A stretch of DNA of 64,000 nucleotides, taken from NCBI GenBank assembly GCA_024742665.1, contig JANSYA010000001.1, positions 186,001-250,000 on the forward strand, in the 5' to 3' direction. The stretch comes from a bacterium. Lineage in GTDB: Bacteria > Spirochaetota > Leptospiria > Leptospirales > Leptonemataceae. The notes under the pieces are model-generated. The model searched no databases. It saw only the letters and a list, made by a program, of their open reading frames with translations, and had not been told where the DNA came from. Below are positions 1-64,000 of the stretch, piece by piece. Within the stretch, counting starts at the first letter, position 1, and every line of letters starts with the position of its first letter. A program made the translations under genes and the position numbers.

Positions 1-1
1 T

Positions 2-154
2 CATATCGCGCTGAATACCGGGATCGCCCTGGGGCTTTTGCCGGTTACGGGGATACCTCTGTCCTTTGTAAGTTACGGTGGATCGCACTTAGTGACCTGT
101 CTGGCGGGTGTGGGAATATTGTTGAGCGTTTATCGCCGCAGGTTCGCGAACTGA
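2..154 (+). CDS. RodA/FtsW-family (SEDS) protein, C-terminal fragment
   Basis: This is the last 50 codons of a SEDS-family peptidoglycan glycosyltransferase whose 5' part lies outside the window. Reading from base 2 gives a hydrophobic segment with the family signature [18 protein letters not shown], then a final membrane helix and a basic tail ending YRRRFAN. In SEDS proteins this Pro/Gly-rich motif lies near the last transmembrane helices. RodA works in cell-wall elongation and FtsW at the septum; the fragment is too short to choose, though the PVTGIPL wording leans to RodA. The stop overlaps the start of the next gene (TGATG), so the two are probably translated together. Confidence 0.85.
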
Positions 155-1011
155 TGAAGGATCGGGAAGCCGACGCCGGCGCTTCTTCTGCGCGGGCGGC
201 GGGCGAGGCCTCGTCGGCCGAAGAAATCCCGCTGAAAGTACACGACTACGCCCGTGCCTGTCGCAGCGAATTGGAACGTTTGCAGGGATTACAGTCCGAA
301 GCGGATGTCGGTTACCAGGCCGCGCGCGAGGCGGTGGCGCGACTGGAGTCTCTGGCGGGCTCTGTGCATCCGCTGTTGGCCGAAAAGATCCGGCGCGTCG
401 CGGCGATCGTGCGACGCATGGGACAAGAGCCCGCGCACAATCCGGCCAAGCCGCAGCGCTTCGAGTCTTTGTTTCAGCGGCTGGCGGAGATTCAGGACAG
501 TCCGCTCTGGGCGCTGCCCGCGGCGATTGCGCCGACGAGCGGAGCGAGCGCCGCAAATGCACGGAGTCACGCATCGGCGCGATCGAAGCTCATGCAATCG
601 GGCCCGGTCTTAAAACCCGGCGAAATATTTCCGGACCGCGTCGTGTTTTATATGCTCGGGGATCTGCGCTTTATGGTTCGCGGCACCCTGAAATACAATC
701 TGCATCGGGCCGATCTATCCCGGGCGTACGCGACCCGTCGCGGCGGGCCGCTCCTGCCGATTTTTCCGAATGCCGCCAGAGACACGCAGGCCTTTCCCGC
801 ACCGTCCAGCGGCGGCAATCTGATGGTCTTCGCCGCGCCGGCCCGGGGCGAGGGCGGCTGTCTGGGGCTGCGCTATGATCGCATTCTGGCTATCGAAGAC
901 TTCGCTTTTGCCCGCCATGAGCGCGGCGTGGAAGCCCTGCATAAATCGCACGAGATTGTCTCCGGCCGCCTGGTTCGAGGCGGCGACGATTACTATGTAA
1001 TCCAGCTCTGA
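154..1011 (+). CDS. Unknown protein coupled to the SEDS gene, possible degenerate CheW-like fold
   Basis: A 285-residue protein whose ATG overlaps the stop of the preceding rodA/ftsW gene. No signal peptide or membrane segment is visible, so it is probably cytoplasmic. Residues 1-110 are charged and helical with coiled-coil character; a low-complexity Ala/Ser linker follows to about 150. The C-terminal half (about 160-285) is beta-rich, with a pattern (LLPIFPN, NLMVFAAP, LGLRYDRILAIEDF, GRLVRGGDDYYVIQL) that loosely resembles a CheW/CheA-regulatory fold. That resemblance is my inference and not a firm family assignment. Coupling to rodA/ftsW suggests a role in or near the cell-wall machinery, or simply co-expression. 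Confidence 0.75.
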   Translation: MKDREADAGASSARAAGEASSAEEIPLKVHDYARACRSELERLQGLQSEADVGYQAAREAVARLESLAGSVHPLLAEKIRRVAAIVRRMGQEPAHNPAKPQRFESLFQRLAEIQDSPLWALPAAIAPTSGASAANARSHASARSKLMQSGPVLKPGEIFPDRVVFYMLGDLRFMVRGTLKYNLHRADLSRAYATRRGGPLLPIFPNAARDTQAFPAPSSGGNLMVFAAPARGEGGCLGLRYDRILAIEDFAFARHERGVEALHKSHEIVSGRLVRGGDDYYVIQL

Positions 1012-1134
1012 ATTTGTGAACGAATCAGAAAGCGTTGCAATGCGGCTTTCGCGTAGAGGACAAGCCGCGGGTCGCAGTGGCCCGGGGTCCTGATGAGATG
1101 CGGAAGATGCGAGGGAGATGAGTTTCTGGCGGGA

Positions 1135-1587
1135 TCAGTTCCCGCCGAATTTCGTGAGGAAATCGTTAAATTCGGCCATGTCTTTGGCGAACTGATTGGC
1201 CCGCGCTTTACCCCAGGATTTGGCAAGTCCCTGCAGGAGTTTATTCTCACTATCGCGCAGGCTTTCACTGAGGCCGCGTCCTTTGCGAGTTACGGAGAGT
1301 CGCTTCACGCGCTTGTCTTCCGAGTCGGCGTGGCTGGTAACGAGACCGGCGTTCTGAAGGCTGCGCACAGCCTGACTCATGGTCATCGGGTCGCGGCGCA
1401 GGATGCGTCCGAGCTCACCTTGAGACACCTCAGGATGTTTATCCACGAAGCGCAGAATCGATAGCGCGAGCGTCGAATGCTTGTCTTTCTTGGAAAGATT
1501 TTCGCGAACCAGATCGATTGAGCCGCGGTAAGCCGCGCCCATGGGTAATAAAATCTCGGAGCTCATAGTTTCTTTAGTGCGTTTCAT
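1135..1587 (-). CDS. MarR-family transcriptional regulator
   Basis: A 150-residue protein with the typical MarR layout: N-terminal helix for dimerisation, winged helix-turn-helix in the middle (SQGELGRILRRDPMTMSQAVRSL as recognition region, followed by a wing with DSEDKRVKRLSVTRKG), and a C-terminal helix. The D-x-R-x-K-R-L-x-L-T-x-K-G wing is characteristic of the family. MarR proteins bind palindromic operators as dimers and are usually released by small phenolic or oxidant ligands. The gene stands alone and points away from the aminopeptidase gene's 3' end. Its upstream region is strikingly AT-rich and may hold its own operator. A second ATG lies seven codons in. Confidence 0.88.
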   Translation of the reverse strand: MKRTKETMSSEILLPMGAAYRGSIDLVRENLSKKDKHSTLALSILRFVDKHPEVSQGELGRILRRDPMTMSQAVRSLQNAGLVTSHADSEDKRVKRLSVTRKGRGLSESLRDSENKLLQGLAKSWGKARANQFAKDMAEFNDFLTKFGGN

Positions 1588-1842
1588 AATATTCTTATGT
1601 CAATATAAAAAATTAAAAATTTAAGTTCTTATAAATATTCTAACAGTTCTGCAAAAAATGACACTCGCTAAGTAAATCTACGTATGATCGAGGCGTCGGT
1701 CGCGGAGCCGTGCATCGCCAATGTTAGCGAATCTCATTGATACTTTATAAAATAACATGATAATAGCGATCTGCATCTATCCTTTTGCTGTCGGATGCAA
1801 ACGATTTCTTAACGATCCATTGCTCGCCTGGATGATGTAGTA
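1588..1842 (-). promoter_or_regulatory. AT-rich upstream region of the marR gene
   Basis: This 255-base gap has no convincing coding sequence and is far more AT-rich than its surroundings, especially bases 1588-1680. On the minus strand it contains TTGACA just before the marR ATG and a TATAAG hexamer further upstream with a poor -35 partner. TTCTTAT occurs twice on the plus strand about 30 bases apart. It probably holds the marR promoter and an autoregulatory operator, but no clear palindrome could be fixed by eye. Confidence 0.4.
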
Positions 1843-2997
1843 CTATTGTCGTGCGTTTTCCAGCAGCGCCCGGCGCTCTGCCGGGCTGCGTTCGTTTAAC
1901 GCGTGCATGCGTTTCAGAAAACAATCCCACTCGCGACCGCACGCCGCAAACTCCGCGGCGAAAAACGACTCTCCCGATTCGTATCGAAGATGACTGAGGA
2001 AGTGCGCGTTGTTCCATTCACGTTCACTCAATCGCTTTAAGTTCAAGTAGCGGAACGCTGATTCCTTCTGGATTAGCTCCGCCCTTAGTTCTTGCAGGAG
2101 ACGATAGCGGCTTTCCCGTTTCCAGTCATCTGTTTTATTTTGATTGTATGTATCATTTAGCTTTTTCGCATACTGGCGAAGAATTAGTGATAATTCATTA
2201 GACTCTTCGAGGTAAGCCAGCTGAGCGCGATAGATGCTGCTATTGGCCCCGTATTTCTCCCGATAGTATTGGAGTGCGCCTTCGCGGCCCACAAAAGATG
2301 CAAAGGATTCATTGAAGCCGACGTCCCCGGGAAACCAGAGCGTTGCGTGAGATGATTCATGGATCAAGAGCTCGGCGAGCTGTCGCTCGGAATAGCGCAT
2401 CTGCGGAGAGACCAGGGGGTCGTCAAACCAGCCGAGCGTTGAGTATGCGGCGACCGTTGTTACAATCGCGTCCCAGCCCTCGGCGGCGAGCTCGCTCTGC
2501 AAATCTTCGGCTTCATCCCGGGAGAAGAATCCCAGGTACGGCACCTCGCCTACAATCGGAAACCACCAGGTCTTCGCTTTGAGTCGCAGCTGTTCGGAAG
2601 CGCTTACGTTCCAGGCGACGGCGGAACGATCCAGATGTGAATACTCCGTAAAAGTTTCTGCGACATGCAGCCCCATCTGATCCAGAGCGAATTCGCGCAC
2701 GCGCTGCACGTGCTCCAGTTTCGCACGCACCTCTTCGGGAGTGGCGGAATCCGCCAGGACTTCGGGAATCGGCCGGCGGTTCCACAGAATTTCGAGTTGT
2801 CCACAGCCGGCCCGGGCCAGGTAACCCACGCAGGCTGTTTCGGTCGCCAGGATCAATGCGGATAGGGCCAGCAATTGCGCGCGGCGTCGAAGGGGCGAGC
2901 GTCGTGATGCTCTGATGGCGCCGGCACGTCCCGACCTGTGGAGGCCCTTTTGGTTGACGGGGGGGGAGGCCGTAGATTTGCTACCTGTACATTGCAT
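1843..2997 (-). CDS. Putative membrane-anchored aminopeptidase (PF10023-like)
   Basis: A zinc metallopeptidase of the uncharacterised 'putative aminopeptidase' family. The motif [24 protein letters not shown] supplies the two zinc-binding histidines and catalytic Glu (HESSH) and the downstream NESFA Glu as third ligand, spaced as in the family (split here for clarity: HESSH, then NESFA 14 residues on). Near the N-terminus a hydrophobic stretch ([15 protein letters not shown]) is followed by [14 protein letters not shown], matching the family's start after a lipobox-like Cys. I chose the ATG at 2997 because AAGGAG lies 8 bases upstream (3006-3011). In-frame starts at 3048 and 3075 exist but lack such a site. 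The substrate is unknown. It is divergent from metK. Confidence 0.82.
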
Positions 2998-3005
2998 TGG
3001 GCGGA

Positions 3006-3011
3006 CTCCTT
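3006..3011 (-). promoter_or_regulatory. Shine-Dalgarno site deciding the aminopeptidase start
   Basis: AAGGAG on the minus strand, 8 bases before the ATG at 2997. It supports that start over the longer in-frame alternatives. Confidence 0.6.
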
Positions 3012-3107
3012 GTATCCGCGCTGCGGAATCGTCGCTGCTATTGTGCATTTGACGAACGAATACCCGCCCTTGCATGTAAACAGTATTTATTTCAGGATCA
3101 TGATCGA

Positions 3108-4277
3108 ATGTTAAAAGATTTTTTATTCACGTCAGAGTCGGTTTCCGAGGGACACCCGGACAAAGTCAGCGATCAAATTTCCGACGCCGTTCTTGACGCA
3201 TATCTCGCCGGTGATCGCGCCAGCCGCGTTGCCTGCGAAACTCTAGTTACGACCGATTTCATCTGCGTGGCGGGCGAGGTTACTTCTAAAACTCACCTCG
3301 ACGCGGCTAAGATCGAGCAAATCGCGCGAAAAGTCGCGGGCGATATTGGTTATACGCACGACGATATCGGCTTCGATGCCGCGACCGCGAAAGTCCAGGT
3401 GCTGCTGCACGAACAATCTCCGGATATTTCTCAGGGCGTAACCGCAGGCGAAGGGAAATTTAAAGAACAGGGCGCCGGCGACCAGGGTATGATGTTCGGT
3501 TTCGCGATCGACGAAACCCCCGAGCTGATGCCGACTCCGATCTTTTATTCGCACGAAATTCTCAAGCTGCTGGCCAAAGAGCGTCACGAAGGCCGCATGC
3601 CCGAGATTCGCCCCGACTCCAAAAGCCAGGTGACGGTTGAATACGTCGACGGCAAGCCGACTCGCGTAAACACCGTCGTTATCTCGACGCAGCATACCGA
3701 CAACATCACTCAGAAGAACTTAGAAGAAGAGCTGATCGAAAAGATCGTCAAGCAGGCGATTCCCGCGAAGCTGCTCGAAAACACCCGTTATCTGATTAAC
3801 CCCACCGGTAAATTCGTTGTGGGCGGTCCGCACGGAGACTGCGGTCTCACCGGCCGTAAGATCATCGTCGATACATACGGCGGCTGGGGTCGTCATGGCG
3901 GCGGCGCTTTCTCCGGTAAGGATCCGTCGAAAGTGGATCGCAGCGCCGCGTACATGGCGCGCTACGCCGCGAAGAACGTCGTCGCGGCGGGTCTCGCGAA
4001 GCAGTGCGAAGTTCAGGTTTCTTACGCGATCGGTTTCCCCGAACCGGTATCGCTTCTGGTCGACACCTTTGGAACTGGTGCGGTCAGCGAAAAAGAAATC
4101 GCCGAACGCGTTTCTCGTGAATTCGATTTCAAACCTTCCGGTATTATGAAAGCTCTGGGTCTCCTTGAAGAGGGTCGGACCTATCTCGATACGGCCGCTT
4201 ACGGTCACTTCGGTCGCACCGGCGACACCTTCACCTGGGAAAAAACGGATCGGGCGGAAGCATTGAAGAAGGGCTGA
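3108..4277 (+). CDS. metK: S-adenosylmethionine synthase (MetK)
   Basis: This enzyme makes S-adenosylmethionine from methionine and ATP, releasing phosphate and pyrophosphate. The 389-residue protein is full length. It starts [20 protein letters not shown], which holds the ATP-binding His of GHPDK; the [12 protein letters not shown] signature 1 and [16 protein letters not shown] signature 2 are both intact. The longer reading from 2997 is rejected because homology begins at MLKDFLF; AGGA lies 11 bases upstream of this ATG. A TTGACG hexamer at 3049-3054 could be a -35 element, but no good -10 follows. A hairpin with the stop codon in its loop closes the gene. Confidence 0.97.
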
Positions 4278-4285
4278 GGCCCTTC
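4268..4285 (+). terminator. Hairpin over the metK stop codon
   Basis: GAAGGGC and GCCCTTC form a perfect 7-bp stem with loop TGAG, followed by GTTTTC. The metK TGA is inside the loop. The short T-run makes it a weak intrinsic terminator or attenuator between metK and the transketolase gene 41 bases downstream. Confidence 0.55.
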
Positions 4286-4325
4286 GTTTTCGCGCGTCTA
4301 ATATTCGCATATTCACAGGTAGATC

Positions 4326-5279
4326 ATGGCCGGTCCTTCGCAAAAACTTTCCACTCGCGCCGCTTATGGCGACGCTCTGGTGGAGCTCGGTGGAAAACGC
4401 AAAGACATCGTCGTCCTCGACGCGGACCTTTCCGGATCGACCTATACGAATAAATTTGCGAAGGCTTTCCCGGACCGCCATTTCAACGTCGGCGTCGCCG
4501 AACAGAATCTGGTGGGGATGGCGGCCGGCTTCGCCCTGTCGGGCCTGACTCCTTTCGCCTCCAGCTTCGCCATGTTTCTTTCGGGTCGCGCCTGGGAGAT
4601 CGTTCGTAATTCAGTGGCCTATCCGGGTTTAAACGTGAAGCTCGTCGCTTCGCACGCGGGTATCACCGTCGGCGAAGACGGCGCGAGCCATCAGTGCATC
4701 GAAGACATCGCGACGATGCGCGCGATTCCCGGCATGCAGGTTTTCGTTCCGGCGGACTACGAAGAGACGAAACAAATCATTCACCGGGTCAGCGCAACCG
4801 ATAGCCCGTGCTATGTGCGCTGCGGTCGCCCTAATTTGCCGCAGCTGCCGCACAGTAAGTCTTATAAATTTCAGGAAGGCAAGGGCGAAGTGCTGCGCGC
4901 CGGCGGCGATGTGACGATCGTCGCCTGCGGCGTGCTGGTCGCGGAAGCTCTGGCGGCGGCTGAAATTCTGGCGAAGAAGGACATCGACGCGGCCGTGATC
5001 AACATGGCTTCGATCAAGCCGATTGACGAAGCGCTGCTGAAGCGCTATGCGAAGAAGACCGGGGCGATTCTGACCGCGGAAGAACACAACGTGATGGGCG
5101 GCCTGGGTTCCGCCGTTTGCGAAGTTCTGTCCGGGAGCTTTCCGGTTCCGATTCTGCGGGCGGGTATGCAGGATACCTTCGGTCAGTCGGGAACCGCCGA
5201 CGCGCTGCTTGATCATTACGATCTGCGCGGCAAGGGTCTCGCAAAGATGGCCCAGAAAGTGATCAAGCTGAAAGGCTGA
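4326..5279 (+). CDS. Transketolase, C-terminal subunit
   Basis: The 317-residue protein corresponds to the pyrimidine-binding and C-terminal domains of transketolase, which moves two-carbon units between sugar phosphates with thiamine diphosphate. It starts at the region [15 protein letters not shown], contains the catalytic Glu motif [15 protein letters not shown], and carries the phosphate-binding histidine region [15 protein letters not shown]. The N-terminal diphosphate-binding half is absent here and not encoded by any neighbour. Split transketolases (two genes) are known in archaea and several bacteria, where the halves usually lie together. AGG lies 7 bases before the ATG. Confidence 0.9.
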
Positions 5280-5313
5280 TCGCTTTTTCAATCTGCTCAC
5301 TCCACTCAGTTTT

Positions 5314-5335
5314 GCGGTCTTGCGGTCTTGCGGTC
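5314..5335. repeat. Short tandem repeat GCGGTCTT
   Basis: GCGGTCTT occurs twice in tandem followed by a partial third copy GCGGTC, in the convergent gap between the transketolase and response-regulator genes. Its role is unknown. Confidence 0.6.
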
Positions 5336-5353
5336 GACGCTGCCGCGTTTCGT

Positions 5354-5755
5354 TCAGTCTTCTGAATCCAGATTCTCGTAGATTTCTCTGAGCACATCCG
5401 GAAGCGTCATCGGATCAAAAGGCTTCGTCAGCACCTTCGTCGCTCCGGCCTTTCTGTATTCTTCCAATTCGTGCTGCTGGGCGCGCGCCGTTATAAACAC
5501 GGCCGGGGTCTTCGCTGTCGCTGGCATTTTGCGCAACTCCGCCAGAATTTGAATGCCGGACATATCCGGAATCATGACGTCGAGCAATAATAAGTCTGGA
5601 TTAAACCCGGCGGCCGCCGCTGCGATGGTTTCTTTGCCGGTCGCGTAGGCCTTTACGGCAATCCCGCCGGTGCCCTGCAAAGACATTTCGAGAATTTCGC
5701 GCAGATCGTCTTCGTCTTCCGCGCAGAGGATCTTTTTTAATCTTTTGTTTTTCAT
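5354..5755 (-). CDS. Single-domain response regulator (CheY-like)
   Basis: A 133-residue stand-alone receiver domain. It has the acidic pocket at residues 13-16 (AEDEDD), the phospho-accepting Asp59 in LLLLDVMIPDMSG, Thr in FITARA and Lys in LTKPFDP, so all catalytic positions are present. No output domain follows. Its ATG overlaps the stop of the upstream adenylate cyclase gene by one base (TAATG), which implies translational coupling. The likely role is to relay phosphorylation to, or modulate, the cyclase or a separate kinase; no kinase gene is adjacent. Confidence 0.92.
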   Translation of the reverse strand: MKNKRLKKILCAEDEDDLREILEMSLQGTGGIAVKAYATGKETIAAAAAGFNPDLLLLDVMIPDMSGIQILAELRKMPATAKTPAVFITARAQQHELEEYRKAGATKVLTKPFDPMTLPDVLREIYENLDSED

Positions 5756-8700
5756 TATTTGCTTCCGTGGTTTGAGCCGTCTTCCAGTTCCGAGCGAAAT
5801 CGCAGGCGCGCGCCGGATTGAACCCGGGCGTATAATTCGTGAAAGCGTTCGTTGGGAACCAGGCCTTCGTTCTGCATGGACAGCTCCGGTCGAATCGATT
5901 TTAGAAAGTACATGTCGAGCATGCCGCGGTTTTTGGCGGGGACCTGGCCGCGGTAATCACAGGCGAAGAAGTATTTGATTTCTTCGTAGGTCGAACGCGA
6001 AATATTGATCTCGCCTGGTTCGCTGTTGGTTTCCATGCGCGACGCTACGTTCACCGCGTCGCCCCAGACGTCGTAGACGAATTTGTTTTTGCCGACGACG
6101 CCCGCCACGACCGAGCCGGTGTTGATGCCGATGCGCAGCTCCCAGAATTCTTCGCCGGTCAGCTGCCGTTTGATTTCGCGGGTTTGCGCCATGAATGAGC
6201 GAACTTCGAGCGCGGCCAGGCAGGCGTCGACGGCGTGGGTCGAGTTCGTATTTGGCAGACCGCCAGCGCACATATAGGCGTCGCCGATGGTTTTGAGCTT
6301 TTCAAGTCCTGATTTCTCGACGATGTGATCGAATTGTTCGAAGATCTGGTCGAGCTCGACGATCAGTTCGCGAGGATCGCGCCGCTCCACCCGGGAAGTG
6401 AAGCCTTTGAAGTCGGTGAATAGAACCGTCGCGGATTCGTAGCTCTGGGGATTGACCTTGCCGGTTTGTTTTAGCTCTTCGGCGATCGCCTCGGGCAGGA
6501 CGTTCAGCAGCAATCGGTCGGACTTTTTACGTTCCTGTTCGACCTGGCTCAGCAGCGAAGCCGTGCGAACGGCCCCGGAGAGCTGTTCGCAAAAGCGAGC
6601 GATACTTTCCAGCTCGGGTTTGCGCAGCATCATCGGCGAATCGAAGTTGCTGAAGACAATCATACCGCTGACCTGATCCTGAACGACCAGGGGTACGATG
6701 TACATCGCGCTCAGTCCCAGGGAATCGATGCCTTCCTCGTCGGCGTCGGTGCCGCCGCTCTGGCGAAAGCGCGGCAGATAGAGCGGACGACCCCGACGAG
6801 CGACTCGCGCCAGCACGCTTTCGCTATCCAGATCGACCCGGCGGTTTTCAATATCCGTGGCTTTCGCCGGGTCGATGGAGTCGGGCAACATCGACTTATA
6901 ATGATAGAGTTCGTTCTTATCTTCGTCGCGCAAATAGAGATAGCAGCCGTGCAGGCCGAACTGCGAAATCACATAATAAAAAATCTTTTCGAGAATTTCA
7001 TCGAGATCCGTGTTCGAGCTGATTTCCCGCGCGAATTTGTTGAGCGCTTCGAGTTCGTAGCGGGCGTCGTTCGCGCGCAGGCGTTCGGCGCGGGCCTCGT
7101 CGACGGCGGTGCGGGCTCGTTGCAAAAGGTTCGCGTGGTTGATGGCGCCGGCTACCTGCTCCGCGAAGCGGTCAATGCGCCGAATATCGTCGCGGGAAAG
7201 GCTTAGATGTTTATTGTACGAGGTCAGCAGAATCATCGCGATGACCTCTTCGTTGATCGCTACCGGCACGAGCACGAATGATTTCAATTGCAGGGTGTCG
7301 ACGATTTCGCGTTCGGCGCCCGCCGGGAAGGCTCGATTGTCAAGTTTCGCCAGATAGAAAGTGCGCTTACGCTGATAGGTTTTGTAGATGATGCCGCTGC
7401 TTTCGTCGAGTTTAACGCGCAGGTTGCGGCTGTAGGCGATCATCTCCGGCGTCGCGTTCTCGGGTTCGGTCGTGCTGTACGAATAGAGTTCGTTTGTGTC
7501 GCGGTCGATCAGCTGCAGGATCGCGGCTTCTACGGCGAACTCGGCCTGGAAGTACGCGAAGACGCGTTCGAGAATCGTGTCGAGGCTCGTGCTGGCGTTC
7601 ACCTGCCTGGCGATTTCGCTGAGGCTCTGGATCTCTTCGTTGGAACGGGCCAGGGCTTCCGTGCGAAAAGCGATCGTCGAGTCGAGTTCGCCGATGACGC
7701 GGCTCAGGTACTTGCGCGTTTTTTCGAGCATCGCTCCGGCTTTCGCCACGCGCAAAATCAATACGAAACCCAGAGACATATAAAACAGAAACAGCCCGTA
7801 GTGCGAAAGGAAGCGGCTCCAGCTCAGCACGCCGGTCGCGACCAGAATATCGTGCACGCTGAACGCGGCGCCGATCAACAGGCCGACCAGAATTACGCGG
7901 GCATCGCTTTTGCCGCGATAGACTTCCAGGACCGTCGCGCCCACGGTCAGCGTGGTCATGAACAGAAAGAGCGCCTGGGCCGGCATCAGCGTTGTCGTGA
8001 GCGGCACGAGGCCCATCAGGGCGGCGCTCAGGGCCGCCACAGCGTAGGCGATCTGCATTAGGGCCAGCCAGAGGCGATGCTGGAAGCGTCCCGCTCCGAA
8101 GATCACCTGAAACTGAAAGTAGATCGCGGCCGGCAGCAGATAGAAGGCGCCGAATTCCAGGTAGGACCAAACAATCGGGTCGGCGAAGATCACCTGTTTG
8201 ATCTGCGTGCGGGCGATGCCGTACAGGCCGCCGGCCAGGCACAGAGCCGCGAAAGCCAGGAAGTTGCTTTCGTCGCGCTTGCGTAAAAATAGAATGAAGG
8301 CGAACAGTCCGGCGAAGATCGTCCAGCAGCCCAGCACGAGTTTGTCCAGATCTTCTACGACGATGCCGCGCAATAGAGTCGCAGCGGAATCCAGTCGCGG
8401 CTGACCGACGATGCCGATGTTCACGTGATCGGAGCGAATATAAAAATACACCGTGCGCGTTTCGCGATCCAGTGGAATGATATGAAAGGGATAGCCTGCG
8501 AAGGCGACGCGACCATCGCTGAATTCGCCGAATTCGTAGGCCGGCTTTTCCTGATCGACGTCGGTGTAGACCGTCGCGATCTGATCGAAAGTCTGAATAT
8601 AGATCCCGGGTTCCGCGAAATCGAAATCCGGCAGCTCCGCCCGCAGCCACAGACCGCGCGTTTCGCCGTCGAATTTCGCTTCCGGCCCGGTGGGATTCCA

Positions 8701-8892
8701 GATCTTTTTCGTCGGCCGCCAGGCCTCCGGGTCTTGTTCGGACGGTATCTCGCCGATGAGCTCATTGTCCCAGGCGTAGCTCCACTGTTCGGGAGCGACG
8801 GAGGACTCTTCCCTCGAACCGCAGGCGACGAGCAGGCTCAATAGCATCACGGCCGCGAAGCAGCCGGGGCGATAAGGGCGAGGAACGAACAT
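5755..8892 (-). CDS. Membrane-bound GAF-GAF class III adenylate cyclase
   Basis: A 1045-residue cyclase. Residues 1-24 are a signal with lipobox-like LLVACGS. About 25-185 is a periplasmic domain resembling 7TMR-DISM extracellular sensors, about 190-390 holds seven or so membrane helices, followed by a coiled-coil linker (about 400-430), GAF1 (about 430-580), GAF2 (about 610-770) and a class III cyclase domain (about 800-990). The cyclase has metal-binding Asp in TVLFTDFKGFT and IGDAYM. The Lys in LKTIGDAYM and Asp in YDVWGDAVN mark ATP rather than GTP as substrate, and Asn/Arg of NVASRME are present, so it should be an active adenylate cyclase producing cAMP. It is coupled to the response regulator downstream. 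Confidence 0.93.
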   Translation of the reverse strand: MFVPRPYRPGCFAAVMLLSLLVACGSREESSVAPEQWSYAWDNELIGEIPSEQDPEAWRPTKKIWNPTGPEAKFDGETRGLWLRAELPDFDFAEPGIYIQTFDQIATVYTDVDQEKPAYEFGEFSDGRVAFAGYPFHIIPLDRETRTVYFYIRSDHVNIGIVGQPRLDSAATLLRGIVVEDLDKLVLGCWTIFAGLFAFILFLRKRDESNFLAFAALCLAGGLYGIARTQIKQVIFADPIVWSYLEFGAFYLLPAAIYFQFQVIFGAGRFQHRLWLALMQIAYAVAALSAALMGLVPLTTTLMPAQALFLFMTTLTVGATVLEVYRGKSDARVILVGLLIGAAFSVHDILVATGVLSWSRFLSHYGLFLFYMSLGFVLILRVAKAGAMLEKTRKYLSRVIGELDSTIAFRTEALARSNEEIQSLSEIARQVNASTSLDTILERVFAYFQAEFAVEAAILQLIDRDTNELYSYSTTEPENATPEMIAYSRNLRVKLDESSGIIYKTYQRKRTFYLAKLDNRAFPAGAEREIVDTLQLKSFVLVPVAINEEVIAMILLTSYNKHLSLSRDDIRRIDRFAEQVAGAINHANLLQRARTAVDEARAERLRANDARYELEALNKFAREISSNTDLDEILEKIFYYVISQFGLHGCYLYLRDEDKNELYHYKSMLPDSIDPAKATDIENRRVDLDSESVLARVARRGRPLYLPRFRQSGGTDADEEGIDSLGLSAMYIVPLVVQDQVSGMIVFSNFDSPMMLRKPELESIARFCEQLSGAVRTASLLSQVEQERKKSDRLLLNVLPEAIAEELKQTGKVNPQSYESATVLFTDFKGFTSRVERRDPRELIVELDQIFEQFDHIVEKSGLEKLKTIGDAYMCAGGLPNTNSTHAVDACLAALEVRSFMAQTREIKRQLTGEEFWELRIGINTGSVVAGVVGKNKFVYDVWGDAVNVASRMETNSEPGEINISRSTYEEIKYFFACDYRGQVPAKNRGMLDMYFLKSIRPELSMQNEGLVPNERFHELYARVQSGARLRFRSELEDGSNHGSK

Positions 8893-9054
8893 TAAGAAAG
8901 CCTTTATTGAGTGTCACAGGTGTCCATCATAACGAGTGGATCCTGTATGATTATTATCGGTTCGGAATTTGAAAAAATAATACGCCGCATGTCGTTCTAT
9001 TACCGTTTGGATTGAGGTGAATCGTGCGCCCCTATCCGGCGGAGACGTCGGATC

Positions 9055-9576
9055 TCAGGGCGCAGCGGCCAGACGGGAGGCGCCCCAGTGCGTTACGAAC
9101 TTACTCTGTCCGCGCGAGTCGATGGAAAGCTGAAAGAAGCGGCGCCCGTCCGAAGGATGCAGAGCCAGGACTCCGTTTTGAATCAGAAAGGCGTCGGCCG
9201 CGACGATTTCGGTCGCGCTCTCCCGGCCCGTGGGGGTGTCCGCGGAATAGCGCAGGCGAAATTTTTCTTTGTAGCGGTCGCGCGGTCCCAGATACTCAAG
9301 CCGCAGTTCTCCGCGAATCTCGCCGGTCGCGACCGTGCGGACCACGAATGCAAGGCGGAGCTCTTGCGCTTTCATGGTCTGGATGCGTCCGGTGCCGATG
9401 CTTTCTCCGGCGGCGTACCCGGTCAGGGCGATGATGTCGAAGCGGTCGCCCGAGGAGAATTTACAGAAGCTCTGGAAACGGAAGGGCTGTTTCGCCGAAG
9501 TTTCGCCCAGAGCGCCGCTGGCCGAAAGCAGAAGCGCAGTCGATAAACAGGCGATCAATATTCGATGCGAAGTCAT
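9055..9576 (-). CDS. Unknown exported protein
   Basis: A protein of 173 residues from the chosen ATG at 9576. It has a clear signal peptide (MTSHRILIACLSTALLLSAS, then GALGETSA with a likely cleavage after ALG). The mature part is beta-rich with alternating charged strands and no recognised catalytic motif. A longer reading from 9621 would put 15 polar residues before the signal, so the inner start is preferred. It lies 60 bases after the OmpA-like gene on the same strand and is probably co-transcribed with it, suggesting an envelope role. I recognise no family. Confidence 0.7.
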   Translation of the reverse strand: MTSHRILIACLSTALLLSASGALGETSAKQPFRFQSFCKFSSGDRFDIIALTGYAAGESIGTGRIQTMKAQELRLAFVVRTVATGEIRGELRLEYLGPRDRYKEKFRLRYSADTPTGRESATEIVAADAFLIQNGVLALHPSDGRRFFQLSIDSRGQSKFVTHWGASRLAAAP

Positions 9577-9636
9577 AATTAAAAAGCCGTCGCGGAGCGG
9601 CGGAATACGCGCGTGCCGCACATCGCCGGCGCCGAC

Positions 9637-11607
9637 TCAGGGTTGCGTCTGCGGCTGTGGCAGCTGCAGGCGAATCTCGATTCGTTCGTTGCGGTAGCTG
9701 GCGAATTCTGTGCGTCCGTCCCGGGCCAGCTCGGCTTCTCCATGGCCCCGGTATTTTAGACGATTGGCGGGGAAGCCCTGTTTGAGAAAATATTCGTACA
9801 TGCTGCGGGCGCGCTGTTCGGTTTTCTCCAGATTGCTTTCTTCGCGGCCCGGCAGGGCGGAATGGTTTTCGATGATGACCTCATAGCTGCCGTAGCGGCT
9901 CAGACGGGACAGAACCTCATCAAGCGCGTCTTCGCCCTGATCCGTCAGTCCGTAGCTTTCGTTGAAATAATTCTGGGCGGGCAGGCGTGAGTACAGAGCG
10001 GGACGGCCGCGGCTGACCGGACGAAAGAGAACGCCGCTGCCGATTTTGCGCGCCGCGCTGCGGGCAAGATTGCCGGCCCGGTCGCGCACTTCGTATTCGA
10101 TCGTAAACTTTTCCAGACTTTCGCATGGAATGCCTTCGTCGGAAGTGCCGTCCCAATAGATTTCGTCCGGCGGTGTGCCGGTCGTTCCGGCGAAGGTGCG
10201 GTACAGCCGGCGAAAGTCGCCGACGACGTCCACCCGGGCGTTGGGCGTCGGCGTCAGCAGCACGCGAATATTCCAGCTGGCAATGCCCGAAGGATCATCG
10301 AAGTCCAGCTTCAGCTTCAGGTATTCCTCTTCACCGTCGCCGTCCGGGCGAATACTCGTGCGGCTAATTGAGAGATCAGCGTCGGGGGCCGCGGTATCGA
10401 TCCACAGGGACTTGTTCAGCGTGGCGATGCTTTCGCCGCCGGCCGTAACTCGCAGGCGTACGAAATACAGGCCGTCGCTCAGAATATCCCCCGCGTCGTC
10501 GCGTCCGTCCCAGACGAAAGACTCGGGGGGCGCGCCTGATCCGCGCTTTCGATAAAAGACGGTCTGGAGATCCGTTGAAACAACTTCCAGGACGTGCTCG
10601 GCGATAGTGGCGGCCAGCGGCGATCTGCTTAAAGCGTTGCCGGCCTGATTGATATAGGCCGGACGCAGCTGGATCTGATCCCGGGAGCCGTCGCCGTTCG
10701 GCGAAAATCGGTATTCGTCCGCTCGCAAATCCATTCTTAAATCGCGCGGAGCCAGCAGTAGATCCTTAACTTCCGCCTGGCTGCGGTTACCGGCCCGGTC
10801 GACGGCGCTGATACGATAGAGGTAGTCGCCGTACGCGATGCTCTCGTCTTCGTCGGCTTCGGTTCGGATCTCGTCCCAATAAATAAAAATGCGTTCCGGT
10901 AAAGAGTCGTCCCAGCTGCGCTCGCGAATCGGCGTTCCCCGGGGACCCACGACGTTGGCGTCGTAGCGCGTGCCCGCGTCGCTGCGAGCCGTTTGCTGAA
11001 TCTCCAGGCGTTCGCCCGCCGCCCGCAGCGAGGGGCCGGAACCCGGCGCGCGCACGAGCAGGGAGATCGGCGCGCTGACTTGAAGTTCGGGGGCGCTCGT
11101 ATCCACGATTACCGGCGCCGGCTGAGACTCCACGAAGCCGCCGTTGTCGGGCAGCTGCAGCCGCAGAGTCAACTGGTAGACGCCCTCGGGAACGCGCTGG
11201 CCTTCGTCGTCGCGCCCGTCCCAGATAATTTCGTCAAACAGGGCCAGCGGTCTTAGATCGTCGCTGCCGGGCAGGTACAGATTGTTAATCGCCCGGGAGG
11301 CCCGAATGCGACGATGATCGGCGGCGAAGGTCCGAACGATTTCATTCGCGCCGCTGCGGATTTCCAGGGTCCAATCGCGGGGGCGCAAAAATTCATCGCG
11401 CAGTCCGGTCGGCCGGACCACGAGAAAATCGCGCACGCCGTCGCCGTTCGGCGAGAAGGAGCCGGGATCGAGAGAAAGCCCCGGGGCGGAAGCGCCGGTT
11501 TGAGACGCCGCGGGGCTCAGAAACAACAGGCCGATCAGCAGCGCGATCAGTGCCAGTGCGCGGCCGGCCCGGGCTGTGAGAATCGATCGTTTCGTTGATA
11601 GCGACAT
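9637..11607 (-). CDS. OmpA-like protein with FlgD/Ig-like repeats
   Basis: A 656-residue exported protein. A signal peptide (ALIALLIGLLFLSPAASQ) is followed by three or four Ig/FlgD-like beta modules. These carry the recurring motif FSPNGDG (residues about 51 and 320) and the variant RPDGDGEEE (about 420), each preceding a WDGRDDEG or WDGTSDEG turn; these Asp-rich loops often bind calcium. The last about 115 residues form an OmpA-like domain (YEVIIENHSALPGREESNLE, then ARSMYEYFLKQG and YRGHGEAE) that normally binds peptidoglycan. The protein probably links the cell wall with the outer membrane or a surface structure. It is divergent from the DUF4015-like gene. Confidence 0.85.
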   Translation of the reverse strand: MSLSTKRSILTARAGRALALIALLIGLLFLSPAASQTGASAPGLSLDPGSFSPNGDGVRDFLVVRPTGLRDEFLRPRDWTLEIRSGANEIVRTFAADHRRIRASRAINNLYLPGSDDLRPLALFDEIIWDGRDDEGQRVPEGVYQLTLRLQLPDNGGFVESQPAPVIVDTSAPELQVSAPISLLVRAPGSGPSLRAAGERLEIQQTARSDAGTRYDANVVGPRGTPIRERSWDDSLPERIFIYWDEIRTEADEDESIAYGDYLYRISAVDRAGNRSQAEVKDLLLAPRDLRMDLRADEYRFSPNGDGSRDQIQLRPAYINQAGNALSRSPLAATIAEHVLEVVSTDLQTVFYRKRGSGAPPESFVWDGRDDAGDILSDGLYFVRLRVTAGGESIATLNKSLWIDTAAPDADLSISRTSIRPDGDGEEEYLKLKLDFDDPSGIASWNIRVLLTPTPNARVDVVGDFRRLYRTFAGTTGTPPDEIYWDGTSDEGIPCESLEKFTIEYEVRDRAGNLARSAARKIGSGVLFRPVSRGRPALYSRLPAQNYFNESYGLTDQGEDALDEVLSRLSRYGSYEVIIENHSALPGREESNLEKTEQRARSMYEYFLKQGFPANRLKYRGHGEAELARDGRTEFASYRNERIEIRLQLPQPQTQP

Positions 11608-11853
11608 TGGTAGCGATATCCGCGGCGACTCTGGCGGCGGCGCTCCCGGTCGAAGGCGTTGGAATCCGCGCCGCTGCGCGGTCCGAAGCAGGAAGCGGAC
11701 CCGGACAGGATTCGACTCCGCTCCGCCAGGGCAAGCGTTTCCAGCGATCGCCGGACTGTCAGAGTCGCCAGGGTTTAGCCTTATGAAAATCGGTCAGGGC
11801 GGTTCGGCCCCGGCGACGTCGGGAAAAAACGAGCTCGTCCGGTCGGAAAACTT
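11608..11853. other. Divergent intergenic region
   Basis: This 246-base space separates two divergently transcribed envelope genes and must hold both promoters. I see no convincing -35/-10 pair, repeat or small gene in it. Confidence 0.35.
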
Positions 11854-13521
11854 ATGCGGGGCCTTTTTCACCCGCCCGATATTCAGAGTGTGTATCAAAA
11901 GACTATCGCTTTCATTTTAGCGGGCCTGCTGCTCGTCGTCACCGGCGGGGCCTGGACTGCCTGGACCGCGGACCAGGGCTATACCGCGGGCGCGGGGCAG
12001 CTCGACTATCTGGCGCGGGAGTCTCTGCCGGAAGATTTGCCTGACATTCCCGGACCGCCGCGCTCCGCGAAGCGCACTTTATACGATACTCTGCGGGGCG
12101 GGGCTCGTTCCGCAAAATCAGCGCCGGCCGCCGCAGACCGGCGATCGTCTGCGAGTAGTCCGCGTGCGACCCGCAGCTCGGGCAAAGACCTGCCGCTGCT
12201 GCCCGTGCGGAGCGCTGAACCGTCCTCGCAGTCGGCCGACGAAATTCGCGCATCCCGGGAGGCGCGCCTTGAGCGGGTCGCCGAACCGGTTCCTCAGCCC
12301 CGAACTGCGAAGAAGTCCGAGCGGGCCGGGCCGCAGAATGAATCCGTCGCCCCGGAAAAAAAGCGTGTGAATTCCGCGCCGGCGTCTGCATCCTCCGCCC
12401 GCAGCAATGCCAGCGGAGCGCCGGACAAAGCAGCGGCTTCTCAGGCGAAACGTCCTGCTGCGGTTCGAGCGAAGCGTGCCGCCGATCGCCCAAAGAAAAC
12501 GACGGCGAAGGCCGCTGACGCAAAGCAGTCGAAATCGTCGAAGCCCTCGAAGCAGTCCGTTCGCTCCGATCTTAAAGAACGCAATGAACGCAATGAACGG
12601 AAGACGACTAAAAAGACCGGGCCGGGTTCTAAGCGAACGGTCGGCAAATACGATCCGAAGATTGCACCGACCCCCCGGGGCGAGTTTCGTTATTATGCGC
12701 CGCAGTACTATCGCGGGATTTATCTGAATAGCGGCGTTGTTCGCAGCAAGCAGCGCTACGATAAATTGCTGGAACAGAGTCGCAAATATAAGATTAACAC
12801 GCTGGTTGTCGACGTGCAGCCGCGTTTTCCGGCGAAAGATTTTATTCGCGCCGCGCGGGAAGGCGGTTTCTATCTGGTGGCGCGAGTCGTTGTATTCGAA
12901 GGCGGCCTCAAGCAGCCCACGATCCCGGAAAAACATCTGAGCAAAGTTCTGGATGTGGCGGAGCAGGCGGCTCGCTCGGGCTTTATGGAAATCCAGCTGG
13001 ACTATATTCGATTCGCGGACCGCGCGCGGATCGGCAATCTGAGTTTCAAGCAGCGGTACGAAGTGATCGCGGGGATTCTGAAGCGCGCGACGGATCGTCT
13101 GCGGCCCCTGGGCGTTCGCGTGGGCGCCGATATTTTCGGACGCATCCCGTTTAACAGAAACGATCGCATCGGCCAGCGTATGGAAGTCTTCGCCGAACAT
13201 CTGGACACTCTCTATCCGATGCTGTATCCATCGCACTTCTACGGCGATCCTTCGTACATTAAAGACCCGTACAAGACGATCTATCAGGGCCAGAAAAGAT
13301 CCATCGATCGCGTCGGCGATAAAATTCGCACCATCGCATATATCCAGGGATTCAAAATGAAAATCGGCCCGAGCGGTCTTTCGTATCACAATTATATTCG
13401 CAAGCAGCTCGACGCTTCCGCCGATTCGGGCGGCGCGGGTTTCGTGGTGTGGAACGCGCGCAGCAGATACGCGCCCTTTTTCAAAGCTCTGGCGGACCAC
13501 GATCGGCGGCGTTCGCGCTGA
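11854..13521 (+). CDS. DUF4015-like putative glycoside hydrolase with basic disordered region
   Basis: A 555-residue protein in three parts. First is an N-terminal hydrophobic segment (TIAFILAGLLLVVTGGAW) acting as signal or anchor. Next, residues about 60-270 are low-complexity, rich in Ala, Arg, Lys, Ser and Pro. Last, a conserved domain (about 280-550) contains RGIYLNSGV, NTLVVDVQ, LVARVVVF, EIQLDYIRFAD and VGADIFGR, the pattern of the DUF4015/PF13200 TIM-barrel family predicted to be glycoside hydrolases. DYIRFAD probably carries active-site acids. A GTG at 11890 would give a shorter, neater signal peptide, so the start is uncertain. The basic linker could bind peptidoglycan or teichoic-like polymers, but this is inference. 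Confidence 0.85.
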   Translation: MRGLFHPPDIQSVYQKTIAFILAGLLLVVTGGAWTAWTADQGYTAGAGQLDYLARESLPEDLPDIPGPPRSAKRTLYDTLRGGARSAKSAPAAADRRSSASSPRATRSSGKDLPLLPVRSAEPSSQSADEIRASREARLERVAEPVPQPRTAKKSERAGPQNESVAPEKKRVNSAPASASSARSNASGAPDKAAASQAKRPAAVRAKRAADRPKKTTAKAADAKQSKSSKPSKQSVRSDLKERNERNERKTTKKTGPGSKRTVGKYDPKIAPTPRGEFRYYAPQYYRGIYLNSGVVRSKQRYDKLLEQSRKYKINTLVVDVQPRFPAKDFIRAAREGGFYLVARVVVFEGGLKQPTIPEKHLSKVLDVAEQAARSGFMEIQLDYIRFADRARIGNLSFKQRYEVIAGILKRATDRLRPLGVRVGADIFGRIPFNRNDRIGQRMEVFAEHLDTLYPMLYPSHFYGDPSYIKDPYKTIYQGQKRSIDRVGDKIRTIAYIQGFKMKIGPSGLSYHNYIRKQLDASADSGGAGFVVWNARSRYAPFFKALADHDRRRSR

Positions 13522-13571
13522 AGTGGGAAAATACTTGAGAAACGAACCTGGATTGATTTACTTCTGATCGC

Positions 13572-14510
13572 ATGCAGACTTTCGAGCAAGAACTCCAATC
13601 GAATTTTTTTACGACGGGAATCATTCCCGATCTCAACTTTCGTTTCGTGCTGGCGCGCAACAACAGCGCGGCGGCGGAGGCGGCCGAACGGCTGGGCACG
13701 TCCTCGGCCTTAGAGGCGCTGCTCGGCGAAACCATGCTGGCGGCTTTCTTTCTCGTGACCCACAGCGTGAAAACCAAAGACACCGTGAGTCTGCATCTGG
13801 AAGGTTCGGGGCCGGCGCATCGCATTATCGCTTTCGCCGACACCGACGGCGCCATGCGAGCGACGACCGCCCGACCCACGGCTGTATGGGACGGCGATCT
13901 CTGGCAGGGCGTGGGCTCCGGAATTTTGCGCGTGAATCGCTGGCGAGACGATCAGCAGTCGTATTCATCCGCGGTGGAAATGCGCGATGTCGGTCTCGGC
14001 AAGAATCTCCAGGAATTTATCGCGCGTTCGGATCAGATCCAGACCTTCCTGCGTCTCGAAACCAGCTTTGAAAACAGTCCGCAAAGCAACGGGGAGACCG
14101 GCCGCGGGGCCGACGGCCAGGGCAAAGTGGTTCGGAACGTTTCGGGCTTTATGTTCCAGGCTTTGCCGGGCGCCGGAGCGGATGAAATCGACGAGATCCT
14201 GAATATGATCGGCGAGCGCACGCCGGATGAAATGATCACGGCTCTGCTGCAGCCGGCCGATGAAGCGGGCGGAACGTTTCGTCCGGGCACCGTCGCCAGT
14301 CATCCGGTGAAAATCTTAAAGAACGGATCTTTTCACTATCACTGCGACTGTAATCTGGAAAAGGTCAGCAAGGTGCTGTATTTGATGGGACGGGAGTCGA
14401 TCAGCGATCTGGCGCAGGAAAATGGTTGCGTCGAGGTCTTTTGTGAATTTTGTAAAAAGAGATACGAACTGAGCCCGGCGGAAGTCGACGAATTGTTTTT
14501 AGATCGTTAG
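13572..14510 (+). CDS. hslO: Redox-regulated chaperone Hsp33
   Basis: A 312-residue Hsp33, the holdase chaperone activated by oxidation and unfolding. The N-terminal substrate-binding domain contains SVKTKDTVSLHLEGSGP and ATTARPT. The C-terminal redox switch has the zinc-binding cysteines Cys258-x-Cys260 and Cys291-x2-Cys294, so the protein should respond to hypochlorite or peroxide under heat stress. An insertion around residues 160-185 (NSPQSNGETGRGADGQG) lengthens the linker relative to many homologues. It stands alone on the plus strand after the DUF4015-like gene, 50 bases downstream. Confidence 0.96.
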   Translation: MQTFEQELQSNFFTTGIIPDLNFRFVLARNNSAAAEAAERLGTSSALEALLGETMLAAFFLVTHSVKTKDTVSLHLEGSGPAHRIIAFADTDGAMRATTARPTAVWDGDLWQGVGSGILRVNRWRDDQQSYSSAVEMRDVGLGKNLQEFIARSDQIQTFLRLETSFENSPQSNGETGRGADGQGKVVRNVSGFMFQALPGAGADEIDEILNMIGERTPDEMITALLQPADEAGGTFRPGTVASHPVKILKNGSFHYHCDCNLEKVSKVLYLMGRESISDLAQENGCVEVFCEFCKKRYELSPAEVDELFLDR

Positions 14511-14557
14511 GGCGAAAATAACGCCGTCTTATTTCGTCTGATACGATTGGAACTGAT

Positions 14558-15529
14558 TTGGATTTTATTCCTATAAATTCGATCGCGGATATTGATCCCG
14601 AAAAGATCTCGATTCGAGATATCAACAAACGATATATCGATCGTGAGGGGAATAAGTATGCGACCCGCTTTAACCTGCAATCGCGCAAAGTTGAGGTCGT
14701 ACGAATCGTAAAGACCCGCGCCGAAGCCCAGCGGGTCAGCCAGCAGATCAAAAAAGAACGCTTTGAAGACCGGCGGGCCCGCCGCCGCCAGCCGGAAGGT
14801 CTGGAAGACTCCGAATCTTCCGAAGGCCTGGACGCGGCTTCGGATGTTCCGGCGCCGGATCTGCCCGACCCCGAGATTCCGGATTTCGACGACCTGGAGT
14901 CTGACGATCTGGCGCCATCCGATCTGCTCGGATCTTCGGAGCCCGCCGCGAGCTCTGGAGGCGGAACGCAGAGCGCGCCCGATATGCACTCGGGCGTCTT
15001 TATTGAACAGCATCTAATCGACGATATCGTCAGTCACCTGGGCCGCTGCAAAGAAGGTCAGCAGGTCGTCATTAATAACTTAAAGAACTCGCGCTGTTTC
15101 GAAGGAACCGGCAACGAGCTGAACGATCTCATTCGCGAAATCGACGTGGACTGCTGGCAGGCCAGCGAAACCGCGATCAACTATTACAAAGAGCTCTACG
15201 GCTATCCGCGCTCCGTCGCGCAGTACATCATTCGTCTCACGCCGGAAGAAAAAGAACGGATTGAAGCTCTCGCCGACGACGCCGAGCGTATGGAAGTGAT
15301 TCGTCGATTGGAAACCCGCCGCTCCTTCGAGCAGCTGTACAAAAAGATTCACAGCATGACCGAAGGGATTCTCAAGCTGATCGAGTCCGTGCCTGATGAA
15401 ACGAAATCGCAGCTGCTCGCCGCGCCGCGCCAGCAACTCCAGGACGCCCAGGCCTCGACGGAAATTCTACTGAGCGAAGTGAACGAAAAGCTGTTCCAGA
15501 TTGAACAGTGGAAGAAACGGTATTACTAA
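14558..15529 (+). CDS. Unknown 323-residue protein
   Basis: A protein from a TTG start preceded by TTGGA. The first 65 residues are a small compact domain (MDFIPINSIADIDPEKISIR). Residues about 85-150 form an acidic, Pro- and Ser-rich linker (for example DLPDPEIPDFDDLESDDLAP). Residues 150-323 are helical and charged, ending in coiled-coil. No signal peptide or membrane helix is seen, so it is probably cytoplasmic. I recognise no family; the layout suggests a scaffold or interaction protein. It follows hslO by 47 bases, and hairpins and TTCGC repeats start right after its stop. Confidence 0.75.
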   Translation: MDFIPINSIADIDPEKISIRDINKRYIDREGNKYATRFNLQSRKVEVVRIVKTRAEAQRVSQQIKKERFEDRRARRRQPEGLEDSESSEGLDAASDVPAPDLPDPEIPDFDDLESDDLAPSDLLGSSEPAASSGGGTQSAPDMHSGVFIEQHLIDDIVSHLGRCKEGQQVVINNLKNSRCFEGTGNELNDLIREIDVDCWQASETAINYYKELYGYPRSVAQYIIRLTPEEKERIEALADDAERMEVIRRLETRRSFEQLYKKIHSMTEGILKLIESVPDETKSQLLAAPRQQLQDAQASTEILLSEVNEKLFQIEQWKKRYY

Positions 15530-15531
15530 TA

Positions 15532-15624
15532 GAGTCGACTCCGCAGGAGGCGACTCGTAACTCTGCACGCCAGTGCAGAGACCGTACGGCAGTACCCCCC
15601 TGATTTTCTGCACGTGAGTGCAGA
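15532..15624. repeat. Cluster of three hairpins, two with matching arms
   Basis: Three inverted repeats lie in a row after the 323-residue protein gene. At 15532-15556, GAGTCG pairs with CGACTC and CTCC with GGAG around loop GCA, with one mismatch. At 15561-15580, CTCTGCAC and GTGCAGAG form a perfect 8-bp stem with loop GCCA. At 15607-15624, TCTGCAC and GTGCAGA form a 7-bp stem with loop GTGA. The second and third share the same arms with different loops. They may be a bidirectional terminator for the convergent genes or copies of an intergenic repeat; there is no long T-run. Confidence 0.7.
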
Positions 15625-15627
15625 GCG

Positions 15628-15700
15628 GATTCGCTTCGCGAGTATCATGATTCGCTTCGCTTCGCGATTTCATGATTCGCTTCGCTTCGCTTCGCGAAGC
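15628..15700. repeat. TTCGC repeat array with 2, 3 and 4 units
   Basis: Three modules each begin GA, continue with TTCGC units and end in G: the first has two units (15628-15640), the second three (from 15649) and the third four (from 15674). Spacers AGTATCAT and ATTTCAT separate them. The array runs directly into the stop codon of the ACT-domain gene at 15701. The stepwise increase suggests slippage or unequal duplication. Confidence 0.8.
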
Positions 15701-16309
15701 TCACCCGGCCAGGATCGCGCCTTCCAGCGCGCTGGTTCTGATTTCGCTGAGAGCTTTGCCTTCCGTTTGCAAATAAAAGCTGTCTTCGGTCGTGCCGCGA
15801 TCGTTGGTTAAGATCACGGCGCTCCATACGTTTACATTTTCGCGCGCGAGCACCTGGGTGATATGATACAAGAGGCCGGTCCGGTCGGGAGACTCCACGA
15901 ACATCTGAGTCATGCTGCCGTCGGCGGCCTGCTGAAAACGAATCGAACACGAGTCCGCGAATAATTGTTCGCGATCGGGCGGCGCGACTTTGTGTTCCGT
16001 CAGCAGGCTTGAGGGTTCCAGATCTTTTTGCAGAACCGTTTCCATTAATACGCCGAGGCGCGTGGTGACCTCGTGCATCGGAAAGTGAAAATTATCCGGC
16101 TCGGCGATACGTAAAACGAAGTTGTCGTGGGAGTACAGCTCGCCGGATTCAGAGTCGGGTTCGGTTAAAACGTTTCCGGATACAACATCCATTCCCAGAA
16201 CGTAGATTGCCGCTGTGAGCCTGTGCAGAGTGCCGATGCGAGTGACGGGAGTGCGGACTTGAATTTGAAAGCGATGGTCGTCGATGACCGACCAGGCGAA
16301 TCGAATCAT
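15701..16309 (-). CDS. Tandem ACT-domain protein (GlnD/ACR-like)
   Basis: A protein of 202 residues from the ATG at 16309, which overlaps the stop of the upstream SRPBCC gene by four bases (ATGA). Two ACT-like modules are visible: an N-terminal one (FQIQVRTPVTRIGTLHRLTA) and a C-terminal one (MFVESPDRTGLLYHITQVLA) resembling the C-terminal ACT domains of GlnD, which sense glutamine. No nucleotidyltransferase or HD domain is present, so it can bind a small ligand but is not itself a uridylyltransferase. The GMIRFA start is preferred over a longer reading from 16348, which would overlap the upstream gene extensively. Confidence 0.85.
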   Translation of the reverse strand: MIRFAWSVIDDHRFQIQVRTPVTRIGTLHRLTAAIYVLGMDVVSGNVLTEPDSESGELYSHDNFVLRIAEPDNFHFPMHEVTTRLGVLMETVLQKDLEPSSLLTEHKVAPPDREQLFADSCSIRFQQAADGSMTQMFVESPDRTGLLYHITQVLARENVNVWSAVILTNDRGTTEDSFYLQTEGKALSEIRTSALEGAILAG

Positions 16310-17187
16310 GCCGAACCCTGCAATGGCTGCAGAATGTCCTGGCACCATCGAATAAATAATTCCACGCTGATACTCTGCACCATAATCGTTTCGCGGGCTT
16401 TCTTGACTTCAACGTCCATGTCCTGCTCGACCGCCAGACGATGCGCGAAGTCTTCTAAGTTCGGACCCAGGGCCTTGCTCATTTCGCTCCAGTAGATTGT
16501 AATCTTGCCGGAGAGATCCAGACCAAAAACTCGTACGGCCTGACAGCGAAACTCAAACTCCTGCTCATCGTCCTTTAAGTACCAGTTGCCGTCGGCGTCG
16601 ACGCTGCTACAGATCTTCCACAGGGCGCGGGCCGTGGTTTTGCGACCGCCTTTTTTTTCGGGACCGATCTGCTCGACCAGCGGCTTGAGAGCGGCCAGTC
16701 GCACCTGCTGAAACGATCCGCGTGCGCCCTGGTTTTCCCACCAGGCCTTCGCCGGCTTGCCTGCCAGCAGTTTGTCGAGAACATTGAGCGCTTTTTTCCA
16801 GATCGCCGCCTGGCGATCGCGCGCGACAGAGTCCGTCCAGCCGTCGTGGCTGACTTCCAGCAGCAAGCCTTCGCCGGTGCGGCTGCGAGACGCGCCCAGG
16901 TCGCGAATGCGATAAGTGATGGTCGTCGTTTCGATTTCAGGATCCCAGTCCTGCTCGCGCCAGCTGTAGCGCACCAGACTGTACTTGTCGGATTGCATGA
17001 GGCGCATTTCGCTCGAACGATCCTGTTCTTGCGAAACGAGATTGCGCGACATAATCACGCGCGGCGCGAACCACTTGCGCAGTTCGTTCTGCGAAGTGAG
17101 AGCCCGAAAGACCTGTGCGGGAGTGGCGGTCAATTTCAGAGATGCCTCAATGGGAGGCGGGGGCGATGCGGGCGTCGATGAAGTCGT
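16306..17187 (-). CDS. SRPBCC/AHSA1-like protein with a non-canonical start
   Basis: The N-terminal part is a START-like SRPBCC fold (IEASLKLTATPAQVFRALTS, then NELRKWFAP), typical of AHSA1/polyketide-cyclase-like proteins that bind hydrophobic ligands. Residues after about 165 form an unrecognised second half. The first canonical start, a TTG at 17133, would cut off the first beta strand. An AGGAGG at 17193-17198 lies exactly 5 bases before an in-frame ACG at 17187, with no ATG, GTG or TTG between; I therefore draw the start there as a hypothesis. The 3' end overlaps the ACT-domain gene (ATGA), so the pair is co-translated. Confidence 0.75.
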   Translation of the reverse strand, partial: TTSSTPASPPPPIEASLKLTATPAQVFRALTSQNELRKWFAPRVIMSRNLVSQEQDRSSEMRLMQSDKYSLVRYSWREQDWDPEIETTTITYRIRDLGASRSRTGEGLLLEVSHDGWTDSVARDRQAAIWKKALNVLDKLLAGKPAKAWWENQGARGSFQQVRLAALKPLVEQIGPEKKGGRKTTARALWKICSSVDADGNWYLKDDEQEFEFRCQAVRVFGLDLSGKITIYWSEMSKALGPNLEDFAHRLAVEQDMDVEVKKARETIMVQSISVELFIRWCQDILQPLQGSA

Positions 17188-17192
17188 GGGAT

Positions 17193-17198
17193 CCTCCT
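17193..17198 (-). promoter_or_regulatory. Perfect Shine-Dalgarno before a non-canonical start
   Basis: AGGAGG on the minus strand, 5 bases ahead of an in-frame ACG and 59 bases ahead of the first in-frame TTG. It suggests translation starts near 17187. Confidence 0.55.
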
Positions 17199-17235
17199 GG
17201 TTGACCTGGTGCTATAAAATCTTCGGCCCCGGATC

Positions 17236-18573
17236 ATGATGCGGGCCGCTTTCCGGAATTTCTATTTACGTTTCATGCTTACGCTGGCATCACACGTAAA
17301 TTCCGCGTCCATGATAGTGTACCATCGACCCGCACGGCAAGGCCGAAATTCCACGCAATCAGCTTTTCAGGGCCGGCAATCGTCGCGCGCGTTTCGGGCG
17401 TGGTCGTGCCTCTGCTGCGTTTCGCTCGCGATGGTCGTCGCTCCCGCCGCTCTGGCCCGGGATTTCAGCGCGCTGGATCGGGCTCTACAGGCCGAAATGC
17501 GGACCACCGGGCCCGGGGCGCTGGTCTTGATCGATGCGAAAACCGCCCGGCGCGTGTACGAATTCGCAGATCCCCGCCTGCGCGGTCGCAATCTATTCAC
17601 GCCGGGATCGCTGGCGAAACCCTGGTCCGCCGCCGTGCTGCTCAAACATGCCGCTGAATTAGACTATGCGCCGGAGCGAAACTTCCGCTGCGCCGGGCGA
17701 TTTTACCCGACCGGAACCATCGCTCCGGTTTCTGGAGATCGACGCGTGCTGCACTTCCGAAAAGATGCGGCCGGTCGCGAGTATTTACCCTGTTCGAAAC
17801 CAAAGGGGCACGGTCGCGTCGGTCTGACGGAAGCGCTGGCGCAAAGCTGCAACGCCTATTTCTTAACCGCCGCCGGGCGACATCCGCGCCGGTTTTACGA
17901 GCTCCTGCTTTCGGAATGGGCTTTCTCTGCGCCGCGGTCGCATGCGATGCAGGCAGTGTCGGCGGATGGTCTGCCCGGAGATGGGGGCGGCAGCGCGGCG
18001 TCCGTCGGGCCGTGGGGACGATCGCCGCTGCCGGTCCTGCAGCGCGCGGTGGCTCCGTCGCGACTTTCGCCTTTACTGGCTACGACCGCGGCGATCGGCG
18101 AAGGCGGCGCGCTACGCATTTCGCCGGCCCGGGCCGCGCAGCTCTTTCTCGCGCAGGTGAACGGCGGTCGCGTGCTGGCACTGCAGAACGCTGCGAATCC
18201 CGGGGGCGCTTCGCGACTCGGGCCGCGCCGGATCCAATCTCTGCGCTTTTTGCCCCATGACCTGAGTCGCATTCGTTTCGCCCTCGGGCGGACCGCCGAA
18301 AGCGGAACCCTGTCCGGACTTTCGCGTGAGCTCGCCGGCATGCCTGCGAAGTCCGGCGGTCCCTTGCGAGTTCTCGCGGCGAAGACCGGAACCGCGACGC
18401 CGTACGCGAAGCGCTACGGTTCGCACGGCTGGCTGGCAATGCAGGTGCAGTCGACGTCCGGCGCGATTCGCAAGCAGTACGTGCTCGTGGCCTTCGTGCA
18501 GACGGGTTCCGGCGGAAGCGAAGCCAGGCGATTGGCCATGCGCGCCCTGTCACTGCCGGGGCTCAGCCTGTGA
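17236..18573 (+). CDS. Penicillin-binding protein transpeptidase-like (serine acyltransferase)
   Basis: A 445-residue exported protein with a late signal region (AWSCLCCVSLAMVVAPAALA, near residue 55-75). All three penicillin-interacting motifs are present: Ser125-x-x-Lys128 (GSLAK), Ser204-Cys-Asn206 (QSCNAYF) and Lys383-Thr-Gly (AAKTGTAT). It lacks the glycosyltransferase domain of class A enzymes and the N-terminal domain of class B enzymes, so it resembles a stripped-down transpeptidase or carboxypeptidase. Which of four in-frame ATGs (17236, 17239, 17275, 17311) is used is unclear. Its stop overlaps the GTG of the spoIID-like gene (GTGA), tying it to glycan-strand processing. Confidence 0.85.
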   Translation: MMRAAFRNFYLRFMLTLASHVNSASMIVYHRPARQGRNSTQSAFQGRQSSRAFRAWSCLCCVSLAMVVAPAALARDFSALDRALQAEMRTTGPGALVLIDAKTARRVYEFADPRLRGRNLFTPGSLAKPWSAAVLLKHAAELDYAPERNFRCAGRFYPTGTIAPVSGDRRVLHFRKDAAGREYLPCSKPKGHGRVGLTEALAQSCNAYFLTAAGRHPRRFYELLLSEWAFSAPRSHAMQAVSADGLPGDGGGSAASVGPWGRSPLPVLQRAVAPSRLSPLLATTAAIGEGGALRISPARAAQLFLAQVNGGRVLALQNAANPGGASRLGPRRIQSLRFLPHDLSRIRFALGRTAESGTLSGLSRELAGMPAKSGGPLRVLAAKTGTATPYAKRYGSHGWLAMQVQSTSGAIRKQYVLVAFVQTGSGGSEARRLAMRALSLPGLSL

Positions 18574-20150
18574 AGAAGCGGAGTAATCGGCGCCGCATGC
18601 ATCGCGCGCTGGCGTGCGTCCTGGCAGGAATCGGCGGCTTGAGTTCCTGCGATGGCGACGTCGCGTTGCCCGTGGTTTCCGCGCCGGAAAAAACTATCCG
18701 AATCGGCATTTTGTCGAAATTCGCGCCCCGTCGTCTGGATGTGCTGCTCGACAGCGGACGGCTCTTCGCGAACGGCGAAACGATCCTGCTTGCGAAAGAC
18801 GCAGACCGGAGCGAAGCGCGGACTGGCGCGGGCAGTTCCAGCGCCGGGCAGCCCGGTATTCGTCTGGAATTAAAAATGCTGTCCGCCGCGATGAAATCGA
18901 AAGGCCTATCATCACCGTCATCGGATGTGCGTGCGCCGCGCTCTCGAATGCGCGTGCGAATCTTTTACGCGTCCGCGAAATCGCCCGCTCGCGTCTTCGA
19001 TACCCGGAGTCTGATCGTGGATGCCGACGAAAGCTATCGGATCTTATTGCCGGGATCTTTCGATGGCAACCATGGCGCGCAGCCAGGCACAGCGCGCGTC
19101 GCAGCCCGCTCCGCAGACTCCTCCGTCTCGAATTCGGGACGCGAGGGGTTGTCGCGCACGTATCGCGGTCGACTGGAGATTTTCGCAGAGCTCAGTCTGG
19201 CGGCGGTGGTGCACACTCCTTTGCAGCGCTATGTGCAGGCCACCGCGCGGGCCGAACTCGGACCGCTGCTGGCGTCGACCGGGCCGACCAGGCTGGAGCA
19301 ATCCGCGCGGGCCGAGCTTTTATCCGCGATGGAAACCGTCGTTCGCAGCTACGCACTCGCGCATCGCGATCGTCATACGGATCACGCTGACCTCTGCGAT
19401 CTGACTCACTGCATGCACTTTCCCGGCCTGCTGCGGGGCGAACGAAGTAAACCGAAATCCGAATCTGGTCCGCGAATGGTTTTAATATTCAAAGATGCCG
19501 CGCGTGTCTCCGGCGCAGCGCTTGCCCCGCGAGATTTTGTGCCGGCCTATTTTCATTCGACCTGCGGCGGAAGATTGGTTGCGCCTCAGGAGTACTGGCC
19601 CGGCACGAAGCGACCCGAGCTGGTTGGAGTCTTTCGCGAAGGCCGCGATGATCTCAAGAACAATAACGATTCGCCGCTGTGTTCGGCTTCGCCGCACTAT
19701 CGCTGGCAGACTCGCGTCGCCCACGAAGATCTGCGAAGCATTCTGACGCATTCGCAATCGCAATCACTTTCGCGTTCATTATCACCGGGCCCGAACGCGC
19801 CGTCACACGCGTCAGGACGTCCGGGCGTCGGGATTCTCGATCCGATGCGTCGCGTCGGCGGGCGCGTTGTCGCAATCCGGGTCGGTCGGGAAAACGAGCT
19901 GGCGGCTTCGGATTTTCTATCGCATGCGGGCCGCGTCCTGGGCTGGAATGCGATCAAAAGCAGCGACTTTATAGTCGAAGGCCTGCCGGACCGCAGTTGG
20001 AATTTTCGCGGACGAGGCCTGGGCCACGGCGTTGGTTTCTGTCAGTGGGGCGCGCGAGAACAGGCGCGGCTGGGACGCAGCGCCCGCAAGATTCTTGAGT
20101 TCTATTATCCCGGCGCGCGAATTGCGCGACTGGCAGGGGGGGCGCAATGA
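18570..20150 (+). CDS. SpoIID/LytB-domain protein
   Basis: A 526-residue protein beginning with GTG overlapping the preceding stop. The N-terminus resembles a lipoprotein signal (ALACVLAGIGGLSSCDGD). Residues about 210-310 carry the SpoIID core: PLQRYVQATARAELGP with the catalytic-type Glu, then LSAMETVVRSYALAHRD. The C-terminus has the family signature GRGLGHGVGFCQWGAREQ followed by ILEFYYPG. SpoIID of Bacillus is a lytic transglycosylase that cuts stem-peptide-free glycan strands. Non-sporulating bacteria use relatives in septal or envelope remodelling. A long insert (about residues 390-430) is rich in Ser and Pro. Confidence 0.88.
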   Translation: MKKRSNRRRMHRALACVLAGIGGLSSCDGDVALPVVSAPEKTIRIGILSKFAPRRLDVLLDSGRLFANGETILLAKDADRSEARTGAGSSSAGQPGIRLELKMLSAAMKSKGLSSPSSDVRAPRSRMRVRIFYASAKSPARVFDTRSLIVDADESYRILLPGSFDGNHGAQPGTARVAARSADSSVSNSGREGLSRTYRGRLEIFAELSLAAVVHTPLQRYVQATARAELGPLLASTGPTRLEQSARAELLSAMETVVRSYALAHRDRHTDHADLCDLTHCMHFPGLLRGERSKPKSESGPRMVLIFKDAARVSGAALAPRDFVPAYFHSTCGGRLVAPQEYWPGTKRPELVGVFREGRDDLKNNNDSPLCSASPHYRWQTRVAHEDLRSILTHSQSQSLSRSLSPGPNAPSHASGRPGVGILDPMRRVGGRVVAIRVGRENELAASDFLSHAGRVLGWNAIKSSDFIVEGLPDRSWNFRGRGLGHGVGFCQWGAREQARLGRSARKILEFYYPGARIARLAGGAQ

Positions 20151-21079
20151 CGCGTGCCTGGCGAATTTCGCGGGCCCGGTTCGTTTCGCTGATGTGTTCA
20201 GAGGGCGCCTGCGCGCTGGCTTTGGTCGTGGCGGCATTCCTGGTCGGCACTTCGCGAGTGATCGGCGGGCCGGCGGAATTTATAGCGGTCGAAGCGAATC
20301 GCGCGCAGTATCGTTATTATTTTCGCGCGGACGCCCGGAGAAATCACGATGGTCTTCGGAGAATGATCAGCGATTTCGACGATGTCTTCGCGGCGGCTCG
20401 CGAGCGCGTATTCGCCGGGCACGGCCTGCGGGGACCAGAGCGCATGACGATCGCGCTGGCCGGCGACGCGCGAATCTTTCAGCGATTGACCGGCCGTCCC
20501 TGGTACGTCGCGGGCCTGTACGATCCGCTTTCCAGGCGACTTTTCTTTCAGAATCCAGCGGCTCTGCGCCGGCGGGGAATCCTGCGTTCGACGGTGACTC
20601 ACGAACTGTGCCATGTCGCGACGGCGCACGCGCGACGCGGTCGTCGAGATTCATTAGTTGCAGCACCGGCGACGAACGCACGCATCCCGGTCTGGCTCGA
20701 AGAAGGCTATTGCGAAGCTCTGGCCAACACATCCTGCGAAGCCGATCAAAAGGCCGTCCATCGCATCGTGCGTTCTGCTTCGGATTGGCAGGCTTTTCAC
20801 GGCTGGCTGGAATCGCGGCTGGGCGGCGGCGCTGTTTCCGGCGGCGAGCGTCAGGCGAAAGGCACAGTCGGCGAAGCCCATGACTATCATCGGCCGGGCG
20901 CTGGAATCACGCGCGAAGAGCGTCGGCAGGCGTTCTGCGTCGCTGCGTTATTCGTGTCGGACTGGACGGCGGCGGTCGGTCGTAAGCGGGCCTTCGCGTA
21001 TCTGACCGGAAGCTCTACGTTTAGCGCCGACTTTGAACCGCAGCGATTTTATCCGCGCTTCTATAATAAGTTTCGTTGA
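20147..21079 (+). CDS. Secreted zinc metalloprotease-like protein (HELCH)
   Basis: A 310-residue protein whose ATG overlaps the spoIID-like stop (ATGA). It has an N-terminal hydrophobic segment (residues about 20-40), then a gluzincin-like core with His152-Glu153-x-x-His156 (VTHELCHVATA) and Glu185/186 in WLEEGYCEAL as probable third zinc ligand. This is the pattern of the small MA-clan peptidases sometimes annotated as peptidase MA-like or DUF families. The start order PBP, SpoIID, metalloprotease with two 4-base overlaps implies a single envelope-remodelling unit. Its substrate is unknown. Ribosome loading for the next gene is independent. Confidence 0.78.
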   Translation: MTRAWRISRARFVSLMCSEGACALALVVAAFLVGTSRVIGGPAEFIAVEANRAQYRYYFRADARRNHDGLRRMISDFDDVFAAARERVFAGHGLRGPERMTIALAGDARIFQRLTGRPWYVAGLYDPLSRRLFFQNPAALRRRGILRSTVTHELCHVATAHARRGRRDSLVAAPATNARIPVWLEEGYCEALANTSCEADQKAVHRIVRSASDWQAFHGWLESRLGGGAVSGGERQAKGTVGEAHDYHRPGAGITREERRQAFCVAALFVSDWTAAVGRKRAFAYLTGSSTFSADFEPQRFYPRFYNKFR

Positions 21080-21108
21080 TCCTGCGCCCCCCGCTTCGAT
21101 CTTCGGGT

Positions 21109-21735
21109 ATGTTCACTGGAATCATCGAAACTTTCGCCGTCGTGAAGTCCATCGAAGATCGCGGGGGCAATCGGGTCTTTCAACTGGAGACCGAGATCGC
21201 CTCCGAGTTTCGCCCGGAAGAAAGCGTCGCCCATAACGGCGTGTGTCTGACCGTTGAAAATGTAAACGGCCGCGCCTACCAGGTTACGGCGATTCCGGAA
21301 TCGCTCCAGCGCAGCATGCTCGGCGAACTCGCCGTCGGCGATCGCGTGAATTTGGAGCGGGCCCTGCCGGCCGGCGGCCGACTCGACGGCCACTTCGTGC
21401 AGGGCCACGTCGATGCGACCGGCGAAATCATACGGGTCGTCGAGCCGGAAGCGGGCGCGGCCGTCGCCGACAGCAGCTGGGAATTTTTCGTACGCTACGC
21501 CCCGGAGTACGAAGCGCTGATCGTCGAGAAGGGCAGCATCTGCGTGAACGGCATCAGCCTGACTGTCGCAAGCAACGATCCTGTCGCGCATACATTCTCG
21601 GTTTGCATCATCCCCTATACCTGGGAACATACGAACGTAAAGCAGTGGGTCGCGGGATCAACGACCGTGAATCTGGAGTTCGACGTGCTCGGGAAGTACG
21701 TGCAGAAGATTCTATCCCTGCGTCCGCAGGCCTGA
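21109..21735 (+). CDS. ribE: Riboflavin synthase
   Basis: This protein dismutates two 6,7-dimethyl-8-ribityllumazines to riboflavin. The 208 residues contain two lumazine-binding repeats: MFTGIIETFAVVK with VAHNGVCLTVENV in the first, and GHFVQGHVDATGEI with ICVNGISLTVAS in the second. The ATG at 21109 is chosen because homology starts exactly with MFTGIIE; a start at 21076 would add 11 unrelated residues and overlap the metalloprotease stop. No other riboflavin genes are nearby and no FMN riboswitch-like sequence is evident in the 29-base gap. Confidence 0.95.
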   Translation: MFTGIIETFAVVKSIEDRGGNRVFQLETEIASEFRPEESVAHNGVCLTVENVNGRAYQVTAIPESLQRSMLGELAVGDRVNLERALPAGGRLDGHFVQGHVDATGEIIRVVEPEAGAAVADSSWEFFVRYAPEYEALIVEKGSICVNGISLTVASNDPVAHTFSVCIIPYTWEHTNVKQWVAGSTTVNLEFDVLGKYVQKILSLRPQA

Positions 21736-21813
21736 CCGTTCTGGCTGATCTTGCGGGTGATTGTCCGATGGCAGACTTTGCGCCTGGCCATCTTGCGATT
21801 GGCGCGGGATCGA

Positions 21814-22020
21814 TCAGGCGCGGTTGTGTTCGCGGATGGCGCGGCGAATCAGCGGCGTCAGCTGGCGCACGCAGCGCGGGCAACGAATCTGAATCTGCGC
21901 GTGGACCGGCTGTAGCATCATCTGCAGGGGACGATTGCAGCCGGGGCAAACGATCGTTTCTTCGAAAGGCGTAAATTCCGCCGTCGCGACGCTGCCGGTA
22001 GTATGCGGAGACTCGTTCAT
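21814..22020 (-). CDS. Small zinc-ribbon protein
   Basis: A 68-residue protein with two CxxC knuckles (CPGCNRPL and CPRCVRQL) spaced 25 residues apart, typical of a zinc ribbon. The middle (LQMMLQPVHAQIQIRC) is a beta hairpin and the tail is basic. Such proteins bind zinc and often nucleic acid or protein partners. It is on the minus strand between ribE and chrA, with no near neighbour in operon distance. No clear Shine-Dalgarno sequence precedes the ATG. Confidence 0.65.
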   Translation of the reverse strand: MNESPHTTGSVATAEFTPFEETIVCPGCNRPLQMMLQPVHAQIQIRCPRCVRQLTPLIRRAIREHNRA

Positions 22021-22192
22021 CTATGATAATGATCGGTCGGAGCCGTAAGAGCTTAACCGGATTTTTTCGCGAAAATGCCGGCTGTAGCGCGCCGCTCCGG
22101 TTAGATTATGAGCCGTCCGTGAGCATCCGTCCCGGGCGAAACGCGGGCCGACCGCGGCCTGAACGCGACCATTATGCCGTTTCCGGCCGGCT

Positions 22193-23605
22193 TCAGGCGC
22201 CCGTCGCGAAATAAAGATACGAGAGCATGCCGGCGGCGGTCGTGATTGACAGCGTGGTGAACAGGCCGAGGCGCGCGGCGAAAAGCAGCGCGAAGGCCAG
22301 GCCCGCCAGCGCCACGCCGATCCACTGGACGCTCGCGAATACCGGCCAGTCCATGCGAACGATGCCGTACTCCAGAATCGCGCTTTCGCTGAAGAGCGTA
22401 TGAATCGCAAACCACAGCGCGAGATTTAAGATCACACCGGTCACGGCGGCGGTGACGCCGGCGAGCATATCGCGCGCGGCTTCGTTTTTGCGCAGGGCTT
22501 CCATGTACGGCGCACCGGCGAAGATCCACAGAAAGCAGGGCGCGAATGTGACCCACACCGTCATCAGCGAACCAAGCGTGGCGGCGATATAAGGATCGGC
22601 GAAGGGCGCGGCGTTGCGAAAGGCGCCCAGGAATCCCACGAACTGCACGACTTGAATCAGCGGCCCCGGAGTCGTTTCCGCCAGCCCCAGGCCGTCGAGC
22701 ATCTCCGGCGCTGTCAGCCAGCCGAGATTTTCAACGGCCTGCTCCGCGATATAGGCCAGCACTGAATAGGCCCCGCCAAAAGTCAGCATCGCGGTTTTGC
22801 TGAAGAAGATCGCCTGGGTGACCAGCACGTGATCTGGACCAAGCGTCGCAACGACCAGGAGCGCGGGCGCGATCCAGACTGCGAGCCAGAAGCCAACCGT
22901 GCGCACAGTCCTGGCGACGGTGGGCGGCTGCGAAGACTCCAGGGAATAGAGGATCGCCGGGGTTTGCACGGTGTTTTCGCCGGTTGCATGATCCCCGTCG
23001 CCATCTCCAGTTGCCGCCCCTCGACCGCTGCTATGTTTGCGATCGCCGTCGCGCCGCCTGCTCCGGCCGATCCACAAACCAGCGGCGGCGGCGCAGATGA
23101 CGATGTACGGAAACGCGACGCCGAAGACGAACATGGCCGCGAAGGCGCAGGCCGCGATGGCCACAGCCCCGCGGTCTTTGAGCACGCGTTTGCCGATTCG
23201 AACGACGGCCTGGACGATGATGGCGATGACCGCCGGTTTCAGCCCGAAGAACAGGGCCGTAACGATCGCCAGATCCTGAAAGCCCACGTAGAGCACGCTG
23301 AGAGCAAAAATAGAAAGCAGGCCGGGGACGATGAACAGGCTGCCGGCAATCAGGCCGCCGATTCTGCCTTGCAGCAGCCAGCCCATGTACGTAACCAGCT
23401 GTTGCGCTTCCGGGCCGGGGAGCAGCATACAATAGTTCATCGCATGCAAAAAGCGGGATTCGGGAACCCAGCGCTTTTCTTCGACCAGAATGCGGTGAAC
23501 GACCGCGATCTGGCCGGCGGGACCGCCAAAACTGAGGGCGGCGATCCGAATCCACACGCCGAGTGCCTCACGCCAGTGTACGCGGTGGGGCGGGTGTGGA
23601 TCCAT
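22193..23605 (-). CDS. chrA: Chromate efflux transporter ChrA
   Basis: A 470-residue inner-membrane protein of the CHR family, which exports chromate using proton-coupled transport. The first half shows ALSFGGPAGQIAVVH and MLLPGPEAQQLVTYMGW. The second half repeats the theme with MLTFGGAYSVLAYIAEQAV and LAETTPGPLIQVVQFVGFLG, the two-domain long-chain ChrA arrangement. An extra Ser/Arg/Gly-rich loop sits between the halves (about residues 185-225). Its ATG follows the stop of the 65-residue protein by 4 bases. Confidence 0.92.
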   Translation of the reverse strand: MDPHPPHRVHWREALGVWIRIAALSFGGPAGQIAVVHRILVEEKRWVPESRFLHAMNYCMLLPGPEAQQLVTYMGWLLQGRIGGLIAGSLFIVPGLLSIFALSVLYVGFQDLAIVTALFFGLKPAVIAIIVQAVVRIGKRVLKDRGAVAIAACAFAAMFVFGVAFPYIVICAAAAGLWIGRSRRRDGDRKHSSGRGAATGDGDGDHATGENTVQTPAILYSLESSQPPTVARTVRTVGFWLAVWIAPALLVVATLGPDHVLVTQAIFFSKTAMLTFGGAYSVLAYIAEQAVENLGWLTAPEMLDGLGLAETTPGPLIQVVQFVGFLGAFRNAAPFADPYIAATLGSLMTVWVTFAPCFLWIFAGAPYMEALRKNEAARDMLAGVTAAVTGVILNLALWFAIHTLFSESAILEYGIVRMDWPVFASVQWIGVALAGLAFALLFAARLGLFTTLSITTAAGMLSYLYFATGA

Positions 23606-23609
23606 AGGA

Positions 23610-23807
23610 TCAGGAAGCTGATTTCAGTTCGCGGCCTTTCTCGTCCCGGGCCACAAAGCGGTCCGGAGAGTGCGGGTCGCTCAGTCTCAGTCTTTCGTTG
23701 TAAGATTCGGCCTTGGCCAGCGCTCTTTTCCTGTCTCGGGTCGCTCCGACCGTTGTCAGTGCAAAAGGCTCTTCACCAGGGCTGACTCGCCAGATTGAAT
23801 AACGCAT
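23610..23807 (-). CDS. Small 65-residue unknown protein
   Basis: An ATG at 23807 gives a compact, soluble protein (MRYSIWRVSPGEEPFALTTV start; DRFVARDEKGRELKSAS end). It alternates beta and helical segments and has no Cys or membrane segment. Its stop lies 4 bases before the chrA start, so it is likely a real gene in the operon galactokinase-small protein-chrA. A longer 191-residue frame is rejected because everything before MRYSIW is Arg/Gly-rich shadow of the galactokinase gene. I recognise no family. Confidence 0.7.
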   Translation of the reverse strand: MRYSIWRVSPGEEPFALTTVGATRDRKRALAKAESYNERLRLSDPHSPDRFVARDEKGRELKSAS

Positions 23808-23869
23808 AAGCCATCTTTTTGCAGTGCACACAAGGGTCAATTCGGAAAGGATGCCAGGTTGTACTGAAA

Positions 23870-25060
23870 TTAACCCGGCAATATGCGTGCACCGTCCGAT
23901 TTCACGACAGGAAAGTGACGAATTCCACGATCGACCAGTGTTTCGGTGACTTTTTTGTGCATTTCGGGCTCTGGAGCGTAGCAAAACAGGGTCCCGCCGC
24001 CCCCCGATCCATTGATTTTGCCCCCGAGAGCTCCCGCATCGTTGCAAATTTGCTGGATTTCGTCGATCAGCGGGGTGGCGATTCCCAGGGTCTGGCTCAG
24101 AATCCGGTGCTCTTCGTTCAGCATGGCCCCCAGACGCTGCGGATCCGGGCGCCCGGAGCGCAGCATGGCGATCCCCTCCTGGCACAGGTCACGGTTGATC
24201 AGGTGATCGCGGACGATGGTTCGGGCCGGCTCCGGCACGGCCGTCTGGGCGGCCGTGTACTGGTCCAGGGGGATGGTCGGCAGGGAAAAGCCCTGCAGAT
24301 TTTGTGCGGCGCTCTCTACAGCGGAGCGCGCCCGATCCCCCACCGATGCCAGAATGCCCTGGGTATCTTTGGGTTGGCCGGAGTCGATCAGGATCACGCC
24401 GCTCATATCGGGCAGATCCAGCATTTCGACTCCGTAGCTGCGCGATTCCGCGACCGGCGGTGCGCCCGGATAGCCTGCCGGGTACACGTAGAGCAGTCCG
24501 CCCAGATAGCAGCTGTACTGATCCATCATCCCGCCGGCGCCCTGGAATTTCTCTTTTTCGCCTTTGTATACCAGATAGGCGACGCGCTCGGGATCTTGAA
24601 TATAATCATCGCGCTGTGGATGTTCGCCGATTTCGATCAGCAGGCGCATCCAGGCGGCGGACATGGCGCTCGACGATGAGCAGCCCGCGCGAAAGGGAAT
24701 ATTCGAACGAAAGATCGCGTCGCCGCCGCACTCGAAAGTGAAGCCTTCTTCGAGCAGCGTCTGGCCGATGCCCCAGCAATAGTCGTCGTCGCTGCGCGGT
24801 GCAGCCGCGGCGATGTCGAGCTGCTGGGGCGGTCGGTCCGGCAGATCCGGCGTGTGAATCGTAAAGACTCTGGTGGATTCGTTCGGCGTAAATTCGATGC
24901 GAAAATCGCGGTCGACCGCCATGGCGATGACCGGCAGTCCCAGATAGTCCTGGTGTTCGCCGAACAAACAAATGCGTCCCGGCGCCGCCGCGGTGATTGT
25001 GTTTTCGTTCGCGCCCGGACTGCTGTCGGGGTCGCTGCTGGCGGCGGAGTTCTGAGGCAT
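23870..25060 (-). CDS. Galactokinase-like GHMP kinase
   Basis: This 396-residue GHMP-fold kinase phosphorylates a sugar or similar alcohol with ATP. It has the substrate-binding signature APGRICLFGEHQDYLGLPV, the ATP loop IPFRAGCSSSSAMSAAW (family usually P-x3-GLSSS), the catalytic Asp in GMMDQYSCYLGG, and the C-terminal GGKINGSGGGGTLF glycine loop. GEHQDYLG resembles galactokinase (GEHTDYNxG), but the Thr-Asp-Tyr-Asn pattern differs, so the sugar is uncertain. It is upstream of the small protein and chrA on the same strand and 150 bases from the AttH-like gene, with its promoter probably in that gap. Confidence 0.88.
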   Translation of the reverse strand: MPQNSAASSDPDSSPGANENTITAAAPGRICLFGEHQDYLGLPVIAMAVDRDFRIEFTPNESTRVFTIHTPDLPDRPPQQLDIAAAAPRSDDDYCWGIGQTLLEEGFTFECGGDAIFRSNIPFRAGCSSSSAMSAAWMRLLIEIGEHPQRDDYIQDPERVAYLVYKGEKEKFQGAGGMMDQYSCYLGGLLYVYPAGYPGAPPVAESRSYGVEMLDLPDMSGVILIDSGQPKDTQGILASVGDRARSAVESAAQNLQGFSLPTIPLDQYTAAQTAVPEPARTIVRDHLINRDLCQEGIAMLRSGRPDPQRLGAMLNEEHRILSQTLGIATPLIDEIQQICNDAGALGGKINGSGGGGTLFCYAPEPEMHKKVTETLVDRGIRHFPVVKSDGARILPG

Positions 25061-25214
25061 AGGCCTCTGTTGAACGCGAGTCCGGCGCGGCTGTCCAATA
25101 GATTTTGCGCACGCCCCGGGGGCTTCCAGAACGTATACATCAGATTGATGCTGCGCCTCAGCCGTATCATACCGGGCTTGCAGCGTCCGGCGTTTCGATC
25201 GGCGGAAGATTCCC

Positions 25215-26468
25215 TTAGAGCGTGCCGCCCATCGATCCCGCGTAGCCGGTCATTTCGACGTAGCCGACGCCGCGCAGGGTGCGCGTAGTTCGCGCCGCGC
25301 TATCATCTACGGTATCGTTTTGCATAGAATCGTTTTGCGTAGAATCGTTTGCGGGCCGTCGCGTCGCGGTCACGTCGACGGCGCCTTCCCAGTATGAAAC
25401 TCGCGAGCCTTCGCGTTCACCGGGATGCGCTTCCTGGCCGTCGAGCCAGGGTTTGATTTTCAGCACGGTATCTTCGACGACGATCTCCCACTCGACGGGA
25501 TAGGCGGCGCCGGTGGCCGGCGAGGTCCAGACCCGGCCGGGTCGCATTTGAATGCGCTCGGCGTCGACCGGGCGAATGCGGCCGGCGGCGTCGATGACCG
25601 AGGCGGAATAAAAATCGCGGCCCGCCGAATCGCGCACGCGAAAGACCATATAGCGCACGTTATTTTCCAGGCTGACGTGCAGCCAGTCCCAGCCGGTTTG
25701 CGTTTTTGAAAGCACGTTGCTGCCGAACTCGATGTCCATCCAGGACTTCGCGTATAGCTTTTGCGTCTCGCCTTTCGCTCCGATTGTCAGACGCGCTTCG
25801 CCGAGCAGGTCGGGAATTGAAATATAGTGCGAAGCGCTGCCGGGCGTATAGCCTTTGCGGCTCACGCTGTTTTCGCCGTGGGTGAGCGGTCCGAGAGCGG
25901 TCGTGAGATCCAATTCCAGGCGAAAGTCGTCGGCGCGCATGCGGATGCGATGATTGCGACCGCTGTCGTCGATTTGCAGGGTGTTGTTTTCGACGTAGAC
26001 CGTGCGACTTTCGGGATCGTAGCCGGCCATACCGGGGAAGTGGCGCTGCAAACGTTCGGTGAAATAATATTTGCGGCTGTGTTCGTCGGTCAGAGCCAGG
26101 TGCGCCATGAAGAAGGTCGCGCCGCGGCGATAGTCGCCGGAGGGATTGGGCGCGTTTTCGATCTTAAAGATCGTAAACTGATAGCCGTAGCGTCGGCCTT
26201 TGTACTGATCGTCGCCCTGGAGTGCGTCGGTCGCAGCGCTCGCGCCGGCGCTTTCGGGATACAGGTGGCCGGTATAGTACCACCAGCTCGTACGATAGCC
26301 GTTGCGGGGTCGCAGGTCCCGGGGAAATTGAAAGCGGTAACCCTCTTTTGCGTAGCGGAAGGCCGGCCGATCATCGCTCTGGATCTGCGAGCCGGGAGCG
26401 AGCAGCGCGAAGGCGAAAAATAGAAGCAGCGTTTGGATTTTGCGTGATTTATTAAAATTCCGGCGCAC
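25215..26468 (-). CDS. AttH/CrtC-type lipocalin-like secreted protein
   Basis: A 417-residue protein of the AttH/CrtC lipocalin-like family, some members of which hydrate carotenoids. A signal peptide (LLLFFALALLAPGSQIQ) is followed by GYRTSWWYYTGHLYPE, a hallmark region, then YQFTIFKIEN, FMAHLALTD, and SWMDIEFGSNVLSKTQ with TGWDWLHVSL. The C-terminus has EIVVEDTVLKIKPW and VDVTAT. Near residue 390 is a five-residue repeat (NDSTQNDSMQND) from a 15-bp tandem repeat at 25313-25350. The gene follows an ABC permease by 3 bases. In the Agrobacterium AttEFGH system, members of this family go with such transporters. Whether it is an enzyme or a lipid-binding partner is not known here. Confidence 0.88.
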   Translation of the reverse strand: MRRNFNKSRKIQTLLLFFAFALLAPGSQIQSDDRPAFRYAKEGYRFQFPRDLRPRNGYRTSWWYYTGHLYPESAGASAATDALQGDDQYKGRRYGYQFTIFKIENAPNPSGDYRRGATFFMAHLALTDEHSRKYYFTERLQRHFPGMAGYDPESRTVYVENNTLQIDDSGRNHRIRMRADDFRLELDLTTALGPLTHGENSVSRKGYTPGSASHYISIPDLLGEARLTIGAKGETQKLYAKSWMDIEFGSNVLSKTQTGWDWLHVSLENNVRYMVFRVRDSAGRDFYSASVIDAAGRIRPVDAERIQMRPGRVWTSPATGAAYPVEWEIVVEDTVLKIKPWLDGQEAHPGEREGSRVSYWEGAVDVTATRRPANDSTQNDSMQNDTVDDSAARTTRTLRGVGYVEMTGYAGSMGGTL

Positions 26469-26471
26469 GGC

Positions 26472-29150
26472 TTAGTCCTGTTTGAGAATACGGGCGATGT
26501 TTTGTCTGCGAATCAAGCGAATCGGAACGAGCGCCGCCGCCAGAGCCAGCAGGGTGATGCCCGCGGCGGCGGCGATCAGGTCGGGCCAGGGCACGGCCGT
26601 CACGATGGTCCAGCCGAACGAGTATCGATTGATGACGTGAATCAAAAGCAGCGAAAGCAAAACGCTGCCCGGCAGCGCGATCAGCAGCGAACTCCAGGCG
26701 ATGATCTGAGATTCGTAGGCCATGGCCCGATCTAATAGCTTCGGGCGGGCGCCCAGGGCCTGGAGCGTCGCGAATTCCCGACGGCGTTCGAGGGCGAGTC
26801 CCGTTAGCGTCGTGATCACCGAAAGCGCCGCGATGCCTCCCGCAATCATCTGCAGAATATAGGTCAGCCGAAAGGTCTGATTAAAAATCTTGATCGCCTG
26901 TCCGCGAATTTCGGTGCTGAGACTCATCGTTAGCGGATAGCGGGAAAAATCCGCGCCGATCTCGCGCATGGCCGTTGCGGCTTCGATGGGCTGGCCGCCG
27001 GCTTCGGAATTTCGCTCCTTCAAATACAGAGCGACGCCCGCGGGGTTGCGCGCGCCGAAGAGTCGATCGAATAAAGCAGTATCCATCAGCACGTAGCCGC
27101 GTTCGGAGGCGTAGCTGCGAAAGACGCCGTGGATTTGCAGGCGGCCCTGGCGGCCTTCGCCGCTCTGGCTACCTTTGTACAGTTCGATCGAATCGCCGCG
27201 GCCGAGCCCGAATCGATTCGCGAAGACCTCGCTGACCAGCACGCCGCCTTGCTTTCGCGCGCGTTCTAAATCGGCGATTTCGCCGTCGACGAACGAAAGC
27301 GGACGGCGCGCGGCGGCGATTTCGAATTCGTTCGCGCCCAGTCGAATCATCTGTCCTTGAAAGATTCTTTCTACCGAGCGGATGGTCATGGCCGCGTCGA
27401 CGCGCGGGTCGGCCCGCAGGGCGGTGATCAATTGTGGATCCAGTTCGCCGTTCAAACGATTCGCGCCGGAGTCCGAGCGAATATAGATATCGGCGATGAC
27501 GGTCGTGTCGAGCCAGCTGACGACGGTCGTGCGAAACGAATGCACCATGACGCTCACAGCCCCCGCCATGCTCAGGGCGATGCCCAGAGCCGCGACCGCG
27601 ACCGCCAGCTTGAGAATATGTTCGCGGGCGGCGGCGGCCGCCAGGCGAGCGGGGCCGCTGCCGCGTAAAATATATCGCGCCAGTCTGGCGAGCCCCCAGA
27701 TCGCCAGGGGCGCAAGCGCACTCAGGATCCCGACCAGCGCCGCGACCGAACCGTAGCCCGGACCGGGAGACTGCCACGCCCGGGCGAGCGCGAAACAGGC
27801 CGCGAATATTCCAAGAAAGAGCAGCGTCCCGGCGATGCTCCAATACAGCAGCTGCGGCCTGAATTCGCTGCGGCCCGGCCGGCGCAGGCTGGCGACCGGC
27901 ACGCGCGATCCACGATACGCCGGGAGCCAGGCGGCCAGGGCCGAGAAGACCAGGCCTAAAACGAAAGATCCGAGCAGGGCGGCCCAGCCGGCGGCGTCGC
28001 CGCGCACAGGGTCCAGACGAAAGACCGCTTCGAGGGTCAGGTCGACTTCGCGACTGGCGATCAACGATAGCCCGTAGCCGAAGACCAGACCGATGCCGCC
28101 GCCAATCGCGCCTAACCACAGGCCTTCGACGATTAAGGCCGCGAAGACCTGGCGCGGCGCGGCTCCCAGACTCAGCAACGATCCAATCAAAGACTCGCGC
28201 TGGATCACGGAGATGTTGATCGTATTATAAACCAGATAGGCGCTGACCAGAAGGGCGACGATTCCCAGAGCCTGCAGATTCATCTGAAAGGCGGCGAGCA
28301 TGTCGGTTGTGATTTTCGTGCGCTCCGAAACAGTCTGGATACGCGCGCCGGGAAAGAGTTCAGCCAGACGCGGGCGAATTTCGGCTACGGCTTCGGGTTC
28401 GATCTGAATGTCGACGCCGCTCAGGGCCTGGCGGGGCGTAAACTTCAGAGCCGTGTTTAAGTCCAGATAGGCGGTGTTTAAGGGCGGCTGGCGTCCGCTG
28501 ATATTTTGCAGCGCGTCCTGCACGAGAAAACGATGCCGCGCTCCGTCGATGTTGATCGTAACGGTGTCGCCGACTTTACCGATCACGCTGTTTTCAGGAA
28601 CGATTAAGCCGGGCAGTCCGCCCTCGTCGGCGAAACCGGGGGGACCGTTTCGCTCGCCTGGCGGCGCGCCGCTATCATTCTTCGACTGCGCCTGCGTTTC
28701 GAATCCGCGAATGCGGCTCGCGCCCAGAAAATCAAAGCCGAAGAGCACGATCGCCTGGTCTGCGCCGCCGTCGATTTTCGTGGATGCGTCGAGGCGAACA
28801 TAGGGCGTGAACGCGCCGTAGTCCCACAGGAAGCGCAGGCCTTCCAGCCGCTCCGGAGGAATACCGCGATCATCCGAGAGACGCAAATTCGAATCGCCGG
28901 CCAGGCTTTCGATCGAATCGCTGAAGCTTTCAATGACGCGGCTGTTGGTCAGGTTAATCGAGCCGGCCACCGCGACTCCCGCGCTCAGGCCGGCCACGCA
29001 CAATAAGAAACGCCCCCGATGCCGACCGTAATAACGCGAAGTAAGCGCGCGAAAGATCGCCCGGAAGCCCACGATCGATTTGGCGATCGTATTAGGTGAC
29101 GATTTGGTGATAGCGCCCGTGATCTTCTCGTTGGCAGTTTCCGGAATCAT
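26472..29150 (-). CDS. FtsX/MacB-type ABC transporter permease
   Basis: An 892-residue inner-membrane protein with two FtsX units in one chain. An N-terminal helix (about 45-65) precedes a periplasmic domain, then three helices (about 295-420, including NTINISVIQRESLIGSLLSLGA and GGGIGLVFGYGLSLIA), further helices around 450-560, a second periplasmic domain and three C-terminal helices (about 770-870, with FATLQALGARPKLL). The (E/S)-x-L-x(2)-LGA motifs are coupling-helix signatures of this superfamily, which works mechanically rather than moving substrate through its own pore, as in LolCDE and MacB. Its ATG overlaps the ATPase stop by four bases. Confidence 0.93.
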   Translation of the reverse strand: MIPETANEKITGAITKSSPNTIAKSIVGFRAIFRALTSRYYGRHRGRFLLCVAGLSAGVAVAGSINLTNSRVIESFSDSIESLAGDSNLRLSDDRGIPPERLEGLRFLWDYGAFTPYVRLDASTKIDGGADQAIVLFGFDFLGASRIRGFETQAQSKNDSGAPPGERNGPPGFADEGGLPGLIVPENSVIGKVGDTVTINIDGARHRFLVQDALQNISGRQPPLNTAYLDLNTALKFTPRQALSGVDIQIEPEAVAEIRPRLAELFPGARIQTVSERTKITTDMLAAFQMNLQALGIVALLVSAYLVYNTINISVIQRESLIGSLLSLGAAPRQVFAALIVEGLWLGAIGGGIGLVFGYGLSLIASREVDLTLEAVFRLDPVRGDAAGWAALLGSFVLGLVFSALAAWLPAYRGSRVPVASLRRPGRSEFRPQLLYWSIAGTLLFLGIFAACFALARAWQSPGPGYGSVAALVGILSALAPLAIWGLARLARYILRGSGPARLAAAAAREHILKLAVAVAALGIALSMAGAVSVMVHSFRTTVVSWLDTTVIADIYIRSDSGANRLNGELDPQLITALRADPRVDAAMTIRSVERIFQGQMIRLGANEFEIAAARRPLSFVDGEIADLERARKQGGVLVSEVFANRFGLGRGDSIELYKGSQSGEGRQGRLQIHGVFRSYASERGYVLMDTALFDRLFGARNPAGVALYLKERNSEAGGQPIEAATAMREIGADFSRYPLTMSLSTEIRGQAIKIFNQTFRLTYILQMIAGGIAALSVITTLTGLALERRREFATLQALGARPKLLDRAMAYESQIIAWSSLLIALPGSVLLSLLLIHVINRYSFGWTIVTAVPWPDLIAAAAGITLLALAAALVPIRLIRRQNIARILKQD

Positions 29151-29875
29151 TCCGGCGATCCTGTCGAAGTAGCTTGCGAAAAACTCAGGTGTCCGTCGTT
29201 CATACGCAGCGTGCGCCCGGCGGCTTCCGCGGCCCGGGCCGAGTGGGTGACCATTACGAGAGTCAGCTGCGTTTCGCGATTAATTTCGCCGAGCAGTTCG
29301 AGCACTTCGTCGCTGTTGCGCGAATCGAGTGAGCCGGTCGGTTCGTCGGCCAATAAGAGTCGCGGCTGTAAATTTAAGGCGCGGGCGATCGACACACGTT
29401 GCATTTCGCCGCCGCTCAGAGTTTCCGGCAGCTGATCGGAGTGGCCGAGCATGCCGACGCGTTCGAGATAGTAGCGCGCGCGTTTTAGGTCCGCCTTTTC
29501 GCCGCGCATCAAAACAGGCAGGGTGATATTTTCGAGCACCGAAAGCGTCGGCAATAGATTGAAGTCCTGGAAGATCATCGCGACCGTACGGCGGCGGTAC
29601 TCCGCCAGTTGGGCCGCGGAATAGCGGGCGGGTTCTTCGCCGGCTACCCGCAGAATTCCGTCGTCGGCCGTATCCAATCCGGCCAGCAGATTCAGGAAAG
29701 TCGTCTTGCCGCTGCCGGAGTCGCCCATGATGGCGACGAATTCGCCGCCGGCGATCGTGCAGTCCACGCCCCGCAGGACGGGATAGTCGCCGTAGGATTT
29801 GCCCAGGGCCGCGGCCTGAATGAAGCCCTTGCTTTCGGTGGATGCGCCTGGCGCTTCAGATGATGGAACTGACAT
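29147..29875 (-). CDS. ABC transporter ATP-binding protein (LolD/MacB type)
   Basis: A 242-residue ATPase. Walker A is GDSGSGKTT, the signature LSGGEMQR, Walker B LLLADEPTGSLDS and the H-loop VTHSAR. LFDQ-like Q-loop FQDFNLLPTLS and the DEPTGSLD wording are characteristic of the LolD/MacB/YbbA subfamily that pairs with FtsX-type permeases. It is the first gene of the three-gene operon ATPase, permease and AttH-like protein; ATGA overlap couples it to the permease. The region to the divergent metallophosphoesterase gene probably carries the promoter. Confidence 0.95.
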   Translation of the reverse strand: MSVPSSEAPGASTESKGFIQAAALGKSYGDYPVLRGVDCTIAGGEFVAIMGDSGSGKTTFLNLLAGLDTADDGILRVAGEEPARYSAAQLAEYRRRTVAMIFQDFNLLPTLSVLENITLPVLMRGEKADLKRARYYLERVGMLGHSDQLPETLSGGEMQRVSIARALNLQPRLLLADEPTGSLDSRNSDEVLELLGEINRETQLTLVMVTHSARAAEAAGRTLRMNDGHLSFSQATSTGSPE

Positions 29876-30021
29876 GAGTATTGATGAGTCGCGAACGAAG
29901 ACTGCGTCGCTCTGCGCGCAGTTGTTTTAGAAAAAAGCGTACGTCTCTTAGTTTTGTCCGTCTTTTTTTCTTTCCCTGTTCGCGAGCGCGAAGTCCGCTG
30001 TCTCAAGGAAGCGGCAGCTGC

Positions 30022-30915
30022 ATGTATATTGCGATTATCGGCGACATTCACAAAGCCTGGGACGACTTTGACGTTGCGTACTTCAACCAATCTTCCTGCG
30101 ACGCGCTGCTGTTTATGGGCGACCTGCCCGGTCGCAGTCATCGGGGTACGGACGCGGTCGCGGCCGAACTGGCCCGGGTTACGAAGCCGGCCTATTTCAT
30201 GCCTGGCAATCACGACGGTGTGACCATCGGGCAGTTCATGGGCGAGCTGCGACAAAACGAAAAGTGGATTCAGAAGTACGCCCGTCGCCAGGCTCCGCTG
30301 TGCGACAGTTTGCAGACGGCGCTCGGCGACATCGTTTATACCGGTTACAGTCGACACGACCTGGAAGTCAGCGACGAGCGCATCCATCTGGTGGCGGCCC
30401 GACCGCACTCGATGGGCGGTGCGACCCTGGCCTTTGCGCCGTACCTCAAAGAACGGTACGGCGTGGCGAGCCTGGAAGATTCGGCGGATCGCATTGAGGC
30501 TCTTTTCGACGAGTGCGACGGCCCGATCGTCGTCTTCTCCCACAACGGCCCCGCCGGTCTGGGCGCCGAGCGCGACGCGATCTGGGGCTGCGATTTTACG
30601 CGTGAGGGCGGCGACTTCGGCGATTCGGATCTGGCCGAGGCTCTCAGGCGAGCCCGCTCCAAAAACAAGCAGATCGTCGCGGTGATCGCCGGACACATGC
30701 ACCACCGGCTTAAAGGTGGCGGTGAGCGACGATGGTTTCTGCGGGACGAGCACGGCACGGCGTACATTAACGCAGCCAGAGTTCCCCGCATTCTGCGATT
30801 GAACGGCGAGCGCCGGCATCACCATGTGGCTCTGCGTATCGAAAACGGCACGGCGGCGGTCACCGAGATTCTGGCCGGCGAGTCCGGCTTCGATCTGCGC
30901 AATCCCGCGGAATAG
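30022..30915 (+). CDS. Calcineurin-like metallophosphoesterase
   Basis: A protein of 297 residues from the ATG at 30022, whose first residues MYIAIIGDIHKAWDDFD already hold metal motif I (GDIH). Motif II is FMGDLPGR, motif III PGNHD, and the later histidines are in VVFSHNGPAGLG and AGHMHHR, so the dinuclear metal centre looks complete. The substrate could be a nucleotide, nucleic acid, phosphoprotein or lipid pyrophosphate; nothing here decides. A longer reading from 29881 is rejected because the metal motif begins at the chosen start. Divergent from the ABC operon. Confidence 0.9.
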   Translation: MYIAIIGDIHKAWDDFDVAYFNQSSCDALLFMGDLPGRSHRGTDAVAAELARVTKPAYFMPGNHDGVTIGQFMGELRQNEKWIQKYARRQAPLCDSLQTALGDIVYTGYSRHDLEVSDERIHLVAARPHSMGGATLAFAPYLKERYGVASLEDSADRIEALFDECDGPIVVFSHNGPAGLGAERDAIWGCDFTREGGDFGDSDLAEALRRARSKNKQIVAVIAGHMHHRLKGGGERRWFLRDEHGTAYINAARVPRILRLNGERRHHHVALRIENGTAAVTEILAGESGFDLRNPAE

Positions 30916-31017
30916 CGGCCGGTTCCGCCAGGAAAAGCCTGGTTGACCGTAGCCCTGAGCCGATAATTAAAGCATGTGTGCGTCGAGCGTGATGGTCATA
31001 CGCTCGCATCAGTTTTC

Positions 31018-33207
31018 ATGAATCCCACGGAATCCCAGGAATCACAGGACGCGGCCGAAGATATGCCGCAGGTGAGCTCTCCCGCCGCCGCGGAATCCGC
31101 CGGATCCGCCGTCGCAGCGGAAGGTCCGGAGATGGGCGGACAGGCGCCCGGAGCGAGCGGCGAGGCTGCGCTGCCGGAGGGGAAAGATCTGCTTTCGGAA
31201 GAGAATCTGAAAGCGATCATGATTCAGTTCAATCCGCATTCGTTTAAAGATATTACCACGATCCAGAAGGGCGTCGAAAATTTCTTTTTGTTCGCCCAGA
31301 GTCATCTCGCGCTCACGCATCCCGAACAGCTGCAGCATCTCGGCGAAAAGGATCTGCTGCACTTAGAAGAGCGCGGCGCGATCGAATTCTATGAGTACCT
31401 CAAGCTCAGCGAAGATCGAAGCCGACTGTCGACGAAGAAGGTGGTGATTCGGCCCGCGTCTTTGAAAGCCGATCAGGTCGCCAAGGTCAAGCTGGGCTGC
31501 GTGCGCGGCAGCGTCGTGGCCGTTCTGGAATATATTCACGAGCGCGATCGTAAGCTGCGCGAACTCGAAGCGGAGGGCCAGCTCGGCGCCTGGTTGAACC
31601 AGCGATTCCTGCGAGATCTGGCCGCCGAAAACGGAGCGGACTTCGGCTCCGGCGCCGCGTCCGGCCGGGCGGAATTGAATAAGATGATTCCGGCTTTGCG
31701 CAATCTATCTTTCGACGGCTTTCTGGCGAACGAAGTCAAACCCCGCGACGATCTTCTGATTCCGGTCCTGTCTCTTTTGGGCAAACGTTCCGAGGATTTG
31801 CTTTCCGAGCTGGCGGCCTTCGCGAAAATTTCCGAAGCAGGCGAAGAGGCTTTGCGTGCGCGCATTCCGCGTTCGCTTTTGATTCCCCTGGCCGGAGATT
31901 TCCAGGTGCTCTCGCCGGCCGCGACAGATCTGATCTCCATGCCCGACGCGAAGGTCAAAGAAACTCGATCGGAAATTGAATATATCTACGTATTGTATGT
32001 GCAGATGGCGCGCAAGATTCTCTTCGCCCTGCTGCCGCGCGAGGAGACCGGCTGGATTTCCGGCAAGGGCGTTTCCCAGGACGAACGGTATTTAGAAGAA
32101 CTAAAAAAGCACGCTTCGTTTACTCAGGGGGATCAGTGGGTCGACGGCGCGACCTTTCTCCAGTGCTACAGCGCGCTGATTCGCCACGTGCGTTCCGTGC
32201 GCGAAGTCCGTAAAGAGTTCCTGATCGATCTTGTGGCCCAGGAAACGGTCTACAAACTGAATATGCAGTTCGAGCCGGTGCTGCTGCGCCCCGATACTTT
32301 CGAAGTCGCGGACTCTTCCGTGGATTCATACTTACCCCGGGAAGAGCTCTACAAAGCGGTCTGCGAAAAAATGAAGTCCCTCGAAGACGTGGCCTTCATG
32401 GAAGAACGCCGGACCGGACCCCAGGCGCCCGGAGAGAAGCGCGGCGTGTACTTTATCTTTCGCGCGAATCTGGCCCAGGCTTTCATTCGATTTCCGAATC
32501 GACGCAATTATATTCAGCTCTTCTGTCGCAGTAACAGCATGAGCAAAGGCATATACGATCTTTTGATCGACGTGAATGAAGGGGTGACTCCCGAAGGGAT
32601 CGTCGACGAACAGATCGCTCTGGCCCGCGCCATCCGGGAGTGGGAAGACGAGCAGGAAAAAGAACGCCTCAAGAAAGAGCGAGCGGGCATGGGGCTGATC
32701 GCCCGACTGGTGATTTTCTTTCGCAATCTATTCGGCATGGGTGAAATTGCCGGCGGGCGACGCAGCGACGACCCCGAGAATTCGGGCGAAGGCGATCTCG
32801 GCGACGGAAGCTCCGAGGGGCGCGAAAAGAAAGGTCGGGGCGGACGCAAGAAACGTTCGAAGGTTATTAAAGGCCCGCGAGAGAAGGAACTGGTCGTGCC
32901 GGCGCGAGTTCAGAAAGCCGTCGACTATGTGGAACGAAACTTCAAGGGCCTGATCTGGCTCGATGAGGTTCTGCTGGCTCTGAACACCGTGAAATTCAAT
33001 CCCGACCAGGTCGGCGATATGCTCTACTATGATAAGTACGATCGCTATCTGGAAGTGCGCGCGCTGATCAATATTCGCCGCGTTTTTATTTCCCGCGAAA
33101 ACGAGGAAGACCCCGCCTGGGTCTCCTCGACGATCGACTATCTGGAAAACGTTGTGCCCCAGCAGGAAGAGCACCGGGCGCTGGTTTCGTATTTGCGGGC
33201 GCTGTAG
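31018..33207 (+). CDS. Unknown 729-residue protein
   Basis: I choose the ATG at 31018 (MNPTESQESQDAAED); a GTG at 30976 would add 14 residues. After an acidic, Ala/Pro-rich N-terminus (to about 60) come long helical stretches (LQHLGEKDLLHLEERGAIEF) with alternating charge, and a second half with YIYVLYVQMARKILFALLP. Around residue 570 there is an amphipathic stretch (GLIARLVIFFRNLFGMGE) followed by a highly basic Lys/Arg linker and an acidic-helical C-terminus. No catalytic motif is recognised, and there is no signal peptide, so it is probably cytoplasmic or peripherally membrane-associated. It stands alone in a single-gene context. Confidence 0.75.
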   Translation: MNPTESQESQDAAEDMPQVSSPAAAESAGSAVAAEGPEMGGQAPGASGEAALPEGKDLLSEENLKAIMIQFNPHSFKDITTIQKGVENFFLFAQSHLALTHPEQLQHLGEKDLLHLEERGAIEFYEYLKLSEDRSRLSTKKVVIRPASLKADQVAKVKLGCVRGSVVAVLEYIHERDRKLRELEAEGQLGAWLNQRFLRDLAAENGADFGSGAASGRAELNKMIPALRNLSFDGFLANEVKPRDDLLIPVLSLLGKRSEDLLSELAAFAKISEAGEEALRARIPRSLLIPLAGDFQVLSPAATDLISMPDAKVKETRSEIEYIYVLYVQMARKILFALLPREETGWISGKGVSQDERYLEELKKHASFTQGDQWVDGATFLQCYSALIRHVRSVREVRKEFLIDLVAQETVYKLNMQFEPVLLRPDTFEVADSSVDSYLPREELYKAVCEKMKSLEDVAFMEERRTGPQAPGEKRGVYFIFRANLAQAFIRFPNRRNYIQLFCRSNSMSKGIYDLLIDVNEGVTPEGIVDEQIALARAIREWEDEQEKERLKKERAGMGLIARLVIFFRNLFGMGEIAGGRRSDDPENSGEGDLGDGSSEGREKKGRGGRKKRSKVIKGPREKELVVPARVQKAVDYVERNFKGLIWLDEVLLALNTVKFNPDQVGDMLYYDKYDRYLEVRALINIRRVFISRENEEDPAWVSSTIDYLENVVPQQEEHRALVSYLRAL

Positions 33208-33305
33208 TCTTTCTGAAAATTTCCGCGATCACGGCGGCCCGCGCCTGATTATTTTTCGCGATCATCGCGCTCGCGTTTGTTAAGTTTAACTCTGGCGCTC
33301 GTTTT

Positions 33306-34178
33306 ATGAATACCGCTTCGCACAGACTGCCCGCCCTGTTTATCGGGCATGGCAATCCGATGAACGCCCTGGCGTCGAACGAGTACACCGAAGCCTGGCG
33401 CAAACTGGGCGATGAATTGAAATCCCGGGTGCGGTCTGTAGTGATCGTCTCCGCTCACTGGGCGACGCGCGACGGCCTGGCCGTAACGACCGCGGAGCGA
33501 CCGGGAGTCCTGTATGATTTTTTCGGTTTCCCGGACGCGCTTTCGCAGGTGCAATACGACTGTCCCGGTCATCCGGAACTTGCCCGTCATATTCAGCGGA
33601 GGTTTTCCGCCTTTCGCGCGGCCGGCGCTCAGGTCCCGGAAGTGCAGGGCGATCCGCAGCGCGCATTAGACCACGGAGTCTGGTCGATCCTGACGCACAT
33701 GTTTCCCGACGCCGACGTGCCGGTCGTACAGCTGAGTTATAATATGAACACCAGGGCCGCCGGTCAGATCGCCCTCGGTCGCGCGCTCGTGGAAGATCTT
33801 TCAGATCAGCAAGCTTCTGATGAAGACAAGTTTACGAACGCGTCTCTTCGCGATCAGGGCGTGCTGTTGTTGACGAGCGGGAATATCGTGCACAATTTGC
33901 GCGAAATCGATTTCGATCCGCACAGTCCGCCCCACGACTGGGCACTGGAATTCGACGCGGCGGTGCAGGCGCGGCTTGATCAGGGGCCGGGCGAAATTGA
34001 CGCGCTGTTAGCGCCCGAAGATTTCGGCGAGGCCGGTCGACTGGCGGTGCCGACATTGGATCACTATATTCCCTTTTTGAATTTTCTGGGCATGGCCGCG
34101 TCGCGGGACCGCTTTGATTATCCCTGCGAAGGTATTCAAAACCGATCGATTTCGATGCGTGCTGTCCGCTGCGGCTGA
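33306..34178 (+). CDS. ygiD: Extradiol dioxygenase of the LigB/YgiD family
   Basis: A 290-residue enzyme of the 4,5-DOPA extradiol dioxygenase type, which cleaves a catechol ring using a divalent metal. Metal-ligand candidates are His in LFIGHGNPMNAL and SAHWATRD, with further histidines in RALDHGVWSILTHMFPD and GNIVHNLREI, and the C-terminal PTLDHYIPFLNFLG. Such proteins are common in plants and bacteria, with E. coli YgiD as a relative. It is a single gene; the physiological catechol is not indicated by neighbours. Confidence 0.88.
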   Translation: MNTASHRLPALFIGHGNPMNALASNEYTEAWRKLGDELKSRVRSVVIVSAHWATRDGLAVTTAERPGVLYDFFGFPDALSQVQYDCPGHPELARHIQRRFSAFRAAGAQVPEVQGDPQRALDHGVWSILTHMFPDADVPVVQLSYNMNTRAAGQIALGRALVEDLSDQQASDEDKFTNASLRDQGVLLLTSGNIVHNLREIDFDPHSPPHDWALEFDAAVQARLDQGPGEIDALLAPEDFGEAGRLAVPTLDHYIPFLNFLGMAASRDRFDYPCEGIQNRSISMRAVRCG

Positions 34179-34206
34179 GTGTTTCTGAAGGCCGGGATCG
34201 ATCGCC

Positions 34207-34431
34207 TCAGGCGGGCTTGTCGGCGCGGTCGGAACTCGTCTGGCGTGAGATAGCGGCCAGGCGATGCTGGTAACGGACCAGATCCTGATAGCGGCCCTGG
34301 CGAATCGAGCGATTCGCATCTGCTGCGATATCGTTGATCGTGGCCATGGTTTGTTCCAGGCGATCAAGTTTTTGATATACGGGCGCCAGGGCTCCCATAT
34401 TGTATTTCGCAGTATCGCTTGCTGGATTCAT
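34207..34431 (-). CDS. Small hypothetical protein (74 residues)
   Basis: A 74-residue, helical, charged protein (MNPASDTAKYNMGALAPVYQ start) with a probable coiled coil (KLDRLEQTMATINDIAADAN). No signal peptide or known motif. It is convergent with the dioxygenase gene. Helical periodicity and codon use look coding, but there is no good ribosome site, so confidence is moderate. Confidence 0.5.
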   Translation of the reverse strand: MNPASDTAKYNMGALAPVYQKLDRLEQTMATINDIAADANRSIRQGRYQDLVRYQHRLAAISRQTSSDRADKPA

Positions 34432-34552
34432 AGTATTAAAATCGGCCTTTCAGGTTACAGCGGCATGGCTTTTTCATAACCCGTTCTAAAAAATTAGACG
34501 ATAAATGTTAACGCGAAACTCGCCAGCGGGGTTACGAAAACGTTACAATTGA

Positions 34553-34795
34553 TCAGGCAGGGTTTGACAGGCTATCGAGTGCCGCGGCGCCTTTGGGAGT
34601 CAGCGTGGGCCCTTCCGGATGACCCTCCGCAATCAAACCTTCCCCGACGAGAGTGTGCCACGCATTTCGCATCTGCGCTTTTTCAGCCGGCGGCCAGCTT
34701 TGCAGTTCGGCGGTCAAATGCGCTTTAGGCAGAACCTGACCGACGCCGATGGAGTGTATGCGAAAGAGATTCAGAATTTTTTGTACAGGGTTCAT
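34553..34795 (-). CDS. Small winged-helix-like protein
   Basis: From the ATG at 34795 the protein has 80 residues (MNPVQKILNLFRIHSIGVGQ). The pattern MRNAWHTLVGEGLIAEGHPE followed by PTLTPKGAAALDSL resembles the recognition helix and wing of a compact winged-helix protein, ending as many such domains do in LTPKG. This is structural inference. A longer reading from 34894 adds an Arg-rich segment and is less likely. It could regulate a neighbour, for instance the divergent STAS gene. Confidence 0.55.
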   Translation of the reverse strand: MNPVQKILNLFRIHSIGVGQVLPKAHLTAELQSWPPAEKAQMRNAWHTLVGEGLIAEGHPEGPTLTPKGAAALDSLSNPA

Positions 34796-34952
34796 AGTGC
34801 GACCACGCCAGAATTTTTTAGGCTGCGGCCCGCGCCAGAAAATTCTCCCGATGCATGCCTTCGCGACCCGTAATAATTGTGTAAGAATTCTCATTTCCGG
34901 GTGGCGCAGGAGACTCTGATTCGTCTTAATAACAGTAAGCAGGGCGGGGGCA

Positions 34953-35309
34953 ATGACGGATACAGCGGAGAACGATTTTCGAATCGATCGCGAAGGAGAT
35001 ACGGTAATCGTTCGGATCTTCGCGCAGGAACTGACGATGTTTCACGTGCCCGAGGTGCGGGCGGACGTCATGAGCGTAGTTCAGGAAAACCCCGCCCGGA
35101 TTCTTTTCGATTTTACGCCGACCTCATTTATTGATTCTTCGGCGATCGCGCTGCTGTTTAAGGTCAGCCAGCAAATCTCTCAAAGCGGAGCTCGTATGGG
35201 CGTCTGCGGCCTGCGCCCGAGTTTGTTGCAAGTGCTGCAGACGGTCGTCAAGCGCGGCGGCATTGAATTCTACGAATCGGTCGATGCCGCCCTGGCAGCC
35301 GGCGACTGA
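34953..35309 (+). CDS. STAS-domain anti-sigma factor antagonist-like protein
   Basis: A 118-residue STAS protein like SpoIIAA/RsbV. The core has the beta-helix pattern TVIVRIFAQELTMFHVPEV and the segment FIDSSAIALLFKV, in which one of the two serines is the usual phosphorylation site. In the partner-switching scheme a serine kinase inactivates it and a PP2C-type phosphatase reactivates it, releasing a sigma factor or another target. A SpoIIE/RsbU-type phosphatase gene lies at the far end of this window, but no anti-sigma kinase was seen. GGGGG precedes the ATG closely. Confidence 0.92.
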   Translation: MTDTAENDFRIDREGDTVIVRIFAQELTMFHVPEVRADVMSVVQENPARILFDFTPTSFIDSSAIALLFKVSQQISQSGARMGVCGLRPSLLQVLQTVVKRGGIEFYESVDAALAAGD

Positions 35310-35351
35310 CTGAACCGCTCGACTCTTCGGGCCGTCCAGTTTCGCCCGCGC

Positions 35352-35714
35352 TTATTCGATTTCCAACCAGTCGTCGCCGTAGTGCACGGTGATTTCCTGA
35401 TCCACGGGGATTCGCGCCGTCGCGTATAGATCGAAGCCCTCAAATTCCGCGTTCGGATTCAGAGAGTGATTCGTAAAGCGCAGCGAATTGCGTCCGGAGA
35501 TGCCGACGGTGTCGCCTTCTTCCGTTTCCGCCCAGAGCACGTGAGAGCCGTTGCGCTGCGCTTCCGGTCCTTCGTAGCTGCCGATATAATCGCCGGACTT
35601 CAGCGGGACGCGTGCGAAGAGGCCGCGGCCGTGAATTGCGGATTCGTCTACATAAACTCGTTCGGAGTAGTTTTCGTAAGCGACTGGTTTTTTAACTGTT
35701 AGTGTTTGTGACAT
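35352..35714 (-). CDS. SET-domain protein
   Basis: A 120-residue compact SET domain, a lysine methyltransferase fold using S-adenosylmethionine. It shows ESAIHGRGLFARVPLKSGDYIG at the start (the usual GRGLFA), then RFTNHSLNPNAEFEGFD (the NH-S signature) and the catalytic-type Tyr in ITVHYGDDW. Pre- and post-SET regions are absent. Bacterial SET proteins of this size are mostly of unknown target. The gene is alone, between the STAS gene and the AIM24 operon. Confidence 0.88.
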   Translation of the reverse strand: MSQTLTVKKPVAYENYSERVYVDESAIHGRGLFARVPLKSGDYIGSYEGPEAQRNGSHVLWAETEEGDTVGISGRNSLRFTNHSLNPNAEFEGFDLYATARIPVDQEITVHYGDDWLEIE

Positions 35715-35821
35715 AATATTTTTAATATACGCGCTACGAGATCCTGATCATTCACAGATCGCGTAACGCTTTTTGATTTAGTTGGAACGCCTGGGCGGGG
35801 TGATCGTAGAAAGCCGCGAGC

Positions 35822-36511
35822 TCAGCTGCCGCGATTCTTCACCGGACGGAAGGGATAGAGCCACGCCGAGAACGAGGGCACCTGTCGCGTTTGAATCCAG
35901 AGCTTGCCTTTGCCCGAGAAGCGCGCGACGAAACCTTCGCCTGAAAGAAAGAGCGATTTATAGCCGCCGACTTTCGTGACTTCGTAGTCGAGACCTTCGG
36001 TGAAAGCGACGATGTGACCCGTGTCGACGACGTACTGGCCGTCCACGTCGAGCTCGATCATGCCGCCGTAGGTATTGAACCACAGATCGCCGGGACCGGA
36101 GCAGCGGATTAAAAACAGAGATTCGCCGGAAAAGAAACCTTTGATCATTCCCTGCCACTTGCTTTCGACGGCGACGTTCATGCCGGATGCGACGTAAGCG
36201 GAATTTTGCAGATACATCGTTTCGCCGTCTTCTAAGTATACGTGTTCTAAATCGCCGGGGGCGCCGGGAGCCACCGCGATTTCGCCGGGGCCGTTTTCGG
36301 CGGTGAATTCGTTGATGAACAGAGACTCGCCCGTCAGGAAGCGACTGAAGCCGCCGCGCATCTTCGTTTTCATTTTGATGTTCGTGTCCATCGCGGCCAT
36401 AGCGGAGGCCTCGACTTTCAGCGTCTGGTTCGCGGGGATCGTTACCCAGGTCATGCTGAAGTCGGGTTTGCAATCCATGCGATATTCGTAGTCGGTTTTC
36501 GTTTTATCCAT
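35822..36511 (-). CDS. AIM24/TIGR00266-family protein, copy 3
   Basis: A 229-residue beta-rich protein of the AIM24 family, the third of three consecutive paralogues. Typical motifs are VEASAMAAMDTNIKMKTKMRGG, LTGESLFINEFTAE, FFSGESLFLIRCSGPGDLWF and GEGFVARFSGKGKLWIQTRQ. No signal peptide. Family members are widespread in bacteria and include a mitochondrial inner-membrane protein; the bacterial function is unknown. The gene lies 94 bases after copy 2 in transcription order and is the last in the M48-AIM24-AIM24-AIM24 set. Confidence 0.9.
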   Translation of the reverse strand: MDKTKTDYEYRMDCKPDFSMTWVTIPANQTLKVEASAMAAMDTNIKMKTKMRGGFSRFLTGESLFINEFTAENGPGEIAVAPGAPGDLEHVYLEDGETMYLQNSAYVASGMNVAVESKWQGMIKGFFSGESLFLIRCSGPGDLWFNTYGGMIELDVDGQYVVDTGHIVAFTEGLDYEVTKVGGYKSLFLSGEGFVARFSGKGKLWIQTRQVPSFSAWLYPFRPVKNRGS

Positions 36512-36605
36512 AATGCTGTGCTCGAATGTACTGTTCGGATGATTCAGGCGTCATCGTGTCGCCGCGTTGCCGTGCTTGAGAGCTGTCGCTTTTGTCAGTC
36601 GTTGA

Positions 36606-37283
36606 TTATCGCGGTCTGAGCTTCGGACCGACGGCCGCGCCGAAGGAACTCGCGTTGTGGGACTGACACCAGACCGTGCCTTTGCCTTCGAAGCGCGTAA
36701 TCAGACCTTCGCCGCCGAGAAAAGAACCGATCAGCGACTTGCCCGCTTTGGAAATCGTAAAATTGAGCGTTTCGTCGAAGGCGACGATGTGGCCGGTGTC
36801 GACGATATAGGCGCCGTCGACTTCGATCGGATAGATCGCGCCGAAAGCGCTCAGCACGATTTTGCCCGCGCCGCTCATCTTCAGCCAGAACATGGATTCG
36901 CCGGAGAAGATCGATTTGAATCCCTGCCAGTCCATATCCATCTGGATCGATTTTTCGGCGGCGAGAAAACTGCCGCTCTGGACGATTAAGGTTTCGCCTT
37001 TTAATTCATGGGCCAGCAGATCGCCCGCAAGCACCGGGCTGACCCAGACTTCGTCGCCGTCGGCGGAAGCGGTGAAGTGATTCAAGAAGAAGCTTTCGCC
37101 GGCGATCATGCGCTTGAGAGCCTTGAGCACGCCGCCTTTGCCTTTTTGGTAGGTGCTGGTCTCGATGTTTACGTTGCCGCTCATGGCGATCATCGATCCG
37201 GCTTCGGCGGTGACGCTTTCGCCGTTCGCCATCTTGAGGCGGGCGGCTGCGTTTCCGGGGCTGTGTTCAATCGTAACGTTCAT
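36606..37283 (-). CDS. AIM24/TIGR00266-family protein, copy 2
   Basis: A 225-residue paralogue with the same layout: VTAEAGSMIAMSGNVNIETS, MIAGESFFLNHFTA, IFSGESMFWLKMSGAGKIVL, GSFLGGEGLITRFEGKGTVWCQ. The repeated G-E-S/G-L pattern occurs at regular spacing, as in a double beta-trefoil-like or beta-roll fold. Copies differ strongly in sequence, so they are old duplicates rather than recent ones. 72 bases separate its start from the stop of copy 1 upstream. Confidence 0.9.
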   Translation of the reverse strand: MNVTIEHSPGNAAARLKMANGESVTAEAGSMIAMSGNVNIETSTYQKGKGGVLKALKRMIAGESFFLNHFTASADGDEVWVSPVLAGDLLAHELKGETLIVQSGSFLAAEKSIQMDMDWQGFKSIFSGESMFWLKMSGAGKIVLSAFGAIYPIEVDGAYIVDTGHIVAFDETLNFTISKAGKSLIGSFLGGEGLITRFEGKGTVWCQSHNASSFGAAVGPKLRPR

Positions 37284-37355
37284 ATTCGTTCCTGTAAAAT
37301 TTCGTGGAGCCTGGTTTGCGTCGCGCGATCAGCGTACGCGGCTTAAGTCGTCGGC

Positions 37356-38024
37356 TCAGAGCCGCGGATTGACCCAGCCGGCCAGCCCGCTCAGGCTGCG
37401 GCTCTGGAGTATGATCGTGCCTTTGCCTTCGACCCGGGTTACCAGGCCTTCGCCGCCGAGAAAGCTGGCGATGATGCCGCCGGCCAGCTGCACTTTCAAT
37501 TTCATCGAAGGTTGATACGCGACCAGATGCGCCGTGTCCACGATGAATTCGCCGTCAATGTCGCGCTCGAAGAGGCCGCCGTACGCTCCGTACCACAGAG
37601 TGCCGGTGCCGGTCACCATCAGCTTGAACAAACCTTCGCGACCGATGAAAGATCCGAAGCCGGCCCATTTAATGCCAAGTTTAACACCCGGAGTCGAGCT
37701 GACGTAAGCGCCGGGTTGCAAACACAAACCCTGATCCGAATCGGCATTGAGCTGAACTTCTCGCACTTCGCCCGGAGTGGCCTGCACGAGAGTCACGCGT
37801 TTCGTCGAGTCGGTGTTGTTCGTAAACTTATTAATGAATAAAGATTCGCCGCCGAGAAATTTCTTCAACAGTCCGGAAAAGAAACCGCCGTTGAACGAGG
37901 TTTCCATGTCGAGATCGGCCGCCATGCTGGCCATCGCGTCGGATTCGGCGATGACGCTTTCTCCCGGTTCTAGATCGATGTGAATATAGCAGAACGAAGG
38001 TTGGCCTTTGATTTCAGATTTCAT
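37356..38024 (-). CDS. AIM24/TIGR00266-family protein, copy 1
   Basis: A 222-residue paralogue. Its ATG overlaps the stop of the M48 protease gene by four bases (ATGA), so it is co-translated with the protease. Motifs VIAESDAMASMAADLDMETS, FLGGESLFINKFTN, GREGLFKLMVTGTGTLWYGA and SFLGGEGLVTRVEGKGTIIL match the family. The tight link with a membrane protease suggests that AIM24 proteins here assist or guide membrane protein quality control; this is inference. Confidence 0.92.
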   Translation of the reverse strand: MKSEIKGQPSFCYIHIDLEPGESVIAESDAMASMAADLDMETSFNGGFFSGLLKKFLGGESLFINKFTNNTDSTKRVTLVQATPGEVREVQLNADSDQGLCLQPGAYVSSTPGVKLGIKWAGFGSFIGREGLFKLMVTGTGTLWYGAYGGLFERDIDGEFIVDTAHLVAYQPSMKLKVQLAGGIIASFLGGEGLVTRVEGKGTIILQSRSLSGLAGWVNPRL

Positions 38025-39241
38025 AAACTCTGTGCGACTCTTTTTTGGAATTTTCGGAAGTCCAGGGGGAAACGAATGTAAGCCGATTCGTCCGCTTCGG
38101 ATTGTTCAAGCAATTTTTGCATCGCTTCAATTCGCGCTCCCGTGTCCGGATGGGTAGATAAAAAATCGGGAATGCCCAGGTCTTCGGTGCCGGTGGCTTC
38201 TTCGACGTCTTCGGTCATCGCGTCGTTCATCTCTTCCTGGGCCGCCTGCAGCTTGCGAAACATTTCGACCATACCCCGCGGATTGATGCCTGCGTCGCGC
38301 ATAAAGGCCAGGCCGACCTCGTCGGCGTCGCTTTCATGATCGCGAGAGAATTTGAGCGTCAGCAAATAGGAACCGTTGTCGAGAATGACCGCCATGAGTC
38401 CCTGCATGTCTCCCAGAAAGGCCTGTGCCAGCAGATAGATGCCGAGAGTCGAGACGAGCTGCCGCATGCTGTGCTGCTGCGTAACATGCGCGATTTCATG
38501 GGCGAGCACGCCCGCGATTTCATCGGGGCTTTCCGCCGCGAGTATTAGACCGGAGTGAATCGCGACTTTGCCGCCCGGCACGGCGAAGGCGTTCAGCACC
38601 GGATCGCGCACGATATGAAATTCATAGTTGTATTCGCGTTCGCTGCGCTTGTTGACGGCGGCCACGAGCGGGTCGGTGATTTTCGCCAGATCCTTTAAGA
38701 GCGCTTCGTCTTCGATCAGCCGGCCGCCCGCCGTCACCTGGGTGAAGGCGAGATCGCCCAGCTGCTCTTCCCATTCGATCGGAATCTGCGCGGCCACCGC
38801 GCCGACCAGCGGATCCTTCAGGAAGGTCAGGGCGTAGAGCGCCAGCATCACGGCCGTGATTCCCGCCGCCACGGACAGCCAGCGTCCGCCGCGTTTGCGC
38901 CGCAGGCCCGCGAGCTGCTGCTGCATGCCCGGGCGTCGATTCAGGGCGGGGTCTTTCAGAATCGCCGGGTCCGCCGTGTGCAGAGTGCGTTCGGGATGTC
39001 GCGGATGAGTAAAGAAAAACAGGCGGCCCGCCGCGCCGCCGGGTTTCGCCTGCAAACCATCTAAGGGTAGAGTCAGGGGCAGAGTCAGGCTTTCGCCGGA
39101 GTCCGTATCGAAGCGCAGGCCGCCGCTGCTAATCGATAGCCGGCCTGCCGCCCGGCCGCGAGGCAGTTCGGGGTCGAAAGCGCCGCCTTCATATTGGGAG
39201 CTGGACTCACCAGGGCGATTGTTAACGGTAGCAGGAGACAT
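38021..39241 (-). CDS. M48-family membrane metalloprotease
   Basis: A 406-residue zinc protease. Residues 1-100 are a soluble N-terminal module of unknown type (ELPRGRAAGRLSISSGG, then FFFTHPRHPE). A transmembrane helix at about 121-140 (WLSVAAGITAVMLALYALTF) precedes the protease domain with His248-Glu249-x-x-His252 (LAHEIAHVTQQHS) and the third ligand Glu in SRDHESDADEVGLAFM. It resembles the HtpX/BepA/LoiP group acting on membrane or outer-membrane proteins. It leads an operon with three AIM24 paralogues and is divergent from the HAD gene. Confidence 0.92.
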   Translation of the reverse strand: MSPATVNNRPGESSSQYEGGAFDPELPRGRAAGRLSISSGGLRFDTDSGESLTLPLTLPLDGLQAKPGGAAGRLFFFTHPRHPERTLHTADPAILKDPALNRRPGMQQQLAGLRRKRGGRWLSVAAGITAVMLALYALTFLKDPLVGAVAAQIPIEWEEQLGDLAFTQVTAGGRLIEDEALLKDLAKITDPLVAAVNKRSEREYNYEFHIVRDPVLNAFAVPGGKVAIHSGLILAAESPDEIAGVLAHEIAHVTQQHSMRQLVSTLGIYLLAQAFLGDMQGLMAVILDNGSYLLTLKFSRDHESDADEVGLAFMRDAGINPRGMVEMFRKLQAAQEEMNDAMTEDVEEATGTEDLGIPDFLSTHPDTGARIEAMQKLLEQSEADESAYIRFPLDFRKFQKRVAQSL

Positions 39242-39308
39242 GACGGAACCTCACGCCCAGCGAAATTGAATTGCCGTATTCTGAAAAGAATTATATACTC
39301 GGCACCCT

Positions 39309-40112
39309 ATGATGGAACTGGCTCGCCGAAATCTGGCGCAATGCGAAGGACTTCTGCTCGACTTAAACGGCGTATTTTACGTCGACGATGCGGCGATCCC
39401 GGGCGGGCGCGCGGCGATTGAACGGCTCAGGTCGCGCGGTCTGGCCTGTCGCTTTACGACGAATACGACGACCTCCTCGCTCGATACTCTGCATCGCAAG
39501 TTGAACAGTCTCGATCTGCCGATTCAGAAAGATGAGATCTTCACGCCGGCCCAGGCGGCGGTCGTTTATATCCGGCGCGAATTCGGCGACGACCCGGCCT
39601 TGCATCTCTTGCTCGACGAAGATACGAAGCGGGACTTCGCGGACTTTCGCCAGGATCATACGAATCCGGACGCGATCGTTATCGGCGACATCGGCGATCG
39701 CTGGAATTACCAGATCATGCAGCGACTCTTCGAAATGGTGACGACCTTCGGCGCGCGCATCATCGCTCTGCACAAGGGCCGCTACTGGCAGGCGGGCGCG
39801 CCGTCAGGGCTGCGCCTGGACATCGGCGCCTTTATCGCCGGCCTGGAATATGCGACCGGCAAGCCGGCTGTCGTGATCGGCAAGCCGGAGACTTCTTTTT
39901 TCGAAATGGCGCGAGCGGATTTGAAACTGTCCGGCGAGTCCCTGGCGATGATCGGCGACGACATTGAAAGCGACGTCGGCGGCGCGCAGCGGGCCGGTCT
40001 GAAAGGCATCCTCGTAAAGACCGGCAAGTACCGCCCCGAGATGGTGGCGCGCTCCGCCGTGCGGCCCGACGGCGTGCTGGAATCGATCGCTGACCTGGCG
40101 CATTTGCTTTAG
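39309..40112 (+). CDS. HAD-family phosphatase (subfamily IIA)
   Basis: A 267-residue hydrolase. Motif I is LLLDLNGVFYVDD, unusual in having Asp-x-Asn rather than Asp-x-Asp, a variant known in LHPP/HDHD2-like proteins; motif II is RFTTNTTTSS; the C2 cap sits between; motif III/IV is VVIGKPETSFFE and MIGDDIESDVGGAQRAG. Relatives dephosphorylate phosphoamino acids, nucleotides or phosphohistidine. Substrate unknown. It sits 32 bases ahead of the GST gene and is probably co-transcribed with it. Confidence 0.9.
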   Translation: MMELARRNLAQCEGLLLDLNGVFYVDDAAIPGGRAAIERLRSRGLACRFTTNTTTSSLDTLHRKLNSLDLPIQKDEIFTPAQAAVVYIRREFGDDPALHLLLDEDTKRDFADFRQDHTNPDAIVIGDIGDRWNYQIMQRLFEMVTTFGARIIALHKGRYWQAGAPSGLRLDIGAFIAGLEYATGKPAVVIGKPETSFFEMARADLKLSGESLAMIGDDIESDVGGAQRAGLKGILVKTGKYRPEMVARSAVRPDGVLESIADLAHLL

Positions 40113-40144
40113 GCGAACTGTCTGGAATACGGAGCGCCCATACG

Positions 40145-40918
40145 ATGAAGTCTTCACCGATTAAGTTATATCAGTTCTGGTTTTCGCATTTCAACGAAAA
40201 GGCTCGCTGGATCCTCGACTACAAAGGCCTCGAATACGAAACGGTTACTTTCGCGCCGGGTATGCACTTTAAAGGAATGCGGGCCGCCACCGGCCAGACT
40301 TCGACTCCGGTCGCGCAAATCGGCTCAGAAAAAAATAATAATAACGAGTTTGTCGTCGGCTCCGGCGCGATCGGCGAACGCGTCGACGTCCTGGGATCCG
40401 GCCCCGCTCTGCTACCCGAAGATGCGAAGCGACGCCAGGCAGTTCTCGAAGACTGCACCTGGTTCGATCGCAAGATTGGCGGATTGCACCGGCGGAGTCT
40501 GTTTCACTTTCTATTCGAACACGATCGCGGTTCCGTGGCGGCGCTCTTCGGAATCGCGCAGCCCTTCGCGCGCCGTTGGTTTTATACGCTTTCGATGCCG
40601 ATGCTGTGTCCGGTCCTGCGCAAGATGGATCAGATCAACGCGGAGACAGCCGCCCAGGGCGAAGCGAATATCGAAGCGGCGCTGGCTCGCGTCGCGCAGG
40701 CGGACGCCGGATCGGGATATCTGCACGGCGACGCCTTCAGTCTGGCCGATCTCACGGCCGCCGCTTTGCTTTTTCCCGTGGCGCTGCCGCCGGAGCTTTC
40801 GTTTAAGATTCCGCCGCGGGCCCGGCCGGCCTTAGAAGCGTGGCGAGATCGCTGGCGGGATTACGCCGGAATCGAATGGGTGCTGCGTATGTTTCGCGAG
40901 CATCGCGGGCGACGCTGA
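40145..40918 (+). CDS. Glutathione S-transferase family protein
   Basis: A 257-residue GST. The thioredoxin-like N-terminal domain starts IKLYQFWFSHFNEKARWILD, with the usual catalytic Ser/Tyr position near residues 10-14 (SHFNEKAR); TPVAQIG holds the cis-proline. The all-helical C-terminal domain ends LHGDAFSLADLTAAALL, the standard N-capping box. An inserted Asn tract (GSEKNNNNEFVV) after the cis-Pro region is odd. The reaction is unknown; many such proteins act in detoxification or maleylacetoacetate-type isomerisation. Confidence 0.88.
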   Translation: MKSSPIKLYQFWFSHFNEKARWILDYKGLEYETVTFAPGMHFKGMRAATGQTSTPVAQIGSEKNNNNEFVVGSGAIGERVDVLGSGPALLPEDAKRRQAVLEDCTWFDRKIGGLHRRSLFHFLFEHDRGSVAALFGIAQPFARRWFYTLSMPMLCPVLRKMDQINAETAAQGEANIEAALARVAQADAGSGYLHGDAFSLADLTAAALLFPVALPPELSFKIPPRARPALEAWRDRWRDYAGIEWVLRMFREHRGRR

Positions 40919-40939
40919 GTCAGGCCGCGTTCTTAGCTT

Positions 40940-41737
40940 TTATGCGTCGATCGTTAGCGCGACGGAGATCAGGGCGATGGAATTTAACACCAGGTGCATG
41001 GCGATCGGTATATACAGCGATCCGCTGCGCCAGCGGGCGACGCCGATGACGATGCCCAAGACGAAGATCGTTACGATGTCGTGGATTTCGTACTGCATGT
41101 GAATGGCGGCCCAGATTACCGCCGGAATCAAAATCGCGCCGGCCGGCCCGACCGGAGAGCGCGAATAACCTTCGAAGACGAAGCCGCGAAACAAGATTTC
41201 TTCCCAGAGCGGCGCCATGATCACAATCGCCGTCGCGAATAAGACCATCGAACCCGCGGTGCGATAGCTTTCTTCGATGAAAGTTGAAGCGACCGGAAAG
41301 TCCAGGAAGTACTTCGCGTAGTCGGCGGCGACCGCGGCGGCGATGCCGATCGCGCACCACAGGGCGAGGGTCTTGAGCGAAACCGGTCGTAGCGCCAGGT
41401 ACTCGCGAACGCCAGGGCCCCGGGTCCAGGCGAAAAACAGCGTAAACAGGATGGCGGCCGGCGCGGTCGTAACGGTTACGATCCCCAGAAAAAATCCGTC
41501 CATCACCATGGCTTCGATCGCTTCGGGAGTGAGATCGCCGCCGGTAGCCTGTACGTAAACGATCAGAACCACGGACTGGAGAATGCCCCAGGCGACGATG
41601 ATGATCAGCGCGAAGAGGCTGGTCAGCCAGAAACCATAGGGGCGCGATTTGCGCAGCGCCTTCGCGTTCGCCGGGTCTTCAGGCGTCGGGGCGATCGCCG
41701 CGTCGGGATTGGCGTAAGGATTCTGGTTTTCGTTCAT
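40940..41737 (-). CDS. CPBP intramembrane metalloprotease
   Basis: A 265-residue membrane protein with about eight hydrophobic segments. The glutamic-type intramembrane protease motifs of the CPBP (Abi/Rce1) family are present: APLWEEILFRGFVFEG (EExxxR), WAAIHMQYE (first His) and AMHLVLNSIAL (second His). Rce1 cleaves prenylated CaaX proteins; bacterial relatives act in bacteriocin self-immunity or membrane protein turnover. Its ATG overlaps the stop of the REC-cyclase-like gene by four bases, so it is the last gene of the chemosensory set. Confidence 0.93.
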   Translation of the reverse strand: MNENQNPYANPDAAIAPTPEDPANAKALRKSRPYGFWLTSLFALIIIVAWGILQSVVLIVYVQATGGDLTPEAIEAMVMDGFFLGIVTVTTAPAAILFTLFFAWTRGPGVREYLALRPVSLKTLALWCAIGIAAAVAADYAKYFLDFPVASTFIEESYRTAGSMVLFATAIVIMAPLWEEILFRGFVFEGYSRSPVGPAGAILIPAVIWAAIHMQYEIHDIVTIFVLGIVIGVARWRSGSLYIPIAMHLVLNSIALISVALTIDA

Positions 41738-43293
41738 GGATTCAGAATTTTCACGGGCGCGTAGGCCTCTGTGCCGGAGATTGTGCGCGCGCTTTCCGCG
41801 AACTCCGTCGAGCCGGCCGCCGCGTCGCGTGTGTTTTGATCGACCAGGCAGCTCGGACAGTCGTCATCGGCTTCGCCGGCTTTCGCTTCGACGATATGCG
41901 CGATCAATTTACGCGCGACGAGCAGCGCGTCGCCGACGAAAGACAGTTCCCGCCGGCGAAAGGAGCCGGCCACGGCCGCCAGCACATCCCCCGTGGCGAT
42001 CCCGATCGCGTAACGGAAAGGCACGTCGGATTGAAAGGGCGCCAGATCCGGATCCACGAACATGTCGAAGTACTGATTCAATTTGATCGCGCAGTGCGTC
42101 GCCTGAGCGGCTCCCTGCGGATCGCCGTCGGGATAGCCGAAGGCGGCGAGCATGCCTTCGCCGCCGATCTCCGCGATCGAGCCGCCCGACGATATCGTCA
42201 TCTCCATCATATCGTTGAGCACGCTGCTCAGGATGCTGGCCGCTTCGCCGTCGGCTTCCGCGAGAAACGCGTCGAAGCCGGCGCTGAGGTCCACGCGCAG
42301 CAGCGTCATCGTCGCGCGATGCACGGGCAGGCGCTCTTCGACTTCCGCGGGGGTGTGTTCTTTTAAGAATTGCGATTTCAGCTCTTCGATGTGCTTCTGC
42401 CCGAAATAGGAGGCGATCATTTGCTGGCAGTAGCCGAGTTCCTGGCGCAAGCGTCCGATGCGATAGCCCTGATTGCGAATGGTCAGCAGCGTCGTTAATC
42501 GCGTGTGCAGTTCGCGCAGCTGCACCGGCACCATTAGAAATTCTTCGACGCCGCATTCGGTCGCCTGCTGCAAAACCGTCTCGTCATAGTCGGGGGTCAA
42601 AAGGATGATCGGAATATCGACCAGATCCGGAGCGGAGCGCAGATCGCGGATCAAAGCCAGAGCGTCGAAGCCGGGATCGGAGTCAGCGGAGCGATGGACC
42701 AGAATCACTCGCGGAGCCCAGGTGCGGATCAATTCGACGGCCGAGGACGGTTCGCGGATGCCGCGCATTTGAATGCCGGTGCGCCGCACGTACTCTTCGA
42801 TCGCTTCGTGCCGGCGCGGATTTTCGTCGATCAAAGCGATGCTCGCTTCCGGCGGCACGCGATGAACGGTATCCTGCAGCGATCGCGCGAAACGGTGGCG
42901 CGTAACGCCCGCGCGAACGCGTCGCCGCAATTCGCGTCCGGACACGCTGCCTTTAACGATATAATCCTGCGCGCCGAGAGACATGCAGCGTCGTTCCGTT
43001 TCCACTTCGCGATTCGAAGTATGCACGATGACGGGTACGTCCAGTCGGCGCGTGGCGATTTGAATAAATGTTTCCAGCCCGTCGCTGTCCGGAAGGCCCA
43101 GATCGAGGATCAGTGCGTCGATGGCGCCGTTCTGGATATAAGACATCCCGGCGGAAAGTCGACCGAGGGCCCGAATGCGAAAGCTCAGGCCGTCCGGTTC
43201 GTCCGGATATTCGCGCAGCAGGTTGTGGCGAATCAGATCGACCGCCATCGGATCGTCTTCCAGCAGAAGAATATTTAGCTCTTGTGGTTCCAA
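41734..43293 (-). CDS. REC-pseudoREC protein with degenerate nucleotide cyclase domain
   Basis: A 519-residue soluble protein. REC1 (about 6-130) is complete: acidic pocket 12-14 (LEDD), phospho-acceptor Asp64 (LILDLGLPDSDG). A second receiver-like unit (about 150-280) lacks the acceptor Asp (RVILVHRSADSDPG) and is probably a pseudo-receiver. The C-terminal part (about 320-500) is a class III cyclase-like domain: first metal Asp is kept in LLRVDLSAGF, but the second is Glu (IGGEGMLAAFG), and the transition-state Asn and Arg positions appear altered (FVGDALLVARKL instead of GDAVNVAAR). It is therefore likely non-catalytic and could bind a nucleotide or another cyclase. Coupled to the CPBP gene. 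Confidence 0.85.
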   Translation of the reverse strand: MEPQELNILLLEDDPMAVDLIRHNLLREYPDEPDGLSFRIRALGRLSAGMSYIQNGAIDALILDLGLPDSDGLETFIQIATRRLDVPVIVHTSNREVETERRCMSLGAQDYIVKGSVSGRELRRRVRAGVTRHRFARSLQDTVHRVPPEASIALIDENPRRHEAIEEYVRRTGIQMRGIREPSSAVELIRTWAPRVILVHRSADSDPGFDALALIRDLRSAPDLVDIPIILLTPDYDETVLQQATECGVEEFLMVPVQLRELHTRLTTLLTIRNQGYRIGRLRQELGYCQQMIASYFGQKHIEELKSQFLKEHTPAEVEERLPVHRATMTLLRVDLSAGFDAFLAEADGEAASILSSVLNDMMEMTISSGGSIAEIGGEGMLAAFGYPDGDPQGAAQATHCAIKLNQYFDMFVDPDLAPFQSDVPFRYAIGIATGDVLAAVAGSFRRRELSFVGDALLVARKLIAHIVEAKAGEADDDCPSCLVDQNTRDAAAGSTEFAESARTISGTEAYAPVKILNP

Positions 43294-43300
43294 TGTGAAA

Positions 43301-43666
43301 TTAGAGGATGTGTTGAGCGATGGCGTCCAGCAGGACGTCCTGGCGAAAGGGCTTTTCCAGCCAGGCTTTAATGCCCTGACTTTTGATTTCCGCTTCGTGT
43401 TCTTTGCCGGACTCGGTAGTCAGCATGATCACCGGCAGGTGCGATTTGCCGTCGGTTTCCCGCAGCCTGGTGACGAATTCCAGTCCGCTCATGCCTTCCA
43501 TATTTACGTCGCAGATGATGAGCGAGAGTTCGTTTTCCTGCGTCGCGTCCAGGCCTTCGGTTCCGTTGCGCGCTTCGATCGGATCGAAGCCGGCTTTTTT
43601 GACCGAAGAGACGACGACTTTGCGAATAAAGTCGGAGTCATCGATTATTAAGATTTTTTTGGACAT
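43301..43666 (-). CDS. CheY-like response regulator (copy 4)
   Basis: A 121-residue receiver domain with Asp9-Asp10 in the acidic pocket, phospho-acceptor Asp53 (ICDVNMEGM), Thr in MLTTESG and Lys in LEKPFRQ, so it should be phosphorylatable. It precedes the REC-cyclase-like gene by 7 bases and follows the membrane coiled-coil gene by 48. Its likely phosphodonor is the CheA of this cluster. Confidence 0.94.
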   Translation of the reverse strand: MSKKILIIDDSDFIRKVVVSSVKKAGFDPIEARNGTEGLDATQENELSLIICDVNMEGMSGLEFVTRLRETDGKSHLPVIMLTTESGKEHEAEIKSQGIKAWLEKPFRQDVLLDAIAQHIL

Positions 43667-43714
43667 CTGAGTTCTCTCCGTGTTCTGGTGGATAATTTTG
43701 CGTTGCTATTGTGT

Positions 43715-44737
43715 TTATGTATGCTGATTGATGTAGCTGATTTGCGCCGAGCTGCGGCTGAGATGTTCGGTCTTATCGTTCACAGTTTCGATCAGGCTGC
43801 GGAGATTTTCCGTAAGCCCCGCGACTTCTTCAATATCGCGGCTGTGCATGCGAATGTGCTGGTCCAGGTCGTGATTCTTTTCTACGTCGACCAGCTCCTT
43901 GATATCCGTCAGTCGGCTCCAGGAGTCGTACGACTTTTCGAATAGCTTCTCGGATAACGAACCCAGCTGGTGGCTCATATGATCCAGTTCGTTCACCAGC
44001 TTTTGCTGAGTCGAAAAGGTGTCTTTTAGCTGCGAAGTCATGCGGACGTTGTTTTCGATCAGCTCTTTAAATACGACGCTGCCGAACATGATCGGCACCA
44101 GCAGAGGCGCCGCCGAACGGATCACTCGCGCGGCGCCGGTCAGGCCGTCGGCGTAGACGCCGTAAATATTACAGAGCTGAACGACGATGATCGAGAGAAA
44201 AGCGATCGATAGCCGCAGGCGGTACTTTTTGCGATGTTTCGCGTTCAGGTAGATGATGTAGGTCAGAACGAGAATGAAATAGATCGAAAACGAAAGCTGG
44301 AACGAAGAATTTTCGAAGAGCATCCCCTCTTTGAATACCGACAGCCAGCTGATTTGAATCGGCGGATAGGCGATGATAATACCGATTACGTTGGTCCAGA
44401 AGAAAGTCTGGAATACGTCTTTGCGCGTGATAAATTCGTAAATAAAAGCGTGGGCGAGGGCCAGCACGACGATCACGAACATGCTGTTCAAAAGCAGCGG
44501 AAAAAACGACTGCGGCGCTTCGATGTCGTAGAAGATCAGCAGGCTGTACGCGACGATCGTCGCGACGTTGATGATCGTAATACTGCTGCAGGCGGTCAGC
44601 TTAAAGATCAAGTCCGCGTTGCGCGTGCGAATATATTCCGCCGTTAGAATATAGATCATCATCAAAAAGAGAACGGCCTGCAAAAAATGCAGAAAGGCCA
44701 GTCCTCCGTTCGATTCCAGGAATTCCAGGAAAGTCAT
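43715..44737 (-). CDS. Multi-spanning membrane protein with coiled-coil tail
   Basis: A 340-residue protein with seven or so hydrophobic helices in its first 230 residues (for example FLQAVLFLMMIYILTAEYI and SMFVIVVLALAHAFIYEF). After them comes a cytoplasmic tail of about 110 residues, strongly helical (LKDTFSTQQKLVNELDHMSH) and reminiscent of the long helices of chemoreceptors but without their methyl-accepting tip. Its ATG overlaps the TauE/SafE gene's stop by four bases. I recognise no family. Placed among CheY-like genes, it could be a receptor accessory protein that inserts into the chemosensory array. Confidence 0.78.
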   Translation of the reverse strand: MTFLEFLESNGGLAFLHFLQAVLFLMMIYILTAEYIRTRNADLIFKLTACSSITIINVATIVAYSLLIFYDIEAPQSFFPLLLNSMFVIVVLALAHAFIYEFITRKDVFQTFFWTNVIGIIIAYPPIQISWLSVFKEGMLFENSSFQLSFSIYFILVLTYIIYLNAKHRKKYRLRLSIAFLSIIVVQLCNIYGVYADGLTGAARVIRSAAPLLVPIMFGSVVFKELIENNVRMTSQLKDTFSTQQKLVNELDHMSHQLGSLSEKLFEKSYDSWSRLTDIKELVDVEKNHDLDQHIRMHSRDIEEVAGLTENLRSLIETVNDKTEHLSRSSAQISYINQHT

Positions 44738-45759
44738 GATCCGGTCGGCCCCCGGGCGCTCTCGTTTTCACCCAGCTTCGCCTGCCGGGCGCGATGCAAT
44801 AAATAGAAGATGCCGACCAGAGCGAAGAACAGCACTGGAGCGAGGATGGTGCTGAAGCCGTCGAATTTTACAATCAGCAGGGTCGAAACGAATTCGACCA
44901 GAATCAAGAAGATCAACATCGCCACGATGCGTTCCCGGGAAATGCCCGCGCAAACGAAGGCGCCGAGCGGGGCTCCGAAGATTACGATCGGCACGCATAC
45001 CAGCCAGTAGTCGAAGGTCGCGCCAGAAAAACTATCCAGGGCGAAGTGATGTACGAAAAACCCGACCGAGGAGTTGATCGCCATCAGCACCACCGACGTG
45101 GGCGTGGCGACCTTTTCGGAAACGTTGAAGTACAGAACCAGCAGCGAAAAGGTTAAAAAGTCCAGACCCGTACCGACGATCGAAGTAAAAATACCGCCCA
45201 GAAATCCGACGCCCATCAGCAGCGAAGCGGTCGTCGTATGATTCGTATATTCGATGTCCTGAAAACGATTCGCGCCGCCGTGATAGCGATTCTCAAGCAT
45301 CAGTACGAAACCGAAAGCCAGAGTGATAATCGTAAACGCGATTTTAGAATAGGCCGGAACCATGTGCGGAGCCACATAAAAGGTTCCGAAGACGATGCCG
45401 CCCGCGCCGCCCAGCGACGAAAATAGAATCGCCCGCTTTACGATCGGCACGCGATAATTCAGAATTACGAGCGAGGCCGCGCCCATGCCGACGGTCTGGA
45501 TCGCCAGGGCGAAGGTTCGCGCGATATTCGGCGGAATCGAAAGGACTTTGGTGAATACGGGGAAGGCCACCGCGCCGCCGCCTTCGGAAGTGGCTCCGGC
45601 GATGAACGAACCGAAGACCATCGTCAAACTCAGGGTCCAGTGCTGGGTGAACAAAAACAAACGGTCCGAGAGAACCATATAGGCTCCCCAGACCCCCAGG
45701 ATGACGAACGAGGGGATAAAATAAAATAAACGATACGAAAGGCTTCCGCGAATATCCAT
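44734..45759 (-). CDS. TauE/SafE-family membrane permease
   Basis: A 341-residue protein with about eight membrane helices and the repeated features of the TauE/SafE (DUF81) family: VFGSFIAGATSEGGGAVAFP in the first half and GVGFLGGIFTSIVGTGLDFL in the second. Family members are linked to sulfite, sulfoacetate or other small anion export. It lies inside the chemosensory operon, with 21 bases to the HAMP protein gene upstream and an ATGA overlap with the coiled-coil membrane gene. A transporter co-translated with sensory proteins may report or relieve its own substrate. Confidence 0.88.
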   Translation of the reverse strand: MDIRGSLSYRLFYFIPSFVILGVWGAYMVLSDRLFLFTQHWTLSLTMVFGSFIAGATSEGGGAVAFPVFTKVLSIPPNIARTFALAIQTVGMGAASLVILNYRVPIVKRAILFSSLGGAGGIVFGTFYVAPHMVPAYSKIAFTIITLAFGFVLMLENRYHGGANRFQDIEYTNHTTTASLLMGVGFLGGIFTSIVGTGLDFLTFSLLVLYFNVSEKVATPTSVVLMAINSSVGFFVHHFALDSFSGATFDYWLVCVPIVIFGAPLGAFVCAGISRERIVAMLIFLILVEFVSTLLIVKFDGFSTILAPVLFFALVGIFYLLHRARQAKLGENESARGPTGS

Positions 45760-45780
45760 AGCCTGTGTGCGACGCCCGCG

Positions 45781-46572
45781 TCAGCTCTGACGAAAGTACT
45801 CCGTGATTTCGCGCATTTTAAGAAAGACGTCTTCCAGATTGCGCACATTCTTGTCGCGCTCTTGCGGCGATTCTTCGTCTTTCAGTTTGCGCGTCAGTTC
45901 AATGCCCGTCGAGCAAGAGCTCTGGATCAGCGTGAGCAGTTCGCGAAAATTCGTGGTGAGGCTGTCCATCACGCGCGAAAGCTGACCGAGTTCGTCGTTG
46001 GTATTCACCTGAAAGCGAATGCCGAGTTCGCCTTCGGAAACCTTGCGCGCGTTCCGGACGATCGACTCCAGAGGCCGCACGATCATGCGGAATAGAATGA
46101 TTACGATGCCGGCCAGCGCCGCGAATACGATCAGGAAGGCCAGGACGGTGCGCTTTTTGGCGCTTTCCAGCGCGGATGCGAAAGGACTCGGCCCGGGAAC
46201 CAATTCCTGCAGCGACGCGTAACCGGCGCTCAGGCCCGTGCGAATATCCTGTTGATTTTTAGCGTTCTTGGGCGCGGTTTCCAGCGATTCGATTTGTTCG
46301 GCCAGGGCCCGGCGACTCTTCGCGCGGTCGGCGCGTTCTTTTAAGAATTGGTCAAAGGCCGCGGGGCCGAGTCGGCGGGCCGCTTCCGCTTTGAGGACCC
46401 ACTGCTCTTCGAGATCGGAAATGCGTTTCGCGTCGGCGAGCATCACCTTCGAAGACGCGCGTTCGCCGCCGACGAACCACAGCAGAGAGACGATGACTAC
46501 CAGGAAGACGGCGAAGGCCGAGCCGAGATAGATGATCGTTCGCAACCAGATGCTGGAGTGATTTTGATTCAT
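45781..46572 (-). CDS. HAMP-domain membrane protein without a methyl-accepting domain
   Basis: A 263-residue protein. Helix 1 (TIIYLGSAFAVFLVVIVSLLW) and helix 2 (TVLAFLIVFAALAGIVIILF) flank a periplasmic helical sensor of about 130 residues (QWVLKAEAARRLGPAAFDQF). A HAMP domain follows (RMIVRPLESIVRNARKVSEGE, then FQVNTNDELGQLSRVMDSL), and a 70-residue helical tail ends the chain. The layout is that of a truncated chemoreceptor lacking the signalling tip. It may act as a dominant partner or adaptor within a receptor array. Confidence 0.88.
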   Translation of the reverse strand: MNQNHSSIWLRTIIYLGSAFAVFLVVIVSLLWFVGGERASSKVMLADAKRISDLEEQWVLKAEAARRLGPAAFDQFLKERADRAKSRRALAEQIESLETAPKNAKNQQDIRTGLSAGYASLQELVPGPSPFASALESAKKRTVLAFLIVFAALAGIVIILFRMIVRPLESIVRNARKVSEGELGIRFQVNTNDELGQLSRVMDSLTTNFRELLTLIQSSCSTGIELTRKLKDEESPQERDKNVRNLEDVFLKMREITEYFRQS

Positions 46573-46615
46573 GGACGCTGCTGTGTGTCTGAGGGGCTGT
46601 GAATCGTTCCGGGGT

Positions 46616-46972
46616 TCAGGCTTTGAGCGCCGCGGCGAATTCCGCTTCGCTGAAAGGTTTAATCAAAACCGCCTGGGCTTTGCCGCGCATCTCTTCGCTG
46701 ATCTGGTCCGCGTAGGATGTAACGACGATGTACTGAAAGCCGGGATCGAATTCGCTGATGCTCTGAATCGCTCCGCCGCCGGTGCCTTCCGCCAGGGCCA
46801 GGTCGGCGATCAGCAGGTCCGGACGAAATTTTTTATAGAGTTCGACGCATTCTTTTTCGGAGTTCGTTTCGCCGACGATTTCATAGCCGGCGGATTCGAG
46901 AAAGCGCCGCTCCATGGCCCGAATAAAAACGGCGTCTTCCATAATCAGAACTTTTCGGTTCGCTGCGGTCAT
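46616..46972 (-). CDS. CheY-like response regulator (copy 3)
   Basis: A 118-residue receiver. The acidic pocket is Glu-Asp (IMEDAVF), the phospho-acceptor Asp sits in LLIADLALAEG, the Ser/Thr switch in VVTSYAD and the Lys in LIKPFSE, so it can be phosphorylated. The segment after the acceptor (LAEGTGGGAI) is longer and Gly-rich compared with CheY. It precedes the HAMP protein gene by 43 bases. Confidence 0.93.
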   Translation of the reverse strand: MTAANRKVLIMEDAVFIRAMERRFLESAGYEIVGETNSEKECVELYKKFRPDLLIADLALAEGTGGGAIQSISEFDPGFQYIVVTSYADQISEEMRGKAQAVLIKPFSEAEFAAALKA

Positions 46973-47020
46973 AATGCTTCCAGTTCAGGTTAGAGTCTTG
47001 CTTGGATAAGCAGGGTGGAG

Positions 47021-47506
47021 TCAGGATTCGGTTAGCTCGAATGCGTACAAAATACGCAGTGCCGCTTCGGGCCCTGCCAGGGTGATAGACTTCGTCCTGC
47101 TTGTTGCTTCGTCAATCAAATCCGCGTACTTTTTAATCTGCGGGACTTTGATCATAGAGCTCGCCGAGTTTCGCATTTGCACTACGATGTCCCCGATGAT
47201 GAAATTCAGGAGTTCTCCGACAGTATTGGCGCGCAGATCCGCGTCGATCTCGGCGGAGTCGAATTCGCGCTCCATGGCCTTTGAAAGCACCAGTCGGGCG
47301 ATGTGCCCGGCGGCGTCCTGATTCAGGGCGATGGCGATATAGCCGTGCAGGCCGCCTTCGATGGCCAGGCTGATCGCCAGAGCGTCCGGGCCGGGCGTAT
47401 TGGAAGGCGACTCGTGGGTGCGCTCCAGACGCAGGTCCGCCTGGATATCGAAGGTCTTGATGACGCTGTCGAGAATGATGCTGTGGTGGCGTTCGAGAAT
47501 TTCCAT
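47021..47506 (-). CDS. cheX: CheX-like CheY-phosphatase
   Basis: A 161-residue CheX/CheC-family protein. The active-site helix TVGELLNFIIGDIVVQM supplies the conserved Glu and Asn (E-x-x-N) that position water for dephosphorylation of CheY-P. The rest alternates strands and helices as in CheX, and no second E-x-x-N helix is seen, so it resembles CheX (dimer) rather than CheC. The ATG directly abuts the stop of CheY copy 2. With CheA's fused domain, this operon encodes two phosphatases of this class. Confidence 0.9.
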   Translation of the reverse strand: MEILERHHSIILDSVIKTFDIQADLRLERTHESPSNTPGPDALAISLAIEGGLHGYIAIALNQDAAGHIARLVLSKAMEREFDSAEIDADLRANTVGELLNFIIGDIVVQMRNSASSMIKVPQIKKYADLIDEATSRTKSITLAGPEAALRILYAFELTES

Positions 47507-47869
47507 TCAACCCCCCGTCGCGTGAATCATCGTTTCGCGAATCTTGTCTTTGGAAAAAGGTTTTACGATGAATTCGCTGGCTCCCAGATCGATCGACCGG
47601 CGGATATATTCTTCTTCGCCCATGCTGCTGACCATGATGACGACCGCGCCCGGATCGATCTCTTTGATCTTTTGAAGCGCGTCGATTCCGTTCAATTCGC
47701 CCACCAGGGAGATGTCCATGGTTACGGCGTCCGGACGCTTCTCGCGGAAAACGCGAATCGCATCTTCTACGGATTCCGCTTCGCCGATGATCTCAAACGA
47801 TCCTTTGAGCGCGTCTTTGATCATCATGCGTATAAAAGCCGCGTCGTCTACTACCAGTATCCTTTTCAA
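47507..47869 (-). CDS. cheY: CheY-like response regulator (copy 2)
   Basis: A 120-residue receiver and the closest to classical CheY here: VVDDAAFIR, acceptor Asp in VTMDISLVG, Ser in MVSSMGE, Lys in VKPFSKD. It lies directly next to cheX with no intergenic bases, so it is the natural first substrate for that phosphatase. The output target (flagellar switch or another protein) cannot be told from sequence. Confidence 0.95.
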   Translation of the reverse strand: MKRILVVDDAAFIRMMIKDALKGSFEIIGEAESVEDAIRVFREKRPDAVTMDISLVGELNGIDALQKIKEIDPGAVVIMVSSMGEEEYIRRSIDLGASEFIVKPFSKDKIRETMIHATGG

Positions 47870-47896
47870 AGCTATAGTCTCCGTCGTTCGTTGCGA

Positions 47897-48280
47897 TCAG
47901 CTCAGCGCGTTGCAGGCGGCTTCGATGATTTTTTCTTGTGTAAATGGTTTCACTATGAATTCGAACGCGCCCATGTGTACGCATTCGCGAATTAAATCCG
48001 GAATGTCTACGGCGGAAACTACAATCACTCTGGCGTGCGGATTTTTTTCGAGCAGGCGGTCCAGCGCGATCAAACCGTTCATCTGCTCCATGATGATATC
48101 CATAAATACGAGATCCGGGTGATAGAGCGCGAACTGTTGCAGCAATTCCACGCCGTTCTCCGCTTCGTAGATATCGCCGAAGCGCAAGTCCTGTACGTGT
48201 CGCTTAATCATATGCCGGATGAAGTACGCGTCGTCCGCGATCAGCAGGCTGCGTTCCGGAAATGCGCGCGGAGCTTCCAT
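47897..48280 (-). CDS. CheY-like response regulator (copy 1)
   Basis: A 127-residue receiver: IADDAYFIR acidic pocket, acceptor Asp in VFMDIIMEQMNG, Ser in VVSAVD, Lys in VKPFTQE. It starts 18 bases after cheA's stop, the nearest receiver to the kinase gene. Confidence 0.94.
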   Translation of the reverse strand: MEAPRAFPERSLLIADDAYFIRHMIKRHVQDLRFGDIYEAENGVELLQQFALYHPDLVFMDIIMEQMNGLIALDRLLEKNPHARVIVVSAVDIPDLIRECVHMGAFEFIVKPFTQEKIIEAACNALS

Positions 48281-48298
48281 GAATCGCTTCCGAATCCC

Positions 48299-51200
48299 TC
48301 AGGACTGACGTCCTCCTGCGGATTTGCGATGCAATTGAATCAATTTCTGGAAGCCGTCCGAGCCCGGCATGATATAAAAATAGAACAGCGTGTTTTCGCC
48401 GTCTAATTTGAATTCAGTTTCGATTACCAGAGTGGGATGCGATTCGTCGGCGTGTTTCAGCAGACCGTGATCGAAGACCTGTGCGTACTCCGGCACGTGC
48501 ACCGGCGCCGAAGGCAGGATGCGCGCGCCGGCGATTTTGCTCATGGCGTTCGTAAAAGAAACCGCCATTAAATTCGTAACTTCCCGAATCGCCGAAATGG
48601 TTTCCGGACCGGCTGTCTGAAAGCGATCGGGATCGTACATCATACCGGCCAATTGTACCAAATTGCGTTCGTCGATGAGTAAGAGCATATTGCCCTGTAA
48701 TTCCTGCGCCAGGCTTACGTAGAACGCGTGGGCGCCGGACTCCGGGAAGGCCCGCGTCAGTCCGGCTCGCAGACGACTCAAAGATTGAATCCGGGTTTCG
48801 CTGAATTGAATATCGATCGTCGCGCTCTGCGCCACCGAGCGAACCGCCTGAATCGCGGCGGCGCGCCCTTCGCGGATCATCGCTTTAATGATCGAGAGGT
48901 CGGCCTTCGCCATCGTAAAGGCCGCGCTGCGCTGCGGCTCCTGCTCGGCGGGTTTCGTCCTGGAGCCTGGAGCGGGTTGCGATGTCGGGGCGGCTGAAGC
49001 CGTGGGAGTAGACGCGACGGCCGCTTTGTTTTCCGGCGCGGGCGGGGCGACGGACTGCGCAACCGACGGCGCGCTGGCGGGCGTTCCGGAATCGGGACCA
49101 GGACTCGGGGCGGTAGCATCTGTATTCTTGCGGTCGCCGTTTTTCCCGTTGGCCGCGCGATCCGCGACAAGCGAACCGCCGTTGCCGATGAAGCTGTCAA
49201 TCAGACGCTGGGCGTCGAGGATCAAACAGATTTCGCCGCGACCGAGGATGGCGGCGCCGGCCAGGCCTTCGATTTCTTCGTAGTTGCGGGCCAGGGATTT
49301 GATCACCATGTCTTCGTAGCCGATTAGATCGTCGACCAGCAGACCCACCCGATCTCCGCGGTACTGGACGATAACGACCGGCTTTTTCGACGATCGCGAT
49401 TGGACGCGCCGCGCCGGTCGCAGAGCTGCCGCGACCATGCCGGCCGAATATTCGTCGGCGCTCTGGGTCGGCATTTCAGACAGACCGATTTCGCGGGCCA
49501 GTCGAACCAACGATACGTGTTCTTCGCGCACTTCCACGACTTCGCGATGTTCGATTTCCCGAATGCCCAATTGTTCGTCGACTTTGATCGTTTCGAGAAT
49601 GGCGTTGATCGGAATCGCGTAGAGGCGGTCGTGAATTAATACCTTGAGCGCCGTGACGATGGCCAGCGACAGGGGCAGTTGAATGCGAAAGCGCGAACCT
49701 TTGCCCTGAGTGGATTGAATTTCGACCTGGCCGTTGATCGATTCAATATTGCGCCGGACAACGTCCATGCCCACTCCGCGTCCGGACAGGTCGGTGACTT
49801 TTTCGGCCGTGCTGAAGCCGGGTTGAAAGATCAGCTCGAAGACTTCGCTGTCGTTCAGCTTAAGCGCCTCGGCTTCCGGAATCAGTTCGCGTTCAATCGC
49901 GCGATTGCGAATGCGTTCGACGTCCAGACCCTTGCCGTCGTCTTCCACTTCGATATAGATATGATTGCCGGCCTGATAGCTGTTCAGACTCACGATGCCG
50001 GTGTCGGATTTGCCCGCGGCGATGCGGTCTTCCCGGGACTCAATGCCGTGGTCGATGGAATTGCGCACGAGATGCAGCAGCGGATCGTAGATCATATCGA
50101 TCTGCGTCTTGTCGACTTCGGTGTCTTCGCCGCGCACGTTGAGCGTGACGGATTTTTCAGGATGATTGGCGTTGAAATCCCGGACCAGGCGGCGAAAGCG
50201 CGAAAACACGGTGCCGACCGGAATCATCCGGACCTTCATGACCTTCTCCTGCAATTCCGCGGAAATCCGTCCGAGCTGTTCGGAGTTTTCGCGGAAGTTT
50301 ACGAAGAGTCCGCGGTTGCCGTGCTTCGCGCGAAACTCGGAGGCCAGAGCCATATAATGCGAATTCGCGGAGAGCAATTCGCCGACCAGATTCAACAGGT
50401 CGTCGATTTTGCGCACCGGAACCCGCAGCGCGTCGAGGGATTCGCGCATACTCGAAGAAGCTCCGCCGCCGTCGCGCGAAGCGCCGTTCGGATTGCCGGC
50501 GACCTTCGATGTGTCCGAGTCGCCGGTGGCGTCCGACACATCGAAGAGCGTCTCGCTTACTGTGTCATCGGCGGACAGTTCCGCCGGAGTAGAATCGGCC
50601 GCGGCCGGTTCAATCGAAATCGTTTCGATTTCCAGGCTGCGCACGCCGGCTTCCAGATCCGACTGCGTCGCCGCCGTGAGCAATATAAATTCCAGCGCGC
50701 CGGTGAAATCGGCCGCGTCGTATTGTTCGACTTCCGGGCTTTCGCTTTTGATTTCGCCGAATTCGTCGATTTTGCGCCGGAGCAGATAGGCCCGCGCGCC
50801 GGGCAGGGCTGTGCCCGATTTGAGCTGGATTTGAATGCGAAAGAGAGTTTCTTTCGAGGCCGTTTCGTCCGCCTCTTCGCCGGCGGCTTGCGAAGCAGCC
50901 TGAGCCTTCTGCTGGGATTCGCCGCCGGCCAGAAAGGCGGCGATCCGTCCCGCCAGAGCGTCGACGGGAATTTCAGTGGCGGCCGGATCGTTTTCGGCGA
51001 AGGCGGCCAGAATCTTGCGCAGCACGTCCCCGGCTTCGAGCAGCAGGCCCGCCATACCCGGTTCCAGGCGGATCAGGTCGTCGCGCAGCTGCGCGAACAG
51101 GCTCTCCACCGCGTGCGAGAGATCGACCATATTGTCGAGTCCCACGAAGCCCGCGTTGCCTTTAATCGTATGAGCGACGCGAAAGATCTTATTCAGCAAT

Positions 51201-51310
51201 TCCTTGTCATCGGAGTGCCCTTCGAAATCCAGCAGGGCGTCGTCGTACTGCTGGAGGCGGTCGGCGACTTCCGTCACAAAGGCTTCTATTTCGGCTTCTT
51301 CAAGATCCAT
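48299..51310 (-). CDS. cheA: CheA histidine kinase fused to a CheC-like phosphatase domain
   Basis: A 1003-residue protein. HPt domain (1-110) has phospho-accepting His47 (RVAHTIKGNAGF). Residues about 150-240 form a probable CheY-binding P2-like module. The dimerisation P3 (about 285-350: VRKIDDLLNLVGELLSANSH), the HATPase (about 360-550: HLVRNSIDHGIES, DDGKGLD, GRGVGMDVVRR) and a CheW-like P5 domain (about 555-700) follow. After an Ala/Pro-rich linker (about 725-800) is an extra C-terminal domain (about 820-1000) whose helix AIREVTNLMAVSFTNAMSK carries the E-x-x-N signature of CheC/CheX phosphatases. Kinase and phosphatase in one chain is unusual. It is co-oriented with cheW, globin and MCP. 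Confidence 0.95.
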   Translation of the reverse strand: MDLEEAEIEAFVTEVADRLQQYDDALLDFEGHSDDKELLNKIFRVAHTIKGNAGFVGLDNMVDLSHAVESLFAQLRDDLIRLEPGMAGLLLEAGDVLRKILAAFAENDPAATEIPVDALAGRIAAFLAGGESQQKAQAASQAAGEEADETASKETLFRIQIQLKSGTALPGARAYLLRRKIDEFGEIKSESPEVEQYDAADFTGALEFILLTAATQSDLEAGVRSLEIETISIEPAAADSTPAELSADDTVSETLFDVSDATGDSDTSKVAGNPNGASRDGGGASSSMRESLDALRVPVRKIDDLLNLVGELLSANSHYMALASEFRAKHGNRGLFVNFRENSEQLGRISAELQEKVMKVRMIPVGTVFSRFRRLVRDFNANHPEKSVTLNVRGEDTEVDKTQIDMIYDPLLHLVRNSIDHGIESREDRIAAGKSDTGIVSLNSYQAGNHIYIEVEDDGKGLDVERIRNRAIERELIPEAEALKLNDSEVFELIFQPGFSTAEKVTDLSGRGVGMDVVRRNIESINGQVEIQSTQGKGSRFRIQLPLSLAIVTALKVLIHDRLYAIPINAILETIKVDEQLGIREIEHREVVEVREEHVSLVRLAREIGLSEMPTQSADEYSAGMVAAALRPARRVQSRSSKKPVVIVQYRGDRVGLLVDDLIGYEDMVIKSLARNYEEIEGLAGAAILGRGEICLILDAQRLIDSFIGNGGSLVADRAANGKNGDRKNTDATAPSPGPDSGTPASAPSVAQSVAPPAPENKAAVASTPTASAAPTSQPAPGSRTKPAEQEPQRSAAFTMAKADLSIIKAMIREGRAAAIQAVRSVAQSATIDIQFSETRIQSLSRLRAGLTRAFPESGAHAFYVSLAQELQGNMLLLIDERNLVQLAGMMYDPDRFQTAGPETISAIREVTNLMAVSFTNAMSKIAGARILPSAPVHVPEYAQVFDHGLLKHADESHPTLVIETEFKLDGENTLFYFYIMPGSDGFQKLIQLHRKSAGGRQS

Positions 51311-51374
51311 ACCCGGGTTTATTTAGAGCGAGACAACGGCGGCAGCGTGCCGCGTGCGACTCGCCCGCGGTCGT

Positions 51375-51890
51375 TTAGCCGCGCGTTTCTTCCACGTCCG
51401 ATAGTGTGATGTCGTCCAGCGATAGAATCTCGTCGACGGAAAGCACGCGGGCGATGTCGAGTAGAATCAGAACGCGTTTTTCTACTTTGGCGATGCCCGT
51501 AATATATTCCGCCGATGCGTTGCGCGAAACGGTAACCGGCGCCTTTTCGATTTGTCCGGGGGCCAGGGTGATGACTTCGGCGACGTTGTCGACGATCATG
51601 CCGCACATGCGGTTTTCGATTTGCCCGATCAGAATACGCGTGAATTTCGAATAGGCCTGGGCGGGCAGTCCGAATTTTACGCGCAGGTCGACGATCGGAA
51701 TGATTTCGCCGCGCAGGTTGATGACGCCTTTCACATATTCCGGGCGCCGGGGTAGCCAGGTAATGGGAGTGCGGCGGATGATTTCCTGCACTTTTAGAAT
51801 CTCAATGCAGTATTCTTCGTCCGCGATATTAAACACGACGTACTGCTGACTGAGGGGCGCCTCGCCCGTGATTGTCCCTTGCTGTTGCAC
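51375..51890 (-). CDS. cheW: CheW-family coupling protein
   Basis: A 171-residue CheW that links chemoreceptors to CheA. Conserved features are QYVVFNIADEEYCIEI, VQEIIRRTPITWLPRRPEYV, GVINLRGEIIPIVDLR and a C-terminal VDEILSL helix. It lies between the globin gene and cheA, in the normal place for a chemosensory operon. No unusual insertion. Confidence 0.95.
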   Translation of the reverse strand: MQQQGTITGEAPLSQQYVVFNIADEEYCIEILKVQEIIRRTPITWLPRRPEYVKGVINLRGEIIPIVDLRVKFGLPAQAYSKFTRILIGQIENRMCGMIVDNVAEVITLAPGQIEKAPVTVSRNASAEYITGIAKVEKRVLILLDIARVLSVDEILSLDDITLSDVEETRG

Positions 51891-51917
51891 CTGGATTTAC
51901 TCGTTGTATAGATCGGT

Positions 51918-52322
51918 TTAGTAGAGTTCGGTGAAGCGGTTGATCGTTTTGGCGATGACTTCTTCCCAGGCCGCGCGAACTTCCGGAGAGTAGCGCGGGT
52001 CGTGCTTTTCGATCGTTTCCAGCAGGCTCTGCACCCAGAAGCGATACATATCCGGTTTTACGTTGACGTGACTTTTATCATGGAGCTGCCCGATGCGTTC
52101 GATGGCCAGCTTGCCGTTTTCGTTGGCCGCGCCGTACAGCAAAAGAAAGGAGATGCCTTCGCGCAATAAGTCCTGCTGCTTGCGCATGTCGGTCTTGGCG
52201 AAGATCTGCGGAATTTCCGGATTGCTCGCGAAGAAAGTTTCGTAAAAGTCCGTAAAGAAATTTTTAACGAGGGCGCAACGTCCGAAGCTTTCGCGCGCGG
52301 TTTGCAGGGAATCTGATGCCAT
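51918..52322 (-). CDS. Stand-alone globin of the chemosensory operon
   Basis: A 134-residue single-domain globin. Proximal His81 sits in IERIGQLHDKSHVNVKPDMY, aligned with the proximal His of flavohaemoglobins (ERIAQKH) and followed by the tell-tale pattern YRFWVQSLLETIEKHDP and AAWEEVIAKTI. Helices A-E are RESFGRCALVKNFFTDFYET and NPEIPQIFAKTDMRKQQDLL, the usual core for haem binding; the region around Gln49-Gln50 should carry the distal ligand. No reductase or signalling domain is attached. Sitting 51 bases after the MCP stop and 27 before cheW, it is probably an oxygen, NO or CO sensor working in trans, an inference from position. Confidence 0.88.
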   Translation of the reverse strand: MASDSLQTARESFGRCALVKNFFTDFYETFFASNPEIPQIFAKTDMRKQQDLLREGISFLLLYGAANENGKLAIERIGQLHDKSHVNVKPDMYRFWVQSLLETIEKHDPRYSPEVRAAWEEVIAKTINRFTELY

Positions 52323-52373
52323 CTGATATATGCTCCTGTGTATTTTGAATTCTATATGGCGTAAACGGCCGGA

Positions 52374-54824
52374 TTAGATTTCCGTCCCTTTGTTTTCGCC
52401 GGTACCGCTCAGGGTAAAGCGCGCCAGGCGCGTGCGCAGTTCAGCGGCGCGTTCCGCCAGGGAAGAGGCGCGATCTTTGTTGCCCTGCACGTTGCGCAGG
52501 TTTGTTTCGGCTTCTTTGGTTACGTTGGCGATAGCGTTGGAAATCGCGGTCACACGCTCTTTCTGACTGCCGGCGATTTCCTGGGCGTTGTCGGCTTTGC
52601 TCGTAATGTCGACGGTGATATTCGTTACGGACTGAAAGGCGCGAATCTGATTACTGACCGTTCCAAAAATACGTCCGGAGAGCTGTACGATTCCGTTGAT
52701 GGCCGCCCGCACGATTTCCGCGTTCGCCGCCTGGGTTTCTACTTTCGCGTTCACCTCGGTCGATAGCGTCTGCACCCGTTCGAAGGTCGAGAGCATTTCG
52801 CCGGCCCGGCCGGCGTTCGCCGCGCCGATTTCCTGAATCTTATTAACGCTCGTCGTCGTCGCCTGACTGGAAGATTTAATTTCCTGAAGAGCGGACTTCA
52901 CGTTTTCAGTCAGCATGGTTCCTTCCTGAACCCGCTGGATGTTCTCGCGAATATTCTGCGCGATTTCGCTGGCGGCTTCCGCCGAGCGTTCCGCCAGTCC
53001 GCGAACGGCCTCGGCCACGACCGCGAAGCCCTTGCCGTATTCGCCGGCCCGGGCCGCCTCGATGGCGGCGTTCAGCGATAGCAGGTTGGTCTGGTCGGTG
53101 ATGTCGGTGATCGTATCGATGATCTCGTTGATCTGTTTCGAAGATTCGTTGATGGCGTCGATGGCCTGAATCATCTCTTCGAGAACCTTCTCGCCGTTTT
53201 CGACGGAATTCAGCGCCTGGCCGGCCTGTTCGTTGGCGGTCTGCGCCGAGTGCGATACTTCGCTGGCGGACTCGCGCACGACGCTGGCGATATCGATCGC
53301 TTTCTGCGCTTCCGCGGACATGCTCTCCGCCGAATCTGAAATCGAATCGCCGACGCGGTTTAAGTCCTTCATTTCCGCCAGCGTCGCCTGAGAAGTGCAG
53401 CTCTGCTCTTCGGTATAGGCCGCGTTTCGCAGGGACGCCATAAAGTTCGTGTCCATCTCGGTGCGCGCATAGCCCGCGGCGCCGTGCACCATTTCGACGT
53501 TCTCGACGACTTTCGCCGCATTTGAGACGATATCCGCCAGAATCTTCTCCGCGTTATTGGCGTTTTCCATCTGGCGTTCGGTAGCTGTCAGGACGTTGCC
53601 GGCGTTCGCGTTGATTTGATCCGAGGTCTCGCCGAGCTGATTCGATACGACGCGAATCTGGGCGATGATTCCGCTGAGTTCCCGCATGAACGAGTTGAAA
53701 CCTTTCGAGATCTGGCCGATTTCATCGTTTGAATCGACCGCGACCTGGCGGCTCAGGTCCCCCTGGGAAGCAGCCTGGAAGGCGTCGAGCAGTCCGCTTA
53801 CGTCTCTGAGCAGACGGCCGACTACTAAAAATCCCAGCACGCCGGCCGCCATAAAAGCGGCAAGTACGAGAGCGATGTTGAAATACAATCCCAGAGTGGC
53901 TTCGCTCTGGCGATCCACCAGCTTCTGATCGAGGATCGGCGCGATCTCATCGTAGTCGGCCCAGTAGGGGGAGATGATCGCTGTAGAGCGTTTGAAGATT
54001 TCGGTGCCCGAGATGCTAATGTCCTCGGCGTTCTTGTTAATGATTTCGCGTTGAATCAGGTTCGCGAAATTCGCGACATCCGCGTTTCGGCTCTGCATAT
54101 CTTTCAGCGCTTTAATATCCGTATTGTAAATCAAAGCCTCTTGAATATAGCCCTGCTGGGTGCGCTGGGCGAACTGCAATTCGAAGATCAGAAATTCTAA
54201 GCGTGCCTGTTGCTCCGGGGTCTTGCGTTTGCTGGCCGCGATGGCGCCGGAAATTCCGCGGATCTGTCCCATCTCCTCCAGCAGCGGCGGCGCGCCGAGG
54301 GTTACGATGGTCATGAGCGTATAGCTGGGAAGGTCGCCGTCGAGAATCAAGTTCGAGGTATCCGAAATTTTCCGGATCATGGCGACCAGGCTTTCGTTAA
54401 GGTCGGTGTGTTTGCGCCAGCTTTCTTCCGGAGGCATTTCCCGCGAGCTGTCCAGCAGGGTCTGGGTGAGTTTGCGCAGGCGTTCGGACTCCTCTTTGAC
54501 TTCCAGCTCCGCCCCGTACAGCTCTTCGACTTCGGCGACTTTCTTGAGCTGCTCGACGGCGCGGACTCGAAAATCTTTCAGCTTGCTTTCATTCTCTGTA
54601 GCGCCGCCAAGCACAAGGGCCATGGTTCCGCGATGCAGCTGCATGGTCTGGTTCAGCGGGGCGATGGCTTCGATGTAGCGAATCCCGTGGACCTCTTTTT
54701 GAATGAACGAGATCACCGAGGCGTTGATCGTCGTGAACAGCTGGTAGATCAAAAACAAAGACGCCGCGATCAAAATCGCCGCGACCATTCCCAATTTTTG
54801 TCCAAGCTTAAGCCGCTTTAACAT
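52374..54824 (-). CDS. Methyl-accepting chemotaxis protein
   Basis: An 816-residue chemoreceptor. Helix 1 (about 10-30) and helix 2 (about 315-335) enclose a large helical periplasmic sensor. HAMP (about 335-390) leads into a long signalling domain with the conserved hairpin tip [20 protein letters not shown] followed by [18 protein letters not shown]. Between about residues 440 and 500 there is an unusual stretch ([20 protein letters not shown], then [20 protein letters not shown]) that breaks the expected coiled-coil pattern. A strong AGAAGG precedes the ATG. No CheR-binding pentapeptide is seen at the C-terminus, in line with the lack of cheR and cheB nearby. Confidence 0.95.
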
Positions 54825-54965
54825 TCCCTTCTCCCGACGGCGATTTACAGCTGCTTTTTAGCCGCCGCGCGTCGCCGTCCTGCTCGGGCCTTCCGGTATT
54901 CAGAGCCCTGTGTTCCTTATCGGACGAGACGGCCCCGTTCCCGCATTATTTTGTGAGTGTGAAAA

Positions 54966-57062
54966 TTACGACTGCGCGGAGTCGCTTTGCTTACGGAATC
55001 GTAACTGTTTCCCGGCTGAAATCAGATCGTAGACCCGACGAAATTCATCGTTGGGAACGCGACCTTCGGGGTCCGCCGAAAATTGTTTTCGCAAGCGTTC
55101 GACGAAGTACATGTCGACGGCGCCTTTGCCTTTGGCCTGCACGCGTCCCCGGTATTTACACTTAAAGAAGTACTGGGCCTGCTCGTAAATCGCGCCGGAG
55201 ATGTTGACTTCGCCGGGTGTGCCGGACGATTCCATGCGACTGGCGGTGTTCACTGTGTCGCCCCATATATCATAGGCGAATTTGTTTTTCCCGACCACGC
55301 CGGCCATCACGCCGCCGCAGTGCAGGCCGATGCGAATTTGCCAGAAATCTTCGTTCGCGGCCTGCTTGACCATCGCCATCTGATTCATGAAGTCGCGGAA
55401 TTCGAGCGCGGCCAGCACCGAATCGATGCGATGGGTGCGGCTGAGTTCGGGCAGACCGCCGCAGCACATATAGGCGTCGCCGATCGTCTTGAGTTTTTCC
55501 AGGCCGTGCCTGGCGATAATTTCATCGAATTGAGTGAAGCAACCGTCCAGTTCCTCGACCAGCTCGATCGGCGACATGGTCTCGGCGATCGAAGTAAAGC
55601 CGACGAAGTCCGTGAATACGACCGACACCGATTCATAAACCATCGGCTCGACGCTGCCGCGCTCTTTCAGTTCTTGCGCGACGGAAGCCGGCAGCACGTT
55701 TTGCAGCAGACGTTCCGACTGCTCTCGCTCCGCTTCGACCCGGGACATCAAATTGGAGTTATGCAGGGCGCCTTTGATTTGATCGCAAAAACGGTACAGC
55801 CGCCCGAGATCCGACTCGGGCAAATTCACGCCGCCCTGGCGGACCCAGAGCATACACAGAATCGCCACGACCTGGTTGTCGGCGATCAGCGGAATTTGCA
55901 AACAGCCGGTGATAGCCAGATCCCGGGCAATGCGCTTCTCCAGTTCGTTCGCGTTGTGCAGATGGCTACCCACGTGGCGAATGGTCAGAGGCCGCCGGTG
56001 GCTGAACGGATAATAAATCGAAGAGCCGCCGATTTCGATCGGAGTGCGAAACTCGTTCAGGAAAGTCGTGGTCTCTTCCGGCAGCTGCATGGCGAAGGCG
56101 TACGAGGATCCTTTCGTAAAGATTTCGCCCGTGTCCTGGTCGATGCTCAGCAGCCAGACGCCGTCGGTATCGAAACTGAAAATCAAGTGCGTGAGAATCT
56201 GGCGGATGACGCCGTCGACGTCGCGTTCTTCGTTGAGTTTGCGCGAAAATTCGTTGAGCTTGTCGGTTTCGTTGAGCGCCCGCTCCAGGCCGGACTTCGC
56301 GCTTTGCAGCTCGCGAGTGCGCTCGAAGACCCGCTGTTCGAGCGTGCGGTTGGTTTCTTCAAGCTGGCGGCGCGCTTCCCGGAGTTCGGCTCCGCTCTGA
56401 GCGACTTCCGACGAAAGCGCGAGTTCGCGCTGACTGCGCCCGCTTTCCCGGGCGATCGCCAGCTCTTCCGACAGAGATTGATCGCCCGGCGTGATTTCGA
56501 CCCGCACCCCTGCGATCGACTGATTGTCTTCGTCCGGGATCAGGGTTTCCCCGGCCTGGCAACCCGTGCCGAATACCAGCGAAAAGACGCCGGTCAGTTT
56601 GCCGCATAAGAAGGGACAGCCCCAGCGTTCTTCTTCCGGCTGCGATAGCTGGAGCAGCAGCTCCCAGGGCCCAACGACTCGTAAGACGGCCCGGGGCGCG
56701 GAGTAATCGATCGATTCGAGTTCGAGGGATTCCCACCAGCCGGCGCGCCGGCCTTCGGCGGACCACTTCTGTAAACCCTCCACGAAATTCTGCTCGCCCA
56801 GGTCCAGAATTAAGTCGTGGTCGAGTCGCCCGTCTTCGCTGACCGCGGCGGCGACGGCCCGGGCGAAGACCTCCGGGCCGGTTTCCTGAGCCAGGGTTTC
56901 GACCAAATTCATCAGGCTGGGTTTGAGCCAGAAAGACACTACCTCGCGATCGAAGACGGTCGCGTGCTCCGGTGGCTTCCGATCGGCAGTCGAACCCGTT
57001 GCGGCGTCCGTATTCGATAGGCCGGGGTTCGTGGGAGATGTATTGGAACTTTGCGTTTCCAT
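54966..57062 (-). CDS. V4R-GAF adenylate cyclase
   Basis: A 698-residue soluble class III cyclase. The N-terminal part (about 35-195) ends WGCPFLCGKLTGVFSLVFGT, similar to V4R domains that bind small ligands or metals through cysteines (as in XylR/BchJ-type proteins). A coiled coil (about 205-275) precedes a GAF domain (about 275-440) and a cyclase domain (about 480-665). Metal Asp is kept in VVFTDFVGFT and IGDAYM; Lys in LKTIGDAYM and Asp in YDIWGDTVN indicate ATP, and NTASRMES holds Asn and Arg, so it should make cAMP. The domain order parallels the 1045-residue cyclase at 5755-8892. It lies 141 bases ahead of the MCP on the same strand. Confidence 0.9.
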   Translation of the reverse strand: METQSSNTSPTNPGLSNTDAATGSTADRKPPEHATVFDREVVSFWLKPSLMNLVETLAQETGPEVFARAVAAAVSEDGRLDHDLILDLGEQNFVEGLQKWSAEGRRAGWWESLELESIDYSAPRAVLRVVGPWELLLQLSQPEEERWGCPFLCGKLTGVFSLVFGTGCQAGETLIPDEDNQSIAGVRVEITPGDQSLSEELAIARESGRSQRELALSSEVAQSGAELREARRQLEETNRTLEQRVFERTRELQSAKSGLERALNETDKLNEFSRKLNEERDVDGVIRQILTHLIFSFDTDGVWLLSIDQDTGEIFTKGSSYAFAMQLPEETTTFLNEFRTPIEIGGSSIYYPFSHRRPLTIRHVGSHLHNANELEKRIARDLAITGCLQIPLIADNQVVAILCMLWVRQGGVNLPESDLGRLYRFCDQIKGALHNSNLMSRVEAEREQSERLLQNVLPASVAQELKERGSVEPMVYESVSVVFTDFVGFTSIAETMSPIELVEELDGCFTQFDEIIARHGLEKLKTIGDAYMCCGGLPELSRTHRIDSVLAALEFRDFMNQMAMVKQAANEDFWQIRIGLHCGGVMAGVVGKNKFAYDIWGDTVNTASRMESSGTPGEVNISGAIYEQAQYFFKCKYRGRVQAKGKGAVDMYFVERLRKQFSADPEGRVPNDEFRRVYDLISAGKQLRFRKQSDSAQS

Positions 57063-57222
57063 CCGTACAGTTACTTATCGTCAGGAACGGGGGTGTCCAG
57101 ACAATAAAAGCGAAAGCTGCCGGTCAACGACCTATAACATCGCGTTAAAAATGCGTTGGGAGACCCGGGAAATTCGAGGGCCCTCACGAATTAGCATTGC
57201 GCAGATGCTGAATGCCTGGGCA

Positions 57223-58737
57223 TCACCCGCGCGCCTTGCGGATGCGCATATAATACAGCAGGCCCGTGCAGGTCAGAGCGATGCCCAGCGCCGAGGCGAC
57301 GGGCGCGGTAATCAGCGTGACCAGCATGAACCAGACCTGAATCAAGAGCACCAGCGGCAGCACGACATAAAACAGCGGGACGCGAAAGGGGCGCGGGGCG
57401 TCGGGCAATTTTTTGCGCAGGACCCACACGGCGGCGAAAGTCGAAACGTTAAACACCGCCGATGTGAAGCTAAAAAAGTCGATCATGCGTTCGTAGCCGT
57501 TGCCGGCCACGGTCGCCGCGATCAGCAAGACGGTCGCCCAGGCGCCCTGCAAATACAGCGCATTGTTCGGCGTGCGATGCACGGGGTGGATCTTCGCCAT
57601 CGGTTTGAAAAAGAGGCCGTCCCGGGCCATGGCGTACCAGGTGCGGGCCTTGACCAGAACCTGGGTGCTGACGTTGCCGAATGTGCTTAGCATTACAAAA
57701 AAAGCGATTAATATCCCGCCGAGCACTCCCGCCGCGTTTTCCATGGCGACGGCCGAAATCTGGCGCTTGGCCACGATCACTTCTTCGGCGGGCAGAATGT
57801 ACAGATAGGCGAAATTGACGGCGAAATAAATCAGCATTACGCCGCCGATGCCCACAAAAAGCGAAAGCGGTAGATTCCGGCGCGGGTTCTTGACCTCTTC
57901 GGCGACGTAGGTCGCGCCCTCCCAGCCGCTATAAGCAAAGAAGCCGTAGCGCATGGCGTGGCCGACGGCGAACATCGTACCCCAGCCGAGTTCGTCGGGC
58001 CACAGCGGATTCGTAAAATTCGAAGTCGATCCGTCGCCCGCGAAACAAAAAGCCACGATGCTCAGCAGCGCGAATATCTTCAGGCTGCTGAAGATATTCT
58101 GCATGATGCCGGATAAGAATACGCCGAAGGTATTCGCGAAAGTTAAGAGCCAGATGATCACGAAGGCGATGCCGCCGACGGTCCATTTATCGAAAGCTGA
58201 TTCGCCGGCCGGCACGCCGGTCAATCGTCCGTAAAAGAAACCGGTGTACTCCGCGAAGACCAGGCCCACCGCGACAATCGACGCCGTTTCGCTCACAAAG
58301 AACATGGCCCAGCCGCGCAAAAAGGTCCAGAACTCCGGATAGGCCGCGCGCAGGTACGCATACGGTCCGCCGGACTTCGGCATCATCGCCACGAGTTCGG
58401 CGTAACATAAAGCGCCGAGCATTGTGGCAATGCCGCCGATAAACCAGGCCAGGAAAAAGAGGCCCGTGGAAACCTGACCGGGAGGGATATCGACCAGGCT
58501 GTACTCGGTGCTGGTGGCCAGGCCCGCCGCCGCGATCATCATCACGCCGGGCGTGCGAAAGATACCCGAGCCGATAATGCGACCGATCACGATCGAACAG
58601 GCTTCGGTTAAACCCAGACTGCGTTCGAGCTCGGTGTCTTCGGTGAAGAGATCGTCGACGGCCTCCGTCTGAGGATTCGCCTCGAAGGAGCCAGGTCCGG
58701 CGCTGTACGGATCCGCGTTGTTCGGATCCCCGCTCAT
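57223..58737 (-). CDS. APC-family amino acid permease
   Basis: A protein of 504 residues from the ATG at 58737, which overlaps the stop of ilvE by four bases (ATGA); an ATG at 58758 is possible. It has twelve or so membrane helices. Helix 1 begins LTEACSIVIGRIIGSGIFRT, the typical unwound region of LAT/APC transporters, and later segments include AMRYGFFAYSGWEGATYVAE and STFGNVSTQVLVKARTWYAM. These exchange or import amino acids. Coupling to a branched-chain aminotransferase suggests branched-chain amino or keto acids as cargo. Confidence 0.93.
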   Translation of the reverse strand: MSGDPNNADPYSAGPGSFEANPQTEAVDDLFTEDTELERSLGLTEACSIVIGRIIGSGIFRTPGVMMIAAAGLATSTEYSLVDIPPGQVSTGLFFLAWFIGGIATMLGALCYAELVAMMPKSGGPYAYLRAAYPEFWTFLRGWAMFFVSETASIVAVGLVFAEYTGFFYGRLTGVPAGESAFDKWTVGGIAFVIIWLLTFANTFGVFLSGIMQNIFSSLKIFALLSIVAFCFAGDGSTSNFTNPLWPDELGWGTMFAVGHAMRYGFFAYSGWEGATYVAEEVKNPRRNLPLSLFVGIGGVMLIYFAVNFAYLYILPAEEVIVAKRQISAVAMENAAGVLGGILIAFFVMLSTFGNVSTQVLVKARTWYAMARDGLFFKPMAKIHPVHRTPNNALYLQGAWATVLLIAATVAGNGYERMIDFFSFTSAVFNVSTFAAVWVLRKKLPDAPRPFRVPLFYVVLPLVLLIQVWFMLVTLITAPVASALGIALTCTGLLYYMRIRKARG

Positions 58738-59654
58738 TTGTATACCGGCGTGAGCCAATCGCGGTAGTCGTCGTTTTCGCCGTTGACTGTGCGCATGAAG
58801 ATATCGCGCAGTCGTTGAGTAATCGGGCCGATTTCGCCGTCTCCGATTTCGCGGCGGTCGATTTCCGCCACCCAGGCGAGCTGCGCGCCGGTGCCGCAGA
58901 AAAATACTTCGTCGGCGATATAGAGTTCGGTCCGGCCCACGTCGCGTTCGATAACTTCGATGCCCTGGTCTTTCGCGATCTGAATGATACTGCGCCGGGT
59001 GATGCCTTCGAGTACCGAGGCCGCCAGGTGGGGAGTGATTAAGGCGCCGTCGCGCACGAGAAAGATATTCTCGGCGCTGCCTTCGCTCACGAAGCCGCGG
59101 GTATCGAGAAAGATCGCTTCGTCGAAACCGTTTTGCACGGCCTCCGATTTCGCGAGAGCCGAGTTGATATAGCCGCCGGAAGCTTTGGATCGCGTGGGAA
59201 TAATATTATCGTCAATGCGGCGCCAGCTTGATACGGCCGCCCGCATGCCGCGACTCGTGTCGAGATAATCGTTCAGCGGAATCGTATACATCGCGAAATC
59301 GTCTTCGACGTCATGCAGACGCGGCGAGAGCTGCAGCGCGGACTTATAGATGAAGGGCCGGAAATAAACGTTCTTGCGATATTGATTGCGTCGGGCCAGC
59401 TCCAGCGCGATGTCGATCATCTGCTCGGCGCTCAGGGGCGCTTGCATCTGCATAATTCGTGCGCTGCGGTGCAGCCGTTGAAAGTGGTCGTTCAGGCGAA
59501 AGAGAAAGAGATTCTTGCGGTCTTCGTTGTAATATCCACGTACGCCGCCGAAGACCATCGTACCGTACTGCAGCGCGTGGGTCGCCATGTTGACCTTGCA
59601 CTCGCTCAGGGCTTTGTAGGCGCCCTGGTGATAGGCGATGCTTTCCAGTTCCAT
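58734..59654 (-). CDS. ilvE: Branched-chain amino acid aminotransferase
   Basis: A 306-residue class IV PLP enzyme that transfers the amino group between leucine, isoleucine or valine and 2-oxoglutarate. The PLP-binding Lys157 is in TRSKASGGYINSALAKSEAV. Other conserved parts are MATHALQYGTMVFGGVRGY at the start, FLDTRGFVSEGSAENIFLV, and EGITRRSIIQIA. Length and motif order match IlvE rather than D-amino acid aminotransferase or ADC lyase. It is translationally coupled to the permease downstream and 39 bases from the HerA-like gene. Confidence 0.95.
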   Translation of the reverse strand: MELESIAYHQGAYKALSECKVNMATHALQYGTMVFGGVRGYYNEDRKNLFLFRLNDHFQRLHRSARIMQMQAPLSAEQMIDIALELARRNQYRKNVYFRPFIYKSALQLSPRLHDVEDDFAMYTIPLNDYLDTSRGMRAAVSSWRRIDDNIIPTRSKASGGYINSALAKSEAVQNGFDEAIFLDTRGFVSEGSAENIFLVRDGALITPHLAASVLEGITRRSIIQIAKDQGIEVIERDVGRTELYIADEVFFCGTGAQLAWVAEIDRREIGDGEIGPITQRLRDIFMRTVNGENDDYRDWLTPVYK

Positions 59655-59693
59655 TCAATAGAAAGAGGGCCGGCTACGCCCTCTGGCTGTCAA

Positions 59694-61382
59694 TCAAAAC
59701 CAGCTTGAGCTTTTCTTGCGGCGGCGTCTGCGGGTCGTGCTGATACCCAGGACGCCCAGCAGGCCCCGGGTCACTTCCCGGGCGACGGTCCGGCCGATTT
59801 GTTTCGTCAGCGGGCTGGATGCGATCTTTTCGAGCGTGGACTTCTCGGCTTTGGTTCGACGGCGCGAAGCGCCGGATTTTTTCGCCTTCGTTTTTTCGGC
59901 GACGGCCGCTTCCTGTTGCTCGGCGATATCTTCGATCTTCTTCGAGAGGATTTCGTACGCGCTCTCGCGATCCACGACTTCGTTGTACTTTTCGCGCAAC
60001 TCTGAGCCGGCGATGGCTTCGTCCAGCTCGGCCTCGGTCAGGACGTCCATGCGCGAAGCGGGGGCGCGCAGCATACAGTGAATCAGCGGGGTCGGCTTGC
60101 CCTTTTCGCTCAGGCCGGTAATCATCGCCTCGCCGATGCCCATCGTGGTCAGCAGATCCGCGGCGTCGTAAAAATTCGAAAGCGGAAAATTCTCGGCGGC
60201 GAGTTTGATATTCTTGCGATCTTTCGCGGTGAAGGCGCGCAGGGCGTGCTGCACTTTCAGACCGAGCTGGCCCAGCACCGAAGCGGGAATATCGCCGGGG
60301 TTCTGCGTGACGAAAAAGATGCCGACGCCTTTCGAACGCACGAGCTTGACAATCATTTCGATTTGTTCCAGCAGCACTTTCGACGCGTTGCTGAATACCA
60401 GGTGGGCTTCGTCGACGAAGATCGCGAGCTTGGGCCGGTCCAGATCGCCTTCTTCCGGAAACTTCTCGTACACTTCGGCGAGCAGCTGTAGCATAAACGT
60501 GCTGAAGAGCGCGGGTTTGCTCTGCACGTCGGTCAGGCGCAGCACCGAGACCATACCTTCGCCGTCTTCGTTGATGCGCACCAGGTCTTCGACGTCGAAA
60601 GAACGTTCGCCGAAGAAGATGTCGGCCTCTTGTTGTTCGAGGGCGACGATCTTGCGTAAGATGGTGCCCGCCGATGCCTTCGAAACTTTGCCGTACTCCT
60701 GGACGACGTCCTCATGGCCTTCCGCGACGTACATCAGGGCTTTCTTCAGGTCGGGCAGGTCTAATAATAACAGGCCGTTGTTGTCGCAGTACTGGAAGAC
60801 GACCGCGAGAATTCCCGACTGGGTTTCGTTCAGGTCCAGGATCTTGCTCAAAAGAATCGGACCGAATTCGGCTACAGTGGCTCGCAGGCGCGCGCCCTTC
60901 TCGCCGGACAGCGTAAAAAATTCCACGGGATAACCCCGGGATTCAAAGTCGATGCCGATTCCGGCGTGGCGCTTCGTAATAAAATCTTTTTCTTCGCCCG
61001 GCTGCGCGATGCCGCTCAAGTCGCCTTTGATATCCATCAGGAGCGAAGGCACGCCGACAGCGGATAATTCCCCCGCAATAATTTGTAAGGTTTTGGTTTT
61101 ACCGGTACCGGTCGCGCCGGCGATCAGGCCGTGGCGGTTGAGAGTTTTCAGGGGGATATTGGCCGGGACCTCCGGCGTGACGACGCCGTCTAAAACGGCC
61201 GCGCCCAGAGTGATCTGCGGGCCCTTGTGGGTGTAGCCGGGGGCGACTTTCTTCTCGAAGGCGGCGCGCTGCTTTTCGCTCAGCTCCGGTTCGGCCTGCT
61301 CTGATTTCTTTGTGGTCTTCGTTTTGGTCTTCTTACTGGATTTTTTTGCGGTCTTCTTTTTTGCTTGAGTTTTGCGGGCCAT
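59694..61382 (-). CDS. HerA/DUF853-type ATPase
   Basis: A 562-residue protein of the DUF853 group of HerA-like hexameric ATPases. The N-terminus is a run of Lys/Thr (KKTAKKSSKKTKTKTTKKSE) likely to bind nucleic acid. Walker A is AGATGTGKTKT at about residue 90, Walker B LAIFVDEAHLVF. The C-terminus is also basic (TTRRRRRKKSSSWF). Family members (E. coli YjgR) are thought to act on DNA, but their role is unproven. Its ATG lies on the sequence CATG shared with the opposite strand, so the two genes' starts are close or overlapping. Confidence 0.92.
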   Translation of the reverse strand: MARKTQAKKKTAKKSSKKTKTKTTKKSEQAEPELSEKQRAAFEKKVAPGYTHKGPQITLGAAVLDGVVTPEVPANIPLKTLNRHGLIAGATGTGKTKTLQIIAGELSAVGVPSLLMDIKGDLSGIAQPGEEKDFITKRHAGIGIDFESRGYPVEFFTLSGEKGARLRATVAEFGPILLSKILDLNETQSGILAVVFQYCDNNGLLLLDLPDLKKALMYVAEGHEDVVQEYGKVSKASAGTILRKIVALEQQEADIFFGERSFDVEDLVRINEDGEGMVSVLRLTDVQSKPALFSTFMLQLLAEVYEKFPEEGDLDRPKLAIFVDEAHLVFSNASKVLLEQIEMIVKLVRSKGVGIFFVTQNPGDIPASVLGQLGLKVQHALRAFTAKDRKNIKLAAENFPLSNFYDAADLLTTMGIGEAMITGLSEKGKPTPLIHCMLRAPASRMDVLTEAELDEAIAGSELREKYNEVVDRESAYEILSKKIEDIAEQQEAAVAEKTKAKKSGASRRRTKAEKSTLEKIASSPLTKQIGRTVAREVTRGLLGVLGISTTRRRRRKKSSSWF

Positions 61383-61416
61383 GTTTGCGTATTTCGCCCG
61401 GTTCGGAAGGGGTCAA

Positions 61417-62238
61417 GTGTATTTACGAAAAGTCCAGTTAAACCCGGTAAACGGCGCTCCGGGGCGATTTGAATTCGCTGCAGAAGGCATCGGCGTCCGC
61501 AGTCGACGGCGGACGCCGATTGGCGTGCTGCTTTGCGCGCTCGCGTTCGTCACATTATCCGCCTGCTTCTCCGGCAATCGTCGCGCCGCGGCGGACGCAG
61601 TGCTCGTATCGGAGCGGCCGGACCTGGCCGAGTTTACGCCGATCAAAGACGACGCCCTGGCCGCCCGCTACGCGCCGGTGCTCGTGCCGTCGCCGGACTA
61701 CGGCGATCCCGTCGCGCTGTACTATCGCGCGAGTAAAGACACAAAGGGCAATACTCACTTAACGTATCATTTTCTGTGGGAATTCGAGCGTAACGATACC
61801 GGCGGCTGCCTGCCTTTCTTAAGTCGCAATATTTACACCGGCGGGCTGGGTTTGCAGCGGACCATGTTCGGCCCCGGCGACATTGAGCTTGTGTCGCTGC
61901 AGATCGATCCCGCCGGGCGGGTCTTCGCGTTGTTTTACGAGACGGCCGAAAACTACGATCCGTCGAGCTTCGGCGTGAAACACAAACGCGTTTCGCGGCT
62001 TGTGACGAGCGGCGAAATCAAAGGGCCGTACTTGTTTGAAGTGATCTCCTGGAACCATCTGTTTGAAGCGCGGGAGATGGAAAGTCTGAGCGATGCGGAG
62101 CGCGCGAATCTTGTGCAGCTCACGCCGGAATACTTCAGCGAAAAACTCTGGCGACAGTACGAAATGTACAAAGCCGAAGAATCCTTCTTCAGCCGCAGCC
62201 GCGCGCATGAGCCCTTCGAACGCGAAGCGTTCGAGTAA
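61417..62238 (+). CDS. Unknown lipoprotein
   Basis: From a GTG at 61417, with AAGGGG four bases upstream, the protein has 273 residues. A late signal peptide ends in the lipobox LSAC (TPIGVLLCALAFVTLSAC), so it should be lipid-anchored. The mature part contains HLTYHFLWEFERNDTGGCLP, YTGGLGLQRTMFGPGDIEL and YLFEVISWNHLFE, a beta-rich pattern with aromatic residues. Starts at 61372 (TTG) or 61381 (ATG) are possible and would overlap the divergent HerA start. I recognise no family; the stop at 62238 is followed by a copied sequence (see the repeat entry). Confidence 0.72.
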   Translation: MYLRKVQLNPVNGAPGRFEFAAEGIGVRSRRRTPIGVLLCALAFVTLSACFSGNRRAAADAVLVSERPDLAEFTPIKDDALAARYAPVLVPSPDYGDPVALYYRASKDTKGNTHLTYHFLWEFERNDTGGCLPFLSRNIYTGGLGLQRTMFGPGDIELVSLQIDPAGRVFALFYETAENYDPSSFGVKHKRVSRLVTSGEIKGPYLFEVISWNHLFEAREMESLSDAERANLVQLTPEYFSEKLWRQYEMYKAEESFFSRSRAHEPFEREAFE

Positions 62239-62259
62239 GTGAAGCGCGAAGCGTTTGAG
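62217..62259. repeat. Imperfect direct repeat across a stop codon
   Basis: ACGCGAAGCGTTCGAG at the end of the lipoprotein gene is repeated about 25 bases on as GCGCGAAGCGTTTGAG, beyond its stop codon. Both match REAFE when translated. The copy also contains the GCGAA unit found in the other intergenic repeats of this window. Confidence 0.65.
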
Positions 62260-62268
62260 ACTATAATC

Positions 62269-63345
62269 ATGAAAAAATCCATTCATCCATCCCGGGGCGC
62301 GCTGCTGTGCGCGATGATCTTGTTCGCGACTCCGGGGTGCCGACCCGATTCGAGCGCCGGCCTGCCGCGCTCTGTCGATCCGCTGCCCGGCGAAACGCGT
62401 CTGTCAAATCTGCGGATGCTCACGGATGCCGGTCAGAATGCGGAGGCCTATTTTTCTTTCGATGAATCGCGGCTGGTGTTTCAGGCGAAGACCGGCGACA
62501 TGGGCTGCGATCAGATTTTTTCGATGAATCTAAGCGGCGGCGACGTGCGCCGAATCTCAAGCGGGGAGGGCGCGACGACCTGCGCCTACTATCTGCCGGG
62601 CGATGAGCGAATCGTGTACGCTTCGACGCACGCGGCCGGACCGGACTGTCCGCCGGAGCCGGATCGCTCGCAGGGCTACGTCTGGCAGCTGTACGACAGC
62701 TACGATATCTATTCCGCCGACGCGAGCGGCGGCGAGGTGCGGCGCCTGACCGACGCGCCCGGCTACGACGCCGAAGCGACGGTTTCCCCTCAGGGCGATA
62801 AGATCGTATTCACATCGATGCGGGACGGAGATCCCGAGCTGTATTTGATGGATCTGGACGGCGGCAATCAGACGCGCCTGACCTTCGCGAAGGGTTACGA
62901 CGGCGGCGCTTTCTTTTCGCCTGACGGCAAACGTTTGATCTTTCGCGCCAGCCGGCCGGAAACGCCGGAGCAGCTGCGAGTCTATACCGAGCTGGTGGAA
63001 AAGCAGTACGTGCGACCGACGGAGCTGGAATTGTACGTCATGAACGTCGACGGCACAGGCCTGCGTAAGATCACGAACTATGGTCGCGCGAGTTTCGGGC
63101 CCTTCTTTCATCCTGACGGCGAACGCGTGATCTTTTCTTCGAATATGCAAAGCGAGAATCCGCGCAACTTCGACTTGTATATCGTGGGCGTTGACGGGCA
63201 GGGGCTGGAGCGGATTACGCACAACGAAACATTCGATGGTTTTCCAATGTTTACGCGGGACGGTCGACGCCTGGTTTTCGCTTCGAATCGCCACAACAAA
63301 CAGCGCGGCGACACAAATATCTTTATCGCCGACTGGAATGAGTAA
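62269..63345 (+). CDS. TolB-like beta-propeller lipoprotein
   Basis: A protein of 358 residues from the ATG at 62269. A signal peptide (ALLCAMILFATPGC) with Cys at the lipobox position begins the chain. Then come several WD40-like PD40 repeats: VSPQGDKIVFTSMRDGDPEL, FSPDGKRLIFRASRP and FHPDGERVIFSSNMQ, the pattern of TolB-type six-bladed propellers. TolB proteins act as periplasmic interaction modules of the Tol-Pal complex; isolated propellers of this kind often bind peptides or partners in the envelope. It lies 30 bases after the upstream lipoprotein gene and is probably co-transcribed. Confidence 0.9.
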   Translation: MKKSIHPSRGALLCAMILFATPGCRPDSSAGLPRSVDPLPGETRLSNLRMLTDAGQNAEAYFSFDESRLVFQAKTGDMGCDQIFSMNLSGGDVRRISSGEGATTCAYYLPGDERIVYASTHAAGPDCPPEPDRSQGYVWQLYDSYDIYSADASGGEVRRLTDAPGYDAEATVSPQGDKIVFTSMRDGDPELYLMDLDGGNQTRLTFAKGYDGGAFFSPDGKRLIFRASRPETPEQLRVYTELVEKQYVRPTELELYVMNVDGTGLRKITNYGRASFGPFFHPDGERVIFSSNMQSENPRNFDLYIVGVDGQGLERITHNETFDGFPMFTRDGRRLVFASNRHNKQRGDTNIFIADWNE

Positions 63346-63360
63346 GCGAAGCGACTGAAT

Positions 63361-63437
63361 TATTCCAATCGCCTGAAAACGTCCGAACTATTTCAATCGC
63401 CTGAAGGCGTCCGAACTATTTTAATCGCCTGAAGGCG
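63361..63437. repeat. 28-bp tandem repeat derived from a gene end
   Basis: A 28-bp unit starts at 63361 and again at 63389; a third, 21-bp partial match starts at 63417. The third overlaps the last codons and stop of the phosphatase gene (ATCGCCTTCAGGCGATTAAA on its coding strand, then TAG). Each unit contains GCCT-GA-AGGC or a decayed version, a tiny hairpin. The first copy has diverged (AAAC instead of AGGC). This looks like tandem duplication of the 3' end. Confidence 0.8.
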
Positions 63438-64000
63438 ATCATGGCAATATCGTCATTCAGCTGCGAAGGGCCGTCGCAGAAGATCTGTTTGCCGGTGAAA
63501 CGTTCGACCGCCTGGGCCAGAGTTTTTACGATCGCGTCGGGTTTCTTGCGGCCGAGAGCGCGCAGCACCTGCTCCATGCGATCGGTGCCGAAGAGGGCGT
63601 CTTGATGGTTCATGGCTTCGTTGACGCCGTCGGTATATTGGAAAAATAAATCGCCGGGACCGAGCTTCACGCTCTGGGTTTCGACGATCGTCGCGAACAG
63701 ATCGTTATCCACCGCGCCGATCGGCATGCCGCCGGCCGCCACAGTTTCCAGATTTTCCGTGCGATAGCGATAGATATAGGCCGGGTTGTGGCCGGCGGAT
63801 ACGTAGCGGATCGTGCTGTCGCTTGCATCGTAGATCCCGATAAAGAGCGTAATAAAAATATTCTCCGGCGTGTCGGCGTACGTGCGTTCGTTTAATTCCA
63901 GGATGATGCGCATCGGATCCGTTTCGCCGCGTCGCACGATGCTGTGCAGCTGCGAACGCATGAGAGTCATGACAATCGCCGGCCCGACGCCGTGATTCGA
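63416..64000 (-). CDS. SpoIIE/RsbU-type serine phosphatase, C-terminal fragment
   Basis: The C-terminal 194 residues of a PP2C-like SpoIIE/RsbU phosphatase; the frame is open to the right edge and the N-terminal sensor is outside the window. The visible part contains SNHGVGPAIVMTLMRS (equivalent to the usual SGHGVGAAL metal-binding region), FITLFIGIYDASDSTIRYVS with AGHNPAY, and the metal-binding Asp in FQYTDGVNEAMN and LNDDIAMIAFR. These enzymes dephosphorylate STAS proteins such as RsbV; a STAS gene occurs at 34953-35309. Its stop codon lies in a 28-bp tandem repeat. Confidence 0.93.
   Translation of the reverse strand, partial: SNHGVGPAIVMTLMRSQLHSIVRRGETDPMRIILELNERTYADTPENIFITLFIGIYDASDSTIRYVSAGHNPAYIYRYRTENLETVAAGGMPIGAVDNDLFATIVETQSVKLGPGDLFFQYTDGVNEAMNHQDALFGTDRMEQVLRALGRKKPDAIVKTLAQAVERFTGKQIFCDGPSQLNDDIAMIAFRRLK

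Follow-up and report, generated by a model that had tools for sequence, protein, structure and literature searches.

The window analyzed here is a stretch of 64,000 nucleotides (C9:186001–250000) from a 6.03-Mb genome (G000) that is 93% complete and assembled in 26 contigs. The open reading frame list and Pfam searches agreed with the gene content that an earlier note on this DNA had described: 14 open reading frames at 41734–57062, all on the minus strand, with the domains as named (Table 1). These domains comprise Guanylate_cyc, MCPsignal with HAMP, Globin, CheW, the CheA domains, four single receivers, CheX, a HAMP-only protein and TauE, while one membrane protein, with predicted 7TM and coiled-coil parts, has no Pfam family. 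Twelve of the genes, at 43301–54824, form the core that we call the cassette, in the order MCP–globin–CheW–CheA–REC1–REC2–CheX–REC3–HAMP–TauE–7TM/coiled coil–REC4. From the upstream cyclase gene to the downstream REC-cyclase-like gene, the successive junctions measure 141, 51, 27, 64, 18, 27, 0, 48, 43, 21, −4, 48 and 7 bases. The description of the gaps as mostly under 70 bases is accurate for 12 of the 13 junctions, the exception being the 141 bases between the cyclase and MCP genes. Three 4-base overlaps had also been reported; counting with the longest starts of the open reading frames, we found two, of which TauE/7TM lies within the stretch and the other at its border (−4 bases, between the REC-cyclase-like gene and a CPBP-family protease gene). 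Promoter-like sites across the stretch were not in excess (5, compared to 6.8 in shuffled sequences). Terminator-like sites were more frequent than expected (31, compared to 20.9 in shuffles; sd 4.9), but lay mostly on the plus strand, those on the minus strand falling within genes.

Table 1. Genes of the cassette, from MCP to REC4, and of its flanks
Feature	Coordinates	Strand	Remarks
MCP receptor, 816 aa	52374..54824	-	
Single-domain globin, 134 aa	51918..52322	-	
CheW adaptor	51375..51890	-	
CheA, 1003 aa	48299..51310	-	
REC1, single receiver with complete phosphorylation site	47897..48280	-	
REC2, CheY-like single receiver	47507..47869	-	
CheX phosphatase family	47021..47506	-	Pfam 31.5 bits, cut-off 27
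REC3, single receiver	46616..46972	-	
HAMP-only protein	45781..46572	-	
TauE/SafE-family membrane protein	44734..45759	-	
7TM/coiled-coil membrane protein	43715..44737	-	
REC4, single receiver	43301..43666	-	
Flanking GAF + class III cyclase	54966..57062	-	outside conserved core
Flanking protein with a REC, a degenerate REC and a degenerate cyclase-like domain	41734..43293	-	outside conserved core
CPBP-family (Rce1-like) protease	40940..41737	-	outside the 14-gene stretch; start overlaps preceding stop by 4 bases

We searched 48 genomes of the class for CheA and read the gene neighbourhoods of 20 loci, one of them partly. In this synteny comparison, which the note had proposed, the cassette order is kept in three genera, the two others being represented by genomes recorded as Leptospiraceae MAGs (G008 and G042). 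G008 carries all 12 cassette genes, split over two contigs: MCP, globin and CheW precede a contig end at one locus (L221), and CheA, REC1, REC2, CheX, REC3, HAMP, TauE, 7TM and REC4 follow one another at the other (L082). G042 carries the first ten genes, MCP through TauE, at a single locus (L081), where REC2 was placed by sequence matches; beyond TauE, we saw no 7TM or REC4 gene in this genome. A wider spread of the cassette was considered and rejected, since among the best 80 of 410 CheA relatives on GTDB contigs we found no further carriers, globin, TauE, HAMP and CheX neighbours occurring only in MAGs that match G008 and G042. Protein searches returned only close proteins, with three matches for the globin and two for the receptor stretch, the query included in each case; a sister species has counterparts of both, 87–88% identical to the proteins of the window.

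The same neighbourhoods define the borders of the cassette. In G008, a divergent STAS gene, followed by a DUF1577/PilZ gene, lies upstream of MCP, and a phosphoglucomutase gene lies downstream of REC4. The genes next after TauE in G042 encode a haemerythrin, on the minus strand, and a REC-HD_5 protein. The note had counted both cyclases as members of the unit; they are absent at both ends in G008, and the upstream end is not visible in G042. Because neither end is conserved in G008, nor the downstream end in G042, we regard the flanking cyclases as local neighbours rather than as part of the core. This bears on the idea that the locus serves an alternative cellular function, with cAMP as output, the cyclases as effectors and a target other than the flagellum. 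Such a system would account for a class III cyclase gene directly upstream on the same strand, whose conserved catalytic motifs resemble those of a second cyclase of the genome, and for a gene directly downstream, also on the same strand, that joins a receiver to a cyclase domain; a che cluster of G000 does end in a REC-cyclase gene. The receiver-linked cyclase domain is degenerate, however, the upstream cyclase stands 141 bases apart, and such neighbours are common in G000 because 63 matches to the cyclase query were found there (a few of them limited to its N-terminal half). With the borders in G008 and G042 as described, we rejected a cAMP operon and consider a cAMP-output system improbable.

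The genes that follow CheX encode several membrane proteins. The HAMP-only protein consists of a pair of hydrophobic helices with a short outer loop, HAMP and a 50-aa tail, and has no output domain; its counterpart in G042 is 24% identical and gives no Pfam HAMP match. The 7TM protein, conserved in G008, combines about seven hydrophobic helices with a coiled coil at its C-terminus (its structural model is poor, with a pLDDT of 61). TauE matches of any strength occur in 7 of the 48 class genomes and strong ones (E under 1e-70) in only four, namely the three cassette carriers and G030. A search of metagenome proteins gave 17 TauE sequences with at least 325 bits, including that of the window, and 283 bits for the next one. 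It might be argued that unrelated membrane and receiver genes merely trail an MCP-to-CheX core by chance, given that the TauE of G030 (41% identical) lies in a non-che context, beside genes read as flagellar export genes, and that neither 7TM nor REC4 turned up downstream of TauE in G042. Yet HAMP and TauE follow REC3 in all three genomes, at 24–62% identity to the proteins of the window and with gaps of at most 43 bases, and three of the four genomes with strong TauE matches are cassette carriers. A loose neighbourhood of this kind therefore appears very improbable.

The cassette CheA comprises Hpt (His47), P2, H-kinase_dim, HATPase and CheW-like domains and a CheC-type tail (residues 804–991), and its phospho-acceptor His47 and ATP-binding motifs are conserved. 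The tail scores 20.1 bits against Pfam CheC, under the cut-off of 22; the NCBIfam CheC model spans residues 804–991 with an E-value of 3.4e-10, far under that model's curated cut-off, and one ExxN motif was identified in the tail by eye. This fusion of CheA to a phosphatase domain had been taken as a special feature of the unit. The ordinary CheA of the same genome also has a CheC-type tail, however (26.4 bits against Pfam CheC), and the CheA–CheC fusion is already known, because the accessible text of PMC10782961 reports CheC/CheX–CheA fusions for the class F1 CheAs of Leptospirae and suggests that F1 CheA is a dual kinase/phosphatase. Being common to the ordinary CheA, the fusion cannot alone explain the missing adaptation enzymes discussed below.

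To place the kinase, we built a tree of 44 CheA cores: 29 loci from the class search (the best 30 class CheA matches minus the own copy, the remaining class matches being left out), three further loci of G000, eleven from GTDB contigs and the copy in the window. The three cassette CheAs formed their own branch (support 100/100), in which the G042 row is long. This branch was nested in a 31-row Leptospirae clade (100/98) that contains all Leptospirae rows used except two other CheAs of G000 (L013 and L014); the kinase of the ordinary CheW–CheA–CheB–CheY cluster of G000 (C9:1.29 Mb) falls elsewhere in the same clade. The position of the cassette branch as sister to the CheAs of other families received lower support (92/80). 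In this tree, the cassette CheA clusters with CheC-fused Leptospirae CheAs, a grouping by tree position that we call F1-type, using the name from PMC10782961. As judged from the tree, the cassette CheA is a paralogue within the CheC-fused CheA family of the spirochaete; Leptospirae would have two branches of that family, of which the second is differently equipped.

The receivers have complete phosphorylation sites: the acidic pair, the Asp, the Ser/Thr and the Lys are all kept in REC1–REC3 of the three genera and in REC4, which is conserved in G008, of two. REC2 has one extra residue after the phospho-Asp, common to the three genera, and is the most CheY-like receiver of the cassette. Leaving its orthologues aside, REC2 is best matched in G000 by the receiver that stands behind CheB in the ordinary cluster (39%), and in G008 by a receiver on C108 (42%). 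The ExxN motif, which we take to be the active-site motif of CheC/CheX phosphatases, is kept in both CheX and the CheA tail in all three genera, although the CheX proteins of G008 and G042 score under the Pfam cut-off. The note had pointed to phosphatases and multiple receivers as parts of the system, and these are indeed in place, as two ExxN modules and four receivers with complete phosphorylation sites.

Family searches (CheR and CheB), together with tblastn in which eight CheR, CheB and CheD proteins from G000 served as queries, bore out the absence of CheR, CheB and CheD from the window. The tblastn matches were confined to the receiver part of CheB (residues up to 144), apart from one weak chained alignment to residue 211, and on the G042 and G008 contigs the same eight proteins likewise matched with the CheB receiver part only. 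The cassette thus does not share the F1-type cluster trait of a cheB, cheR or cheD gene beside cheA. The absence does not extend to the organism, although none of the genes in question lies close to the cassette. Genome-wide family searches found three CheR (C3, C13 and C21) and four CheB (two on C13, one each on C9 and C21), and one CheD was seen at a single locus (L013, on C13), which led us to reject a genome without cheR/cheB. G000 has four CheAs; C13 and C21 hold clusters with CheA, CheR and CheB, and the second chemotaxis cluster that the note suggested looking for is present as the ordinary CheW–CheA–CheB–CheY cluster. One CheR (C3) and one CheB (C13) are orphans, apart from any CheA. 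A dedicated cheR/cheB elsewhere that tracks this system would have spoken against the note; the orphan CheB was examined in this respect and rejected as a dedicated partner. The best hits to it in G008 and G042 reach 39–40% identity, over the catalytic part only, and because it has no close counterpart in these two genomes, no dedicated CheB partner was found.

These enzymes sustain the main rival to our reading, in which the receptor is methylated in trans by CheR and CheB made elsewhere (the orphan CheR on C3, the ordinary-cluster CheB or the orphan CheB on C13). Besides the three CheR and four CheB of G000, G042 encodes a CheB and a CheR together on one contig, away from the cassette. Methylation sites were compared among 24 receptors, scored with the methylation consensus; two receptors (L018 and L035) were dropped because they had no tip by the pattern used. 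The strict consensus is absent 95–115 residues from the tip in all three cassette receptors, whereas it occurs at the usual offsets in 14 of 21 comparable receptors of G000; of these 21, two carry strict sites at other positions and five lack them altogether. Because these five also lack strict sites, the lack in the cassette receptor is suggestive only. When Cys is allowed in one of the small-residue slots, the three cassette receptors all show [AST]A[YF][ST]EEQxC[TA], with a near-consensus Glu pair, at −116, a position that shares the heptad register of the usual −109/−102 sites, and the G042 receptor has one strict match, at −168. A complete loss of methylation sites was accordingly dropped as a firm claim; the EEQxC site at −116 may represent a last remaining methylation site or else a redox element. 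Against methylation in trans stand the missing strict site at the usual offsets, the receptor C-terminus, in which no CheR-binding tail was recognized by eye, and the orphan CheB, of which the two other carriers have no close counterpart. Taken together, we regard methylation in trans as a real but minority possibility.

The receptor itself begins with a hydrophobic segment (residues 11–29), followed by an outer domain (about 30–316), a second hydrophobic segment (317–335), HAMP (334–384) and a long signalling hairpin with its tip at Glu589 and the conserved EEQxC at 472–476. F1 systems are usually paired with 44H receptors. The signalling arm after the tip of the cassette receptor has about 213 residues, compared to about 160 in the aligned 44H-like receptors of the genome (some 53 longer), and this length, judged from the alignment, is compatible with the 58H receptor class listed in the accessible text of PMC6943060.

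In the predicted structure, the outer domain adopts an NIT-like (nitrate/nitrite sensor) fold; the model was based on four sequences (pTM 0.41), and the domain folded only within the longer chain. The isolated domain scores 23.7 bits against Pfam NIT (PF08376) and that of G008 23.4, both under the cut-off of 24.9; the genome searches gave 19.7 and 22.1 bits. NIT was not listed in the Pfam scan of the whole MCP, was not found by Pfam in the partial outer domain of the G042 receptor, and had no further Pfam match in G000, G008 or G042, and a PDB sequence search with the outer domain gave nothing useful. The NIT-domain protein NasR uses two arginines. By offset, the invariant Arg65 of the cassette receptors lies near the first of them, and no invariant counterpart to the second was found in these receptors. 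An NIT domain private to the cassette receptor was rejected: because other class receptors, including one in G008 (C124), are 22–26% similar over the same part, the domain may not be private, and one of these receptors (L222) has a weak Pfam NIT match. The NIT-like fold predicted for the MCP outer domain is a new observation, and the domain may detect extracellular nitrate, nitrite or some other small anion.

The closest solved relative of the globin is PA3967 (1tu9), with whose His the globin His81 aligns. We take this position to be the proximal haem histidine. It is kept in the globins of the window, of the sister species (P0005) and of G008, and lost in that of G042, which gives no Pfam Globin match. 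This pattern in the aligned globins, a putative haem His kept in two lineages and lost in the third, is a new observation; where the ligand is kept, the globin would report oxygen or nitric oxide inside the cell. In G042, where the globin is without the haem ligand, the haemerythrin gene adjoins the cassette.

The claim of an unorthodox chemosensory unit thus stands in part: the unit is unusual, is without its own CheR, CheB and CheD, and has an order kept in three genera, but neither the cyclases nor the fusion belongs to what sets it apart. The best reading is that of an accessory, energy-taxis-like kinase unit that likely senses nitrogen oxides or oxygen. More specifically, we propose, with about even confidence, an extra kinase cassette built around a CheC-fused CheA, in which an NIT-like receptor drives CheA and dephosphorylation by the CheA tail and CheX likely replaces the methylation reset. 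In this scheme, the receptor with its NIT-like outer domain would drive CheA, the globin would probably signal from inside via the receptor or CheW, and TauE and the HAMP-only protein could be membrane partners of the input side. Phosphorylated CheA would pass its phosphate to REC2, the CheY-like receiver that probably contacts the flagellar switch, while REC1, REC3 and REC4 would take it up either as sinks or as side outputs. The CheC-type tail and the separate CheX would then remove phosphate, doing the reset job of methylation, and the action of the CheC-type domain of CheA itself on CheY-P would shorten the signal at its source, as a local negative feedback. Adaptation of the cassette may in this way be mainly phosphatase-based. 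A stronger version, which we hold to be unlikely, is a methylation-free array in which the outer NIT domain and a soluble globin act on one receptor kinase. The globin would be exchangeable for other oxygen carriers, as G042 may illustrate with its altered globin and neighbouring haemerythrin gene, and a single CheA, equipped with a CheY-P phosphatase, would carry out both excitation and reset.

If our proposal is true, the cassette is a natural, small and conserved gene set for asking whether phosphatase feedback alone can adapt a chemosensory array; it would have kinase and phosphatase on one polypeptide, and would connect a single kinase with a receptor of the NIT type, a free globin and a membrane protein of the TauE family. 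Our searches of the open-access literature, not all of which were aimed at this combination, brought up neither a description of the cassette nor such a set of receptor, globin and TauE-family protein tied to one kinase.

Parts of the cassette resemble known systems. The accessible text of PMC340952 presents methylation-independent adaptation with CheY feedback in B. subtilis as a workable design, and in the CheC/CheD/CheV system of that organism (PMC340952 and PMC3513319, likewise in part) a CheC-type protein and CheY-P feedback are proposed to reset the kinase. By contrast, the cassette has its CheC-type domain fused to CheA and has no CheD or CheV. A globin is likewise tied to a chemoreceptor kinase in HemAT and in the Corallococcus PAS-globin MCP system (PMC6194562, accessible text), but that of the cassette is a separate, soluble, PA3967-like protein, and the Corallococcus cluster has the CheB and CheR that the cassette is without. 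The NIT domain of NasR (4akk) is 13% identical to the MCP outer domain, and the NIT-like domain of the cassette is predicted to sit outside the membrane, on an MCP. A further close system is the ordinary Leptospirae F1-type cluster (CheW–CheA–CheB–CheY), whose CheA has the same domain order with a CheC-type tail and belongs to the same clade; compared to this cluster, the cassette is without CheB and adds a receptor, a globin, a separate CheX, four receivers and membrane genes.

The signalling helix of the cassette receptor carries the motif EEQxC within residues 468-477, which is kept in all three cassette receptors. Its Cys lies beside a Glu pair that is in methylation-site register. In REC2, the second single receiver of the cassette, and in both of its orthologues, the phospho-Asp is followed by one extra residue when compared to the ordinary CheY encoded in the separate CheW-CheA-CheB-CheY cluster of the source genome (G000).

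The CPBP gene shares 4 bases with the last gene of the chemosensory stretch, and the two may be co-transcribed. The haemerythrin and REC-HD_5 neighbours occur in G042, the genome in which the cassette globin is without the haem ligand. Outside the cassette, the divergent neighbours of the TauE homologue in G030, another genome of the class, are genes read as fliO/P/Q/R.

Features of the cassette, its flanks and related loci
Feature	Location	Strand	Remark
MCP	window 52374-54824	minus	cassette receptor
REC2	window 47507-47869	minus	single receiver
CPBP (Rce1-like) membrane protease	window 40940-41737		4-base overlap with last gene of stretch
Haemerythrin	L081 (G042) 9218-9667	minus	after TauE
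REC-HD_5	L081 (G042) 9749-10801	plus	after TauE
STAS-domain and DUF1577/PilZ	L221 (G008:C293) 3585-5251	plus	divergent, upstream of cassette receptor
TauE homologue	L262 (G030:C33) 427-1452	minus	41% identity to cassette TauE
che cluster	L014 (G000:C21:3000-22000), 3867-13759	minus	CheR-TPR, double CheW, dCache-type MCP, CheA-REC, CheB, REC-cyclase

A whole-genome search of G000 (6 Mb) with a class III cyclase query gave 63 matches, a few of which cover the N-terminal half only; judged by these matches, the predicted cAMP-type repertoire is large. The che cluster of L014 is of the Wsp-like kind, and its MCP is of the dCache type with a Pfam score under the cut-off. Clusters of that kind end in a REC-GGDEF gene; in L014 the last gene instead joins a REC with a class III cyclase domain (E 1.7e-52 for Guanylate_cyc).
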